56,079 nucleotides of DNA from NCBI GenBank assembly GCA_028822935.1, contig JAPKCM010000029.1:1-56079 (forward strand), in the 5' to 3' direction. Position numbers and translations under genes: made by a program. Below, piece by piece: positions 1-56,079 of the stretch. Position 1 is the first letter of the stretch. Each line of letters begins with the position of its first letter. Source of the DNA: Akkermansiaceae bacterium. Lineage in GTDB: Bacteria > Verrucomicrobiota > Verrucomicrobiia > Verrucomicrobiales > Akkermansiaceae. The notes beneath the pieces are model-generated. The model was not told the DNA's origin. It saw only the letters and a list, made by a program, of their open reading frames with translations, and searched no databases.

Positions 1-2149
1 CTGTTAAGATGGATTCGTCGAGTGTCCCGGTTTCAAAACCGAGAAGACCGGGACCCTCTGACCAACTGATGTCATCGACAGTGTGAACGCTGTCTTCCCA
101 ACCGAAGGGCAAACCGCTAGTGCCAGCATCGAGGTTGTAGCGCCAGACATGGTTGAAATCCATAACTTGAACGTTAGTGTAGGTTGGCGGCGTGCCGGAA
201 GTCGAACGGATCGGGTAGGCGTGGTAAAAGATCTCGTTGATCACAATGGCATCTTCGAAGTCGAAGGAATTGGCGCTGCCGAATGTTGCGGTGTTTGGAT
301 TGAGCCAGCGTCCGCTGCCGTCCGGACTGCGACCTTTTAGGCGATCATCGACTCGGGCCGTGTTGATGAGCGCTGCCTTTCCTGCGGTGAAAAGAAACAA
401 GCGATCATTGTCATCAGGAGTGAAGCCGAGCGCGGTGGCGTCGATCGTGGTGAATGTTCCGGAAGCGAGGTTGCTGGCTGGAAAAGTGTAGTCGCCGTGA
501 AGGGAGTTGGAGGAGCCGATAACCATGCCGCCGAGTGCGATCGATACGGCACCGTGGTTATGGAGCTCAAGCTGGAAGGTCGGCGTAGTGGAGGCGTCGA
601 CCTCATTAAAGGCGATCGCTGGGACAAGTGTCTGGCCATTCGTCGCGTCGGGAGTGCCATTGGTGGCAGTGCTGTGCGTCCAATTTTGCGGATGAGCGCT
701 GCCTGTCGCCGGGTCGACTTTTGCCAGCGTGGATCCTGAGCCATCGGGTCCCAGCGGCCACGGATAGGTGTCGCCGTATGAGATCTCATCCATGATGCGG
801 CGGCGGTCGAGCGAATCGGAGCTCGCGCCGTTCGGACCAGCGCCAGCCGTGGTGCGGAAAGCGCGGTTGTTGTTAAACAGGCGCAGGGTTTCTCCGGAGT
901 TTGAAAGGGTCCCGGCATAGGGTCCCAGCGCGCCGGGGTAATTAGCAGGGACTTTTGCGATGGTAAGATAACTGCGGGCGTCGATTACGGTGCCTTCGGG
1001 AAAGTCGAAATCGACACCGCCGATCCGCCAGTTACTCAGGTCGACATTGACGGCCATCTGGTTGTAGAGTTCGATATACTCGAGGCCATCGTTATCGTCC
1101 GCGGGATGATAGTGGATCTCGTTGAAGACGACGACGCTGTCACGGGTCGCGTTGGTAGAACCTAGAACGGGACGTCCGACGGTTACTACCGGGAAACTTC
1201 CGTTGTCGTTGGGGTTGGTTCCTCCCGTGATTTCATCGCCATCGTTGAAGCCGTCATCGTCGCTATCATTGTCGAGCGGGTCTGTGCTGTAGGTATTGAT
1301 TTCCTGGCCATCGGTAAGGTCGTCATCGTCGGAATCAGAGTCGTCAGGGATGGTTTGCTCAGTCCACTCGTCGGCATCGTTGAGACCGTCCGAGTCGAGG
1401 TCTCCACTTCCATCTCGGGTCAAATTTCCAAAATAGAAATCCTCCCAGTTGTCGCCCATGCCGTCGTTGTCGCTGTCGGTTAGATCAGTGATATCGACGG
1501 CTGAGTCGAATGCGATGCCGGTCAGAGATCGGTTCTGGCCCGAGCTGACGATGTCGATGGTGATATCCGAGTTGCTGGTCGAAACGTCGAACACGTGGTA
1601 GGCGACGCCGTTGCTCGGGTGATCGTAGGTGGTGGACTGGGAACCACTGCCGTCATCGATGGTAACGGTGTATTCGGTGCCTTGATTGTCGCCGGAGGCT
1701 GTGATTACGGTGAGTCGGAAGGCGTCGAAGTTGGAGCGGGTGACGGTGAAGCGTTTTGTTCCGCTCGAGTTGGCGAGGACCGGAGCACTGGTGATGGCAT
1801 TTCCCGCTGTGGGGTCTTCCAAAGTCCCGAAATTGCCGTTGCCTGACCACATCCCGATGTTGGTATCGATAGAGGTTACACCTACGCCGGCGGGAAGATT
1901 GTAGACGTTGTTAGGGTTCCCTGGTGAAATGTCGTAGTTAGCAGTGTAGACAGAGTCTGCCGCCGCCAGGCCATAGACGACATAGCCGCTCGTACCGTAT
2001 TCCTGATCCGCGTCGAGATTGGCGGCGGTGCGCCAGTTCGCACCAGCAGTCGAATCTATACCGACGACAGTGACAGCGGCTTTGAGGCTCATCGCAGTAG
2101 CGAGGAGTGGCAGCGCCGCAAGAGCGCCCTGGCGTAAGAGGGTCATCAT
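1..2149 (-). CDS. Exported lamin-tail/TSP3 repeat protein, 3' end outside window
   Basis: Open on the minus strand from an ATG at 2149 to the window edge (716 codons visible), so the C-terminus is missing. Residues 1-24 look like a signal peptide ending in SLKA. Residues ~25-215 form a domain also present in the next two genes (hallmarks IDSTAGANWRTAANL, IGMWSGN, ASGDNQGTEYT, NRSLTGIAFD). Residues ~225-305 carry acidic TSP3-like calcium-binding repeats (DSDNDGMGD, DSDSDDDDLTDG). A lamin-tail domain starts near residue 335 (FNEIHYHPADDNDGLEYIELYN) and a second similar block lies near the window edge (INEIFYHAYPIRS). Lamin-tail domains of this type often accompany CotH domains in Verrucomicrobiota, so the missing part may hold one; this is inference. 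Probably a secreted or surface protein of unknown role. An in-frame ATG directly follows the first. Confidence 0.85.
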   Translation of the reverse strand, partial: MMTLLRQGALAALPLLATAMSLKAAVTVVGIDSTAGANWRTAANLDADQEYGTSGYVVYGLAAADSVYTANYDISPGNPNNVYNLPAGVGVTSIDTNIGMWSGNGNFGTLEDPTAGNAITSAPVLANSSGTKRFTVTRSNFDAFRLTVITASGDNQGTEYTVTIDDGSGSQSTTYDHPSNGVAYHVFDVSTSNSDITIDIVSSGQNRSLTGIAFDSAVDITDLTDSDNDGMGDNWEDFYFGNLTRDGSGDLDSDGLNDADEWTEQTIPDDSDSDDDDLTDGQEINTYSTDPLDNDSDDDGFNDGDEITGGTNPNDNGSFPVVTVGRPVLGSTNATRDSVVVFNEIHYHPADDNDGLEYIELYNQMAVNVDLSNWRIGGVDFDFPEGTVIDARSYLTIAKVPANYPGALGPYAGTLSNSGETLRLFNNNRAFRTTAGAGPNGASSDSLDRRRIMDEISYGDTYPWPLGPDGSGSTLAKVDPATGSAHPQNWTHSTATNGTPDATNGQTLVPAIAFNEVDASTTPTFQLELHNHGAVSIALGGMVIGSSNSLHGDYTFPASNLASGTFTTIDATALGFTPDDNDRLFLFTAGKAALINTARVDDRLKGRSPDGSGRWLNPNTATFGSANSFDFEDAIVINEIFYHAYPIRSTSGTPPTYTNVQVMDFNHVWRYNLDAGTSGLPFGWEDSVHTVDDISWSEGPGLLGFETGTLDESILT

Positions 2150-2256
2150 TTATGGTGTGGGTGTTGGTCAGCGAGCACTTGCTAGAAATAGCAAAGCGCA
2201 TCTCGAATCAATTTGCGATGAGCGAGCGCTACTTTTTGACCCGGAACCCGATCTTT

Positions 2257-4392
2257 CTAGTTTTTGCGAACGTAGAAGAAGAGCTTATCCGCATCACCCA
2301 CAAGGGCAGATGGAATGATATAGGTCGTGCTATCGCCCCCGGTATCGATTCCATCATCGATCTCCGACCAATCTTCCAGCGGAAGGGAAAGATCATCAGA
2401 CGAAAAGACCGCATAGGATGTTCCTAGAGAGCTTATGGAGTTCCAAGTGAGTTCGATAGAATTATTTTCGGTGAATAAGATTTCCGTCACCTTTAATACG
2501 TTCGCCGAAGTATTAACGTCGAGTAGTTGAAAGCCACCCCAATTTGCCTCATTCGAATTGCCTGGATCAATCGACCCGATGATTTTCCCGTCACTACCAG
2601 CCTTTCCGGTGAATTCGAAGCCGTCAGTGCCTACGCTGGTCGGCGTCTCGTCGTTGAGATCGCCGTCTCCGTTGGTGTCGACCGTCAGCAACATGTCACG
2701 CCCGATGCCGCCATAGGCGAAAAAGGTGAAATTTGACAGGGCCGAAACGCCGGAAATTTCCCACCCCGCGCTAGCGTCGGCGTTACCCGCATTGACGAAC
2801 AGGTAATCGTTGGTGAGGGGATCGTTGCCAGGGTTATTGGTCCAGCTTGAGACTGTGCCGAAGAGCGAGAAGATCAATCCGCTGTCGTTGCCGTTCGCAT
2901 CAATCAGCGGGAAGCTAGGATTGAGAGCCGTGTTCGCATGCCCGGGCAGGGAGAGGGCATTCCAGACGCCAGTCATGACGCCGGCACGAGCTTCAAAACC
3001 ACTCATCAAAACAGGCTCGAAAGCGAAGGCTGCTCCTTCCGGATTTCCCTGTAAATCGACACTAATGAGTCCGGCGGCAACAGGCGGAACACTGGCGCTA
3101 TCAGTGGGATCCGAGTCGAGAATTACCTCAGCATCGTCAGGGATCCCGTCGCCGTCCGTGTCCGCGTTATTCGGGTCGGTGACGAAGCCGTTGGCGGTGT
3201 CGATTTCGGCAAAGTCATTGATGCCGTCACCATCGGAATCCGGGTTATTCGGGTCGGTGGGGTCGCCGGGGGCTACTCCGAGGATACCTCCGTTGTAAGG
3301 ATTAACGTTACCACCGACTTCGTCACCGTCATCGATGGTGTCATCGTCCGAGTCCGGGTCGGTGGCATCGGTTGAGTTCACAAGCTCGGCCGCATTGTCG
3401 AGTCCATCGTTGTCAGGATCCTCGTCAGAGTCATCCACGAGCGGGTCGAAACCTGAGGCGAGGTTATCGACCTCGAATTTGTCATCGTAGCCGTCGTCTT
3501 CAGTGTCGTTGTCCGTGGGACTGGTTGAGTAGGTCTTGACCTCTTCGCCATCCTCGAGGCCATCGGAGTCGCTGTCAGCGACTTTTGGATGGGTGAGGTT
3601 TTGCCACTCCTCCAAGTTAGTCAGCCCGTCCGTCTCTTCGTCAGCAGCGGGATCGACGATCCCGACACCTCCAAAGTAGAACTCCTCCCAGCTGTCGCCG
3701 ATCCCATTTGAGTTAAGGTCACTCGGATTGCTAAGATCAACGGTATCGATGTCGAAGGCGATTCCCATGAGGCTCCGGTTTTCGGGGGTGCTGGTGATGT
3801 TAATTAAGATATCGCTGTTGCCGTCGGAAACATCGAACACGTGGTAGGCTAGACCGTTCGTGACATGCGCATAGTTCGAACTCGCGGAGCCGGAGCCGTC
3901 ATCGATCGCCACGGTGTATTCCGTGCTCTGGTTGTCCCCGGAAGCCATCATGACGGTGATCCGGAGCGGCTCGCTCGCAGCGCGCGTGACCGTGAACTGC
4001 CTGGTTCCGGTTGAGTTGGCCAGGACCGGGGCGTTCGTGATTGCGTTGCCGTTTCCGGGATCCTCGATCTCACCGAAGTTGGCGTTGTTGCCTGACCACA
4101 TGCCAATGGTCGTATCTACCGTCGAAACGGAAATTCCGGCGGGTAAATTGTAAGCGTTAAGGAGATTGGCATCGCTGACGTCGAAATCTGGGTTGTAGAC
4201 GGCATCGGCTTCGTTGAGTCCGAAGATCACATAGCCTGCGGTGCCATACTCGTTGTCAGTTTCGAGTTGTGCCGAGGTTCGCCAGTTTGGGCCGGCAGTG
4301 GAGTCCACGCCAATAGAGGTTACCGTCGCGCCTACCGTCGAGACACCCAGGAGGAGGGCCGAAACGGTGATGAGTTTGATGAGCTGAGTCAT
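2257..4392 (-). CDS. Exported protein with shared N-terminal domain and TSP3 repeats
   Basis: I choose the ATG at 4392 (711 aa) because it begins a proper signal peptide, MTQLIKLITVSALLLGV; an in-frame ATG at 4461 would add 23 residues with no export character. Residues ~23-230 are the same domain as in both flanking paralogues. Residues ~240-450 hold at least five TSP3-like repeats rich in Asp and Gly (for example DSDGDGINDFAE and DTDGDGIPDDAE), expected to bind calcium and form a rigid stalk. The last ~70 residues fit a module common at the ends of verrucomicrobial exported proteins (a Y-hydrophobic-SSDDL-W pattern ending in FFYVRKN). There is no PEP-CTERM signal. Function unknown; most likely a surface or matrix protein. 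Confidence 0.85.
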   Translation of the reverse strand: MTQLIKLITVSALLLGVSTVGATVTSIGVDSTAGPNWRTSAQLETDNEYGTAGYVIFGLNEADAVYNPDFDVSDANLLNAYNLPAGISVSTVDTTIGMWSGNNANFGEIEDPGNGNAITNAPVLANSTGTRQFTVTRAASEPLRITVMMASGDNQSTEYTVAIDDGSGSASSNYAHVTNGLAYHVFDVSDGNSDILINITSTPENRSLMGIAFDIDTVDLSNPSDLNSNGIGDSWEEFYFGGVGIVDPAADEETDGLTNLEEWQNLTHPKVADSDSDGLEDGEEVKTYSTSPTDNDTEDDGYDDKFEVDNLASGFDPLVDDSDEDPDNDGLDNAAELVNSTDATDPDSDDDTIDDGDEVGGNVNPYNGGILGVAPGDPTDPNNPDSDGDGINDFAEIDTANGFVTDPNNADTDGDGIPDDAEVILDSDPTDSASVPPVAAGLISVDLQGNPEGAAFAFEPVLMSGFEARAGVMTGVWNALSLPGHANTALNPSFPLIDANGNDSGLIFSLFGTVSSWTNNPGNDPLTNDYLFVNAGNADASAGWEISGVSALSNFTFFAYGGIGRDMLLTVDTNGDGDLNDETPTSVGTDGFEFTGKAGSDGKIIGSIDPGNSNEANWGGFQLLDVNTSANVLKVTEILFTENNSIELTWNSISSLGTSYAVFSSDDLSLPLEDWSEIDDGIDTGGDSTTYIIPSALVGDADKLFFYVRKN

Positions 4393-4480
4393 TTTTATTG
4401 GGCTTGTTAGAGTTGCCGTTGAGGGAAGAAAGCCCCATGGAATGATATTCGAGAGACACATAAGGGAGTAGGAGATTGGG

Positions 4481-4512
4481 CAAAAAGCGCCCGGCGGATC
4501 TGATCCGCCGGG
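4481..4512 (-). terminator. Rho-independent terminator of the PEP-CTERM gene
   Basis: A perfect 11-bp GC-rich inverted repeat (arms 4490-4500 and 4502-4512) is followed, in the minus direction, by GCGCTTTTTG. It starts 35 nt after the stop of the 4547-5278 gene and separates it from the next paralogue. Confidence 0.85.
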
Positions 4513-4546
4513 TCCTTGAGTGGAGCTGGTTCAGCTACCGCGAAAC

Positions 4547-5278
4547 TTACCGACGGCGGCGCAGAGCAATGCCGGCCATACTGATGCCGAGCAAAAGAGT
4601 GGACCCTGGTTCAGGGACGGCAGGGAGCGCATCGAACCCAATTCCCGTTAATGAACGGTTCTCGGCAGTGGACGCGATATCGATCACAATGTCGCTCGTC
4701 CCAGCAGAGACGTCGAAGACATGGTATGCGAGGCCATTCGCCGCGTGGTCGTAGTTTGATATCATGGACCCGGAGCCATCGTTGACGGTGAGTGTGAACT
4801 CCGTGCCCTGGTTGTCACCGGAGGCGGTCAGCAGGGTGAGCCTGTAGCCGGCATCAATCGTTCGTGAAAGCGTGAACTGCCTAGTTCCGGTTGAGTTGGC
4901 AAGGACCGGGGAGTTCGTGATTGCGTTGCCGTTACCGGGATCCTCGATCTCACCGAAGTTGGCGTTGTTGCCTGACCACATCCCGATATTGGTGTCTATG
5001 GTCGAAACAGAAATTCCGGCGGGCAGATTGTAGGCATTTGCGGCGTTGGCGCTACTGACATCAAAATTTGCATTGTAGACGGCATCGGCTTCGTTGAGCC
5101 CGAAGACGACATACCCGGCAGTGCCATACTCGTTGTCAGCCTCAAGGTTGGCAGCGGTGCGCCAGTTTGCGCCGGCTGTGGAATCGACTCCCAATACGGT
5201 GATTGTTGCGCTGGCGCTAGCGGCCAGGCCAAGAGTGAGGACGAATCCTGTAAGTTTCGTTTTATTTTTCATAATCAT
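4547..5278 (-). CDS. PEP-CTERM sorting domain protein
   Basis: 243 aa. The N-terminal signal peptide is MKNKTKLTGFVLTLGLAASA, so the ATG at 5272 (third codon) is an equally good start. The body is the ~200-residue domain shared with the two downstream paralogues. The C-terminus is a textbook PEP-CTERM tripartite signal: VPEP motif, hydrophobic segment (GSTLLLGISMAGIAL) and RRRR tail. In known systems this signal is processed by an exosortase and the protein ends up at the envelope or in exopolysaccharide; no exosortase gene is in this window. It is the only one of the three paralogues with this anchor. Its own terminator follows. Confidence 0.9.
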   Translation of the reverse strand: MIMKNKTKLTGFVLTLGLAASASATITVLGVDSTAGANWRTAANLEADNEYGTAGYVVFGLNEADAVYNANFDVSSANAANAYNLPAGISVSTIDTNIGMWSGNNANFGEIEDPGNGNAITNSPVLANSTGTRQFTLSRTIDAGYRLTLLTASGDNQGTEFTLTVNDGSGSMISNYDHAANGLAYHVFDVSAGTSDIVIDIASTAENRSLTGIGFDALPAVPEPGSTLLLGISMAGIALRRRR

Positions 5279-5730
5279 AATGTCATTTTGTCATTTTGTC
5301 ATCGCTTTAGGATCAAAGAAAGATGAAGGAATTGAGAAGCCTCCTCCTAACTTATCATGATATGATAACCAATTCGAGCTAGCAAAACAATAGCTAGAAC
5401 CAACATGTTAATGCCTATTATCCACATTATTTAAATGAGCCAAACCAAAGGGCTCTATTGTGCGGTTGCCACAAAAAGGGTTCGACCATTCCGATCATCG
5501 TCGGCGACTCATTCCGGGTGATTTTCCTGCTGAATCTCGTGAGCGACGATGCTCTCATAGAGAGCGGAATACTCCACCAATCTTGTCAACTGTACACCAC
5601 TCACCTCTGCCGATCTTCTAATCCCGTATCAACCAAGGTAACGGCACAACCAAGGTGAGCTATCAAACACCTCTCCCCCTCTCAGGGGAGCCCCGCCAAT
5701 TTGTGCGCCTCCGCGTGATGACGCGATGAG
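5279..5730. other. Intergenic region upstream of the PEP-CTERM gene
   Basis: No convincing coding sequence. It contains a palindrome TTATCA-TGATA-TGATAA at 5352-5368 that could be an operator or part of a promoter for the minus-strand gene, and a short tandem repeat of TTTTGTCA just before its start codon (5282-5300). AT-rich around 5370-5450. Confidence 0.4.
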
Positions 5731-6609
5731 CTATCCCCGAAACTCCGAAGGCCGAATACCGACCCAATCCATAAAGACATTGGAGAAGTGAAAGGCATTC
5801 TTGTAGCCGGTCATTTTCGCAACAGTCTCAATTTTTTCATTCGTTTCCAGTAGCAACTGGGAAGCCCTCTGCATTCTCAAGAACGTGAGCTGCTGCATGG
5901 GACTCCGACCCAGTGCTTTTTGGCAGAGTCGCCGCAAGTGCTCCCCGCTGACACAAGCGACCTCCCCCAACTCAGCGAGTGACCATCGATAGTCCAATCG
6001 TTGATCCACCCTCTGCCAGAGACGCCAGAGACGGTCATCTGACTGGTGAGGTTGAGCAAATCGAAGAACATATTGATGAATCAACTCCACCCAATGATGC
6101 TTCAACGCCGCAGAACCGTCCGTCTGACACTCCGCGAGCAGACCTTCAATGGCTCGCTGCAGCGGTTCCGCATCATACTTACCTCGCACCGGGGAAATTG
6201 AACTCACAATCGGAGAGATCTCCTTGCGCTCCAAATAGCGGACCCAACAAAATCTCCAGGACTTCGACCCAACACACTTCAAGGCATTCACGACGAAAGG
6301 TGGCAACAAACACGCCTCCCCTGCCTTCACTCGCTTCCACGATCCATCAACCAAAATGGCACCCTCACCTTCAATACACCCCAACATGAATGTCCCTGTT
6401 TGTTCGATCCGGACAATCTCGAAAGGTGAATAGGCTTTCATGATTCCAGCATGGATAATCTGGTGCTGTGACAATTGCGGACAAACGGGCGCTTCCCGCA
6501 ACCAATCTCGATGATCGTCTTCATCAACACGAATCACTCTCACCTTTGTCCTCTCACCGAGGACACGGATATTCTCTAAGGTTTTTGGTGGTGTTTTCTT
6601 ATCTGCCAT
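5731..6609 (-). CDS. AraC family transcriptional regulator
   Basis: 292 aa cytoplasmic regulator. The N-terminal ~150 residues have a cupin-like AraC ligand-binding pattern (ILVDGSWKRVKAGEACLLPP). Residues ~185-290 are the double helix-turn-helix DNA-binding domain with typical signatures (WSLAELGEVACVSGEHLRRLCQKALGRSP and KMTGYKNAFHFSNVFMDWVGIRPSEFRG). It is divergent from the operon starting at 6792, and the 182-bp gap holds a 21-bp-period direct repeat (6678-6704) of the type AraC proteins bind. The same repeat recurs before the giant gene at 13364, so it probably controls both; the ligand is likely a sugar or sugar acid, by context only. Confidence 0.92.
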   Translation of the reverse strand: MADKKTPPKTLENIRVLGERTKVRVIRVDEDDHRDWLREAPVCPQLSQHQIIHAGIMKAYSPFEIVRIEQTGTFMLGCIEGEGAILVDGSWKRVKAGEACLLPPFVVNALKCVGSKSWRFCWVRYLERKEISPIVSSISPVRGKYDAEPLQRAIEGLLAECQTDGSAALKHHWVELIHQYVLRFAQPHQSDDRLWRLWQRVDQRLDYRWSLAELGEVACVSGEHLRRLCQKALGRSPMQQLTFLRMQRASQLLLETNEKIETVAKMTGYKNAFHFSNVFMDWVGIRPSEFRG

Positions 6610-6677
6610 CCTGCGTCTAATAGACGAAAGAAGATTAAATCAGCACATTCACGGCGACACCCGCCTTTTCTTTTCAC

Positions 6678-6704
6678 ATGTGGAAATTTTGTATGTAAAT
6701 GTGG
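6678..6704. promoter_or_regulatory. Direct-repeat operator, candidate AraC site
   Basis: ATGTGG at 6678 and again at 6699, exactly 21 bp apart, with TGTATG at offset 12. An ungapped copy of the whole arrangement lies at 13281-13307 (about 21 of 27 positions identical). It sits between the divergent AraC gene and the 6792 operon. The 21-bp direct repeat is the known geometry of AraC-type sites; assignment to this regulator is inference. Confidence 0.6.
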
Positions 6705-6791
6705 GTCACTTTTACTCCGAACCCGCTAGGGTCTTTTTCAAGCACTCGTATCATCCTCTGACTTTACTAAATCTCTACTCTTAACGACATT

Positions 6792-7661
6792 ATGCCTAAC
6801 CCATGGACCGGGATCGGAAACCCTTACACCCGAAAAGAAATGCTTGAGCGTCTTCACGACACATTGTCCAGAGATGAAGCTATTATCGGCGCAGGTGCTG
6901 GAACCGGAATCTCGGCAAAGTTTATTGAAAAAGGCGGTGCCGACCTCATCATCATCTACAACTCCGGACGCTTCCGCATGGCCGGTGCCGGATCCACTGC
7001 GGGCCTCATGTCCTATGGAGACGCCAATGCCATTGCCATGGAAATTGGAGAGTTCGAAGTGCTTCCAGTCGTCGAAGAGATCCCGGTAATCTGTGGTGTC
7101 CACGCCACCGACCCGCGCCGTCGTATGTGGCACTTCCTTGGACAAGTCATCGATATGGGATTTTCCGGCGTTAACAACTTCCCCACCCACACCATTGTCG
7201 ATGGTGCCTACCGGCAGACCCTCGAGGAAACTGGCATGAGTGTGCAGAAGGAAATCGAGATGATTGCCCTCGCCCACAAGATGGACCTTTTTACGATTCC
7301 CTACGTCGTCACTCCAGAGGAAGCTAAGGGCATGGCCGAAGCCGGGGCTGACGTCATCATTGCCCACGTTGGTTGCACCATCGGAGGATCGATCGGTGTC
7401 ACCGATGCCACGGTCTCAATGGACCATGCCGTCCAAGCGACACAGACCATTTGCGATGCCGCCCATTCGGTTCGTAAGGATGTCATGGTCCTTTCCCATG
7501 GTGGCCCCATTCTCACACCGGAAAATGCCGCTTACGTTTGCGAACATACCGATGCCGTCGGATTCGTTGGTGCATCGAGTTTGGAACGAATGGCGATTGA
7601 GCAACCCCTCACTGATCTCACCCGACAGTTTAAATCCATCCCGGTCAAACGAATCCACTAA
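6792..7661 (+). CDS. Phosphoenolpyruvate hydrolase-like TIM-barrel protein (Tm-1 C-terminal domain homologue)
   Basis: 289 aa, covering the whole PF09370 family (PEP hydrolase-like, 'TIM-barrel signal transduction'). Recognisable blocks are IIGAGAGTGISAKFIEKGGAD, IYNSGRFRMAGAGSTAGLM, GFSGVNNFPTH, PYVVTPEEAKGMAEAGAD and VLSHGGPI. It is the first gene of a tight operon: the next start is 4 nt after its stop. In plants and fungi this domain is the C-terminal half of Tm-1-like proteins, whose N-terminal half is encoded here by the next gene. The true substrate of the family is not well established; a C-C bond hydrolase or lyase role in small-molecule catabolism is likely from context. Confidence 0.88.
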   Translation: MPNPWTGIGNPYTRKEMLERLHDTLSRDEAIIGAGAGTGISAKFIEKGGADLIIIYNSGRFRMAGAGSTAGLMSYGDANAIAMEIGEFEVLPVVEEIPVICGVHATDPRRRMWHFLGQVIDMGFSGVNNFPTHTIVDGAYRQTLEETGMSVQKEIEMIALAHKMDLFTIPYVVTPEEAKGMAEAGADVIIAHVGCTIGGSIGVTDATVSMDHAVQATQTICDAAHSVRKDVMVLSHGGPILTPENAAYVCEHTDAVGFVGASSLERMAIEQPLTDLTRQFKSIPVKRIH

Positions 7662-7665
7662 GACC

Positions 7666-8883
7666 ATGACCATTGCCATTTTAGGGACACTCGATTCAAA
7701 GGGGCATGAGCACGCCTTCGTCGCCGACTTGATTCAAAAAAAGGGACACGAGATAATCCTCATCGATCTCGGCACCGGAAGCGATCCCAAGATTACTCCA
7801 GACGTTACCCGCTTCGAGGTAGCCGACGCCATTGGGCTCAATCTACAGGCGCTCATCGACAAGCAAGACCGTGGCGCATGTGTTGTCGCGATGTCCAAAG
7901 CCGCTCCAGTATTTCTTGCCAAACTTGCGCAAGATGGAAAAATTGACGGTGTCATTTCGCTCGGAGGAGGAGGAGGAACCGCTCTTGGCACCGCCGCCAT
8001 GCGTGCGCTCCCGATTGGCTTTCCAAAACTCATGGTCTCTACGCTGGCTTCGGGAAACACCGCTCACTATGTCGGCACCAAGGACATTACCATGATGCCC
8101 TCCATCGTCGACGTCGCCGGAATTAATCGAATTTCAAAAACCATTTTCACCCGCGCCGCCGGAGCGATTTGCGGTATGGTGGAAGCACAAATCACCGAGG
8201 GAGATGACAAGCCGCTCATCGTTGCCAGCATGTTTGGCAATACGACCGACTGTATCAACATCGCGTCAAAAGTTTTAGAAGATGCCGGCTACGAAGTCCT
8301 GATCTTCCACGCCACCGGAACTGGAGGAAAAACAATGGAATCACTCATCGAATCAGGAATGGTCGCAGGAGTCCTTGATCTCACGACTACCGAGTGGGCT
8401 GACGAACTTCTCGGTGCCACCTTGAGTGCCGGTCCCGAACGGATGGACGCCATGGCCAAGGCCCAGGTTCCTTCCGTGATTGCCCCTGGCTGTCTCGATA
8501 TGGCCAACTACGGCGAAAGAGAAACCCTTCCCGCAGAACACGAAGACCGCACGATCTACGTTCACAATCCACAAGTCACCCTCTTGCGAACCAACACGGA
8601 AGAATGCGTGCAACTTGGTAAAATCCTCGCGGAGAAAGCCAACTCCAACCCCGCCCCCACCGCCATCCTGATTCCCCGCAAAGCGATCTCAATCATTTCA
8701 GCGGAAGGACAACCGTTTCACGATCCCGAGGCCGACCACGCCCTCTTCGACGCGATTCACGCCAACGCTCAATGTGAGGTTGTTGATTTCGAGGAAGAAA
8801 TCAACAGCGAGATTTTCGCTCAGGCTGCTGCCCATAAACTTCTCGAACTCATCCAATCCCAACAATCAGAACCACACACATAA
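7666..8883 (+). CDS. Tm-1-like ATP-binding domain protein (UPF0261)
   Basis: The start is the ATG at 7666 (405 aa), 4 nt after the preceding stop; an open frame continues upstream but only as the shadow of that gene. The protein begins MTIAILGTLDSKGHEHAFVA, typical of UPF0261/Tm-1-like proteins (PF06792). The Gly-rich stretch SLGGGGGTALGTAAMRALP and the TSG-type loop STLASGNTAHYVGTKDI are family signatures and probably bind nucleotide or phosphate. In tomato Tm-1 this domain is the N-terminal half of a protein that blocks tobamovirus replication; the bacterial role is metabolic and not defined. It is probably a partner of the 6792 gene, given the fusion in eukaryotes. Confidence 0.9.
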   Translation: MTIAILGTLDSKGHEHAFVADLIQKKGHEIILIDLGTGSDPKITPDVTRFEVADAIGLNLQALIDKQDRGACVVAMSKAAPVFLAKLAQDGKIDGVISLGGGGGTALGTAAMRALPIGFPKLMVSTLASGNTAHYVGTKDITMMPSIVDVAGINRISKTIFTRAAGAICGMVEAQITEGDDKPLIVASMFGNTTDCINIASKVLEDAGYEVLIFHATGTGGKTMESLIESGMVAGVLDLTTTEWADELLGATLSAGPERMDAMAKAQVPSVIAPGCLDMANYGERETLPAEHEDRTIYVHNPQVTLLRTNTEECVQLGKILAEKANSNPAPTAILIPRKAISIISAEGQPFHDPEADHALFDAIHANAQCEVVDFEEEINSEIFAQAAAHKLLELIQSQQSEPHT

Positions 8884-8884
8884 A

Positions 8885-9205
8885 ATGACCAATCACTTCG
8901 GAGTATTTCAGTTCAAAGAGGGTATTACAGAGGGACAGATCGATGAATGTTTCGCGGAAATGCGTGCCATGGTCGGTGTCATTCCAGGGCTTCTCAGCAT
9001 GGAACACGGTCCCTACAAATCTGACGAGGGACTTTCCGATGGATACACTCACGGTTTCATCATGACCTTCGACAACGCAGAATCGCGCGACGCATACCTC
9101 CCTCATCCGGAACACATGAAGCGAGTCGAATTGGTCCAACCACGTCTCGAACGCCTCGTCGTGTTTGATTTCGACGTGGAGCCAGAGTCTTCGGCTCACC
9201 TCTAA
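8885..9205 (+). CDS. Dabb (stress-responsive A/B barrel) family protein
   Basis: 106 aa. The start is the ATG at 8885, 1 nt after the preceding TAA. It has the Dabb ferredoxin-like pattern: Phe/Gly-rich first strand, VIPGLLSMEHGPYKSDEG, then a THGFIMTFDNAESRDAYLPHPEH block and a final hydrophobic strand. Such small dimeric proteins act as enzymes or accessory proteins in aromatic, polyketide and sugar catabolism; no specific reaction can be given. Third gene of the Tm-1-like operon. Confidence 0.85.
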   Translation: MTNHFGVFQFKEGITEGQIDECFAEMRAMVGVIPGLLSMEHGPYKSDEGLSDGYTHGFIMTFDNAESRDAYLPHPEHMKRVELVQPRLERLVVFDFDVEPESSAHL

Positions 9206-9261
9206 TTCCATTCGACACCTTGTATGGACAAAGTGGATGAATGAGGAATTGAACCCCTGCT

Positions 9262-12200
9262 ATGAGAGTTTCCCACATCCTATTGCTCCCTCTTATCACC
9301 TCCCTCTGCTGGGGAGAGCGATCCACCCCGAAGACAACGGTCTTTTTTAAGAAGATCCAACTGACGGATCAATATCTGACCGAAGGTGCTTCCATTGGCG
9401 ACATCAATGCCGATGGAAAACCCGATATCATTGCCGGACCGCTCTGGTGGCAGGGCCCCGATTTCAAGAAGTCCCATGCCTATGCTCCGGTCAAAGTCTT
9501 TCCAATCGGGGGATACTCTCAAAACTTCTTCACCTTTCCCGACCTCATCACAAAGGACAAATGGACCGACATCTTGAAGGTTGGCCATCCAGCGCAACCA
9601 GCCCACCTCGCGATCAACCCCGGGGAAAAACCGCTTCCATCTGACAACCTAAAACATCAATGCGAGCATTGCCTAGCTCAAGAACACATCTGCAACGAAT
9701 CTCCTCAGTATGTCAACGTCCTGGGCAACAATAAGCAACTGCTTGCCCACAGTCGCAACTTCATCACGCTTTCCGAACCGGATTCCGATCCCAAAAAACC
9801 GTGGAAGATTTTCAACATCACGCCAAAGGACAGCGGAGTCCAAATGTTCATTCATGGCCTCGGTGCCGGGGACATTAATGGCGACAAGCTTCCCGACATT
9901 CTCGAAAAGCGTGGCTGGTGGCAGCAACCGTCAAATTGGGATCGTAAGACTCCCTGGAAATTCTACCCTTTTGCTTTCGCCCCAAAACAAGGAGGAGCCC
10001 AGATGTTCGCCTACGACATCGATGGTGATGGCGACAACGATGTCGTCACCGCCCTCAATGCCCACTCCTGGGGAATGGCATGGTATGAACAAATCAAGGA
10101 CGGTGGGAAAACCACCTTTAAACAACATGTCGTGATGACCGACAAACCCGAGGGCAATCCATATGGAGTTTGTTTTTCACAACCTCATGCCATGGACTGC
10201 GTTGATATCGATGGCGATGGCATCAAGGACATCGTGACCGGAAAGTGTTACTTCGCTCACAATGGCCGCGACCCGGGAGCCAATGATCCAGCGGTTCTCT
10301 ACTGGTTTCGAACAACTCGCCACAAGAACGGCACTACCGAACTCATCCCCTACCTCATTGATGACAATTCTGGTGTCGGGCGCCAAATCTCGACCGGGGA
10401 TTTGAATGGAGACGGCAAAATGGACATCGTTGTTGGAAACAAAAAGGGTGCCTTCGCCTTCATTCAAACAGACGAACCTCAGGAGAAAAAAACCTCACCA
10501 TCAAAACCGACCAACGAGCAAGAAACGGTCCTTTTCATGGAGGGTGAATCCATAAAAATCCTGAAAAAATCAGGAACACTCCGTTCCCAGGATCTACACA
10601 CCTACGGTCCCGGATTGTGGAGTGGAGACCGCCACCTTTGGTGGACGGGCTCAAAGCCGGGGAACATCATCGAGTTGGCCATCCCAGTTACCAAGGAAGG
10701 AAACTACCGAATCGGAGTAGGTCTCACAAAAGCCCGGGACTACGGGATTGTGCAATTCTTTCTCGATGGCGCTAAAATTTCCGAGCCCATGGATCTATAC
10801 AACGACAGTGTCATTCGAACTGGAACCATTTCGTTTGATCGTGAATTTCCTCTGACTCCAGGTGAACACAAACTGACCGTGAAAATGGTTGGAGCAAACT
10901 CGAAAGCGCTCAAGTCCTACATGTTTGCTCTCGACTACCTTATTCTTCACCCAGGATCCGAGGCCGAATTGAAGTCCTATCGCACCAGCGCAGTGCTGCC
11001 CAAGAAACCTTCGCCCAAGAAGAACTACACCGAAGGCATGGGAAATACTCTGGATGCTCAAGAAAAATCCATGGAAGAGCAGCGCGCCCTGTTTCATCTT
11101 CCCGAAGGCTTTGTCATCGAAAATGTCAGCCACGAAAAATTGGGAGCAATCAAACCCATCTCGCTCAACTTTGATGATGCCGGCCGCTTATGGACTCAAA
11201 CCGCCTCTGAATATCCAAACGACAACAATCCGGGTCGATTTGAGAAAGAGGGTAAGGACAATATTCTCGTATTTCCATCCCCCCACAAACTCCAATCACA
11301 ATCACCTCATGTCTTCGCAGAAGGGCTGGTCATGCCAATCTCCGTCCTCCCTCATACGGATGGCATTCACGTCATCCACGGAACTGAAGTCTTAAAACTT
11401 GAGGATACCAATTCCGACGGCAAAGCAGATCGCACCACGACCCTCATGAGTGGGTTCGGAGTGAAGGACAGCCACACCTGCATCCACCGGCTGACCCGGG
11501 GTCCCGGAAACTGGATCTATTTTTCCCAGGGAGTTCACAGCACGGGCACGATCACGACATCCGATGGAAAGAAGACGCCTCTCAACCAAGCCATCATTGC
11601 ACGATACCAACCTGACGGCACCCGCCTCGAAGTCATCGGCGAAGGAATGAACAATATTTGGGCTTGGTCGATTAACCGGGAAGGACGTACCTATATTCAT
11701 GAGGCCAATGATCTCGGCTACAGCCAAGTCGCCTTCGATCGTGACACCACCTACCCCAGCTTCCTTGCCACCGCATCACGAAACCCACTCCAGCATCCTC
11801 CGACCTCTGCTGACCTTGGACTCGATGGAACCGGCTTCTGCGGAATCGCAACTGCCGGCACATCGTCGCGTGATTTCCCCGGTGATTGGAGAGACTTTAA
11901 TTTCGTCGCGAATCCCATCACCGGAGAAATCAACACCGTGTCATACTCCGTCGACGAACTCGGCAACCACAGCTTCAAACGAGAAGCCGACCTCGTCACC
12001 TGCGACGACCCTATGTTTCGCCCGGTCAATGTCGCCTTTGGCCCTGACGGCTGCCTCTACATCGCAGATTGGTACAACCGCACCATCTCCCATGGCACCA
12101 CCACCCGAAATCTCGACAAACACGCCCGCACTCTTGGGCGCATCTGGCGAGTCCGTCACCAATCTCAAAAACCAACGATCCCGCCAAACGTAGAAGGCGC

Positions 12201-13275
12201 ATCCAATACCGAACTCCTCATCCATCTCACCTCCGAAAACCTCTGGGAGATGAGATCTGCCATCAACCAGCTTAATAAGCGACAGGCTACTGAGTTCACC
12301 CCTCAAATCATCGCACTCATTCACGAAAAAAACGTTCCCGACAGCGTCCGAATTCACGCGCTCTGGGCATTGGAAGCTTTAGATCACTTCGATGCTTCAA
12401 CGTGGAAACCCCTCATTGCAAGCGACAACCCAAACGTCCGACATGAAGCCCTGCGTTCACTATCGACCCTACAACCGTCGCTTTCCGAATGCTTCCCTCT
12501 CCTCCAATCTCTTCGCAAAGAAACATCCTTCTACGTCATCAACGAACTCATCCGTTTTCTTCGAGACACTCCACACGCCCTCAATCAAAACCATCTCTCA
12601 TTTGCGAAAGGCTTTCAGACTCCTGTGCATGAACTCCCCGACACCAAAGTTTCCGGTTGGAGAAAAAACTACTACGCATTGGGAGGCTCTTATGAAAAAC
12701 GATTTCTCAATCAACTCATCGAAAGCATCGGTAAAACAAGAGAAATTCTACCAGCTCCTGATGAGGAAAGATGGAGTCAAATACTCGAACATCATCCAAA
12801 ACAGAATTCAAAGATATCCGAAAAACTCGATGCCAGAATCGTGAAACTCAACAAGCTCGTATCCAGATCAAAAGGAAATACATCAAAGGGGGAAATTCAC
12901 TTCACAGCTCGTTGCGCAATCTGTCACGACGATAAACTAGGTGGATTCGCTCCTCCGCTTGGTGGTGGCGCTCACCGTGATCCACTTGAAATAATCACCG
13001 CCATCCTCAAACCCAATGAGGCAGTCGAAGGATTTTTCCAAGCTTACAAGATCGTCAAAACCGATGGCTCAGTTCTCGAAGGATTCCGTTCGGATCTCAG
13101 CCATCAGGACATCACCTTAACCTTTATGGGCGGAGGCTCAATCAAGGTGCCACTCACCGACGTCAAAAGCGCGGGTTACATCCAGGGTAAATCTGTCATG
13201 CTCGCAAACATGGCGAGCGGCTTAAGCGATCAAGACTTTCTGGATCTCACGGCCTACCTTCGTAGCCTTAAGTAA
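9262..13275 (+). CDS. FG-GAP/PVC-type propeller/HEAT/cytochrome c fusion protein
   Basis: 1337 aa, exported (signal peptide MRVSHILLLPLITSLCWG); GAGGAAT precedes the ATG at a suitable distance. Domains: FG-GAP/VCBS propeller ~25-410 (DINADGKPD, DIDGDGDND, DLNGDGKMD calcium loops); a beta-sandwich ~425-570 resembling a carbohydrate-binding module (GPGLWSGDRHLWW, YMFALDYL); PVC-type propeller ~600-970 (LPEGFVIENV, FGPDGCLYIADWYNR); HEAT-like repeats ~975-1160; and a C-terminal cytochrome c-like domain with CAICH at 1218-1222. The PVC propeller-cytochrome architecture is thought to be a membrane or periplasmic dehydrogenase passing electrons to the c-type heme; the substrate is unknown, probably a sugar. 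A Cys cluster (CEHCLAQEHIC) lies near residue 140. It lies 56 nt after the Dabb gene, so probably in the same operon. Confidence 0.9.
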   Translation: MRVSHILLLPLITSLCWGERSTPKTTVFFKKIQLTDQYLTEGASIGDINADGKPDIIAGPLWWQGPDFKKSHAYAPVKVFPIGGYSQNFFTFPDLITKDKWTDILKVGHPAQPAHLAINPGEKPLPSDNLKHQCEHCLAQEHICNESPQYVNVLGNNKQLLAHSRNFITLSEPDSDPKKPWKIFNITPKDSGVQMFIHGLGAGDINGDKLPDILEKRGWWQQPSNWDRKTPWKFYPFAFAPKQGGAQMFAYDIDGDGDNDVVTALNAHSWGMAWYEQIKDGGKTTFKQHVVMTDKPEGNPYGVCFSQPHAMDCVDIDGDGIKDIVTGKCYFAHNGRDPGANDPAVLYWFRTTRHKNGTTELIPYLIDDNSGVGRQISTGDLNGDGKMDIVVGNKKGAFAFIQTDEPQEKKTSPSKPTNEQETVLFMEGESIKILKKSGTLRSQDLHTYGPGLWSGDRHLWWTGSKPGNIIELAIPVTKEGNYRIGVGLTKARDYGIVQFFLDGAKISEPMDLYNDSVIRTGTISFDREFPLTPGEHKLTVKMVGANSKALKSYMFALDYLILHPGSEAELKSYRTSAVLPKKPSPKKNYTEGMGNTLDAQEKSMEEQRALFHLPEGFVIENVSHEKLGAIKPISLNFDDAGRLWTQTASEYPNDNNPGRFEKEGKDNILVFPSPHKLQSQSPHVFAEGLVMPISVLPHTDGIHVIHGTEVLKLEDTNSDGKADRTTTLMSGFGVKDSHTCIHRLTRGPGNWIYFSQGVHSTGTITTSDGKKTPLNQAIIARYQPDGTRLEVIGEGMNNIWAWSINREGRTYIHEANDLGYSQVAFDRDTTYPSFLATASRNPLQHPPTSADLGLDGTGFCGIATAGTSSRDFPGDWRDFNFVANPITGEINTVSYSVDELGNHSFKREADLVTCDDPMFRPVNVAFGPDGCLYIADWYNRTISHGTTTRNLDKHARTLGRIWRVRHQSQKPTIPPNVEGASNTELLIHLTSENLWEMRSAINQLNKRQATEFTPQIIALIHEKNVPDSVRIHALWALEALDHFDASTWKPLIASDNPNVRHEALRSLSTLQPSLSECFPLLQSLRKETSFYVINELIRFLRDTPHALNQNHLSFAKGFQTPVHELPDTKVSGWRKNYYALGGSYEKRFLNQLIESIGKTREILPAPDEERWSQILEHHPKQNSKISEKLDARIVKLNKLVSRSKGNTSKGEIHFTARCAICHDDKLGGFAPPLGGGAHRDPLEIITAILKPNEAVEGFFQAYKIVKTDGSVLEGFRSDLSHQDITLTFMGGGSIKVPLTDVKSAGYIQGKSVMLANMASGLSDQDFLDLTAYLRSLK

Positions 13276-13280
13276 CTAGC

Positions 13281-13313
13281 ATGTGGATTTTCTGTATGCA
13301 CTTGTGGTATAAA
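13281..13313 (+). promoter_or_regulatory. Second ATGTGG-type operator with adjoining -10 box
   Basis: ATGTGG at 13281 and TTGTGG at 13302 are 21 bp apart, with TGTATG at offset 12, matching 6678-6704 without gaps. TATAAA at 13308-13313 directly follows the second half-site and is a good -10 element, so the operator occupies the -35 region, as expected for an activator. It serves the gene starting at 13364. Confidence 0.6.
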
Positions 13314-13363
13314 ATCCCCTGACAGCATGTATGAGGAGGATCAACACTCTCTTTAGACCTGCT

Positions 13364-16300
13364 ATGAAAATCATCCCGCTTCTTTTCCTCCTCACCTGCC
13401 TCTGCTCGGCCGAAAAAGTCTCCCTCTTCGATGGTAAAACTCTCGAGGGATGGCATGTTCGCAAAGGAGAAGAACAGTGGTGGACCACCCGCGACGGCAT
13501 GATCATCGGCGGCTCGATGAAAAAGAAAGTCCCGCACAACACCTTCCTTGCCACTGATAAGACCTACGAGAACTTCGAGCTCGAATTCGACATCAAGCTC
13601 GAAAAAGGAACGGGCTTCATGAACTCAGGCCTCCAGATGCGCAGCATTCGCATGCCTAATAATTCCGAAATGAAGGGCTACCAAGTTGATGCCGGCATCG
13701 GCTGGTGGGGCAAAATCTACGACGAATCCCGTCGCAACCGAGTCATCGCCGAGCCCGTCAACCCCGAGGCCCTCAGCAAGGTCACAAAAGATTGGGACTG
13801 GAATCACTACCGCATCGTCGCCGAAGGCCCCCGCATCCGTTCATGGATCAACGGTGTCGCCGCTCTCGATTTTATCGAACGCGCTCCCGGCATTCCCCAA
13901 AACGGGCTCATCGGATTCCAGGCCCACGGAGGTGGAACCTTCGAGGTTCACCTCAAAAATGTCACCATCAAGGAGCTCGCTCCCACTTCCGGCGCACTCC
14001 ATTGGGAAAGCAAATCGATCAGCAAGCCAAGCCCTCTCACCCCAGAGGAAGAAAGATCGACTTTCCAGATCGCCCCCGGATTCAAGGCCGAACTTATCGC
14101 AAGCGAGGAAGAGGGAGTCAGCAAGCCAATCACCATCGTCTGGGATGCCGCTGGCCGTATGTGGACCACCACCGCGCGCGAATATCCCATCGATGCCAAC
14201 GAGAGTAAAGAGGCGGCCGAAGCCCTCTTCGCAAAAGGCGGAACGGATCAAGCCCTCGTCTTTGAAAATCCCTACGGACCCGGCCCACACACGCCTCGCG
14301 TCTTTGCCGAGGGCCTCGTCATCCCGCTCGGCATCCTTCCTTGGAAAGATGGAGCCCTCATTCAATACGGCCACGAAATCCGCCACTACCATGACACCAA
14401 CAACGACGGCAAAGCAGATGGCTTCGACCCGATCCTCACCGGATTTGGCGTCCAGGATTCACACCTATTCCCCCACCAGTTCGAACGCATGCCCGGAGGC
14501 TGGATTTCTCTCGCTCAGGGTCTCTTCAATGCATCGAAAGTTCAGCGTCCATCGGGAGAACCCTTCGCCAACGGCTCGAAGAACATCACCTTCACTCACT
14601 GCAAGCTTGCCCGCATGAGGCCCGATGGCTCGGACTTCGACATCCTCACACACGGGCCGAACAACATCTGGGGCTTTTCCCAAACCCGGGATGGTCGCGT
14701 CTTTCTCCAAGAAGCTAACGACATTAGCATTCCCGTCGCCGAGTTCGAACCAGGAACCCACTACCCCACTGGCTCCCAAGACAAACTCCGCTCATACGCT
14801 CCTAATATCCACCCCTCCACCAATGGCCCCCAAATGGGCGGCACCGGACTGAGCGGGCTCGCGCTCGTCGAAGATGAAGGCAGCCCCTTTCAACTCGGCT
14901 ACGACGGCGAGGTCTTCATTCTCGTCAATCCCATCACGAACCGTCTCCAGATCATGACGGTCACCACGAACGAGAAAGGACAATACTCCTACAAAAAACA
15001 GGACGACTTCCTCCTCTCCGGCGATAAGTCGTTCCGCCCCATCGCCGCCCACTTCGGCCCCGACGGCTGCCTCTATGTCGTCGATTGGTACAACAAAATC
15101 ATCTCCCACAACGAGGTCCCACGGAGCCACCCCGACCGCGATAAAAAGCGCGGGCGTATCTGGCGCATCCGCCATCACAGCCAAAAGCACAGCACCCCAC
15201 CCAACCTCACCAAGCTTTCTTCAGAAGAAGTCGCGACCTATCTCGGCGGCCCCATCGCCCTGCTCTCCCGCCTCGCCTGGCACGAACTTTCCGACCGAGA
15301 GGACAAGTCCGTCATTCCTCTCCTCACAAAGATCATTACCAATTCCAAGGCCTCCGTTTCCCGACGCTGTGCCGCTCTTTGGGCCCTCGAAGGCATGGCC
15401 GAAGTCACCCCCACCATCCTTCGCTTCCTCGCCAAGGACCCCCACCCATCCCTTCGCTATCAGAGCATCCGCATCGCCGGAGAACTCAGCCTTCCCGAAG
15501 CAGATTTCTTGGCGATCACCAAGGACGCGCCCACCGATCATCGCCGGGTTCGCGCCGCCCTCGCCAATGCCCTCCGCTACCACAAACACCCGACTCCTGC
15601 CATGCTCACTCATGCTGCCCGTCTTGGGAATGCCCCCCTCACCACCGGTGGATGGGACACCTACGACCGCACTTTCGAACGCTACCTTGCCCGATGGGCT
15701 ATGGAAACGCACCGTCCAGTGACGCAGAAAATGCTCGAAAGCGATGCCGTCAAAACTCTTTCTTCCGAGCAGTTCCTCTTGGCCATTCAATCCCTCGATC
15801 CGAAAAATGCCGCCGGACAGCTGGCAAAGGCCGTTCCTCATCTTAACCGTCCACTAAGTTCCGGAGAACTCGCAATCTTGGGCAGCCAACTGGACCAAAC
15901 AGAAGTCGCCTCGGCACTTGCCTCAATGCTTGGGAATCCAAAGAAGCAGGTGTTTCTCCTCCAATCATTCGAGAAAATGGATCCCAAACTGGCATCAGAT
16001 CCCTCGCTTTCGAAACTGGTTGGCTCGGCGTCTCTGAAGCTTTTCCCAAGGACCTCCCCTGAAAACCAGAAACTCATCATTCGGCTTGCCGCAAAATTTC
16101 GCCTCAAGCAATTGGAAACCCTCATCACCGATTGGCTGAATTCACAAGAACGCCCTACCACCGAAACGATCAGTGTCATCACTGCGCTTCGAGAATTAGG
16201 TTCAACCAACCGTTCACTCTTCGAAAAACATTACCGGTCCCCCGAAGCCGCCCTCAAGCGGGAAGCGCTCGTCTCCTTGGCCGCTTTAAAAAAACCGGAC

Positions 16301-17575
16301 ATCATTCCCTTTTTTGCCAATGAGTGGGACAAACTACCCGGCGACCTCCGCCAACTGGCCATTCACGGGCTCACCTCGGAAAAAGAAAAAACTCTTGTCC
16401 TCGCAAAATCAGCATCGGCTGGTGAGTTCGAAGATCTCACTGCAGATACCATCGGAAGTATCATTGCCGTCCTTGGAGCCAGCCACCCAGATGTCAAAAC
16501 CATCCTCAAAAACTCCCCAAACCTTCTCCAACCAATTATCGAATTTACCGGTAATTCTGCAGATGCAATTGATCACGTCATCACTCTCAAGGGTGCCTTC
16601 ACGGTAGAAACATGGGTCAAGCTTGCTCCGGGAATCAGCAACAATGATTCCCTCCTCGGCAGCGGAGCCAGCGGTCCGGATTTCAATTTCTACGGCAGCA
16701 TCCTTAGAGTCTACGCAGGATCTTCGGTAGGAGATCTCATCGTCGCCACCAAGCCAATGATCGCCAACCTTTGGACCCATTGCGCCATCACACGGGACAA
16801 GGCCGGAAACCTTAAAATTTATCTCGACGGGATCTTGGACAATGACAAATCCAAACCCTACACTAAAGATTTCTCCAACTTGAAAGTCGGCCAATCAAAT
16901 ATTGCCACCGGTTCTGCTCTTCAACTCCGCGAGTATCGTATTTGGAATCGAGAAAGAAGTGCTCAAGAAATCCAATTCGACTTCAAAACCAAATTCTCCA
17001 CATCAAAACCAAAATCCCTCATTCATCGATTCTCGGGCGATTCTCTCGATCTGAAATTGAGTGGAGAGGCCAGCATTCAACTTGTCGATGACAGCCCCAA
17101 GCTCGTAACACCAGAAGCCGCCTCCGCGGCACGCGCCAAGTTTAAGAAATATCTTCAACTCGCCGACCGTCCAGGAAGCGCCAAAAACGGAGCAACCCTC
17201 TTCGCAACCTGCCTGGCCTGTCACAAGGTCGGTGACACAGGCGGCATCATCGGACCCGATCTATCGGGTGCAGGAGCCATGTCCACCGATGCCCTTCTCC
17301 ACAACATCCTCACTCCAAATGCTCAAATGGAAAGTGGCTACTATCGCCACGACATCATCCTCCAGGACGGCAGCAAGATCAGCGGATTTCTCGTCGAAGA
17401 AACAAAGACGCAACTCAGCGTCCAGCCGATCGGCACTTCCGTCAAAATCGTTTCAAGAGGAAATATTTCGCAGCACAAGATCACAAAATCCTCCCTGATG
17501 CCCGAAGGTCTCATTGATCATCTTTCTGACGAACAAATTGCAGACCTCTTCACCTACATGCGCACCTTGAAATAA
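13364..17575 (+). CDS. DUF1080/PVC-type propeller/HEAT/LamG/cytochrome c fusion protein
   Basis: I choose the ATG at 13364 (1403 aa) because it starts the signal peptide MKIIPLLFLLTCLCSA; an in-frame ATG at 13331 would add 11 residues. Domains: DUF1080 (3-keto-disaccharide/glycoside hydrolase-like) ~15-215, with VSLFDGKTLEGW and the GLQMRS/YQVDAG blocks; PVC-type propeller ~230-580 (IAPGFKAELIA, FGPDGCLYVVDWYNK); HEAT-like repeats ~600-1050; a LamG/concanavalin-like domain ~1060-1240; and a cytochrome c with CLACH at 1283-1287. DUF1080 enzymes cleave 3-keto-glycosides made by a dehydrogenase, so the fusion plausibly couples oxidation and cleavage of a glycan in the periplasm; that is inference. 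It has its own operator and promoter at 13281-13313. Confidence 0.9.
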   Translation: MKIIPLLFLLTCLCSAEKVSLFDGKTLEGWHVRKGEEQWWTTRDGMIIGGSMKKKVPHNTFLATDKTYENFELEFDIKLEKGTGFMNSGLQMRSIRMPNNSEMKGYQVDAGIGWWGKIYDESRRNRVIAEPVNPEALSKVTKDWDWNHYRIVAEGPRIRSWINGVAALDFIERAPGIPQNGLIGFQAHGGGTFEVHLKNVTIKELAPTSGALHWESKSISKPSPLTPEEERSTFQIAPGFKAELIASEEEGVSKPITIVWDAAGRMWTTTAREYPIDANESKEAAEALFAKGGTDQALVFENPYGPGPHTPRVFAEGLVIPLGILPWKDGALIQYGHEIRHYHDTNNDGKADGFDPILTGFGVQDSHLFPHQFERMPGGWISLAQGLFNASKVQRPSGEPFANGSKNITFTHCKLARMRPDGSDFDILTHGPNNIWGFSQTRDGRVFLQEANDISIPVAEFEPGTHYPTGSQDKLRSYAPNIHPSTNGPQMGGTGLSGLALVEDEGSPFQLGYDGEVFILVNPITNRLQIMTVTTNEKGQYSYKKQDDFLLSGDKSFRPIAAHFGPDGCLYVVDWYNKIISHNEVPRSHPDRDKKRGRIWRIRHHSQKHSTPPNLTKLSSEEVATYLGGPIALLSRLAWHELSDREDKSVIPLLTKIITNSKASVSRRCAALWALEGMAEVTPTILRFLAKDPHPSLRYQSIRIAGELSLPEADFLAITKDAPTDHRRVRAALANALRYHKHPTPAMLTHAARLGNAPLTTGGWDTYDRTFERYLARWAMETHRPVTQKMLESDAVKTLSSEQFLLAIQSLDPKNAAGQLAKAVPHLNRPLSSGELAILGSQLDQTEVASALASMLGNPKKQVFLLQSFEKMDPKLASDPSLSKLVGSASLKLFPRTSPENQKLIIRLAAKFRLKQLETLITDWLNSQERPTTETISVITALRELGSTNRSLFEKHYRSPEAALKREALVSLAALKKPDIIPFFANEWDKLPGDLRQLAIHGLTSEKEKTLVLAKSASAGEFEDLTADTIGSIIAVLGASHPDVKTILKNSPNLLQPIIEFTGNSADAIDHVITLKGAFTVETWVKLAPGISNNDSLLGSGASGPDFNFYGSILRVYAGSSVGDLIVATKPMIANLWTHCAITRDKAGNLKIYLDGILDNDKSKPYTKDFSNLKVGQSNIATGSALQLREYRIWNRERSAQEIQFDFKTKFSTSKPKSLIHRFSGDSLDLKLSGEASIQLVDDSPKLVTPEAASAARAKFKKYLQLADRPGSAKNGATLFATCLACHKVGDTGGIIGPDLSGAGAMSTDALLHNILTPNAQMESGYYRHDIILQDGSKISGFLVEETKTQLSVQPIGTSVKIVSRGNISQHKITKSSLMPEGLIDHLSDEQIADLFTYMRTLK

Positions 17576-17686
17576 CGAATTGAAGATAAGGTCGTATCTC
17601 CTTGTTCAGCGAATCTGCAGACGGGCCTCGCAGGACAAGAGGAATCACATGATCGACACAGGTGATTCGAATGCTAATCCTCTGAC

Positions 17687-18871
17687 GTGATCTCTTGCGG
17701 TTCTATTTCGAAGTTCCTCCGAACCGGAGTGATCACACTATTGGGTTTGGGAACAATCCCCGCGGAAGAAACACCCACCGCCGCGGAAATCGGGCGCGCC
17801 ATTTTTCAGGACACCAATCTCTCCCGACCAAAGGGACAGGCCTGCATCTCCTGCCACGATCCCAACCACGCTTTCGCCGACTCCCGACAAGCTTCACCCG
17901 GTGCGGCACCGAACATCAAAGGGACCCGCAATGCGCCATCCCTGATGTATGCGGCCCTGATTCCAGCCATGGCCTTCGATGACTTCTTCCTCCCCGACGG
18001 CAGCGAGGCATACGCCTGGGAAGGAGGCCTCTTTCACGACGGCCGGGCGCAGGATCTCTTTGAGCAAGTGCAGGAGCCCTTCTTTAACCCCAAGGAGATG
18101 AATCTCCCCGGACCAGTGGCTTTGGCTGCAGCACTCCGAAAATCATCCTACGCGCCGAGCTTCCAAAAGTTGATCAGCGACAAAATCTGGGAAAATGACG
18201 AGCAACTCAATTACTACGCCTACCGTTCTCTGGTGGAGTTTCTCAAAGAACCCTTCTTTCGTCCCTTTGACTCCCGGTTCGATGCCTACCAAGCTGGCGA
18301 AAAAAACATCCTCACGAAGACAGAAAAACGAGGGCTTAAAATTTTCAAAACCACCGCGGCCTGTGCCGACTGCCACTTCCTTCACTCCAAAAGTTGGACC
18401 GCCCCCCTCCTCAGTGACTTCGGCTACGATAATCTCGGCGTTCCTTCTCTCGGGCAAAAGGACCCCGGACTTTTCGCCGTAACTGATGACCCGGAAGACA
18501 TGGGAAAGTTCAAAGCCCCCTCTCTGCGAAATATCGCCCTCACTGCACCCTACATGCACAACGGTTCTATCCCGACCCTGCGTGAAGTCCTCGAATTCTA
18601 CAATGTCCGCGACCTTCAACCACCCCGCTGGCCCAAGACCGATTACCCAGAAACAGTGAACCACGATGACATGGGCGATCTTGGTTTAAGTGAACAAGAA
18701 ATCGATGAACTCCTGGCCTTTTTAAAAACCCTGAGCGATCGTTCCCTTCTCAAGAAACCCAAAGAGCAACTCTTCCCAAATACCCCGGCGGGAACACCCA
18801 GCACGCTCGATCGAAAACTCTACTTCCCCGACTGGACCCATCGCCTCCATCCCGCGTTCCCCGGAAAGTAA
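17687..18871 (+). CDS. Di-heme cytochrome c peroxidase family protein
   Basis: 394 aa with a GTG start; no in-frame ATG is nearby, and the first ~27 residues form a signal peptide ending TIPAEE. Two c-type heme motifs are visible: CISCH at 53-57 and CADCH at 226-230, the MauG/CcpA arrangement. Other family marks are FHDGRAQDLFEQVQEPF, FKAPSLRNIALTAPYMHNG and a C-terminal helix (EQEIDELLAFLKTL). It is periplasmic and either reduces peroxide or acts as a MauG-like oxidase with electrons from small cytochromes. It follows the giant gene by 111 nt and probably belongs to the same functional group. The next gene is convergent. Confidence 0.92.
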   Translation: MISCGSISKFLRTGVITLLGLGTIPAEETPTAAEIGRAIFQDTNLSRPKGQACISCHDPNHAFADSRQASPGAAPNIKGTRNAPSLMYAALIPAMAFDDFFLPDGSEAYAWEGGLFHDGRAQDLFEQVQEPFFNPKEMNLPGPVALAAALRKSSYAPSFQKLISDKIWENDEQLNYYAYRSLVEFLKEPFFRPFDSRFDAYQAGEKNILTKTEKRGLKIFKTTAACADCHFLHSKSWTAPLLSDFGYDNLGVPSLGQKDPGLFAVTDDPEDMGKFKAPSLRNIALTAPYMHNGSIPTLREVLEFYNVRDLQPPRWPKTDYPETVNHDDMGDLGLSEQEIDELLAFLKTLSDRSLLKKPKEQLFPNTPAGTPSTLDRKLYFPDWTHRLHPAFPGK

Positions 18872-18972
18872 GCTCGCTTCTACTTCGGACCGCTCCAAAT
18901 TATGTTTGGAATATCGCCCAGCGAGATCCTTCTTCATCTACGACAATCCTCCTCTCTCTCGAGATCTCTGCC

Positions 18973-20430
18973 TTAGGCCAAGATCTTCTTAAGAACCTTC
19001 ATCGGCTCCACCCCGGTGAGACGCTGATCGAGACCCTGATAACGAAGAGTAAATCGTTCATGATCGATCCCGAGGCAATGAAGCACCGTGGCGTTGATCT
19101 CGTTGATGTGCACGGAATCGGAAACCGGATTGTAGGAATATTCATCGGTCTCACCTAAAGATACTCCGCCTTTAATTCCACCGCCTGCCATCCACATACA
19201 GAAGTTCCGTGGATGGTGGTCGCGTCCGTAGCTGGTTTCGGTAAGCGTTCCCTGTGAGTAGACCGTCCGCCCGAATTCTCCGCCCCAAATGATCAAGGTT
19301 TCATCGAGCATGCCTTGCTGTTTGAGATCGGTCAGGAGAGCGGCACAAGCCTGATCAGTGTCCTTGCACTGATTACCCATCTCTTTGGGAAGGTTTCCGT
19401 GCGAGTCCCAGCCACGGTGCATGATTTGCACCATGCGCACGCCTCGCTCGACGAGCCGTCGCGCCAGAAGCGCACTCGAAGTAAACGAGCCCGGACGATT
19501 CACGTCCTCGCCATAAAGATCCATCGTCGCTTTCGACTCTTTACTAAAGTCCGTCAAATCTGGAACGCTCGCCTGCATGCGGTAAGCCATTTCATACTGG
19601 GAAATGCGAGTCTGGATATCCGGATCGCCGAACTTTTCAAATCCGCGTTGGTTCAGCTCACCCAATGAATCAAGCATCGCCCGACGGTCTCCCCGATTCA
19701 CTCCCGGAGGATTCTCGAGATAAAGAACGGGATCATTCCCCGAGCGCAGAACCACTCCGCTGTGTCGTCCCGGGAGAAAGCCCGGCCCCCACATTCGGCT
19801 GAAGAGTGCTTGGGCATTTGAGCCATTGGGAAAATTTGGCGTCAAGGCCACAAAGGACGGAAGGTCACTCGTCTCCGCGCCCAATCCGTATGAGACCCAC
19901 GAGCCCATACTCGGCTTCCCGGAAACTTCACTTCCGGTCATGACAAAAGTGCAAGCCGGATCATGGTTGATCGCGTTGGTATGCACCGTCTTCACCACCG
20001 CGATGTCATCAACAAGCTTGGCAGTATGCGGAAAAAGTTCGCTCACCCAGCGGCCACATTCACCATGTTGGGCAAACTTGAATCGCGACGGAGCCACCGG
20101 AAATCTTCCCTGTCCGCTTGTCATCGTCGTGATGCGATCGCCAAGGAACTCCTTCGGAAGATCTTTGTTATATTCCTTCAATAAATTCGGCTTGTAATCC
20201 CAGGTATCGAGCTGCGAGGGTCCACCATTCATGTGGAGATAGATCACCGCTTTGGCCTTACTTGCGAAGTGCGGCAAGCCCTGAAGGCCCGGATGCACTT
20301 CGGACGGAGCTGCTCCGATTCGCGGGGCACCCATCAATGAAGCCATGGCAATTCCGCCAAGACGGATTCCACTATCGCCAAAAAATTGACGACGGGTCTG
20401 AAGAAGTTGATTTTCTAAAAATGGATTCAT
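18973..20430 (-). CDS. DUF1501 domain-containing protein
   Basis: 485 aa, full family length. A twin-arginine-like signal (TRRQFFGDSGIRLGGIAMASL) indicates Tat export. DUF1501 proteins belong to the alkaline phosphatase/sulfatase-like fold; typical blocks here are VIYLHMNGGPSQLDTWDYKP, WDSHGN, IIWGGEFGRT and DHHPRNFCMWMAGGGIKGG. No activity is established for the family. It starts 8 nt downstream of the PSCyt1/PSD1 gene, the standard PVC two-gene pair. Its C-terminus gives the reference for the remnant at 40768-40905. Confidence 0.93.
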   Translation of the reverse strand: MNPFLENQLLQTRRQFFGDSGIRLGGIAMASLMGAPRIGAAPSEVHPGLQGLPHFASKAKAVIYLHMNGGPSQLDTWDYKPNLLKEYNKDLPKEFLGDRITTMTSGQGRFPVAPSRFKFAQHGECGRWVSELFPHTAKLVDDIAVVKTVHTNAINHDPACTFVMTGSEVSGKPSMGSWVSYGLGAETSDLPSFVALTPNFPNGSNAQALFSRMWGPGFLPGRHSGVVLRSGNDPVLYLENPPGVNRGDRRAMLDSLGELNQRGFEKFGDPDIQTRISQYEMAYRMQASVPDLTDFSKESKATMDLYGEDVNRPGSFTSSALLARRLVERGVRMVQIMHRGWDSHGNLPKEMGNQCKDTDQACAALLTDLKQQGMLDETLIIWGGEFGRTVYSQGTLTETSYGRDHHPRNFCMWMAGGGIKGGVSLGETDEYSYNPVSDSVHINEINATVLHCLGIDHERFTLRYQGLDQRLTGVEPMKVLKKILA

Positions 20431-20438
20431 AGGGCGGA

Positions 20439-23400
20439 TCAGTTGCGAACGATGGCTTCGTCCATATTCAAAATAAGATTGGCGACCAAAGTGAAGGCCG
20501 CGAGTTCGGAAACATCTAAATCACCAGGCGGCTTGGATTCACCAAACCCAACTGCCTTCTTGGCATCTTCAGGAACTTTCTCATATCGGGCCAATTGGCG
20601 CTGATAGAGCTTCGTCGCAATCGTGAGTTCTTCGACACCGGGAGATCGGGACAAGACACTTTCAAATGCAAACCCAAAACGTTCGTTGAGATCGGAAGAC
20701 GACTGCATCATCCGTGTTGCCAGTCCACGGGCGGCCTCATAGTGCTGCACATCATTCATCAACTGGAGAGCCTGCAGCGGTGTATTACTACTTTCCCGTT
20801 GCAGGCAGGATTGCTCGCGCGACGGAGCATCGAAATTGGTCATCGCAGGATGGGGCGCCGTTCGTTTAAAGAAGGTATACACCGAACGTCGATACAGATC
20901 AGTCCCCTTGGATTGCTTATAGTTGCGCGTATTTGACCCACCGAAAGCCACCGGCTCCCAGATGTTCGGCGGCTGATAAGGGTTTACTCCTTTTCCACCC
21001 AATCTGTGATCCATCAATCCACTCACGAAGAGCGCCTGATCGCGTAGCTGCTCGGCAGATAGTCTAAATCTCGGACCCCTCGCCAACTTGCGATTTTCAG
21101 GATCCTGAATCCATCGCGGACTAGCCGCCTGGCTCTCTTGACGAAAGGCCCGGCTCATCACCAATGCGCGCATGATTTTTTTAACATCCCAGCCATTGTT
21201 CTGAAAACGAAGTGCCAGAAAATCCAGTAGTTCAGGATGGCTTGGCAGATCGCCCTGCGTTCCGAAGTCATGACTGGTTTTCACGAGTCCAATTCCAAAC
21301 ACTTGCTGCCAAAACCGATTCACCGCAACTCTTGCGGTCAGCGGATTCTCCGGAGCCACCAGCCACTTTGCCAGGTCGAGACGATTAGCCCGATCACCGC
21401 TCTTCTTGAGTGGTGGAAGAACCAGAGGAGTATTTGGCTCTACCTTTTCACCCGGCTTGTCGTATTCGCCGCGAATCATGACAAAACTGTCGCGCGGCTT
21501 GGGAAGATCTCGAAAGACAAAAGTCGAAGGGATCCCTGCATCAAAGTCAGCATTTTCTTTCTTCACTTTCGCCAGTTCTCCTCTGATCGAGGTAAAGGCA
21601 TCGCGCGTGCTCTGACAAACTTCCTGAAGATAATAGGACCTGATTTGCGCCAACTCCTCTGGCTTTCTCGGCTTGTCCGGTCCTTCTTTCAGCCAACCCC
21701 GAAGCGCGCCTTTCGCCTCTGGAGTATCTTTTCCCACCCGTGATTTTCGCCAGGCAAGAAGCGAGAGATTCGGGTCCAAAGCAGGATCAGTCACTCCGAT
21801 AACGCCAAAGCGATCAAAGTAAGCCGTCCCACCATGCACCGTGAAAGCAAAGCCGACAACCTTGGCCCCAGTGGCTAGACCCATCTTTTCAGCGGGCACT
21901 TCAAGACGCACCCATTGCCCCTTTTTCGGAAGGTCACCGGCACGGTAGCGCTCGGTCGTTCCCTTCTTTCCAAAATCGATGACATCAGCTCCCCACAGGG
22001 CACGATGACTCCAGTCCTTGGTGTGGAATTGAATCATCACCTCTTCGGGCGGATCCTCCGGATCGAGATAGACGTGCAAAAAGAACTTCGCCTGGGAAGG
22101 CACCGTGAGAGGAGCTGCTCCCGCCTGATAGTAATCCTGCGCCATTCCTGCCCCGCCACGCTTCAACGATTTCTTCCCACTCTTGACGGGGTTTTCAACG
22201 AAGGTCAACGGATGTCCGGAAACCCCAACTTTCGCCCCCTCTGGAAAGGCATCGTCAAACCACACTTCTTCGTGCTCTGATCTTTTTGGAGGCGGATTTT
22301 TCTTAGCCGGATCTTCATATTTCAGACTCACCGAAATTGCGCTCATCTTCTTTTCGAGAACTTTCTGGCGATCTGAAAAACCCTTTCTCTTCTCATCATA
22401 ATCCGGCGTCTTCACCTTGATCACCGGTTGCGTGAGGAGTTTATTACCGTCCATCGCCGGATCGGCATTGGAGTTAAAGAAAGCGTAGAGCGAATAAAAA
22501 TCCTTTGAGGTGATCGGATCATACTTGTGATCATGACACACTGCGCATCCTGCCGTTAAGCCCAGCCAGACCTGCGCCGTAGTGCTGGCTCGATCGACGG
22601 CATAACGAAAGACAAATTCCTTGGCGATACTTCCGCCTTCACCGGTCGTGACATTACATCGATTAAATCCCGTCGCCACCATCTGCTCCTGGGTCGAATT
22701 AGGCATCAAGTCCCCGGCCAGTTGTTCGATCGTGAAATCATCGTAGGGCAGATTTCGATTAAACGAATCGATCACCCAATCTCGGTAAGCCCACATCTGA
22801 CGCTCGTTATCGAGGTGCATTCCATGAGTATCTCCGTAGCGCGCCGCATCCAGCCAATGCCGCGCCATTTCTTCGCCGTAGTGCTTCGAGTCCAAATAGC
22901 GATCCACCATCTTGCCAAAGGCATCCGTCGATTGATCGCTCACATATTTCTCCACCTCCTCAATCGTCGGGGGCAATCCAATCAGCGCAAAACTCACTCG
23001 TCGAATCAGAGTCGGGCGATCCGCCTCCGGAGAAAACTCCATGCCTTCTTTGGTCAACGACGCGCCCACAAAACGATCTATCTCCAAGCCCTCGCCTCCT
23101 GGAACCTCAGCCTTCACCGGTGCCACGAAGGCCCAGTGCGTCTGATACTCAGCCCCTTCCTGAATCCATTGCCGTAGGATCGACTTCTCCCCCAATGTCA
23201 GCTGCTTATGAGAATCCGGTGGCGGCATCATATCGTCCTCATCCTTGGTGATGATTCGCAGCCAGGCTTCACTTTCATCCGGCTTCCCTGCAACAATGGG
23301 TGACTTGCCTCGCTTTCTCTTTTTAAAAGCCCCCTCCGGAGTATCCAATCTCAACTCACCCTCACGGGTCTCCTCATCAAATCCATGACAGGCAAAACAC

Positions 23401-23504
23401 TTGTCAGAAAGAATCGGACGAATGTCTCTATTAAACAATAAGGATTTCTCCCCCGGCGCCTGAGACACCAGAATCAGAAAAAGCAAACTTTGACCAAATT
23501 TCAC
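20439..23504 (-). CDS. Planctomycete cytochrome c (PSCyt1/DUF1549/DUF1553) protein
   Basis: 1021 aa with a signal peptide (MKFGQSLLFLILVSQAPG). The PSCyt1 domain has CFACH at 36-40 followed by LRLDTPEGAFKKRK and DDMMPPPDSH. DUF1549 (PSCyt2) spans ~145-350 (HWLDAARYGDTHGM, CAVCHDHKYDPI), so a second CxxCH motif is present. A concanavalin-like insertion lies ~400-580, and DUF1553 (PSD1) covers the C-terminal third (NRFWQQVFGIGLVKTSHDFG, QSCLQRESSNTPLQALQLMND). It is a periplasmic multi-domain cytochrome of unknown substrate, co-transcribed with the DUF1501 gene 8 nt downstream. Expanded families of this pair are a hallmark of PVC bacteria that degrade complex glycans. Confidence 0.95.
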   Translation of the reverse strand: MKFGQSLLFLILVSQAPGEKSLLFNRDIRPILSDKCFACHGFDEETREGELRLDTPEGAFKKRKRGKSPIVAGKPDESEAWLRIITKDEDDMMPPPDSHKQLTLGEKSILRQWIQEGAEYQTHWAFVAPVKAEVPGGEGLEIDRFVGASLTKEGMEFSPEADRPTLIRRVSFALIGLPPTIEEVEKYVSDQSTDAFGKMVDRYLDSKHYGEEMARHWLDAARYGDTHGMHLDNERQMWAYRDWVIDSFNRNLPYDDFTIEQLAGDLMPNSTQEQMVATGFNRCNVTTGEGGSIAKEFVFRYAVDRASTTAQVWLGLTAGCAVCHDHKYDPITSKDFYSLYAFFNSNADPAMDGNKLLTQPVIKVKTPDYDEKRKGFSDRQKVLEKKMSAISVSLKYEDPAKKNPPPKRSEHEEVWFDDAFPEGAKVGVSGHPLTFVENPVKSGKKSLKRGGAGMAQDYYQAGAAPLTVPSQAKFFLHVYLDPEDPPEEVMIQFHTKDWSHRALWGADVIDFGKKGTTERYRAGDLPKKGQWVRLEVPAEKMGLATGAKVVGFAFTVHGGTAYFDRFGVIGVTDPALDPNLSLLAWRKSRVGKDTPEAKGALRGWLKEGPDKPRKPEELAQIRSYYLQEVCQSTRDAFTSIRGELAKVKKENADFDAGIPSTFVFRDLPKPRDSFVMIRGEYDKPGEKVEPNTPLVLPPLKKSGDRANRLDLAKWLVAPENPLTARVAVNRFWQQVFGIGLVKTSHDFGTQGDLPSHPELLDFLALRFQNNGWDVKKIMRALVMSRAFRQESQAASPRWIQDPENRKLARGPRFRLSAEQLRDQALFVSGLMDHRLGGKGVNPYQPPNIWEPVAFGGSNTRNYKQSKGTDLYRRSVYTFFKRTAPHPAMTNFDAPSREQSCLQRESSNTPLQALQLMNDVQHYEAARGLATRMMQSSSDLNERFGFAFESVLSRSPGVEELTIATKLYQRQLARYEKVPEDAKKAVGFGESKPPGDLDVSELAAFTLVANLILNMDEAIVRN

Positions 23505-24094
23505 AACATCGTCTTGCCAGAATACACCGCCCGAAGGAAGGCTGGAATGCCCGACTATGCACCAATATGTAAATCAAGGCTTCCTTCGCTTCCAAATATC
23601 GCGGGGAAGGCTGCCCTCATGCCTCGTTGAAAGGAACCCACACCACAATGGAAGGATGGCTCTCCAAATCAGTGATCATTTCGTCATAAAAATAATAATT
23701 CAAATCCTTGCGTCACCCCTTCGTCGAATCAACACAAATCATTAAAACAGAATGTATCGCGCCAAGGTACAATCCCTATTCAAACCAACAAAAATAGAGC
23801 CCACAGAATCGAATCGACCTCCCTATATTACTCACAAGCTCATCACAAAGTGAATATCCATCACCGAGCTACTCTTCACACTCCCTCCTTCCTAAAATTG
23901 GCGCAAAACCACTCACTTCTATAGCATCCGAACTCACCAAAATAAAAAATCAGCTTTATCAAATTTTGATCTAAATCACATAACCCCCTGATTTAGGGCT
24001 TTTAAACACTCCAAATCCCAAGTAAAAAGGGAATCTCCCCACTCCTTTCGCTGGCACAAAAAAACCTATCACCATCACAACTTCCTCCATTCTT
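23505..24094. other. Divergent intergenic region
   Basis: 590 bp, AT-rich, without a convincing gene. A 9-bp perfect inverted repeat (23532-23540 with 23580-23588) lies just upstream of the PSCyt1 gene. Two copies of a TGGCRCAAAA box (from 23899 and from 24052) precede the XylR-type regulator gene; both resemble the half-sites upstream of the LamG genes but lack a clear 21-bp partner. Confidence 0.45.
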
Positions 24095-25294
24095 ATGGAC
24101 GATCAAGAAAAAAAGCACCGTCGCCGCATCCTTCTGGAGATCGAAACGGCCATCGCTCCGGGTCGTGATATGCTTCGTGGTATCGCCAAGTTTTCGGGGG
24201 AAATTCATCGCTGGGACATCCACCACAATGCAGGAAACTGGTCCCTTCATGGAAGTATTTCGGGACCATCTCACATCGAGCCTATCTCACCACATCACCA
24301 CATCGACGGTGTCATCACCCGCATCTACGATGAAGCAGGACGCAAGCGCGCGCACGAGCTCATTTCTCAGGGCATTCCCGTTGTTGATATCCTAGGCGAT
24401 CACGGAGACCGCTCCCTCCCGCTCGTCCACACCGATGACAACGCCATCGCCAAAGTCGCCCTCCGCCACCTCATCGAGCAGGGCTTCGGACGCTTCGCCT
24501 TCTGCGGAATCGGCGACACCCGCTGGTCAGACCAACGCGGCCAAAGCTTCACTCATGAAGCCGAAAAACTCGGCATCAGAGTCCCTTCGTTCACCGTTTG
24601 CAAATCCCATCAAGAGCACGACCAAAGCAACACCGGGCACATCGAAGAGTGGCTCAAAAGCCTTACCCTCCCTCTCGGCATCTTCGTCTCCTGCGACCAC
24701 ATCGCCCCCCTCCTCCTCAACGCCTGCGCTCGCCTTGGCATCATTATCCCCGAAGCACTCGCCGTTGTTGGAGTGAACAATGACACCGTCGCCTGCAATG
24801 TCTGCAGCCCCACTCTCTCCAGCATCGATGCCGCCCACTTCGAAGTCGGCTACCGCGCGGCCCGACTCCTTAACGATCTTCTGGAAGACACTTCCCCAGA
24901 GTCCAATACCATCCTCGTCCCTCCCAGCCGACTCGTCGTTCGCGGCTCTTCCGGCGAACTCGCCATCAGCGATCCTCTCATCGCCCGCGCCTCCCGCTTC
25001 ATCAATCGCAACGCCAGCAGCCCAATCGGCGTCGATGACGTCGTCGCCTCCGTCCCTCTCTCCCGCCGCGAACTCCAACGCCGCTTCCGCAGCATCACCG
25101 GCCGCACCATCCACGCCAGCATCCTCGATGCGCGCATGAGCATCGCAAAACGTCTCCTCGGCAACCCGGAATACACCGTCGATGCCGTCGCCGAGCTCTC
25201 CGGCTTCGGCAGCCGACAACACTTCACCAAAACCTTCAAAGCGCAAACGGGCATCACGCCGGCAAAATACCGCCGCGAATTGGTCTTTCGTTAA
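24095..25294 (+). CDS. XylR-type transcriptional regulator (periplasmic-binding-like + AraC HTH)
   Basis: 399 aa. Residues ~10-285 have a LacI/PBP-like sensor domain (DGVITRIYDEAGRKRAHELI, VHTDDNAIAKVALRHLIEQGF, IPEALAVVGVNNDTVACNV), as in XylR. The C-terminal ~105 residues are an AraC-type double HTH (SRRELQRRFRSITGRTIHA and LSGFGSRQHFTKTFKAQTGITPAKYRREL). It probably senses a sugar. The next gene, a selenoprotein candidate, starts 11 nt after its stop, so they likely share a transcript. It is a candidate to bind the GCRCAAA direct repeats at 30658 and 31663, and single boxes occur in its own upstream region, which would allow autoregulation; both are inference. Confidence 0.92.
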   Translation: MDDQEKKHRRRILLEIETAIAPGRDMLRGIAKFSGEIHRWDIHHNAGNWSLHGSISGPSHIEPISPHHHIDGVITRIYDEAGRKRAHELISQGIPVVDILGDHGDRSLPLVHTDDNAIAKVALRHLIEQGFGRFAFCGIGDTRWSDQRGQSFTHEAEKLGIRVPSFTVCKSHQEHDQSNTGHIEEWLKSLTLPLGIFVSCDHIAPLLLNACARLGIIIPEALAVVGVNNDTVACNVCSPTLSSIDAAHFEVGYRAARLLNDLLEDTSPESNTILVPPSRLVVRGSSGELAISDPLIARASRFINRNASSPIGVDDVVASVPLSRRELQRRFRSITGRTIHASILDARMSIAKRLLGNPEYTVDAVAELSGFGSRQHFTKTFKAQTGITPAKYRRELVFR

Positions 25295-25305
25295 CCTCCC
25301 CAACA

Positions 25306-27609
25306 ATGAAATCTCTCCTTCTAGCCGCCCTCGTCCTTTGCTCCTGCAAAAGCGACACGACCTCGAAACCGCCTCCTGAGGTTTCGAAATCACCCGATGA
25401 TGTCGCAAAGGCCGTCGTTGAAAGCGAAGAAGCCATCCAGAAACTCACCCCCAAACTCAAAGCGCTCGCCTCTAAAATCATTGCAGGAGCGGAACCCGAC
25501 CTTCCCGATGAATGGAACAAGATTCGCGATGGCCAGTGGGTCAATGGTTCATTCGGAGTTCTTTCCGCCACCTTCGATAATTCAAAATTCATCACGAAAA
25601 CCAAATTCGAAGGACTCTTCCAATCCGCCACCGGGGCTCTCACTGGCGTCCGAACGAAACAAAAACTCACCTGGAAATTTGACTCCGCCGGACAAGCCAC
25701 TTTGTCCAAATGGACACCATTGGAATTCCATCTCATCGAATCTCCCGCCCCACTCTTCGAAGACGTCACCAAAAAGGTCATCCCATCAAGCTTCGCACGC
25801 GACGAAGCACAGCGTTCCGCCCATCAGGAAATCACGGAGCAAGCTCTCGCCGAGAAAAAACTCGTCATGCCCAAGCGCGAGTATGCCGATGTTCCCGATA
25901 TGGAGAGCGCCCAGCAGTATCCCTCGGTCAGCGTGGTCGACTACGATTCCGACAGTCACGATGACCTCTTCATCACTGCCCGCTACACCGAGCCGCAACT
26001 TTTCCGGAACAAGGGCGATGGAACCTTCGAGGACGTCACCATCGAGTCAGGACTCACCCCGGGGTATTGCGTCAATTTCAGCCTCTTCGCTGACTTCGAC
26101 AACGATGGCGATCCCGATGCCTTGGTCTGCCGCTCGCTCGAACCCACTCTCTATTACCAAAATAACCAGGGCAGCTTCGAAAATGTGACTCACAAACTCA
26201 CTGACCTCGGCGAGCAATTCTTTGTCGTTTCCGCTGCGGCCGCAGACGTCAATCGCGACGGTCTTCTCGATGTCTATCTCACCACCTACACCCCCGGAAC
26301 CGATGTCAGGCCCATATGGAAAGAGCGCTACCTGCCACCTGCAGACGCAGCCCGTCTCGACACCCTCTCAGCAACTGCCCATCCCTACTTCGATGATCGC
26401 GGCGGCCCAAACATCCTCCTCATGAATCGCGGCGGCGGGCGGCTGGAACGTTCCGGCGGGGAAGTCGTTAAACTTTGGCGTAAAAGCTATCAACCAGCCT
26501 GGGCGGACGTTGACGGCGACGGTGACGATGACCTCTATGTTTGCAATGATTTCTCTCCTGATACCTTCTTGCGAAACGAGACCCCGAAGGGAGCCGCCGA
26601 GCCAGTCTTCGTCGATGCCTACGCCGAGCATTTCCCGGACGGAGAGATGGCCTTCGGAATGGGTGCCTCCTTCGGAGACTACGACAACGATGGCGACCTC
26701 GATCTCTTCGTCTCCAACATGTATTCCAAAGCAGGGAATCGCATTATCGATCTGGTCGGCAAAGTCGACCCCCGCATCAAAGTGGCGGCACGAGGCAACT
26801 TCATGTATCGTAATGATGACGGAGTTTTCCACCAAGTCGCAAAACCGGACGCCCCGGAGACTCGCACGGGATGGTCCTTCGGCGGTCAATTCGCTGACTT
26901 CAACAATGACGGACTCCTCGACCTCTACGTTCCAAGCGGCTACTACACCGCGCCCAAGAAGGTGGCCACGGAAGTGGACTTGTGAAGTTGCTTCTGGAGC
27001 ACGGTCGTGCTCTCCGATCCCACCAAATCAATAAAATTTCGTACTTCCGAACATTGGAAATCTCCTCTGCTCAACTTCCAGTTGCGAGTCGAACAAAGCA
27101 ATCCGGGCGGCCCGGCTTTCCGAAGTAATTCCCTCAGTGGAAATGAGCGCAACCGCCTTCTCCTATCCAGCGCCGGTGGCTTCACGGACAACTCTCTCGT
27201 CAGCGGAATTGACGGCAAAGAAGACGCCCGCTCATTTTCCCTTTTCGACTACGACAACGACGGTTGGCTCGACATCGCCCTTGCCAGCGCCAACGCCCCA
27301 CGACTGCGTATCTTCCGCAACAAGCTGGGCGAATCAGGCCATCTAGGACGCATGATTCGTCTAAAGTTAACTGGCACCGTAAGCAATCGTGACGCCTGTG
27401 GCGCTCTGGTAACAATCAAAACAAGCAAAGGAAATCGAGCCCTTCAAAAAGCTCTCGGCGTTGGGCTTTCCTCTCAAAATTCGAGCAAACTCTGCATCAC
27501 TTTGGCAGCAGATGAAACACTGGAAAAAATCTCAGTCCGCTGGCCCTCCGGCAAGGTAAGCACTCATTCCATCGAAGGCTCAGCGCCCCTCATTTCACTG
27601 ACTGAGTAG
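25306..27609 (+). CDS. FG-GAP/ASPIC-UnbV lipoprotein with in-frame TGA, predicted selenoprotein
   Basis: I annotate one 767-residue protein read through the TGA at 26983-26985 (residue 560). A standard reading gives a 559-aa and a ~200-aa product. Lipoprotein signal peptide with lipobox LCSC (Cys14). FG-GAP/VCBS repeats fill ~200-555 (DYDSDSHDD, DFDNDGDPD, DVDGDGDDD, DYDNDGDLD, DFNNDGLLD). After TGA the same frame continues SCFWSTVVLSD, a further repeat (LFDYDNDGWLD) and an ASPIC/UnbV domain (RDACGALVTI ... ISVRWPSG). The paralogue at 27595-30540 has TGA at the same point and aligns on both sides. The downstream half has no ATG or RBS of its own; its only early start, GTG at 27007, lies inside the hairpin. 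A Cys follows two residues after the predicted Sec. Function unknown; it should sit on the outer face of a membrane. Confidence 0.82.
26997..27012 (+). promoter_or_regulatory. Predicted bacterial SECIS element
   Basis: RNA hairpin GAGCAC-GGUC-GUGCUC: 6 perfect pairs and a GGUC tetraloop, starting exactly 11 nt after the UGA. This matches the known E. coli fdhF layout (11-nt spacer, GGUC apical loop, read by SelB). The paralogue has the same spacing and loop, with a compensatory base-pair change. Confidence 0.8.
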
Positions 27610-30540
27610 GCGCAATTGCGAAAGAGTGGGCGTTCCCTTGAGCGCTTTCAGGACACGACCTTGATCATCCAGAATGAAGGTCGACGGAAGAGGCATTTCT
27701 CCAAATTTTTCTATCATCAACTTCTCAACCGCCTCACGTTGCACGGCACCTGAATCACTCAGGATTTCATAGGGAGGATTGGTCTTCTTTTGGAATTTCG
27801 TCAGCTTTGCCCCATCGTCGTCGGGATCAATCGGGAAGGCATAAAAACCAACATCCTCGCCCACTCTTTCAGACAAACGCCGAAGATGAGAAACTTCACC
27901 GAGGCAGACCGGACACCAGGTCGCCAAGGTCACTACGACGTTGAGCTTTTTCTTTACCAGGAGATCCAATCGGCCCCTTGAGAGCAAGCGGGTTTTCGTT
28001 TTCGGAACCGAAGCAGCAATCTGGCGAATCATTTTGGGCACAGCCTCTCCGGGATTCTCAAAGATCGTCACAAGCGATTCGGTTTCGATCTTCTCCATCA
28101 CTGATTTCTTCCCGGAAGGCCAAATGACACTGACCTTGTCTACCACTGTCGATTTTCCAATTCCAATGGTCAACGTGTCGCTGTTCTGGGCCGCAAAGCC
28201 ATCTCCACCACGAAGTTCGCGGCGAATCGTTTTCCCCGCGACCTCCACAAGAACATGCGCGCCATATGCGTCGCGGGAACTCCACGTCTTGTCAGGCGCC
28301 CCTCCTCGATTTCCACCTACCAGACGAATATTAATGGAATTTCCGGCGTCCTGGATTCTATTATGAAAAAGTTGAAGTTGCGGATTGTTGGTATTGGTCA
28401 AAACAATGTCGCTTTTGCCATCGTGATCAAAATCCAAAAAAGCAAAGGCCCGACCATCGGCCAGGCTACCCAGACCGCTGAGGCCCGAAATATTTTCAAA
28501 GCTCTCACCACCATGATTCAGGAAGACACTATTACTTTCATTCCCGCTGAAAGAGTGACTTCGTATCACCGGCTTTCCATCCACTTTCTTACGCGTGTCC
28601 AAGACGCCCGGCATGCTGGCATACTGACTGGCATCGACTCCTTCTTCTAGGAACCGTTTATTAAGATTTGTGTCCGAGCGCACGACCGAGCGCCAAAGGC
28701 TACTTCACAAATCCACCTCCGTCGCCGTCCCTATCGGTGGCGTGTAGAGGCCGTTCGCCACGTAAAGATCCAAGAAACTGTCGTTGTTTAAGTCGGAAAA
28801 CTGACCTCCCCAAGACCACCCCGCTTGCGAGACCGACAGCTCCGTCGGCTCGAATTTTTTACCGGTATTTTTCAACAGCTTATTTCCGGCCACCCCTTCA
28901 TACATCCGTTGTTCCAGCCCCTCGAACATCCCGGTGATCCGGCTCCCGGCCTTGCTATACATGTAGGTGAAATAAGGATCCTGGAAGCCATCGTTATTGT
29001 AATCGCCCAAGGTCACCCCCATCCCGAATCCCTGCAGTTCGCTCCCGGCAACAGCGCGGGTGACGTCAGTTAATTGACCATCATCGTTCCGGAAAACGTA
29101 GTCCGGCGCGTAATCGTTCGCCACGAAGAGATCCGGGTCGCCATCGTTGTCATAATCAGACCACGTGCTCTGGAAACTCGACAACCAAAGGTCCGCGCCT
29201 CCCGCTTGAGCAGCCTGGGAAAACTTCCCGCCTCCCTGGTTGATCAACAAGACATTCGGCGGACCTGTCAGTCGAAAGATCGGGTGATCCAATCCCCGGC
29301 GACGTTTCCATTCCTCCTGTTCCTCAAGATTTAGAAACTGTTTCGAGAGAATATTCCGAGGCCTCGTAATCGGAAGTCGATAGGTCGAGACATACAAATC
29401 AAGGAGTCCGTCGCCATTGACATCCGCCGTCGACATCGAGGAGGTCCAATAGGGCAAAGGACAATCCAGATCCTCCTCGCTTCGTTCGAAAAACGATCCG
29501 TTGACATTCACATAGTAGCGCCCCCTTTCGAGACTCCGCCCGATAAAGACATCCTTATCGCCGTCATTGTCAAAGTCCGCAAACAGAGAGCAATTACACA
29601 CTCCGTCGATGTCCAAGCCCACTTTCCCCGCGATGTCCTCAAAAGTTCCATCGCCACGATTCCGCCAAAGCTGGTTCTTTCCCCACCGGGCCGTGACATA
29701 AAAATCATCCCAACCATCCTCGTCGATATCCACCACGGACACCGAGGTATGTTGATCCAGCGAATCCCAGCTGGTGATGTATTCCCAATAATGTTTAGGA
29801 TAGGCGAACTTCGTCCCGCCGGTAAAGAAGACTTCCCGGATATAACGTTCGTGAATCGACTCCCGCGCTTTTGCCAAATCAACGGGCGAAGTCAGCACAC
29901 GATTCAGCACCTCGCTGAACAAGGGGGCAGGCGAGATGAGTGATTTCAGTTCCGCAATTTTCAATCGAGAAATGAGCCAGTCCTCGTCTTCCTTCTCCCA
30001 CCAGACTTTGACCTTCCCCTTCCAGGCCCCTTGTTCTTTCTCCACCGTTCTTCCCCGCGCACTCAATTTAAGTTCCGTGAAAAATGTGCCGGGTTGCACT
30101 CCCGTTTCTCCACGCAGCACGCCGAAACGGGCATCTTCAAAAGCATGGACCTCTGCCCAAAGCATTGACCAAAGTCCTTTCTCCAAGTTTTTCAACTCCT
30201 CGGACTGCGCTTTACTCAGCCATTTGTAGTGTCGGATTTCAGGAGACTCGTCTGTCGAGAGTAATGCAGATTGGTCCAGATCCACCACTCCTGCTCCTGG
30301 TGTGAACAGCTTGGCATTCCAGGAAACATCCAGATTCCGAACCGCTCTGCTCAAGCGGTTGATCGGAGTCACGAGCTCCGAGATGATCTCCTCAGTCTCT
30401 ACCATCGTCGTATAGGCCACATCCGCAGATTCACTTTCCACTTCTGCAGGAGCCTCTGTTTTCTCATCCTGAGAACAGGAAACCATAAACAGAACTCCCC
30501 CCAAGAGTAGCTTCCTCCCCCGAATTCCAGATGCGCACAT
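27595..30540 (-). CDS. FG-GAP/ASPIC-UnbV/thioredoxin lipoprotein with in-frame TGA, predicted selenoprotein
   Basis: One 981-residue protein if the TGA at 28705-28707 (residue 612) is read as selenocysteine. The ATG at 30540 gives a lipoprotein signal peptide with Cys22 in FMVSC; in-frame ATGs at 30552 and 30600 are alternatives. FG-GAP/VCBS repeats lie ~270-600 (DIDEDGWDD, DFDNDGDKD, DYDNDGDPD). Across the TGA it reads TEVDL-Sec-SSLWRSVV, then FLDFDHDGKSD, an ASPIC/UnbV domain (SSRDAYGAHVLVEV, VSVIWPSGKKS) and, unlike the paralogue, a TlpA-like thioredoxin domain with CPVC at 876-879 (TLATWCPVCLGEVSHLRRL). It is convergent with the paralogue and their 3' ends overlap by 15 bp. A redox role linking Sec and the CxxC pair is attractive but unproven. 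Confidence 0.82.
28678..28693 (-). promoter_or_regulatory. Predicted bacterial SECIS element
   Basis: Minus-strand RNA hairpin GCGCUC-GGUC-GUGCGC, starting 11 nt after the UGA. Five pairs plus one internal U-U mismatch, with the same GGUC loop as the paralogue. The second pair is C-G here and A-U in the paralogue, a compensatory change that supports a conserved RNA structure. Confidence 0.78.
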
Positions 30541-30657
30541 GCTCAGTCCCATAACTTGATACAATTCGATCTTCAACAACCTTTGACCGAAGAGAGTCAA
30601 CGATCACGCCTTTCTTAAGCTCCTATTTCCCAAACTCTTTCACTCAAATCCCGCTAC

Positions 30658-30686
30658 GCGCAAAACGTTCCATTCTTGGCACAAAA
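30658..30686. promoter_or_regulatory. GCRCAAA direct-repeat operator
   Basis: GCGCAAA at 30658 and GCACAAA at 30679, exactly 21 bp apart, with TTCC between them and TTG before the second copy. The same arrangement, ungapped, lies at 31663-31690. It is in the divergent gap between the selenoprotein gene (minus) and the LamG gene (plus), 90 bp (second half-site to -35) from the promoter at 30769. Probably bound by an AraC-type HTH protein. Confidence 0.55.
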
Positions 30687-30768
30687 AGACACAGATAATT
30701 CCGGGAATAAACCTCATAACCAGCTCAAAAAAAACAACCTACACCAACACACCTCATCAGATGAAAAA

Positions 30769-30797
30769 TTGACAGATTGAGAATATTTTAGCATAAT
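30769..30797 (+). promoter_or_regulatory. Sigma70-type promoter of the first LamG gene
   Basis: TTGACA at 30769-30774, a 17-bp spacer and CATAAT at 30792-30797. The predicted transcript start is ~40 nt before the ATG at 30845. Confidence 0.75.
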
Positions 30798-30844
30798 CCA
30801 GTATTGTCCTCTTAAAAAAAGACCTCAGTAAATTATTACCCAAT

Positions 30845-31597
30845 ATGAAAGCAACAATCCTACTCACCCTCGCTGGCTGCGCACTTGCAAGCTTCGCCGG
30901 TGCTGCGACGATCTCGCATCGCTGGTCGTTTGATACCGATACCACTGACTCAGTCGGCGGGAATACCGGCGTCCTCGTTGGAGGTGCCACCGTAGGAAGC
31001 GGTGCCCTGCAACTCACCGGCCTCGGCGCCAACCGCGACGCCAACCACATGGGATTCACAAGTCAGGTCGATATCGGAGGCAACTTCGGCACGTCGGGGG
31101 TGACCATCGAAACTTGGTATACCGACAGCGGCACCGGCACTTGGGGAAAGCTCTTCCAGTTTGGTAATAATGTCGCCGGTCAGGAACTGGCCTACACTCA
31201 TAGTCGGGGAAACGGGGAGATGAGCGGCGTTGATCGCAACGGAGCCCAACTCTTCGATGAGCAAGTCAGCCAAAACACCCCGCACCACCTCGTTATCTCA
31301 GTCTCTTCCGATGGCAGTCTCAACACTTGGCTCGACGGAGCCCAAAAACTCACCAACGTCGCCACTAACGACCTTTCAAATATCAACACCACCTTCGAAG
31401 GAATCGGCGCCACTAGTTGGAACGATCCCGGCATGACTGGAACCGTCGACGAATTTCGTATCTACTCCGGCGAACTAACCGCCGGTGAAGTCACAACCAG
31501 CCTCGCTGCCGGCCCCAATACCATCGTCCCCGAACCCAGCGGTCTCGCCTTGGCCCTCTTCGGTGGCTTACTGGCCATTCGCCGTCGTCGCGCCTAA
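30845..31597 (+). CDS. LamG domain PEP-CTERM protein
   Basis: 250 aa. Signal peptide MKATILLTLAGCALASFAGA. Residues ~22-225 form a LamG/concanavalin A-like beta-sandwich (HRWSFDTDTTDSVGGNTG, GVTIETWYTDSGTGTWGKLF, HHLVISVSSDGSLNTWLDG, GTVDEFRIYSGEL). The end is a PEP-CTERM signal: VPEPSG, hydrophobic stretch ALALFGGLLAI, then RRRRA. It is probably exosortase-processed and envelope associated, possibly binding glycan. It has its own promoter and terminator. The LamG unit is closely related to those in the next two genes, showing local duplication. Confidence 0.92.
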   Translation: MKATILLTLAGCALASFAGAATISHRWSFDTDTTDSVGGNTGVLVGGATVGSGALQLTGLGANRDANHMGFTSQVDIGGNFGTSGVTIETWYTDSGTGTWGKLFQFGNNVAGQELAYTHSRGNGEMSGVDRNGAQLFDEQVSQNTPHHLVISVSSDGSLNTWLDGAQKLTNVATNDLSNINTTFEGIGATSWNDPGMTGTVDEFRIYSGELTAGEVTTSLAAGPNTIVPEPSGLALALFGGLLAIRRRRA

Positions 31598-31630
31598 TTT
31601 CCAGTCACTTAATCATTATAAATCAAAATA

Positions 31631-31661
31631 CCCGCAGTCCAAACTGGCTGCGGGTTTCTTT
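31631..31661 (+). terminator. Rho-independent terminator
   Basis: CCCGCAG...CTGCGGG stem (7 bp, with an inner CC/GG extension across a bulge) followed by TTTCTTTT, 34 nt after the LamG PEP-CTERM stop. Confidence 0.88.
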
Positions 31662-31662
31662 T

Positions 31663-31690
31663 GCGCAAATTATTCCGAAATTGGCGCAAA
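31663..31690. promoter_or_regulatory. GCRCAAA direct-repeat operator, second copy
   Basis: GCGCAAA at 31663 and 31684, 21 bp apart, with TTCC between and TTG before the second copy, as at 30658-30685. The second half-site is 90 bp upstream of the -35 box at 31774, the same distance as in the other copy. It directly abuts the preceding terminator. Confidence 0.55.
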
Positions 31691-31773
31691 TCACCCCATA
31701 AAACCAACAGAGAATAAGCCCTAATGCACTTCACTTAAGTCTATTATAGAAATAACGCGATGCAACCAAATCC

Positions 31774-31803
31774 TTGACAACGACAGACCAAAACTCCTAT
31801 CAT
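31774..31803 (+). promoter_or_regulatory. Sigma70-type promoter of the double-LamG gene
   Basis: TTGACA at 31774-31779 and TATCAT at 31798-31803 with an 18-bp spacer; predicted start ~30 nt before the ATG at 31843. Confidence 0.7.
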
Positions 31804-31842
31804 CTAGGCCTAATATAAGCGCCACACACTCACCAATCTTCG

Positions 31843-33828
31843 ATGAACTCTAAAACCTCCACTCTCCCCCTCATCGCCTCCCTGCTTCACCTCAGCCTCT
31901 TTTCTTCAGAAGCGGCCACTCTAGCCAATCGCTGGTCATTCGACACCGATACCACCGACTCGGTGGGCGGCAATACCGGTGTCCTCGTTGGGGGTGCCAC
32001 CGTCGATCCGGGACGTCTCTCCCTCACCGGTCTCGGCACAAGCACCGAAGCCAACCACATGGCTTTCACCACGCCGGTCGATGTAGGCGTCAACTACGGA
32101 GCCACCGGCATCACGATCGAAACCTGGTACACCGACACCGGCACCGGCACTTGGGGAAAACTCTTCCAGTTCGGCACCAATGCCGCCGGCCAAGAAATTG
32201 GGTATACCCACACAAGGGGAAACGACCAGATGAGCGGAGTCGATCGCGACGGCTCCAAACTCCTCGAGGAGCAGGTCACCCAGAATGAAGAACATCACCT
32301 CGTCATTAGCATCTCTTCTGACGGCAATCTCAACGCCTGGGTCGATGGTGACAAAAAAATCACAGACACCGACACCAATGATCTCGCTAATGTGACCTCC
32401 GATTTTGAAGGGATTGGCGCGACCAGTTGGAACGATCCCGGCATGGCCGGATCAGTCAATGAATTCCGCGTTTGGAGCGGAACTCTTTCGGAATTCGAAG
32501 TCACTCAAAACTTCACCAACGGACCCAACACCTTACCAAATTTCGATGACACCGATTTCGATGGCATCCCGGACGACTGGGAGCTCTTACAGACGGACAT
32601 CACCGATCTCACTCAATTGGACGGCACCCTCACAGGCCCGGGACCCGGCGCAGGAACCGGCGACTTCGATGGCGACGGCTTATTTGATCTTGAGGAATTC
32701 CAGAGAAATACTGATCCTATCGTCAACGACACCGATACCGATGGCCTCCTCGATGGCCCGGAAGTCAAAACCCACCTCACAAACCCTCTCGTCGTCGATA
32801 CCGACGGCGACACCCTGAGCGACGGAATCGAAGTGAATGATCACGGCACTAATCCCACCCTGAAAGACTCCGACATGGATCTCATCGACGACAATGTCGA
32901 ACTCGATAACGGCACCTCGCCTATCGACGCCAGCGATCCCGGTCCCTTCACCGGAACTGAACTCACTCACCGATGGTCTTTTGATACCGACACCTTCGAC
33001 TCGGTGGGCGGCAATACCGGTATCCTCGTTGGGGGTGCCACCGTCGATCCGGGACGTCTCTCCCTCACCGGTCTCGGCACAAGCACCGCCGCCAACCACA
33101 TGGCCTTCACCACGCCGGTCGAAGTTGGTGTCAACTACGGAGCCACCGGCATCACGATCGAATCCTGGTATACTGACACCGGCACCGGCACTTGGGGAAA
33201 ACTCTTCCAGTTCGGCACCAATACTGCCGGACAAGAACTTGCCTACACTCATAGCCGGGGAAACGGGGAGATGAGCGGAGTTGATCGTGAAGGAGCCAAG
33301 CTTCTTGGCGAGCAAATCACTCAAAATGAAGAACACCACCTCGTCATTACCATCTCTTCCGACGGCAATCTCAACACCTGGGTCGATGGCGACAAAAAAA
33401 TCACGGACACTGACACCAACGATCTCACGAACGTCACTTCCGCCTTTGAAGGCATCGGCGCAACCAGTTGGGGCGATCCCGGCATGACCGGATCCATCAA
33501 CGAATTCCGCATTTGGAAAGGAACCCTCTCCAGCACCGATGTTGCCGACAACTTTGCTACCGGGCCGGATTCCCTCCTCGGTGGTGAAGGCCTCAGTATT
33601 ACTTCCATCACCCGGGACAACGGGTCCGGAGCCGTCACCTTGATCTTTAATTCCATCCCCGGCCATACCTACCAGATCGACAGCTCGCCGACCCTCGTCC
33701 CCGCCATTTCGCCGCAATGGCTGGATGTCGATGACAGCTTCTTCGCCACTGGAAATCTCTCCACGTTTATTGACACGACAGCTTCGGGGGCCACGCTCTT
33801 CTATCGTATCAAGGACGTGACCAATTGA
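31843..33828 (+). CDS. Exported protein with two LamG domains and TSP3 repeats
   Basis: 661 aa with a signal peptide ending SSEAA. LamG 1 (~25-225) and LamG 2 (~372-570) are nearly identical to each other. Between them lie TSP3-like calcium-binding repeats (DFDGIPDDWE, DFDGDGLFDLEEF, DTDGLLDGPEV, DTDGDTLSDGIEV, DSDMDLIDDNVEL). The last ~75 residues are the module seen at the ends of other exported proteins here (TYQIDSSPTL ... LFYRIKD). There is no PEP-CTERM anchor. Likely a secreted, possibly glycan-binding protein. It has its own promoter, operator and terminator. Confidence 0.9.
   Translation: MNSKTSTLPLIASLLHLSLFSSEAATLANRWSFDTDTTDSVGGNTGVLVGGATVDPGRLSLTGLGTSTEANHMAFTTPVDVGVNYGATGITIETWYTDTGTGTWGKLFQFGTNAAGQEIGYTHTRGNDQMSGVDRDGSKLLEEQVTQNEEHHLVISISSDGNLNAWVDGDKKITDTDTNDLANVTSDFEGIGATSWNDPGMAGSVNEFRVWSGTLSEFEVTQNFTNGPNTLPNFDDTDFDGIPDDWELLQTDITDLTQLDGTLTGPGPGAGTGDFDGDGLFDLEEFQRNTDPIVNDTDTDGLLDGPEVKTHLTNPLVVDTDGDTLSDGIEVNDHGTNPTLKDSDMDLIDDNVELDNGTSPIDASDPGPFTGTELTHRWSFDTDTFDSVGGNTGILVGGATVDPGRLSLTGLGTSTAANHMAFTTPVEVGVNYGATGITIESWYTDTGTGTWGKLFQFGTNTAGQELAYTHSRGNGEMSGVDREGAKLLGEQITQNEEHHLVITISSDGNLNTWVDGDKKITDTDTNDLTNVTSAFEGIGATSWGDPGMTGSINEFRIWKGTLSSTDVADNFATGPDSLLGGEGLSITSITRDNGSGAVTLIFNSIPGHTYQIDSSPTLVPAISPQWLDVDDSFFATGNLSTFIDTTASGATLFYRIKDVTN
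31927..33560 (+). repeat. Intragenic tandem LamG duplication
   Basis: The segment at about 31927-32520 is repeated at about 32967-33560, offset 1041 bp (347 codons), with long stretches of identical bases (for example 31960 onwards versus 33001 onwards). The high DNA identity points to a recent duplication or gene conversion. Confidence 0.85.
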
Positions 33829-33861
33829 GCAAATCTGCTCCAGCGATTCATTCTTCGCTTC

Positions 33862-33894
33862 AGCGCCGGAATACTCCTCCGGCGCTTTCTTTTT
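33862..33894 (+). terminator. Rho-independent terminator
   Basis: AGCGCCGG / CCGGCGCT stem (8 bp) followed by TTCTTTTT, ~35 nt after the stop of the double-LamG gene and just before the CotH gene. Confidence 0.88.
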
Positions 33895-33909
33895 CCCACA
33901 CACCTATTT

Positions 33910-36900
33910 ATGAAGTTTTTCTTATTCACTTCGCTCCTCATTGTCAGCCTGATGACCTCAAAAGGAGCCACCTTGGCCAACAGGTGGTCTTTTGACACCA
34001 ACTCCAACGACTCAATCGGTGGGATCACCGGAGTGCTCCAAGGAGGTGCTACCATTAGTGCGGGACAACTGAGTCTCACTGGAGCAGGTAGCAGCACGAC
34101 GGCCAATCGCATGACGTTCTCCTCACCCATCGACATCGGCGGGAACTTCGGAGCGACCGGCGTGACGATTGAAACTTGGTACACCGACACTGGCACCGGC
34201 ACTTGGGGAAAGCTCTTTCAGTTCGGCAACAACTCCGCCGGTCAGGAACTGGCCTACACTCACACTCGCGGAAGTGGGCAGATGAGCGGCGTCGACCGAG
34301 ACGGAACACAATTGCTTGGCGAACAAATCACGCAAAACGAAGAACACCATCTCGTCATCACCGTGTCCTCTGATGGCAATTTAAACACCTGGCTCGATGG
34401 CGTGCAAAAATTGACGAACACCAACACCAACGATCTCTCAAACGTCACTACCTCTTTCGAAGCCATCGGTGCCACCAGTTGGGGCGACCCCGGAATGAAA
34501 GGCACCGTCAATGAGTTCCGCATTTGGTCCGGCGAACTTACCTCTGCCGAGGTCTCTACAAACTTAACCTCCGGCCCCAACAACGCCCCCGGAAACGGCC
34601 CCAACATTTCCTCCTTCACCACCTCTCACGCCACCCGCCACGAAGGCGAAACAGCCACCTTCTCCTGGGATATCGATGATTCAAGTGTCACCGGCTCCCT
34701 CGCGCTCGAAATCCGCGATCCAGCCAATACTCTCATCCACTCCGCTTCCACCCCCACCGGCAGCACCAACGCCATCATGGGAGACACCGATGGAACCCTT
34801 TCCACTTTCACCTACACCCTCAACACCTGGGACACCGACACCCCCGAATCCATCCAAACCCGCACCCTCAACATCGAAGTCGACCCCGGCCTCCCAATCG
34901 CCACCGACCAATCTCTCCAAACCGTCGAAACCTTACCCCTCGCGCTCGCCCTTACCGGAACTGATCCCAATACCCACCCCAATCCCTCTCTCACTTTTTC
35001 AATCGCCTCCCCACCCTCCGGCGGCACCCTCACCGGCACTGCCCCCACTCTCCGCTACACCGCCAACAACGGCTTCATCGGGACCGACTCCTTTACCTTC
35101 AAATCAAACGACGGCAAGTATGACTCCGCTCCCGCAACCGTCACCATCGTCGTCGATCAAGCCCCCACTGCTCCCGTCTCTCTCTCTTTGAGCAGTCTCG
35201 ATATCCCCATCACCGTCTCCAACGGAGGCTACCTCGCTGCCCTCACCACCAACGACCCCAACCTCCTCGATACCCACTCCTACACCCTAGTCTCCGGCGT
35301 CGGAAGCGTTGACAACAACCTCTTCGCCATCGTCGGAAACCAACTCCGCGCCGCTGCCAATTTCTCCGACCAGATCGGAAATCTCTTCAGCATCCGCCTC
35401 CGTACCAGCGATCAAGGCGGCCTCTTCTTCGAGCAAAGTTTCACTCTTCATGCGGTCGAACCTTCCAACGATATCGTCATCAACGAAATCCACGCCAACC
35501 CGCCCGAAAACCAGATCCGTCAGGAATTCATCGAACTCCACAATCTCTCCACTTTCTCAAAAGATATCTCCGGATGGCGTCTCAGCAGCGCCGTCAATTT
35601 CACCTTCCCCTCGGGCACCACTCTCCCCGCCGGTGGCTACCTCGTTATCGCCGAAGACCCAGTCACGCTCCAGTCAACCCTCGGCGTCACCCCCCTCGGC
35701 CCCTTTATCGGCAACCTCAATTCCGCTGGCGAAACAGTTCGTCTCCGCGATGCCTCCGATGCCGTCATCGATGAGGTCGACTACAAGGTCGGCTTCCCTT
35801 GGCCCGTCGCCAGTGATGGCGGAGGAGCCTCCATCGAACTCATCAATCCCTCCCTCGACAACGGCCTCGGCAGTTCTTGGCGCGCCTCTATTCCCCAAAC
35901 AGCTCTCCCTCAAACTACCCTCCTCAATTTCTCCGATTCTTCCTGGAGTTGGCGTCCTGGCGCCACCGAAGCCTCCTCTCCCACATCCACCTGGCGCACA
36001 CCCGGCTTCTCCGAGAACGCCTCCTGGACCCCCAACTCTCAATTCCCCATCGGCTACGGAAGCGTCAACGGCGTCACCATAAACACCACCGTGTCCGGCA
36101 TGCGCCTCAACTACAGTTCCCTCTTCCTGCGCAATACCTTCACCAGCGCCCCCGGCGAACTCCCCTCACAACTCCTCCTCAACTTCACCGCCGATGACGG
36201 CATCGTAGTCTGGATCAATGGCACCGAAGTCGAGCGACGTCGCTTTGACGAAAACGAGGACCCCACCATCGACGATCTTGCGTCCGGCACCGGCACCGAA
36301 GGCCAATACGAAGACAAACTCATCATCAACGCAGGCTCGTTCTTAAACGAAGGTTCCAACACTATCGCCGTTCAACTTTTCAACGCCCAAACCAGTAGCA
36401 GCGACCTGGGTTTCGATCTCGAAGTCGTCCGCCCTGCCTCCGAAAACGCGCCGCCCCAGCCCAGCCCAGGCGCCAAAAATACTGCTTTTTCCCAGAACGC
36501 CGCCCCCAACATCCGTAAGGTCAATCACACCCCGGAACAACCCGCTTCCACCGACTCCGTCCTCATCACCGCCCGCGTCACCGACCCCGATGGTCTCGCT
36601 TCGGTCAGCCTCGAATACCGCGTCATCGCCCCCGGCGACTACGTCCCGGCTCGACTCCCGCTGCCCATCATCCGCAACAACATCACCACCACCCAAACCC
36701 GTCCGAACAACCCCGATTTCGAATCCGACTGGACCACCCTCTCCATGACCGATGACGGCTCCAATGGCGACGCCCTCGCTGGTGACGATCTCTTTTCCAC
36801 CACTCTCCCCGCCGCTGGCCACCGCAACCTCGTCCGCTACCGCATCACCGTCACCGACACCGTCGGAGAAACCGCCCGCGTTCCTTACAACGATGACCCA

Positions 36901-39540
36901 TCCCTCAACTTCGCCTACTTCGTTTACGACGGAGTTCCCGCCTACCAGGGCATCGACGCCACCACCATGGCCGGCACCCTTCCCGTCTATCACTTCCTTA
37001 TCCGCAATGAGGATTACGACGAAGCCGTCGCCTATAACGGCAGCAACCAAATCAACCAAGGCGTCGAAGCCCGCTTCCTCTACAATTGGAACGGCACCAT
37101 GGTCTACCATGGCAAGGTCTACGACAACATCCGCTTCCGCCTCCGCGGTGCCAACGGCCGCTACCAAGGCCGGGGCAAACGTTCCATGCGTGTCCGATTC
37201 AACAATGGCGATTACCTCGAAGCCCGCGACCAGAACGGGCAAAAATTCGATCAGCCATGGCGCACCCTCACCCTCGGAAAAAGCAATTCTAATCGCGGCA
37301 CGATGACCTTCGGGCTCAACGAAGCCGTCAACTACCACCTCTTCCAAAAAATGGGAATCCCCGCCGCCAACCCACTCTTCATTCAGTGGCGCGTTGTCGA
37401 TGACGCCTCCGAAGCCCCCGACCAATGGCACGGCGACTACCAAGGGACCTACTTTGTTTCCGAAACCTACGACGTCCGCTTCCTCGAAGAACACGACCTC
37501 GAAAAAGGCAACCTCTACAAACTCATCAACCAAACCCAGGACTGGCAACAACAACAACGCTACCAGTCCAAGTTCGCCCCCTTCGATGGCAGCGATCACA
37601 ACAACATCGAGAACAACCTCGATGGCAATGACTCCCCCGCCCACATCGACGCCCACGTCAATCTCGACAAATACTACGCCTTCCATGCCCTCGTTGAAGC
37701 CACCCGTCACTACGACTACTGGCCCAGCGCGAACAAGAACATGGTCTACTACTTCGAGCCCGACTACCTCCCCGCCAACGACAATAAAGGCAAACTCTGG
37801 ATGCTCCCCTGGGACACCGACTCCAGCTGGGGCCCCACTTACAACAGCGGCCATGACGTCGTTTACAATTCCCTCTTCAATGCCAACGGCGGAGGAAGTG
37901 ACAACGCCGGTAACCCCACCCTCTGGCCCGCCTACTACAACTCCGTTCGCGAAATGCGCGATCTCCTTTGGCAGGAAGACCAAATCAACCAGATCGTCGA
38001 TGACTTCGCCTCCATCATCGCTCCCCTCGTCCCCGCCGACTTCGCCCGTTGGAAGGGCGCCCCAAGCGACGCCGGAAACTACAACCACCTAAGCGGCCCC
38101 GGCATCAACTCGCTCGACGGCTACGTTCAGGACATGAAAAACTTCGCCTTCACCGGCGGCTCGTGGCCCGGCGGAAATGGCTCGGTCATCTCCCAAGCCA
38201 ATGACAACGGCCTCTCAGGCACCCAAGGTCGCGACGCTTGGCTCGATTTCCACCAAGCTGAAAATGGCGAAGGCTCCCAAATCCCCAACACCCCCGTCCT
38301 CACCTACACCGGCCCCGCCAACTTCCCCACCAACGCCCTTTCCTTCCAAACCACCGCCTTCTCCGATCCCCAGGGCAGCGGAACCTTCGGCGCACTCGAA
38401 TGGCGACTCGCCGACCTCACCGATCCCTCAGCTCTCGAAATCACCGCTTCATGGGAATCCGGCGAACTCACCTCATTCGCAAACGCCCTCAGCATCCCCA
38501 CCGCCGCTGTCCGCTCAGACTCGACCTACCGCGCTCGCGTCCGCCAACAAGACAGCACCGGCCGCTGGAGCCATTGGTCTGACCCCGTCGAGTTCACCAC
38601 CACCCTCCCCGACATTTCAAACTACCTTACCAGCCTCGTCATCACCGAGGTCATGTATCATCCCACCGATCCCACCCCCGCCGAGATCGCCGCTGGATTT
38701 GATAACGACGACCTCTTCGAATACCTCGAGCTCAAAAACGTCGGCACCACCCCGCTCGACCTCTCCGATATCCGCTTCACCAAAGGCATCGACTTCGACT
38801 TCCTCAACGCCGCCCAAACCACCCTCAACCCCGGCCAAGTCATCCTCGTCGTCCGCAGTATCCCTGCCTTCGAAATGCGCTACGGTACCGGCCTCCTCAT
38901 CGCCGGTGAATGGGATCCCTCCGACAAACTCAGCAACAAGACTGACCGCGTCAAACTCTCCTTCGGAGCAGGCGACACCATCCGCGACTTTACCTACCTC
39001 GACGCCTCCCCTTGGCCAAGCGAGACCGATGGCAATGGCAAATCACTCACTCTCCTCAACCCCGTGACCGTCCCTGACCACGCCCTCGCCTCCAGTTGGC
39101 GCGCCAGCTTCTCAATTACGGGAACTCCCGGGTTTGACGAATCAGACGCCCCCTTCGCCAACTGGCTCACCGCCCAAGGTGAAACCGACCCTGATGCCAC
39201 TTTCAATGGCTCCTCTCTCACCAATCTCCTTGCTTATTCCCTCGGAGCCGACCTCCTCGCCACGGGCACTCCCGAAGACGCCCTCCCCACCTTCAGCATC
39301 GTCAGTGACGCAGGAAACAACTACCCCGCTCTCAACTTCCGCGTCCGCCAAGGCAGTAATCCCCTCACCTACCTTGTCGAGATTTCCGATGACCTTGACT
39401 CGTGGCAAAGCGGCCCCGCCCACACCGCTCAATTCAGCACCATGACCGACAATGGCGACGGCACCTCCACCCTCACCTTCCGCTCCATCACAACCATGGC
39501 TTCCCACCAATTCCTGCGCCTCCGCGTCATTCATCCGTGA
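33910..39540 (+). CDS. CotH kinase family protein with LamG and two lamin-tail domains
   Basis: 1876 aa, exported (signal peptide MKFFLFTSLLIVSLMTSKG). Domains in order: LamG ~20-220, closely related to the two preceding genes; Ig/cadherin-like segments ~235-510 (a Big-type TDSFTFKSNDGKYDSAPATV block); lamin-tail 1 ~518-640 (INEIHANPPENQIRQEFIEL); a beta-rich region ~670-860 with WINGTEVERR; a CotH domain ~1000-1440 (FRLRGANGRYQGRGKRSMRV, GTYFVSETYDVRFLEE, MLPWDTDSSWG); lamin-tail 2 ~1576-1700 (ITEVMYHPTDPTP); and the C-terminal exported-protein module. CotH domains are atypical protein kinases in spore coats, but in PVC bacteria the role of these giant proteins is unknown. It may ride on transcription from the previous gene, though a terminator intervenes. 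Confidence 0.9.
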   Translation: MKFFLFTSLLIVSLMTSKGATLANRWSFDTNSNDSIGGITGVLQGGATISAGQLSLTGAGSSTTANRMTFSSPIDIGGNFGATGVTIETWYTDTGTGTWGKLFQFGNNSAGQELAYTHTRGSGQMSGVDRDGTQLLGEQITQNEEHHLVITVSSDGNLNTWLDGVQKLTNTNTNDLSNVTTSFEAIGATSWGDPGMKGTVNEFRIWSGELTSAEVSTNLTSGPNNAPGNGPNISSFTTSHATRHEGETATFSWDIDDSSVTGSLALEIRDPANTLIHSASTPTGSTNAIMGDTDGTLSTFTYTLNTWDTDTPESIQTRTLNIEVDPGLPIATDQSLQTVETLPLALALTGTDPNTHPNPSLTFSIASPPSGGTLTGTAPTLRYTANNGFIGTDSFTFKSNDGKYDSAPATVTIVVDQAPTAPVSLSLSSLDIPITVSNGGYLAALTTNDPNLLDTHSYTLVSGVGSVDNNLFAIVGNQLRAAANFSDQIGNLFSIRLRTSDQGGLFFEQSFTLHAVEPSNDIVINEIHANPPENQIRQEFIELHNLSTFSKDISGWRLSSAVNFTFPSGTTLPAGGYLVIAEDPVTLQSTLGVTPLGPFIGNLNSAGETVRLRDASDAVIDEVDYKVGFPWPVASDGGGASIELINPSLDNGLGSSWRASIPQTALPQTTLLNFSDSSWSWRPGATEASSPTSTWRTPGFSENASWTPNSQFPIGYGSVNGVTINTTVSGMRLNYSSLFLRNTFTSAPGELPSQLLLNFTADDGIVVWINGTEVERRRFDENEDPTIDDLASGTGTEGQYEDKLIINAGSFLNEGSNTIAVQLFNAQTSSSDLGFDLEVVRPASENAPPQPSPGAKNTAFSQNAAPNIRKVNHTPEQPASTDSVLITARVTDPDGLASVSLEYRVIAPGDYVPARLPLPIIRNNITTTQTRPNNPDFESDWTTLSMTDDGSNGDALAGDDLFSTTLPAAGHRNLVRYRITVTDTVGETARVPYNDDPSLNFAYFVYDGVPAYQGIDATTMAGTLPVYHFLIRNEDYDEAVAYNGSNQINQGVEARFLYNWNGTMVYHGKVYDNIRFRLRGANGRYQGRGKRSMRVRFNNGDYLEARDQNGQKFDQPWRTLTLGKSNSNRGTMTFGLNEAVNYHLFQKMGIPAANPLFIQWRVVDDASEAPDQWHGDYQGTYFVSETYDVRFLEEHDLEKGNLYKLINQTQDWQQQQRYQSKFAPFDGSDHNNIENNLDGNDSPAHIDAHVNLDKYYAFHALVEATRHYDYWPSANKNMVYYFEPDYLPANDNKGKLWMLPWDTDSSWGPTYNSGHDVVYNSLFNANGGGSDNAGNPTLWPAYYNSVREMRDLLWQEDQINQIVDDFASIIAPLVPADFARWKGAPSDAGNYNHLSGPGINSLDGYVQDMKNFAFTGGSWPGGNGSVISQANDNGLSGTQGRDAWLDFHQAENGEGSQIPNTPVLTYTGPANFPTNALSFQTTAFSDPQGSGTFGALEWRLADLTDPSALEITASWESGELTSFANALSIPTAAVRSDSTYRARVRQQDSTGRWSHWSDPVEFTTTLPDISNYLTSLVITEVMYHPTDPTPAEIAAGFDNDDLFEYLELKNVGTTPLDLSDIRFTKGIDFDFLNAAQTTLNPGQVILVVRSIPAFEMRYGTGLLIAGEWDPSDKLSNKTDRVKLSFGAGDTIRDFTYLDASPWPSETDGNGKSLTLLNPVTVPDHALASSWRASFSITGTPGFDESDAPFANWLTAQGETDPDATFNGSSLTNLLAYSLGADLLATGTPEDALPTFSIVSDAGNNYPALNFRVRQGSNPLTYLVEISDDLDSWQSGPAHTAQFSTMTDNGDGTSTLTFRSITTMASHQFLRLRVIHP

Positions 39541-39595
39541 TGAAACACGTCCTTGCTCTTGCGGCATCGTCCTAAAAAGACACCGTGATGGAAAA

Positions 39596-39817
39596 ATGGG
39601 AATCGCCATCAACTCCGTCGCACCTGGCTGGATTCCCGTCGAACGCCACGAGGATTCCCCCGAAGAGGACAAGCAAAGCTATCTCAATACCGCCCCGATG
39701 GCCCGGTAGGGAACACCGGCTGACATCGCAAACTCGGCGAACCTTTTTGCCGCCGAAGAGTTCGGCTCTCTCACCGACCAGACTCTTCTCGTCAACGGAG
39801 GAGAAACCCTCCGGTAA
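39596..39817 (+). pseudogene. C-terminal remnant of a short-chain dehydrogenase
   Basis: The frame from 39596 reads GIAINSVAPGWIPVERHEDSP, then NTAPMAR, an in-frame TAG (39707-39709) and GTPADIANSANLFAAEEFG ... TLLVNGGETL before TAA. This is the last ~70 residues of an SDR (VAPG loop, GTP-x-DIA motif and C-terminal VNGG). The Rossmann and active-site part is absent. The remnant begins only ~55 nt after the CotH stop. Confidence 0.8.
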
Positions 39818-39821
39818 CTCT

Positions 39822-40763
39822 CTACTTCTTCAACTCAGCAAGCTGTTTGCGAACCATCGCAGACTGCCCCGAGTCGAGAATCTGCCAACAGGCCAGGCCG
39901 TTACCAACAAGATCCCATTCATTGAATTCCCAGACTACTTTTTTCTCTTTCGTAATCTCAAAAATCTGGGGGTTGTTTTCACCCGCGTGACAATTACCGA
40001 TCATGAGGTTTCCATTAGGAAGTTCCTGAAGACAGGTCGTCCACGCTAGCTCGATCTCTGTTCCGGGAACTTTCTTTACGATCTCCCAGACAACCTCTTT
40101 TTCGGGAGATACCTCGATCACGCTATTTCCACTACCGGTTGCAATGAGCGTATTGCCGTTTTTAAGGCGAATTGCTCCGAAGACACGAGTCTTGGTAGAG
40201 TATTCCCAGACCATCTTGCCATCCTTGCCATACTCCGTGACCACTCCAGGGTTCTCGGCGCATGCCAGATAGTGCCCGTTATCCAACATCCGTACCAAAC
40301 GGGTGCTCTTGCGTCCGCCCTTCCCCATCGGGACGACCTTGATCATCGCGCCCTTGGGATCAACATGAATAAAGCGACCAACGCCACTTTCAGCGATCAT
40401 CGTGCTTCCGTCCGGGAAGCGGGCAAAGGCGTGCACATCGACACCCTTTCCTTCGTTCCCATTCATTTTAGCGCTCTCGTATTCCCAAACCGTTTTTTTC
40501 CCCAGTGTCACCTCCTGGGTCTTGCTCCAAGTATCGTGAAAGAGAATATTTCCGTTCTTTAAAAGATGGATATCATGATGGCCGGCATGCCCCTGCTGTG
40601 GACCCGCTGTCTTTTGCTTCCACAAGATCTCACCATCGGAATCACAAATCGCGAGAACGTTCTTACCATACGACGTGCCGACTAAAACCAAGCGATCATC
40701 CTTCGCCACTAGGGGCAAAAGGGTTCCGACAAACAACAAGGAGAGAATTTTTTTCATCTTCAT
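39822..40763 (-). CDS. Exported PQQ-like beta-propeller protein
   Basis: 313 aa with a signal peptide (MKKILSLLFVGTLLPLVA; an ATG two codons further in is equally possible). The body has repeating strands of the type DGEILWKQKT, GKKTVWEYES, DGKMVWEYST, EKEVVWEIVKK and EKKVVWEFNEW, each followed by NGN-type turns (LKNGNILF, LKNGNTLIATG, LPNGNLMIG). This is the PQQ-like/arylsulfotransferase-like propeller pattern. No catalytic residues can be assigned. It starts 4 nt downstream of a DUF1501 remnant, so it was probably the last gene of a now broken operon, and appears intact. Confidence 0.85.
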   Translation of the reverse strand: MKMKKILSLLFVGTLLPLVAKDDRLVLVGTSYGKNVLAICDSDGEILWKQKTAGPQQGHAGHHDIHLLKNGNILFHDTWSKTQEVTLGKKTVWEYESAKMNGNEGKGVDVHAFARFPDGSTMIAESGVGRFIHVDPKGAMIKVVPMGKGGRKSTRLVRMLDNGHYLACAENPGVVTEYGKDGKMVWEYSTKTRVFGAIRLKNGNTLIATGSGNSVIEVSPEKEVVWEIVKKVPGTEIELAWTTCLQELPNGNLMIGNCHAGENNPQIFEITKEKKVVWEFNEWDLVGNGLACWQILDSGQSAMVRKQLAELKK

Positions 40764-40767
40764 ATCT

Positions 40768-40905
40768 TTAAGCTAAAATTTCGTGAATCGGCTCGGAACC
40801 CTCCACTCCAACCAGCTTCGACGCGAGGCCGCCATAGAAGTAATTCAAGTGATTAAGATCGAGCTCTATTTTCTTGAGGATCGTTGCATACAAGTTTTTT
40901 ATATA
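40768..40905 (-). pseudogene. C-terminal remnant of a DUF1501 gene
   Basis: About 45 codons ending LNYFYGGLASKLVGVEGSEPIHEILA match the DUF1501 C-terminus; compare HERFTLRYQGLDQRLTGVEP at the end of the intact gene at 18973-20430. The preceding YIKNLYATILKKIEL fits the family's NATVLHCLGIDHE block. Everything upstream is lost. Confidence 0.75.
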
Positions 40906-40934
40906 CAACCTATTCGTCACTGCGGAAGAAAATA

Positions 40935-41919
40935 CCGGCACCTCCTCCCGTGAACCTCGCTTCGCTACCCCTCTCAACTCACCGGAATACCATGGAGACG
41001 TCACCAGTAACCCCACCATTTCCGGCCAACTTCCCGTCGTCCATTGGTTCACCGCCAATCCTTCCGCTGCCACTAGGTCATCAAGAACTCGTTCCTCGCT
41101 CTACTAAAAGGGAGAATTCTATGACAATATCTTCAGCCGCCGCCGGGGACATTTCAGCAGCACCTTGGTTCCCAAAAAGAGCATCAAGTTTGATTTTAAC
41201 TCAGGCTACCATTTGCGAATTCTTACCGACGAGCGTCGGGTTGAGGAGATCAACCTCAATACCACCGACCCCGAAAAATCCAACATCCGACAAATCCTTT
41301 CCTGGGATCTCTTCGAGACGGCAGGAGTTCCCGGAAGCATATCCTTCATGATGAGATTGGAGCAAAACAGATCATTCTGGGGCGTCTCCACCTTCGTTGA
41401 ACAACCAGACGAAGACCTGCTCAAACGGGAACCTCTCCTCGACGACGATGGCGCCCTCTACAAAATGTTCAATGAGACCACCAATGCCACTTCTTGCGTT
41501 GAAAAGAAAACCCAGCGAATAATCCCGACCACTCACTTCCCCGCAACTGGCGTCCTTCGATCGCTGCGAATGGCATCCCCGGAACAAGCTCTCCAGTCAC
41601 CACCTTCACCGGAAGCCCTGATGAGGATCTGGATTTCGACGGGCTCAGCGCCCTTGCTGAATACGCCATCGGAACTGCCGACAACCTCTTAAACTCATCC
41701 CCACTAACGATCAACAACGGGACCCTTTCCTTCCCGCGCAACCTCGCAGCCGACGACATACGCATCATTGTGGAAACCTCCACCGACCTGATCACCTAGA
41801 ATGCCATCACCACCCTCACCGATCAAGTCCACAACAACAACGGCACTCTCACCGAACATTGGTTCCTGCCTACTGGACCTAAGCTCTTCACCCGCATTCA
41901 AATCGTTTTGCTTCCGTGA
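40935..41919 (+). pseudogene. Decayed CotH family gene
   Basis: A coherent CotH-type sequence runs NSPEYHGDVTSNPTISGQLPVVHWFT, then SSLY-TAA-KGEFYDNIFSRRRG (in-frame TAA at 41105-41107), KKSIKFDFNSGYH, SWDLFETAGVPGSISFMMR and DEDLLKREPLLDDDGALYK. Around 41510-41530 the frame changes to NWRPSIAANGIPGTSSPVTTF ... DLDFDGLSALAEYAIGT, with another stop (TAG for Trp at 41796 or so). Most of the CotH C-lobe is deleted. It is a remnant of a different subfamily from the intact CotH gene. Confidence 0.8.
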
Positions 41920-42018
41920 ACCCCACATGGATGGAGCCAGTGACTCTCACTGATCCATCCAATTATTTTTTTTCTATCTCTAAATTCCAAGTATCCACCG
42001 TAATATCTCACAGCGATC

Positions 42019-45000
42019 ATGAAATTCCTAGCCTTCCTCCTCCTCTCCTTGTGTGCCCATGCCGCAAACCCGCAGAGCCTTTTCGACGGTAAAACTCTCG
42101 ATCAATGGCAAGGCACGCCGGGATTCTGGAGTGTCGAGGATGGTGCCATCACCGCCTCCATCGAAGACGGTAAAACCCTTTCCAAAAACGAATTCCTCTA
42201 TTGGAAAGGTGAAGTCGCTGACTTCGATCTTAACCTCCACTATCGCATCACGGGCGGTCCCACCGCCAACTCAGGCATTCAAATCCGCTCTCAGAAAGAC
42301 GCCTCGGGACACGCTGCCGGGTATCAATGCGATCTCGACGACGGCAAGCTCTGGCTCGGCCGAATCTACGACGAACATGGCCGCGGTCTCATCGCCGAGC
42401 GCGGTGCTCTCACCAAGATTTCCGGAGCTGGCCAGAATCACGCCATCCCCTTCTCCGAATCTCCCGCACTCACGCGCTTTGCCAAGACTGAGGACTGGAA
42501 TCATTACCTCATTCGCTGCCGCGGTAATCGTATCGAGATCCACATCAATGGCACCCACTTCACGACCCTCGAGGACTACCAGAAAAACCAAGCCGATCTC
42601 AGCGGACTCCTCGCAGTCCAAATTCACAGCGGAGCCGGCCCCGCCAAAATTCAATTCCGCGAGATCACCCTGACATCATTCCCGCAAAGCATTTCAAAAC
42701 CCTCGCCTTCCTCCGAGAAACCCACCGAAGGAATCGTCCCTCCCGACGCCCCCAACATTGGATTCGAAAAGGGCAACTATGAGGGCTGGAAAGAAACCGG
42801 AACCGTTTGGAACAAAGGCCCAATCAAAGGCGACAGCATCGCCGTCCGGGGTCGCGGAAATTCCTCTCACGACGGCAACTTCTGGGTCGGCGGCTACGAA
42901 CTCTGGAACACCGATCAAGCTCAAGGAACACTAACTTCCAATCCCTTCAAAGTCACCCACCCATGGGCAACCTATCGCATCGGAGCCGGCCCCCTTTCCG
43001 AAACCCACCTTGAAATCATCGACGCCAAGACCAGCAAGATCATCCACAAAGCAAGCGGTCGAGGCGAAGTCGAGGACATGGCCCAGAACACCGTCGATCT
43101 TAGCGCCCACCTCGGAAAAATGATCCGCCTCCGCCTCGTCGACGAACATTCCGGCCCTTGGGGCCACCTCAACTACGACGATTTCCGCTTTCACGAAAAG
43201 AAGCCCACCGCTTCCTCGGATCCAAGCACGTCCCGCCTCTCCTCCAGCCCTCTCCTTTGGAACCTCAAACCTAATCCGGCAGGAAAGCCAGACGACATCA
43301 CCAGTCGCATCTTCGTCCCGGAAGGTTTCCAGGTCGAAACCATCGCCCGCGAACCGCAGCTCCGCCAACCCATCGCTTTCACCTTCGATAGCCGGGGCCG
43401 CATCTGGATCGCCGAAGCCTTCGCCTATCCTCGGCGACGCTCCAACGAAGAAGCCAGCGATCGCATCATCATTCTCGAAGACCAGGACGGCGATGGCTCG
43501 TTCGAAACCCACAAAGTCTTCGCCGACAATCTCAACCTCATCAGCGGCTTCGAAGTCGGCTACGGCGGCGTCTTCGCGGCCTGCGCTCCCGAATTCCTCT
43601 TCATCCCCGATGCCAATGGCGATGACAAACCTGACGGCCCACCCGAGGTCCTTCTCGACGGCTTCGCGCTCCGGGACACTCACGAAACGCCCAACTCTTT
43701 TCTTTGGGGCCACGACGGCTGGCTTTACGGCTGCCACGGCGTTTTTAACAATTCCCTCGTCGGCAAGCCCGGCACTCCCAAGGAAGAACGCGTCGATCTC
43801 CAAGCCGGCATCTGGCGCTTCCACCCCGTCACTCACGACTTCGAAATCTACGCCCACGGCGGATCCAATCAATGGGGGCTCGACTACAGTGCCGACGGCT
43901 CCCTCTTCATGACCCACTGCCGTAGTTCCTGGGGACTCGGCCCCGTGAGCCAGGTCTTCCGTGATGGACATTACTGGACGCAAAACAATGGCAACCACCG
44001 CGACTTCATCGCCACCGATCGAGAAGGTTGGAGCCGCACCGATCTCCCCCTCTTTAACCTCTGCGAATCCATCGCGGCCTATGGCCATGGCGAAGGCGGC
44101 GCGGGGAAACAAGGTTCCCGCTCCATCTTCGGCGGACACTCCCACGTCGGATCCATGATCTACCTCGGCGACAACTGGCCCGAGGAATATCGCGGAGATC
44201 TCTTCACCCATAATCTCCACGGACACCAACTGAACCGCGAACTCCTCGCACGCCGCGACTCCGCCTACCTCAGCAGCAGCCACGGCCAAGACACCCTCTA
44301 CGCCGACGACAAACAATACCTCGCCGTCGACCTCAAATACGGCCCCGACGGTTCCGTCTACTCCATCGACTGGCAAGACACGCAACAATGCCACGTCGAC
44401 GACACCGCCCGATGGGATCGCACCAACGGACGACTCTATCGCATGAGTTGGAAGGAAACCTTTGAACCGGTTCGCGTCAAAGACCTCGCCTCCGCCTCGG
44501 AAAAAGAGCTCCTTTCAGCACTGCGCCACAAGAACGAATGGTTCTCCCGCATGGCGCAACATCAGATCCGTCAGCGCGCCGCTGACAAGTCCATTTCTCC
44601 CAAGCTCGCAACCTCGCTAAGAAGCACCGTTTTTGATCAAACCCAGCCTCATCGCTTCCGCCATCTCGTCGCCCTCGATGGAACCGGACAGCTCAATCAG
44701 AACGACTTCACAAAACTTCTCAAGGATACTGACGAAACAATCCGTGAACATGCTCTCCACCTCCTCACCAATCAGGTCGGCGAACAAACCCGCCCCCACT
44801 CCGACGCTCTCCTCAATCTCGCCAAAAGCGACCCATCTTCCCGAGTTCGACTCGCCCTCGCCGGGGCCGCCCAGCACCGCCTCCCGGAAGACATGCGCCT
44901 CCCCATTCTCCTCGCGCTGGCCGACCGCTCCGAAGACACCCACGACCGTTTCATCCCCAAGCTGATCTGGTATGCCCTCAGCCCCTTCGCAAAGGAGCAG

Positions 45001-46980
45001 CCCAATCTCATCGCAAATCTCGCCTTAACAACACCCCTCCCCCTACTGCGCGATTCCATTCTCTGGGATCTCACGCGTCAAGACCTCAAGGAAGCCATCG
45101 CTCTCGCGAACCAACTCACCAAGCCCGCCGACATCTCCCGGGCCGCTGCCGTCATCCACCAGACCCTCGCAGGAGGAAAACAACCCGCTCCCACTGGCTG
45201 GGCTGAGTTCACGGCCAAAGCCGGAGCCACCGGCGACGATCGCACCATCACCCACATCGCCAAACTCAATACGATCTTCGGACAAGGAGAAATGGAGGTC
45301 GACTCCGTCGCCGAACGCGCCAAGCAAGCCGCCACGGCCTTCGCAATTTGCGCCGCCTGTCACCAATCCGGCCTCAATCAACCCGGCCCCTCCCTCGAAG
45401 AGATCGCACAAATCCACGACAACAAAGCGGACATCATCGCGTGGACAAAAAACCCCCTCAAAAAGCGAGAGGCTTACCCGCAAATGCCTGCCTTCGACAA
45501 GCTCGATTCACGCACCCTCGAACTTGCCGCCGAACACCTTCTCCGGATCCGCAATGGAGCCAAAGCCAATACCACCGAAAAGAAAATCCTCTTCCTCGCC
45601 GGAAGCGACAGCCACGGTTGGGGAGCGCATCAACACTTCGGGGGCACCACGATTCTTTCCAAAGGCATGCGCGAATCCACCCTGCCCCTTGAAGTCAAGG
45701 TCATCCGCGAATGGCCCGACGAGGAAACACTTCTTCAACAAGACGCCCTCGTCATCTACGCCGACGGATGGGGCTCCCACCCCGCCAATGGTCATCTCGA
45801 TAGTCTCCAGAAATTCATGGACCAAGGCGGAGGCCTCACCGTCATCCACTGGGCCACCGGACTCGGATCCCCCGATGCTGGAAACAAGACCAAGGATCAT
45901 TCCGCCGATCCCATCCGACGCCAATGGCGCAACCTCGTCGGAGCCGACTTCGAGCCCTGGCACTCCGTCAGCCGCTTCTGGGATGCCAGCTTCGAGAAAC
46001 TCCCCAACCATCCTGTGACTCGCGGCGTGCCACCCTTCATCATTCACGACGAATGCTACTTCCACCTCCGCTGCACCGACCCGGAACACAAGCACCTCAC
46101 CCCCCTTCACGGCGCCCTTCCTCCGGTCGGCATCATCCACCCTGGTCGCGCCATGGACAGTGGAAGCGATTCAGCTGTCGAAGGGGTGAAGAATGGTCAG
46201 GATCAATACTGCGCCTGGGGCTTCGACCGTCCAAGCGGTGGCCGCACCTTCGGTTTCACCGGCGGCCACACCCACTGGAACTGGGGACGCGACGAACTCC
46301 GCAAACTCATCCTCAACGGCATCTACTGGACCACTGGTGCCGACGTTCCTCAAAAAGGAATCTCTTCCACCCGCCCCACCGCCGCCGAAATGCTCATGCA
46401 CCTCAAAGGCAACCCCGGTTGGACCGAAGAAGCTCTCCAAGTCGGTCTTGACCGCGCAGGCAAAGGCGAGCTCATTAAGTGGGGACAGCACTCCGGCGGT
46501 CCTCTGCCCTTTGGTCCCCAGCCACCTAAAAAAGATCTCGGTTCCGGGATCATTTTTGAAGGAGAAAATCTCCACGTAATTAAAGCCGATGGTCCTGCCA
46601 TTCCCCAATCCATGGCATCATTCGGCGCAGGAATCTGGAGCGGAAATTCTCAACTCTGGTGGGTCGCCGAGAAAAAGAACTCCAAACTCACCGTCGAGTT
46701 CTCCGTCCCCACCGCCGGGGAATTTGAGATTTATTTTGCCGGAACCAAAGCCGTCGACTACGGCATCCATTCCTTCACCATCAATGGCAGTGCCCTCGGA
46801 GAACCTCAGGACTTTTTTCAACCCAGCAGCGTAAGTCACACCGGACAGGTCAGGCTTGGAAAAGCAACGCTCAAAGCCGGAAAAAACACGCTCACTATCA
46901 TCTCCAGTGGAACCAATCCCAAGGCCGTGAAAAAACACATGTTCGGCCTCGATTACCTCCGATTGGCACCAGAAGAATAG
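42019..46980 (+). CDS. DUF1080/PVC-type propeller/HEAT/cytochrome c/ThuA fusion protein
   Basis: 1653 aa, exported (MKFLAFLLLSLCAHA). Domains: DUF1080 ~20-220 (SLFDGKTLDQWQG, GIQIRSQ, WNHYLIRCRGNRIEIHING); a GH32-accessory-like beta-sandwich ~245-395 (GFEKGNYEGWKETG); PVC-type propeller ~420-800 (VPEGFQVETIA, KYGPDGSVYSIDWQD); HEAT-like repeats ~820-1060; cytochrome c with CAACH at 1111-1115; a ThuA domain ~1188-1445 (KKILFLAGSDSHGWGAHQHF, FTGGHTHWNW); and a beta-sandwich ~1510-1653 homologous to the internal one in the 9262 gene (FGAGIWSGNSQLWWV, HMFGLDYLRL). ThuA is implicated in trehalose and 3-keto-sugar metabolism, and DUF1080 in 3-keto-glycoside cleavage, so the fusion looks like a one-polypeptide oxidative glycoside pathway; this is inference. 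Confidence 0.92.
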   Translation: MKFLAFLLLSLCAHAANPQSLFDGKTLDQWQGTPGFWSVEDGAITASIEDGKTLSKNEFLYWKGEVADFDLNLHYRITGGPTANSGIQIRSQKDASGHAAGYQCDLDDGKLWLGRIYDEHGRGLIAERGALTKISGAGQNHAIPFSESPALTRFAKTEDWNHYLIRCRGNRIEIHINGTHFTTLEDYQKNQADLSGLLAVQIHSGAGPAKIQFREITLTSFPQSISKPSPSSEKPTEGIVPPDAPNIGFEKGNYEGWKETGTVWNKGPIKGDSIAVRGRGNSSHDGNFWVGGYELWNTDQAQGTLTSNPFKVTHPWATYRIGAGPLSETHLEIIDAKTSKIIHKASGRGEVEDMAQNTVDLSAHLGKMIRLRLVDEHSGPWGHLNYDDFRFHEKKPTASSDPSTSRLSSSPLLWNLKPNPAGKPDDITSRIFVPEGFQVETIAREPQLRQPIAFTFDSRGRIWIAEAFAYPRRRSNEEASDRIIILEDQDGDGSFETHKVFADNLNLISGFEVGYGGVFAACAPEFLFIPDANGDDKPDGPPEVLLDGFALRDTHETPNSFLWGHDGWLYGCHGVFNNSLVGKPGTPKEERVDLQAGIWRFHPVTHDFEIYAHGGSNQWGLDYSADGSLFMTHCRSSWGLGPVSQVFRDGHYWTQNNGNHRDFIATDREGWSRTDLPLFNLCESIAAYGHGEGGAGKQGSRSIFGGHSHVGSMIYLGDNWPEEYRGDLFTHNLHGHQLNRELLARRDSAYLSSSHGQDTLYADDKQYLAVDLKYGPDGSVYSIDWQDTQQCHVDDTARWDRTNGRLYRMSWKETFEPVRVKDLASASEKELLSALRHKNEWFSRMAQHQIRQRAADKSISPKLATSLRSTVFDQTQPHRFRHLVALDGTGQLNQNDFTKLLKDTDETIREHALHLLTNQVGEQTRPHSDALLNLAKSDPSSRVRLALAGAAQHRLPEDMRLPILLALADRSEDTHDRFIPKLIWYALSPFAKEQPNLIANLALTTPLPLLRDSILWDLTRQDLKEAIALANQLTKPADISRAAAVIHQTLAGGKQPAPTGWAEFTAKAGATGDDRTITHIAKLNTIFGQGEMEVDSVAERAKQAATAFAICAACHQSGLNQPGPSLEEIAQIHDNKADIIAWTKNPLKKREAYPQMPAFDKLDSRTLELAAEHLLRIRNGAKANTTEKKILFLAGSDSHGWGAHQHFGGTTILSKGMRESTLPLEVKVIREWPDEETLLQQDALVIYADGWGSHPANGHLDSLQKFMDQGGGLTVIHWATGLGSPDAGNKTKDHSADPIRRQWRNLVGADFEPWHSVSRFWDASFEKLPNHPVTRGVPPFIIHDECYFHLRCTDPEHKHLTPLHGALPPVGIIHPGRAMDSGSDSAVEGVKNGQDQYCAWGFDRPSGGRTFGFTGGHTHWNWGRDELRKLILNGIYWTTGADVPQKGISSTRPTAAEMLMHLKGNPGWTEEALQVGLDRAGKGELIKWGQHSGGPLPFGPQPPKKDLGSGIIFEGENLHVIKADGPAIPQSMASFGAGIWSGNSQLWWVAEKKNSKLTVEFSVPTAGEFEIYFAGTKAVDYGIHSFTINGSALGEPQDFFQPSSVSHTGQVRLGKATLKAGKNTLTIISSGTNPKAVKKHMFGLDYLRLAPEE

Positions 46981-47327
46981 ACCACTTCAGTAGGTCCATA
47001 AATATGCTCTTAAATCTTCGTGCGATATACTTCATGAGGATGGGTCATTCAAAAAGTTACCTTCACTTTAATTCGTGAAAAGTTAAATAAAACAAACTAA
47101 AAAATGAGATACACAATTAGAACGATAGCACTGGCGCTTGCTGTGACTGGTTCCGCATCGGCGGCTACCATCACATGAGACCCGGTCATCGTGAACACAA
47201 CGGCTTCTGATATCAGCACGGCAATTTTCTGAAGATTCCTAAGATCAGTAGTTTAGCCGGATTTATCCCTCCAGGATTTTCAGGTCACCCCCCTTTCTCC
47301 CCCCTCCGCTCCGGTCCAAAGGCGGCT
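46981..47327. other. Intergenic region with a gene remnant
   Basis: Apart from the short PEP-CTERM-type remnant at 47104-47232, this is non-coding. A pyrimidine-rich run (CCCCCCTTTCTCCCCCC) lies at about 47286-47302, just beyond the 3' end of the GATase gene. Confidence 0.4.
47104..47232 (+). pseudogene. N-terminal remnant of a small exported protein
   Basis: The ATG at 47104 begins a good signal peptide (MRYTIRTIALALAVTGSASA) followed by ATIT, an in-frame TGA at 47176-47178, and DPVIVNTTASDIST before a final TGA. In PEP-CTERM-type proteins a Trp is usual after the TIT, so TGG to TGA is the simplest explanation. No SECIS-like hairpin follows. Confidence 0.6.
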
Positions 47328-48071
47328 TCAAGGCCCTCCCGCCAAAAGCAAATTCCTAGCAGTGCAGTCAGTAGTGAGGAAATTGACGATCCATTGAGCG
47401 AGAGTGAGGTCGTCCAGCGTTGCATTCAGGGTGGCTTTTGCGTCGCGGATACAGTCGGCGGGAATCCTATGTTTACGAGCATCCATTAATGCGGCGGAGT
47501 AGGCTGGGGTGAATTCCGGGTGACCTTGGACGCTGGCCATGTGCTCTCCTACCTGGATCATGAAGTAAGGGCAGAAGGTGCTTTCGGCGAGGATCTCAGC
47601 GCCTTCGGGAAGTCGGCTGATCTGGTCTTCGTGGCTGACGAGGATGTCGAGCTGGTCGGAGGCAGGCTGCATCCACGGTTTCTTCTGAACGACTTTGTTG
47701 AAGCTCACGCCAACGCCCCAGCCCTTCGGGGAGGTTTGCACGTGGCCGCCAAGGGCGCAGGCGAGTGCCTGGTGGCCGAAACAAACGCCAAAGAACGGCG
47801 TTTTGGTGCGATGGAGTTGGCGAATGAATTCGAGGAGGTCATCGACCCAGGGGAGGCCGTCGGTCAGGCTGTGTCGACTGCCGGTGGTGAGGTAGCCGGA
47901 GCATTCGGAGTGGTTCTCGGGGTATTCTCCGGTGCGAACGTCGTAGGTGCGTAGGGAGATGTCTTGGTCGAGCCGGCCAAAGAGGCTCGTAAACATGGCG
48001 GGGTAGTTGCCGTGTTCCGGTTGAAGTGGCTCGGCGATGTCATCGCATTGAAGTAGCCCCAGGGTGATCAT
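47328..48071 (-). CDS. Class I glutamine amidotransferase-like protein
   Basis: 247 aa from the ATG at 48071, which overlaps the preceding stop as ATGA, the standard coupled arrangement; an in-frame ATG at 48104 is less likely. The nucleophile elbow is GVCFGHQ (Cys97) and QGHPEF supplies the catalytic His, with Glu as the third residue two positions later. There is no synthetase domain. In the GS-like/ALDH/ADH context the likely role is to hydrolyse a gamma-glutamyl amide, as PuuD does for gamma-glutamyl-GABA; the substrate is inferred. Its last codons (CTARNLLL) resemble a short antisense stretch near 55890-55920. Confidence 0.88.
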   Translation of the reverse strand: MITLGLLQCDDIAEPLQPEHGNYPAMFTSLFGRLDQDISLRTYDVRTGEYPENHSECSGYLTTGSRHSLTDGLPWVDDLLEFIRQLHRTKTPFFGVCFGHQALACALGGHVQTSPKGWGVGVSFNKVVQKKPWMQPASDQLDILVSHEDQISRLPEGAEILAESTFCPYFMIQVGEHMASVQGHPEFTPAYSAALMDARKHRIPADCIRDAKATLNATLDDLTLAQWIVNFLTTDCTARNLLLAGGP

Positions 48072-49249
48072 GAGAAGAGGTTTCCGCGGAGGGCCTTCCT
48101 GCACAAATTTGCGTATTCAGCGGGAGTCAGGAGGATGGGGTTTCCACCAGCACTGGGGTCCTCGGAGGCCATTTTGCCAATCAGCTCGAGGTCACTTTCG
48201 GGAATGCCAATTCCGGAGAGGTCGTTCGGGATGCCGACCTGCTTCCGAAGATCAAGGACCCACTGGAGGAAGGAATCGAAGCCGGGCTCCTTCAGTTCTA
48301 AGTAGCAGGAGAGACGGGTGAGTCGTGTCTCGATAGCTTCGCGGTTCACCTTGAGCACATAGGGCATGAGGATCGCGTTGAGCAAGCCGTGGTGCGCATC
48401 GTAAAGTGCGCCAAGCGGGTGCGCGAGAGCGTGCATCCCGCCGAGTCCTTTCTGGAAGGCGGTGGCACCCATGGAGGAGGCGACGAGCATTTGCATGCGG
48501 GCTTCGAGATCACTACCATCGGCCACTGCTCTCGGCAGGTAGTCTTTGACGAGGCGGATTCCCTCGACGGCAATGCCTTCCGCCATGGGGTGATAGAAGG
48601 GTGAGCAGAGCGCCTCGAGATTGTGGGAAAGGGCGTCCATGCCAGTGGCCGCGGTGATGTGTGCCGGGAGGCCGACGGTCAGCTCGGGATCGAGAATGAC
48701 GAGTGCGGGCAGCATGCTGGGGTGGAAGATGATTTTCTTAATGTGATTGGCCTCATCGGTGATGATGGAAGCGCGGCCTACTTCAGAACCGGTGCCTGCG
48801 GTGGTGGGGACGGCGACGACGGGGGCGACGCCGGTCGTGTCGACGCGGGTCCAGTTGTCCCCGACGTCTTCGAAGTCCCAAATGGGGCGGTTCTGCCCGA
48901 CCATGAGGGCGACGGCTTTGGCAACATCCAGCCCCGATCCTCCGCCAAACGCGATGACGCCGTCGTGCTCGCCCGCTCTGTAGGCATCCACACCATCGCT
49001 GACATTTTCGCCAGTGGGATTGAGCTTCATCTTACTGAACAGGCCGCAGTTCAGACCAGAGGCGCGACACTTGTCCACGCAATCATTGACCATGGGAAGG
49101 GCGGCGAGTCCCGGGTCGGTGATCAGGAGGGGAGCGGACATCTCCAGCGCCTTGCAGTGGTCGGGTAGGGCTGCGATGGTTCCTGCGCCAGCCTTGATGC
49201 TGTTGGGGTAATTCCAGTTTCCTGTCAGGTCGGAATAATCGAGGCTCAT
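48068..49249 (-). CDS. Iron-containing alcohol dehydrogenase
   Basis: 393 aa, full length for the group III Fe-ADH family. NAD-binding GGGSGLDVAK and the PTTAGTGSEV motif are intact. Metal ligands are visible in TAATGMDALSHNLEA, GGMHALAHPLGALYDAHHG (His residues). It lies 6 nt after the ALDH gene and overlaps the GATase gene by 4 nt. It probably oxidises a primary alcohol group, plausibly on a gamma-glutamylated amino alcohol, to the aldehyde used by the ALDH. Confidence 0.93.
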   Translation of the reverse strand: MSLDYSDLTGNWNYPNSIKAGAGTIAALPDHCKALEMSAPLLITDPGLAALPMVNDCVDKCRASGLNCGLFSKMKLNPTGENVSDGVDAYRAGEHDGVIAFGGGSGLDVAKAVALMVGQNRPIWDFEDVGDNWTRVDTTGVAPVVAVPTTAGTGSEVGRASIITDEANHIKKIIFHPSMLPALVILDPELTVGLPAHITAATGMDALSHNLEALCSPFYHPMAEGIAVEGIRLVKDYLPRAVADGSDLEARMQMLVASSMGATAFQKGLGGMHALAHPLGALYDAHHGLLNAILMPYVLKVNREAIETRLTRLSCYLELKEPGFDSFLQWVLDLRKQVGIPNDLSGIGIPESDLELIGKMASEDPSAGGNPILLTPAEYANLCRKALRGNLFS

Positions 49250-49255
49250 GGTGAA

Positions 49256-50647
49256 CTAGGTGGAGGTTTTGATGTGGAAAGATTTCGGACGGGTGAGGTG
49301 ATCAAAGCCGAGGTGCGAGAGGGTGCAGCCACAACCGGAGTTCTTCACCCCGGTCCAGGCGAGGGCGGGGTCGAGGTAGTCGCAGCGGTTTACGAAGAAA
49401 GTGCCGGTGTCGACCTGTTCACCCAGTCGGGTCGCCGCTTCGATGTCTGTTGAGAACACGGATGCGGTGAGGCCGTATTCTGAATCGTTCATTAGGAAAA
49501 CTGCTTCTTCGTCAGAGCTGACCTTCTGGATGCCGACGACTGGGCCGAAGGATTCTTCGGTCATGACACGCATGTTGTGGTTCACCTCAGTAAGAACTTG
49601 AGGGGCCATGTAGGGGCTGCCTTGTTGATCCATGGAGAACTCAGTGGGATCGATGTGGGCGATGGCACCTTGCTGGACGGCTTCATCGATTTGTCCGCGG
49701 ACAAAATCGGCGGCCTTGGCACGCACCATGGGGCCGAGGGTGGTGACAGGATCATCGGAGCGTCCGAGTTGGTATTGTTTGACGAGGGTCACCGCTTTTT
49801 CGACGAAGCGGTCGTGGAGGTCTTCGTGGACATAGATGCGTTCGATGCCGCAGCAGGATTGGCCTGAGTTGAAAAATGCTCCGTCGACGGTGGTTTCGAC
49901 GGCGTGGTCGAGATCTGCGTCTGCTCTTACGTAGGCAGGGTCCTTGCCGCCTAGTTCGAGTCCGGTGCCGATGAACCGGCCTGCGGCGGCGTGCTGGACC
50001 ATCGCACCACCTGCCACGGAGCCGGTGAAGCACACGTGCCGGACTTCGGGAGCTTTGATGACGCCTTCGGTGTGCTCGTGGGAGAGGTGGAGATACTGAA
50101 ATACACCTTCGGGAAGGCCGGCTTGCGCGAAAGATTCGTGGATGCGTTCGGCACAGAGGGGGGTTTGTGCGGAGTGTTTGAGAAGGACGGTGTTTCCAGC
50201 GAGGATGGCCGGGACGATGGCATTGACGGAGGTCAGGTAGGGGTAGTTCCACGGAGCGATGACAAAGACGACGCCGAGAGGTTCGCGGATGATGGAGCGT
50301 TGGAATCCACTTGTTTCCGGGAGCGTGGTTGGGGAGAGGGCCTCCTCCGCGATGTTGATCATGTGGTGGGCGCGTTCTGCAAACCCGGCCACTTCCCCGG
50401 CGGCGTAGCGAATGGGTCGGCCCATCATCCAGGAGATCTCTTCGGCGATACGGTCCTTCTTGGAGGTGAAGGCATCGACCATGCGACTGCAAACGGCGAT
50501 GCGTTCGGCCACCGGGGTCTGTTTCCAGATTTGTCGCGCCGCCTTGGCTCGCTGGAGAGCTTCGGCGATCTGTTCCGGGGTAGCGTAGTCCCGGGTGACG
50601 TAGGTGGTGCCGTCGATGGGCGAAATAGTTTCCAGTCGGTTGCTCAT
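49256..50647 (-). CDS. Aldehyde dehydrogenase family protein
   Basis: 463 aa. Family motifs are intact: PWNYPYLTSVNAIVPAILAGN, the FTGSVAGG cofactor loop, GLELGGKDPAYV with the general base Glu, and GQSCCGIERIYV with the catalytic Cys. It lacks an export signal and is cytosolic, using NAD(P). It starts 7 nt downstream of the GS-like gene. PuuC-type oxidation of a gamma-glutamyl aldehyde is the role suggested by the neighbours. Confidence 0.94.
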   Translation of the reverse strand: MSNRLETISPIDGTTYVTRDYATPEQIAEALQRAKAARQIWKQTPVAERIAVCSRMVDAFTSKKDRIAEEISWMMGRPIRYAAGEVAGFAERAHHMINIAEEALSPTTLPETSGFQRSIIREPLGVVFVIAPWNYPYLTSVNAIVPAILAGNTVLLKHSAQTPLCAERIHESFAQAGLPEGVFQYLHLSHEHTEGVIKAPEVRHVCFTGSVAGGAMVQHAAAGRFIGTGLELGGKDPAYVRADADLDHAVETTVDGAFFNSGQSCCGIERIYVHEDLHDRFVEKAVTLVKQYQLGRSDDPVTTLGPMVRAKAADFVRGQIDEAVQQGAIAHIDPTEFSMDQQGSPYMAPQVLTEVNHNMRVMTEESFGPVVGIQKVSSDEEAVFLMNDSEYGLTASVFSTDIEAATRLGEQVDTGTFFVNRCDYLDPALAWTGVKNSGCGCTLSHLGFDHLTRPKSFHIKTST

Positions 50648-50654
50648 TTAGGCA

Positions 50655-52031
50655 CTAGATGATTTCAAAGTAGCGTTGCATTTCCCAATCGGTGATGTGC
50701 TTTCGGAATTCGTTGAACTCCCATTCACGAGTGGAGGAATAGTGCTCGACGAAGTCATCACCAAAGAGGTTTCGGGCGGCATCCGATCCGCGGAGAGCGG
50801 TTGCGGCTTCGTTGAGGTTGAGAGGGAGAGCGAGGTGCTCGGGGTGGTTGAGAGCGTAGGCGTTTCCCTCGATGGCTCCCTCGGGCTCGAGGGCGTTTTC
50901 AATTCCATGGAGGCCAGCGCCGAGGGCTGCCGCCAGAGCGATGTAGGGGTTGGCGTCTGCGGAACCGAGACGGAACTCTACGCGCTGTGATTTCGCGGAA
51001 CCGGGGATGACGCGGAGGGAAGTGGTGCGATTTTCGCTGCCCCAGGTGGCATCAGTGGGGGCCCAATACCCGGGGATCATGCGGGAGTAGGCGTTGACCG
51101 TTTGGGCATACATGGCGGTGAGCTCCGGCATGAGGAGTTGCTGGCCAGCGAGGAAATGACGCTGGGTTTTGCTCATGTTCATGTCCTGCGAGGGATCATG
51201 GAAGGCCGAGCCGGAGCCGTCCTTGTGGCTCAGGGAGAGATGGATGTGCCCGGATTGGCCGGGGTAGTCGTTGGACCATTTGGCCATGAAGGTGGCCATC
51301 ATCTCGCGACGTTGAGCCCAGATCTTGACAAAAGTTTTGAAGAGCGCAGCCTTGTCCGCCGCGTTTCGAGCGTTGTCGACGGAGAGCGCCGCTTCCAAGA
51401 CACCCGGACCGGTTTCGGTGTGGAGGCCTTCGATGGGCATATCCATCTCTTCGCACATGCCGAGCAGTTCATGATAGAGCTCGGCGTGGACGGAGCTTCT
51501 CAGCATGGAGTAACCAAAGAAGCCTGGTGTAATTGGGTTCAGGTCACGGTAATTTTTCGCCCGGGCGCTGTCGGGGGTTTCGTTGAAGAGGAAGAACTCG
51601 TACTCGAATGCCGCGGCGACCTCGAAGCCCATGTCCGAGGCGCGGTCGAGAACGCGACCCAATAGATTTCGAGGACACAATTTGGCGGCCTCTTCCTCGA
51701 ACTCGCAAATAAACAGCAACGTTTGCGGTTCGAAGGGGATTTCGCGGCAGCTTTCCGGGATCACGCGCACCGGGGCATCGGGGTAGCCCGTGTGCCAGCC
51801 GGTGAATTTGATGTCGACGTTTTCGTAGAGCTGATCATTGGAGTCCCATCCGAGGACTACGTCACAAAACGCAAATCCGCTTTCCAAGGCAGAGAAGAAC
51901 TTGTCCCTGCTCATGTATTTTCCGCGCATCACGCCATCGATGTCGAACAAGCCGACCTTGATGTGAGTGATGTTTCGTTCCTCGACGATGTGTCGGGCGT
52001 CCTCGGCGGATTTGACGTCTCTAGGATTCAT
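50655..52031 (-). CDS. Glutamine synthetase family protein, probable gamma-glutamyl-amine ligase
   Basis: 458 aa from the ATG at 52031 (MNPRDVKSAEDARHIVEE); the frame stays open to 52115 but the added residues do not look like protein. Catalytic-domain motifs are present: EYEFFLF, TGPGVLEAAL, GQSGHIHLSL and RVEFRLGSADANPYIALAAALGAGLHGIE. Members next to ALDH and GATase genes (PuuA, IpuC, GlnA4 types) ligate glutamate to amines rather than ammonia. The additional Fe-ADH points to an amino alcohol such as ethanolamine as substrate. First gene of a four-gene operon with gaps of 7 and 6 nt and a 4-nt overlap. Confidence 0.9.
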   Translation of the reverse strand: MNPRDVKSAEDARHIVEERNITHIKVGLFDIDGVMRGKYMSRDKFFSALESGFAFCDVVLGWDSNDQLYENVDIKFTGWHTGYPDAPVRVIPESCREIPFEPQTLLFICEFEEEAAKLCPRNLLGRVLDRASDMGFEVAAAFEYEFFLFNETPDSARAKNYRDLNPITPGFFGYSMLRSSVHAELYHELLGMCEEMDMPIEGLHTETGPGVLEAALSVDNARNAADKAALFKTFVKIWAQRREMMATFMAKWSNDYPGQSGHIHLSLSHKDGSGSAFHDPSQDMNMSKTQRHFLAGQQLLMPELTAMYAQTVNAYSRMIPGYWAPTDATWGSENRTTSLRVIPGSAKSQRVEFRLGSADANPYIALAAALGAGLHGIENALEPEGAIEGNAYALNHPEHLALPLNLNEAATALRGSDAARNLFGDDFVEHYSSTREWEFNEFRKHITDWEMQRYFEII

Positions 52032-52141
52032 CCTTGGGATGATTGTGGATGATGGCTGGCGTGGCGACCATGACAATTTTTCATGGGAAAAGGGACGGTG
52101 AACCAAAGCGCACAAGTGTCCCTTGGCGGAAGCTTATCGAG

Positions 52142-52482
52142 TTACCAATCGATGCACTCGCCGATGGCGGCAATCAGGCGATCGATGTCTTCGGGGAAGC
52201 CGTGGGTTTTGAGGGCGTCGTAGAATTTTTGGAAGTTGTATCACTGGGCGGTGGGAGAGCGGAAGCCGGTGGTTGTTTCGCAATGAACGCAGACGACATG
52301 GGAGATTGTGGCATCATCCAGGAGGGCGGCGTCGAGCTTTTCCAGGTCTGGTGGGGCGAGTTCGGTGCTGTCGTGGATGAGTGTTTCGATGCCAATGACC
52401 TTGGCGATCTCGGCGAGTCAGTCGGTCACCATAGGTTCCGTTGGCGAGGACGAGGAGTTTGCCGTCCCCGGGGGGCTCGAAA
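52142..52482 (-). pseudogene. phnW: Remnant of 2-aminoethylphosphonate-pyruvate transaminase (phnW)
   Basis: Minus-strand pieces FEPPGDGKLLVLANGTYGDRL, (frameshift) AEIAKVIGIETLIHDSTELAPPD, HVVCVHCETTTG, a stop, YNFQKFYDALKTHGF and PEDIDRLIAAIGECIDW match successive blocks of PhnW in order. At least two internal deletions are evident: the PLP-lysine region after HCETTTG is gone, and the segment between THGF and PEDI is missing. The gene is certainly inactive. PhnW removes the amino group of 2-aminoethylphosphonate. Confidence 0.8.
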
Positions 52483-53151
52483 CAACCGATGACTCCACCA
52501 CAATTCCGCCGACCGGTCTTCTCTATGCCGTCTACCTAAATAGTGGCAGTGGTAGCGCATACTTTGGATGGGCGGACCTAGCCTCGACGCAGTTGTCACC
52601 CCAAGACCTCCAGGTGACGGAACCGCCAATCACGACAATGAGCTGCGCTATGATATTGCCTTCAAGGTCAACATCCCGCTGACAGAGGAAAAGAAACTCG
52701 AGTTCATCAACCAGTTCACACCTGTGATCCCACTCTACCACGATTCGTCAGTACCTTACTATCTCGTTCACCCCGCCGGGCTTTAAGAAGACGGCACGTT
52801 GGCCGCCTTCGCTCCTGCCTTCCTCATCAAGAAAATCTTCTCGGGAGGCAGGACAACTAGGCCAGAGAGGTTCGCCAACTAAACGCCCCGGACAGATCCT
52901 ATTCGAGCCCACCTGATGAAATCAGATCGCGTTCCAGCGTATCCCTACCGCGCTCCAAACCGGCGTATTCTCAACATGGTTTAAGCTGCTTCTGACGAAA
53001 ATGGTTCTTGGCTTGCCTTTTCCAGCACCTACGATCCTTCAGGCCTCGCGCCACCAGGGTTTCCCGCCTGTCCTCGGCTACATGCCCTCTCTCAAAATTG
53101 ATCGCTGAAGGACCAAGTTTCACCACTTCTGGACACCCCGCACGACGCCTC
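52483..53151 (+). other. Region with unidentified coding remnant
   Basis: Between ~52500 and 52786 the plus strand reads protein-like text in two frames (TTIPPTGLLYAVYLNSGSGS, then ELRYDIAFKVNIPLTEEK ... VPYYLVHPAGL), suggesting a frameshifted fragment of a gene I do not recognise. 52790-53151 holds nothing convincing; it should contain the promoter of the MFS gene. Confidence 0.35.
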
Positions 53152-54408
53152 ATGCCCACCGCACCTTCACCGAACCCCAACAAGCTGCGCAGCCTGCAGG
53201 TTCGGATCGTCCTTCTCACCTACCTCAGCTATTTCTTCTACTACTTCGGCCGCAAGTACCTCGGCATCATCACCCCCTCCCTCATCGAGGAAGGCGTCCT
53301 CAGCAGGACTCAAATTGGCTTGATCCAGACCGGCTATCTATCCGCTTACGCCATCGGTCAATTCGTCAGCGGAGCCCTCGGCGACCGCTTCGGGCCACGA
53401 CTCCTCATTTGTATTGGAATGGTCGTCTCCGGCCTCGCCGCACTGTCGATCGGTCTCTTTCCCGCCTTCGGCTTCGTCCTCATCGCCTTTTCCATCAACG
53501 GCCTCGCTCAGTCAACCGGTTGGTCCAACAACTGCAAGCTCATGAGTTCCTGGGTCCCACACGGACAACGTGGACGGGTCATGGGAATCTGGATGACCTG
53601 CTACATCGGCGGCAGCCTTCTCGCCAACGCCTTCGCCGGATACATCATCGGATCCTACACGTGGCAACACGTCGTCTTCATCAATGGCGCAATCCTTCTC
53701 CTCATCGGCGTCATCGAGGGAATCTACCTCATCAATCGTCCGGAGGATCGCGGCCATTCCATCCCCAGACGCGAGAGCACCAGTGATCCGGAGAAGCAGA
53801 AACGATCCAGCTTCTACCAAATGATCACTCACCCGGTCATCCTCATCTATGGTGGAACTTATTTTTCCCTCAAGTTCGTCCGCTACACTTTCTTCGCCTG
53901 GCTCCCGCTCTACCTCGTCGAAACGAAAGGATTCGCCAAAGACATCTCCGCCTACGTCTCCACCGGATTCGAAATTGGCGGAATCATCGGTCTCATCCTC
54001 GGAGGATATTTCGCCGACAAATACTTCGTCAGCAACCGCGGCCGACTCGCCTGGTTTGCCATGCTTGGAGTAACCCTCTGCCTCTTCGCCTTCCGCGGAC
54101 TGGCCGGCGGCGGACTTTGGGTCATCGTTTTCACACTAGCCGCAGTCGGATTTTTCCTCTTCATCGCGGACTCGGTCCTCTCCGGCACCGCAGCTCAGGA
54201 CGTCGGCGGCGCAGAGCGTTCCGCCTCCGCGACTGGAGTGGTCAACGGCATTGGCTCCCTCGGCGGCATCCTCGCCGGTATCCTCCCCATCTGGCTCCAG
54301 CAAAAATACGGCTGGGACGCCGTCTTCATCCTCTTCATCGTCCTCAGCATCGCTGCCACCCTCCTCCTCACCCCGGTCGCCCTCAGGAAGGAAATCACCA
54401 AATCCTGA
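53152..54408 (+). CDS. MFS transporter, organophosphate:phosphate antiporter (GlpT/UhpC-like) family
   Basis: 418 aa from the ATG at 53152 (an open frame extends to 53008 but reads as non-protein). About 12 hydrophobic segments are visible. OPA-family marks are YFFYYFGRKYLGIITPSLIEEG, GQFVSGALGDRFGPR, NGLAQSTGWSNNCKLMSSWV and the late GGAERSASATGVVNGIGSLGGILAG. Such proteins exchange phosphorylated compounds for phosphate. Next to a dead phnW and an amine-catabolic operon, uptake of an organophosphonate or phospho-amine is plausible. It is divergent from the GS-like operon and 27 nt upstream of a broken FAD-oxidoreductase gene. Confidence 0.9.
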   Translation: MPTAPSPNPNKLRSLQVRIVLLTYLSYFFYYFGRKYLGIITPSLIEEGVLSRTQIGLIQTGYLSAYAIGQFVSGALGDRFGPRLLICIGMVVSGLAALSIGLFPAFGFVLIAFSINGLAQSTGWSNNCKLMSSWVPHGQRGRVMGIWMTCYIGGSLLANAFAGYIIGSYTWQHVVFINGAILLLIGVIEGIYLINRPEDRGHSIPRRESTSDPEKQKRSSFYQMITHPVILIYGGTYFSLKFVRYTFFAWLPLYLVETKGFAKDISAYVSTGFEIGGIIGLILGGYFADKYFVSNRGRLAWFAMLGVTLCLFAFRGLAGGGLWVIVFTLAAVGFFLFIADSVLSGTAAQDVGGAERSASATGVVNGIGSLGGILAGILPIWLQQKYGWDAVFILFIVLSIAATLLLTPVALRKEITKS

Positions 54409-54435
54409 CCTGCAACCCTCAGATTTTTTACCATC

Positions 54436-55715
54436 ATGAGCTCCGAACCAAGCTCCCAATCCACCCTTCCCACCAAAGCCCAGGTTGTCGTCATCGGAGG
54501 AGGTGTTGTCGGCTGCAGCGTTCTCTACCACCTCGCCGAACGCGGCATCGATGCCATCCTCATCGAGAAAAACGACCTCACAAATGGCGCCACCTGGTAT
54601 GCCGTAGGTCTCGTCGGGCAAATTCGTTCTTCCCGAAACGCCACCCGCCTCATCCGCTACTCTGCAGAACTTTATCGCAATCTTGAAAAGATCACAGGCC
54701 AATCCACCGGGTGGACCGAAGTCGGCTCCTTAAGGATCGCGTCCTCCGAAGATCGCATGATGGAACTGCGAAAAATCGCCACCCAAGGAAAATCCTTCGG
54801 CATGGAAGTGGAACTCCTCACTCCCGAACAGTGTCCCACCCATGTCCACCGAGACCTGCGTCGGCGGCCTCTGGTGCCCCACCGACGGCTACGCGGATCC
54901 CTCCATGCTCACCCAGTCCCTCGCCCGGGGAGCCCGCCAGAATGGAGGGAAAATTTTCCGCGACACCCTCGTCGAAGGATTTAAAAACGACGGGAAGCGC
55001 ATCACCAAGGTCATCACCAACCAGGGAACCATCGAGTGCGACACCATCGTCAACGCCGCCGACATGTGGGCGCGCCGGAGCGGAAAAATGGCCGGCGTGA
55101 ATGTTCCTCTCGCCGTCATCGAACACCAGTATGTGGTCACCAAGGAGGTCGACGGCGTCGCCCGCGACCTCCCCGTGACCCGCGACCCCGACAAACTCAT
55201 CTACTACCGACCCGAAGTCGGTGGACTGATCATGGGCGGATTCGAACATGATAGCATCCTCAACAACCACGGCGACGTCCCCTGGGATTTTGTCTCCCAA
55301 CTCTATGAACCGAACTTGGAACAGTTCGAAAAGCTCTTCGTGCCCGCCAAATTCACCCCATTCCTGGAAACCGCCGAGGTCCGCCAAATGGTCAACGGCA
55401 TCAGCGACAAACCACGCGAGATCATCGCCGCCGCAGCCGGCATGACGTCTCTCCAGGAAATGGATCGCAACCGATCTGCTTCCTCTTGCTGCGGGGCCGG
55501 CGGTGGCCGCATGTGGTTCGATGACGAACCGGAAACCCGCATCGGCACGACCCGCGTGCAGGAAGCCCTCCACACCAACGCCTCCACGGTCGCCGTCTCC
55601 TGCCCTTTCTACCTCACCATGATTGACCGACGGCGTCGCCGCCAAAACCGATCAAGTGCAGGTCAAAGACATCGCCAAAATTCTCGCCGAGGCCATCGAC
55701 CCGGTTGATCTATAA
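54436..55715 (+). pseudogene. FAD-dependent oxidoreductase fused by deletion to an Fe-S (CCG-domain) protein remnant
   Basis: The start is intact: FAD-binding VVVIGGGVVGCSVLYHLAERG and NGATWYAVGLVGQIRS, as in dimethylglycine/sarcosine dehydrogenase-like proteins. Near 54830-54845 a small deletion shifts the frame; the sequence resumes as MSTETCVGGLWCPTDGYADP and continues to VRQMVNG (~55398). There it joins, in frame, the tail of a heterodisulfide-reductase-type protein (KPREII ... SCCGAGGGRMW, VAVSCPFYLTMI). A one-base insertion near 55624 is needed to reach TDGVAAKTDQVQVKD and the TAA at 55713-55715. The oxidoreductase C-terminus and most of the Fe-S protein are missing, so neither can work. 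Confidence 0.85.
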
Positions 55716-55773
55716 GGCCCGTTCAGCCTTGAAAATTAGAGAGATCCACACTATTGCCCCCCATTGTGACCAG

Positions 55774-55832
55774 AAAACATGCTAGGCATGTTTTGAGAAG
55801 AACCCTATTAATCCCTTTAGCTACAAGGGATT
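55774..55832. other. Two short perfect hairpins
   Basis: AAAACATGC-TAG-GCATGTTTT at 55774-55794 (9-bp arms) and AATCCCTT...AAGGGATT at 55810-55832 (8-bp arms, 7-nt loop). The first could act as a bidirectional terminator-like structure or an operator. The rest of 55716-56031 has no convincing gene; near 55890-55920 the minus strand resembles the last codons of the GATase gene (CTARNLL). Confidence 0.45.
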
Positions 55833-56031
55833 TCGTCGCTTCGGTGACACTTCACCCGTCAACGTCGCCCCCAAGCTCCCCACCCAAAAAGTAAATTCCT
55901 AGCAGTACAAGTTGGGTTTCTCATCGTGGCACATTCTGGATTTCCGCTGAACTGCGCTAGTCGTTCGGACTTTATCAACTACACTCTGTTGCAAGCATCC
56001 GCTTCTCCACCCCGTATCCTCTCGTTAACAT

Positions 56032-56079
56032 ATGAAAACCGCTCTCGCTGCCCTCGTTCTTGTTCTCTTCGCCTTCACC
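56032..56079 (+). CDS. Start of an exported protein, truncated by window edge
   Basis: ATG at 56032 followed by a signal-peptide-like sequence (MKTALAALVLVLFAFT), open to the window end. Only 16 codons are visible, so nothing more can be said. Confidence 0.5.
   Translation, partial: MKTALAALVLVLFAFT

Follow-up and report, generated by a model that had tools for sequence, protein, structure and literature searches.

In the window, the whole analysed stretch of DNA of 56,079 nucleotides, two convergent genes (A and B, overlapping by 15 bp) are each interrupted by a single in-frame TGA, and the question is whether this codon ends the protein, marks a defect or is read as selenocysteine (Sec). 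Taken as a whole, the best explanation, which we hold to be highly probable, is that both genes encode members of a large family of bacterial selenoproteins that is apparently unlisted so far; that these are exported selenol oxidoreductases of the CRTAC1 type is an inference.

An earlier note on this DNA had described one TGA after the residues TEVDL in each gene, with 207 (A) and 369 (B) further open codons, and had inferred products of 767 and 981 residues with Sec560 and Sec612. Re-reading of the open reading frames bore out the TGAs and the open lengths: the sole in-frame TGA is codon 560 of 767 in gene A and codon 612 of 981 in gene B (30540-27595), and the two fall in the same alignment column. 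The read-through frames agree with the inferred products, for which there is no protein evidence. The features are as follows.

25306..27609, + strand: gene A, predicted exported FG-GAP/ASPIC (CRTAC1-like) selenoprotein, 767 aa, Sec560, U-S-C motif, without thioredoxin domain
26983..26985, + strand: TGA of gene A, inferred to be read as Sec560 from the alignment column of homologues
26997..27012, + strand: SECIS-like hairpin of gene A, pairs 15-30 to 20-25 (U of UGA = 1), loop GGUC
27394..27567, + strand: ASPIC/UnbV domain of gene A, aa 697-754, 3' of the TGA
27595..30540, - strand: gene B, predicted exported FG-GAP/ASPIC selenoprotein with fused redoxin domain, 981 aa, Sec612
28705..28707, - strand: TGA of gene B, inferred to be read as Sec612 from the alignment column of homologues
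28678..28693, - strand: SECIS-like hairpin of gene B, loop GGUC, one U-U mismatch
28069..28269, - strand: ASPIC/UnbV domain of gene B, aa 758-824
27640..27954, - strand: redoxin/TlpA-like thioredoxin domain of gene B, aa 863-967, WCPVC

Paralogues and selenocysteine machinery in the same genome

Pfam profiles PF13517, PF01839 (FG-GAP) and PF07593 (ASPIC/UnbV) matched both proteins above their cut-offs. The best FG-GAP matches lay 5' of the TGA, and the ASPIC/UnbV matches of both genes and the redoxin match of gene B lay 3' of it. The C-terminus of B matched PF08534 redoxin (3e-10) and contained a CxxC (WCPVC); in the 208-residue tail of A, neither a CxxC nor a match to a thioredoxin (Trx) HMM was found. 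Both N-termini carry a hydrophobic leader and a Cys, which we take to be consistent with a lipoprotein signal.

Downstream ORFs, as listed mechanically, begin at GTG 27007 (A) and GTG 28683 (B), in both cases 24 bases past the first base of the UGA. Since this GTG encodes the second V of VV, the earlier claim that the shared residues S-[CS]-[FL]-W-x-x-VV-x-SD precede any re-initiation codon holds for S-x-x-W-x-x-V and fails for the remainder of the motif.

The genome to which the window belongs (G000, 4.59 Mb, 156 contigs) was searched with read-through protein A. Of 51 matches, 11 contained exactly one TGA and 40 had no stop inside, the latter including several pieces of one gene. All 11 TGAs were located at one column, in the context DL-U-[SM]-x-x-W-[RS]-x-V-[VA], within ORFs of 767 to 1368 codons, and identity to gene A across the whole alignment was 28-38% for the ten other TGA genes. 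The earlier note understated the finding, as A and B are two of 11 such genes in their own genome. The same column in 11 genes is far beyond chance.

A Trx-like domain was present in nine of the 11 genes and absent in A and L058, and TPR-like repeats followed it in at least two scanned paralogues (L061, L064). Among homologues crossing the Sec column in this genome, 11 carried TGA and two carried TGC; the latter, C133:1375-2766 (KDY[C]SQFWRHD) and C143:87546-88694 (KDY[C]SHYWTQD), were free of TGA. TGA also serves as an ordinary terminator in this genome, in genes B, L059 and L060.

The search for selA, selB, selC and selD that the earlier note had proposed found all four in the genome, by SelA, SelB and SelD profiles and by tRNA-Sec. 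The tRNA-Sec exceeded the Rfam cut-off with 53.9 bits and was also called tRNA-SeC by ARAGORN. SelB scored 278 bits, over its cut-off, with model positions 2-357 of 581 matched, and SelA scored 486 bits. SelD (386 bits; G000:C53:6429-7358, covered by L025 and L068) contained one TGA in the context CGG-U-ASK, presumably resembling the known Sec site of SelD, and from this sequence SelD itself seems to be a selenoprotein.

A hairpin after the UGA and a sister clade with cysteine

Hairpin positions were numbered from the U of UGA (= 1), and two stem registers, split by the base at position 20, were distinguished. Class I (n = 27, including A and B) pairs 15-30 to 20-25, and class II (n = 64) pairs 15-31 to 20-26. 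The apical G22-U23 was invariant in 91/91 TGA sequences. Standard pairs occupied 91% of cells in class I and 97% in class II, compared with 9-67% and 19-66%, respectively, when the partner was slid by 1-3 columns. Double-change cells numbered 7 in class I (0-4 when slid) and 17 in class II (0-13 when slid), and the slid control of class II with 13 such cells was only 40% paired. The most variable pair, 18-28 of class II, occurred as G-U, A-U, G-C, C-G, U-G and U-A, position 18 being the third base of an Arg codon.

As a further control, the 11 codons after the TGA were recoded synonymously by each ORF's own codon usage. Relative to the recoded sequences, native stability had a mean z of -1.6 (91 sequences), with 37% in the best 5%, and control windows elsewhere in the same ORFs gave a mean z of -0.06 (n = 179), with 7% in the best 5%. 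Folded singly against dinucleotide shuffles, the hairpins of A and B were unremarkable (z -1.2 and -1.7), so the claim of a hairpin rests on the alignment evidence. We assume that its distance from the UGA resembles that in E. coli fdhF.

In each of ten pairs of relatives, third codon positions contributed a similar share of the differences 5' and 3' of the TGA, for example 0.60/0.61 for L066/L092, 0.62/0.66 for L213/L214 and 0.49/0.48 for gene A/L191. Judged by this measure, coding constraint appears alike on both sides of the TGA.

The two Cys paralogues served as queries for collecting a sister clade from 189 genomes of the order to which the window belongs, and both are counted among its 28 members (18/189 genomes). 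Cys occupied the Sec column in 25/28 members (21 TGC, 4 TGT) and Asp in 3/28; a second Cys stood at +5 in 22/25 of the Cys members. GU at positions 22-23 was found in 0/28 members compared with 91/91 TGA forms, so that Cys accompanies absence of the presumed SelB-binding loop. As the members were found with Cys-form queries, the Cys share is no unbiased estimate. The placement of the clade is also unsure, because the tree joins its rows to two long Sec rows, which calls for a long-branch warning.

Other residues were seen at the site in a few relatives. L095, from a Candidatus Sulfotelmatobacter MAG, has Asn (AAT), with a hairpin that is still stable and a loop that is altered; going by its sequence, this hairpin is perhaps a SECIS relic after loss of Sec. 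In L245, L248 and L249 of the sister clade, Asp replaces Cys/Sec and the SQFWRHD motif is kept, and these members are perhaps a non-redox offshoot.

Distribution of the TGA form and the reading of the UGA

In a scan of named genomes, 80 loci were kept of 422 relatives, and 44 segments crossed the Sec site. Among the matches listed, TGA was present in 26/44 of these segments; L095, a near relative, has Asn, and the other 17, which were distant or had low scores, showed a different residue or a gap. No Cys form occurred among the 44 listed segments, though one search pattern spelled Cys. The TGA-bearing MAGs were labelled Verrucomicrobia (Akkermansiaceae, Roseibacillus, others), Planctomycetota (Pirellulaceae, Fuerstiella, others), Gemmatimonadetes (one) and Acidobacteria (one).

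Of the 189 genomes surveyed in the order, 31 had a match at E<=1e-50, and since the match was only stop-free in four of these (G020, G036, G040, G044), the TGA form was assigned to 27/189. SelA was chosen for the co-occurrence statistic because tRNA-Ser near the cut-off muddies detection of tRNA-Sec in these relatives. SelA (E<=1e-60) was found in 26/27 TGA-form genomes compared with 34/162 others (Fisher p 2.4e-14). The exception, G055, is 77% complete, and SelA is present in its congener G059; one of the 26, G124, has a SelA fragment below the cut-off at a contig end.

There were 170 matches at E<=1e-50 in the order. The 150 listed all carried TGA (one with an additional TAA), and five of the other 20 were viewed, of which four were stop-free and one had TGA. 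G098 and G150 hold at least 12 TGA members each; copies per genome are lower bounds, because at most 12 candidates were scored in each.

In total, 91 distinct TGA sequences were collected, with TGA in 91/108 distinct rows, rows partly picked for TGA. Members L151-L221 were mostly picked from matches already known to bear TGA, which biases the counts made for SECIS and Trx; less bias attaches to the own-genome search, the named-genome scan and the 189-genome survey. Both residues that the earlier note had called decisive at the Sec column of homologues were recovered, TGA in the 91 distinct sequences and Cys in the 25/28 sister-clade members. Homologues truly ending at TEVDL, which it had named as a refutation, were not seen, although such sequences would have escaped a selection that required the match to span the site.

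If the UGA were a real stop after TEVDL, any downstream product would lack selenium and would come from near-cognate read-through or from re-initiation at the GTG. TGA does terminate genes B, L059 and L060, and the GTG lies at the same 24-base distance in both A and B. However, the TGA form tracks SelA across the 189 genomes, the UGA is followed by a hairpin whose GU is invariant and which shows compensatory changes, U-S-x-x-W is conserved although it lies upstream of the GTG, and Cys in the sister clade goes with a missing loop GU, which leaves a real stop very improbable. Organism-wide reassignment of UGA to an ordinary amino acid would equally leave the frames open, but each gene has one TGA at a single site and the Sec machinery is present; this reading is refuted by the TGA terminators of other genes, and its remaining chance is minimal. 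Pseudogenes or sequencing errors, that is, chance nonsense at one codon, might be suspected because the genomes are mostly draft assemblies and L162 also has a TAA. The column is nevertheless common to 91 distinct sequences from many assemblies, a recurrence that refutes such an origin, and coding constraint looks alike 3' of the TGA; we give this reading practically no credence.

The reading of the UGA as Sec rests on the fixed site of the codon together with the SECIS-type hairpin and the SelA/SelB/SelC/SelD machinery. On this sequence evidence, Sec insertion is in our judgement close to certain and has nearly as much backing as can be had without protein data, and the claim of the earlier note for both genes is supported by the TGA column, the hairpin, the machinery and the coding constraint; no Sec peptide has been shown.

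Several features of individual loci were also recorded. L162 (G147:C184) is a family member with TAA 24 codons past the Sec TGA, for which assembly error and decay are alternatives. In the tree, the own-genome paralogue L066 was closest to L092 of an Akkermansiaceae MAG, from which we infer that the window probably derives from this family or a neighbouring one. At L190 (G012:C1:212000-221100), from another family of the order, the closest tree relatives of A (L190_+0) and B (L190_+1) adjoin; L190_+1 is 67% identical to gene B, and the pair lies on one strand rather than convergently. Given this pairing, A-type and B-type proteins may work together. L075:1631-8931 holds two Sec genes of the family in tandem, with a four-base overlap and an own TGA and hairpin each. 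When 28 loci were compared all against all, no recurrent gene neighbour hinting at a substrate was found, no non-family cluster exceeding four loci. Ten plasmid records contained matches; identity was 25-29% throughout, and the annotated ones bore the names CRTAC1, VCBS or FG-GAP.

Predicted fold, proposed resolving thiol and relation to known proteins

AlphaFold2 models of A and B, each from a 20-row alignment, had pLDDT 82.7 and pTM 0.87 (A) and 76.8 and 0.77 (B). The best solved match of the A model was murine CRTAC1 (9etn_A; Foldseek E 5.6e-22), and VIA-align of residues 148-767 with 9etn_A gave Z 38.3 over 453 residues, the next row having Z 31.7. Against a viral structure library, the matches were propeller-like, and the best of them had E 2e-12 and a TM-score of 0.35 relative to the query. 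Sec560 starts helix 559-569 in the A model, and Sec612 starts helix 611-621 in the B model. Redox-active Cys and Sec are commonly located at helix N-termini. The invariant columns of the family are dominated by the Asp of DxDxDG loops.

A and B resemble CRTAC1 and other FG-GAP-ASPIC proteins in domains and their order, and the modelled fold of A is that of murine CRTAC1. In contrast to the CRTAC1 family, they have Sec (Cys in relatives) at a helix start before the ASPIC region, residues 1-147 of A lie outside the structural match, and a C-terminal Trx domain is common in the Sec family.

Trx fusion and a Cys two residues after Sec (U-x-C) were counted in 85 decidable TGA forms, five truncated tails and L162 being excluded. 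A Trx domain was found in 68/85 (67 by HMM at E<1e-5, and L093 by motif, 3e-5), with CxxC in the tail of 67/68, the exception being L212. U-x-C was present in 12/17 members without Trx and in 0/68 with it (raw Fisher p 5e-11). This raw value is not phylogenetically independent, as the tree implies few events: seven Trx changes and four U-x-C changes were inferred, and independent pairs (2-3 opposite, 0 same) gave p 0.25 or more, which is not significant. Altogether, 80/85 members have Trx fusion or U-x-C beside Sec. The five with neither are L182, L185, L188, L193 and L194, and a TlpA-like gene lies upstream of L193. Together with the C-x4-C of the Cys clade, this pattern leads us to infer that a selenol/thiol redox centre is favoured.

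Alternatively, Sec could serve the propeller as a structural residue or a metal ligand instead of taking part in turnover as a thiol, with the fused Trx domain separate in role. The dominance of DxDxDG Asp among invariant columns, the Asp or Asn in place of Sec in a few relatives and the five members without an evident resolving thiol are all compatible with this. Against it, the common replacement in the sister clade is Cys (25/28, of which 22 have the second Cys at +5), and Trx fusion or U-x-C accompanies Sec in 80/85 members. We consider the structural role unlikely, without dismissing it, and a thiol/selenol redox role, which is inferred and mechanistically plausible but unproven, somewhat the better supported.

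With the UGA read as Sec, as the sequence evidence supports, translation proceeds through the ASPIC domain and, for the majority of the members examined, through a Trx-like domain as well. Under the redox reading, the product would be an exported, calcium-binding beta-propeller of the CRTAC1 type, in which Sec at a helix N-terminus (DL-U-S-x-x-W-R-x-V-V) would act as a redox-active selenol. A selenenyl intermediate could then be resolved by a nearby Cys (U-x-C, gene A) or by a fused CxxC domain (gene B), and in the sister clade Cys stands in place of Sec, mostly together with a second Cys at +5. Our best guess is that these proteins are exported selenol oxidoreductases that reduce peroxides or disulfides; export and activity are inferred, and the substrate is unknown. 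The broader proposal is evenly balanced between right and wrong: a new class of exported selenoenzyme, with a propeller Sec and an interchangeable resolving thiol (U-x-C, fused CxxC, or Cys-x4-Cys in the selenium-free sister clade), amplified in some Verrucomicrobia-like bacteria to at least 11 genes per genome; in these it may consume most of the selenocysteine and be the reason why the Sec trait is kept.

The TlpA/ResA/DsbE-like oxidoreductases (PF08534 Redoxin, PF00578) resemble the C-terminal domain of B and of most paralogues, CxxC included; unlike them, the Sec family has this domain in fused form, with Sec about 260 residues before the CxxC. A 2026 review, self-described as the most comprehensive inventory, gives 119 prokaryotic selenoprotein families and subfamilies in Table 1 (PMC13188914). 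Its families share with ours the UGA, the adjacent hairpin, SelA/B/C/D and Cys relatives, and a Trx-like fold is ascribed to most characterized families; in contrast to those Trx-fold selenoproteins, Sec lies here in the propeller part, and the Trx domain, where fused, holds CxxC. No FG-GAP, ASPIC/UnbV, CRTAC1 or beta-propeller family appears among the 119 entries of that table. The impression in the earlier note that the family is not among described selenoproteins thus stands as far as this inventory goes, and a search of open-licence full-text literature for selenoprotein or selenocysteine together with FG-GAP, UnbV, CRTAC1 or cartilage acidic protein likewise returned nothing relevant.

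No NCBIfam (June 2026) selenoprotein model occurred among the matches listed for the six of 11 own-genome TGA genes scanned (for L064, 25 of 34 matches). PMC13188914 credits families to Haft and Gwadz 2023 and Haft and Tolstoy 2025, all but MduS (a methyltransferase) with NCBIfam models, and none of those models was among the matches listed for the six genes. A planctomycete genome paper places selenoprotein candidates in its supplement S9 (PMC4807772), and our claim of novelty is made without that list. CRTAC1 family genes beside hydrazine-synthase-like genes have been described in clusters of Planctomycetota and other taxa (PMC12758564); the word selenocysteine is absent from its main text, and, in contrast to those clusters, hydrazine-synthase-like neighbours were not noticed at Sec-family loci. 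The authors of deep-Sep state that the method may miss selenoproteins without Cys homologues (PMC12013277). As the Cys forms here make up a distant clade, the present family may have been overlooked in this way, which is an inference.

Bacterial selenium use is usually judged by known families; to these, the present one contributes 151 or more matches with a TGA from 27/189 genomes of one order. A stop-codon-based ORF call splits such a gene at the TGA, so that the protein is truncated and the ASPIC and thioredoxin parts become a separate ORF. Selenocysteine is placed in the CRTAC1 propeller, a protein type for which no redox role was found in a limited search of open-licence literature. The proposed redox centre is testable, and its resolving thiol appears to shift among positions and domains.

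Some observations concern the surroundings of the two genes. A regulator with Peripla_BP_3 and AraC-type domains (window 24095-25294) lies on the same strand as gene A and ends 11 bases before it, and a common transcript is possible. A DUF1501 gene adjoins a PSCyt1/PSCyt2/PSD1 gene at 18973-23504. The genome contains 55 CotH-kinase matches, and CotH lies near 5/10 own-genome loci by our count, where about two would be expected by density (an estimate); the enrichment is weak, and no weight is placed on it. At 30845-39540, three consecutive genes have highly similar LamG-like starts, as judged by eye; a PEP-CTERM-like tail ends the first of them, and a CotH match lies in the third.
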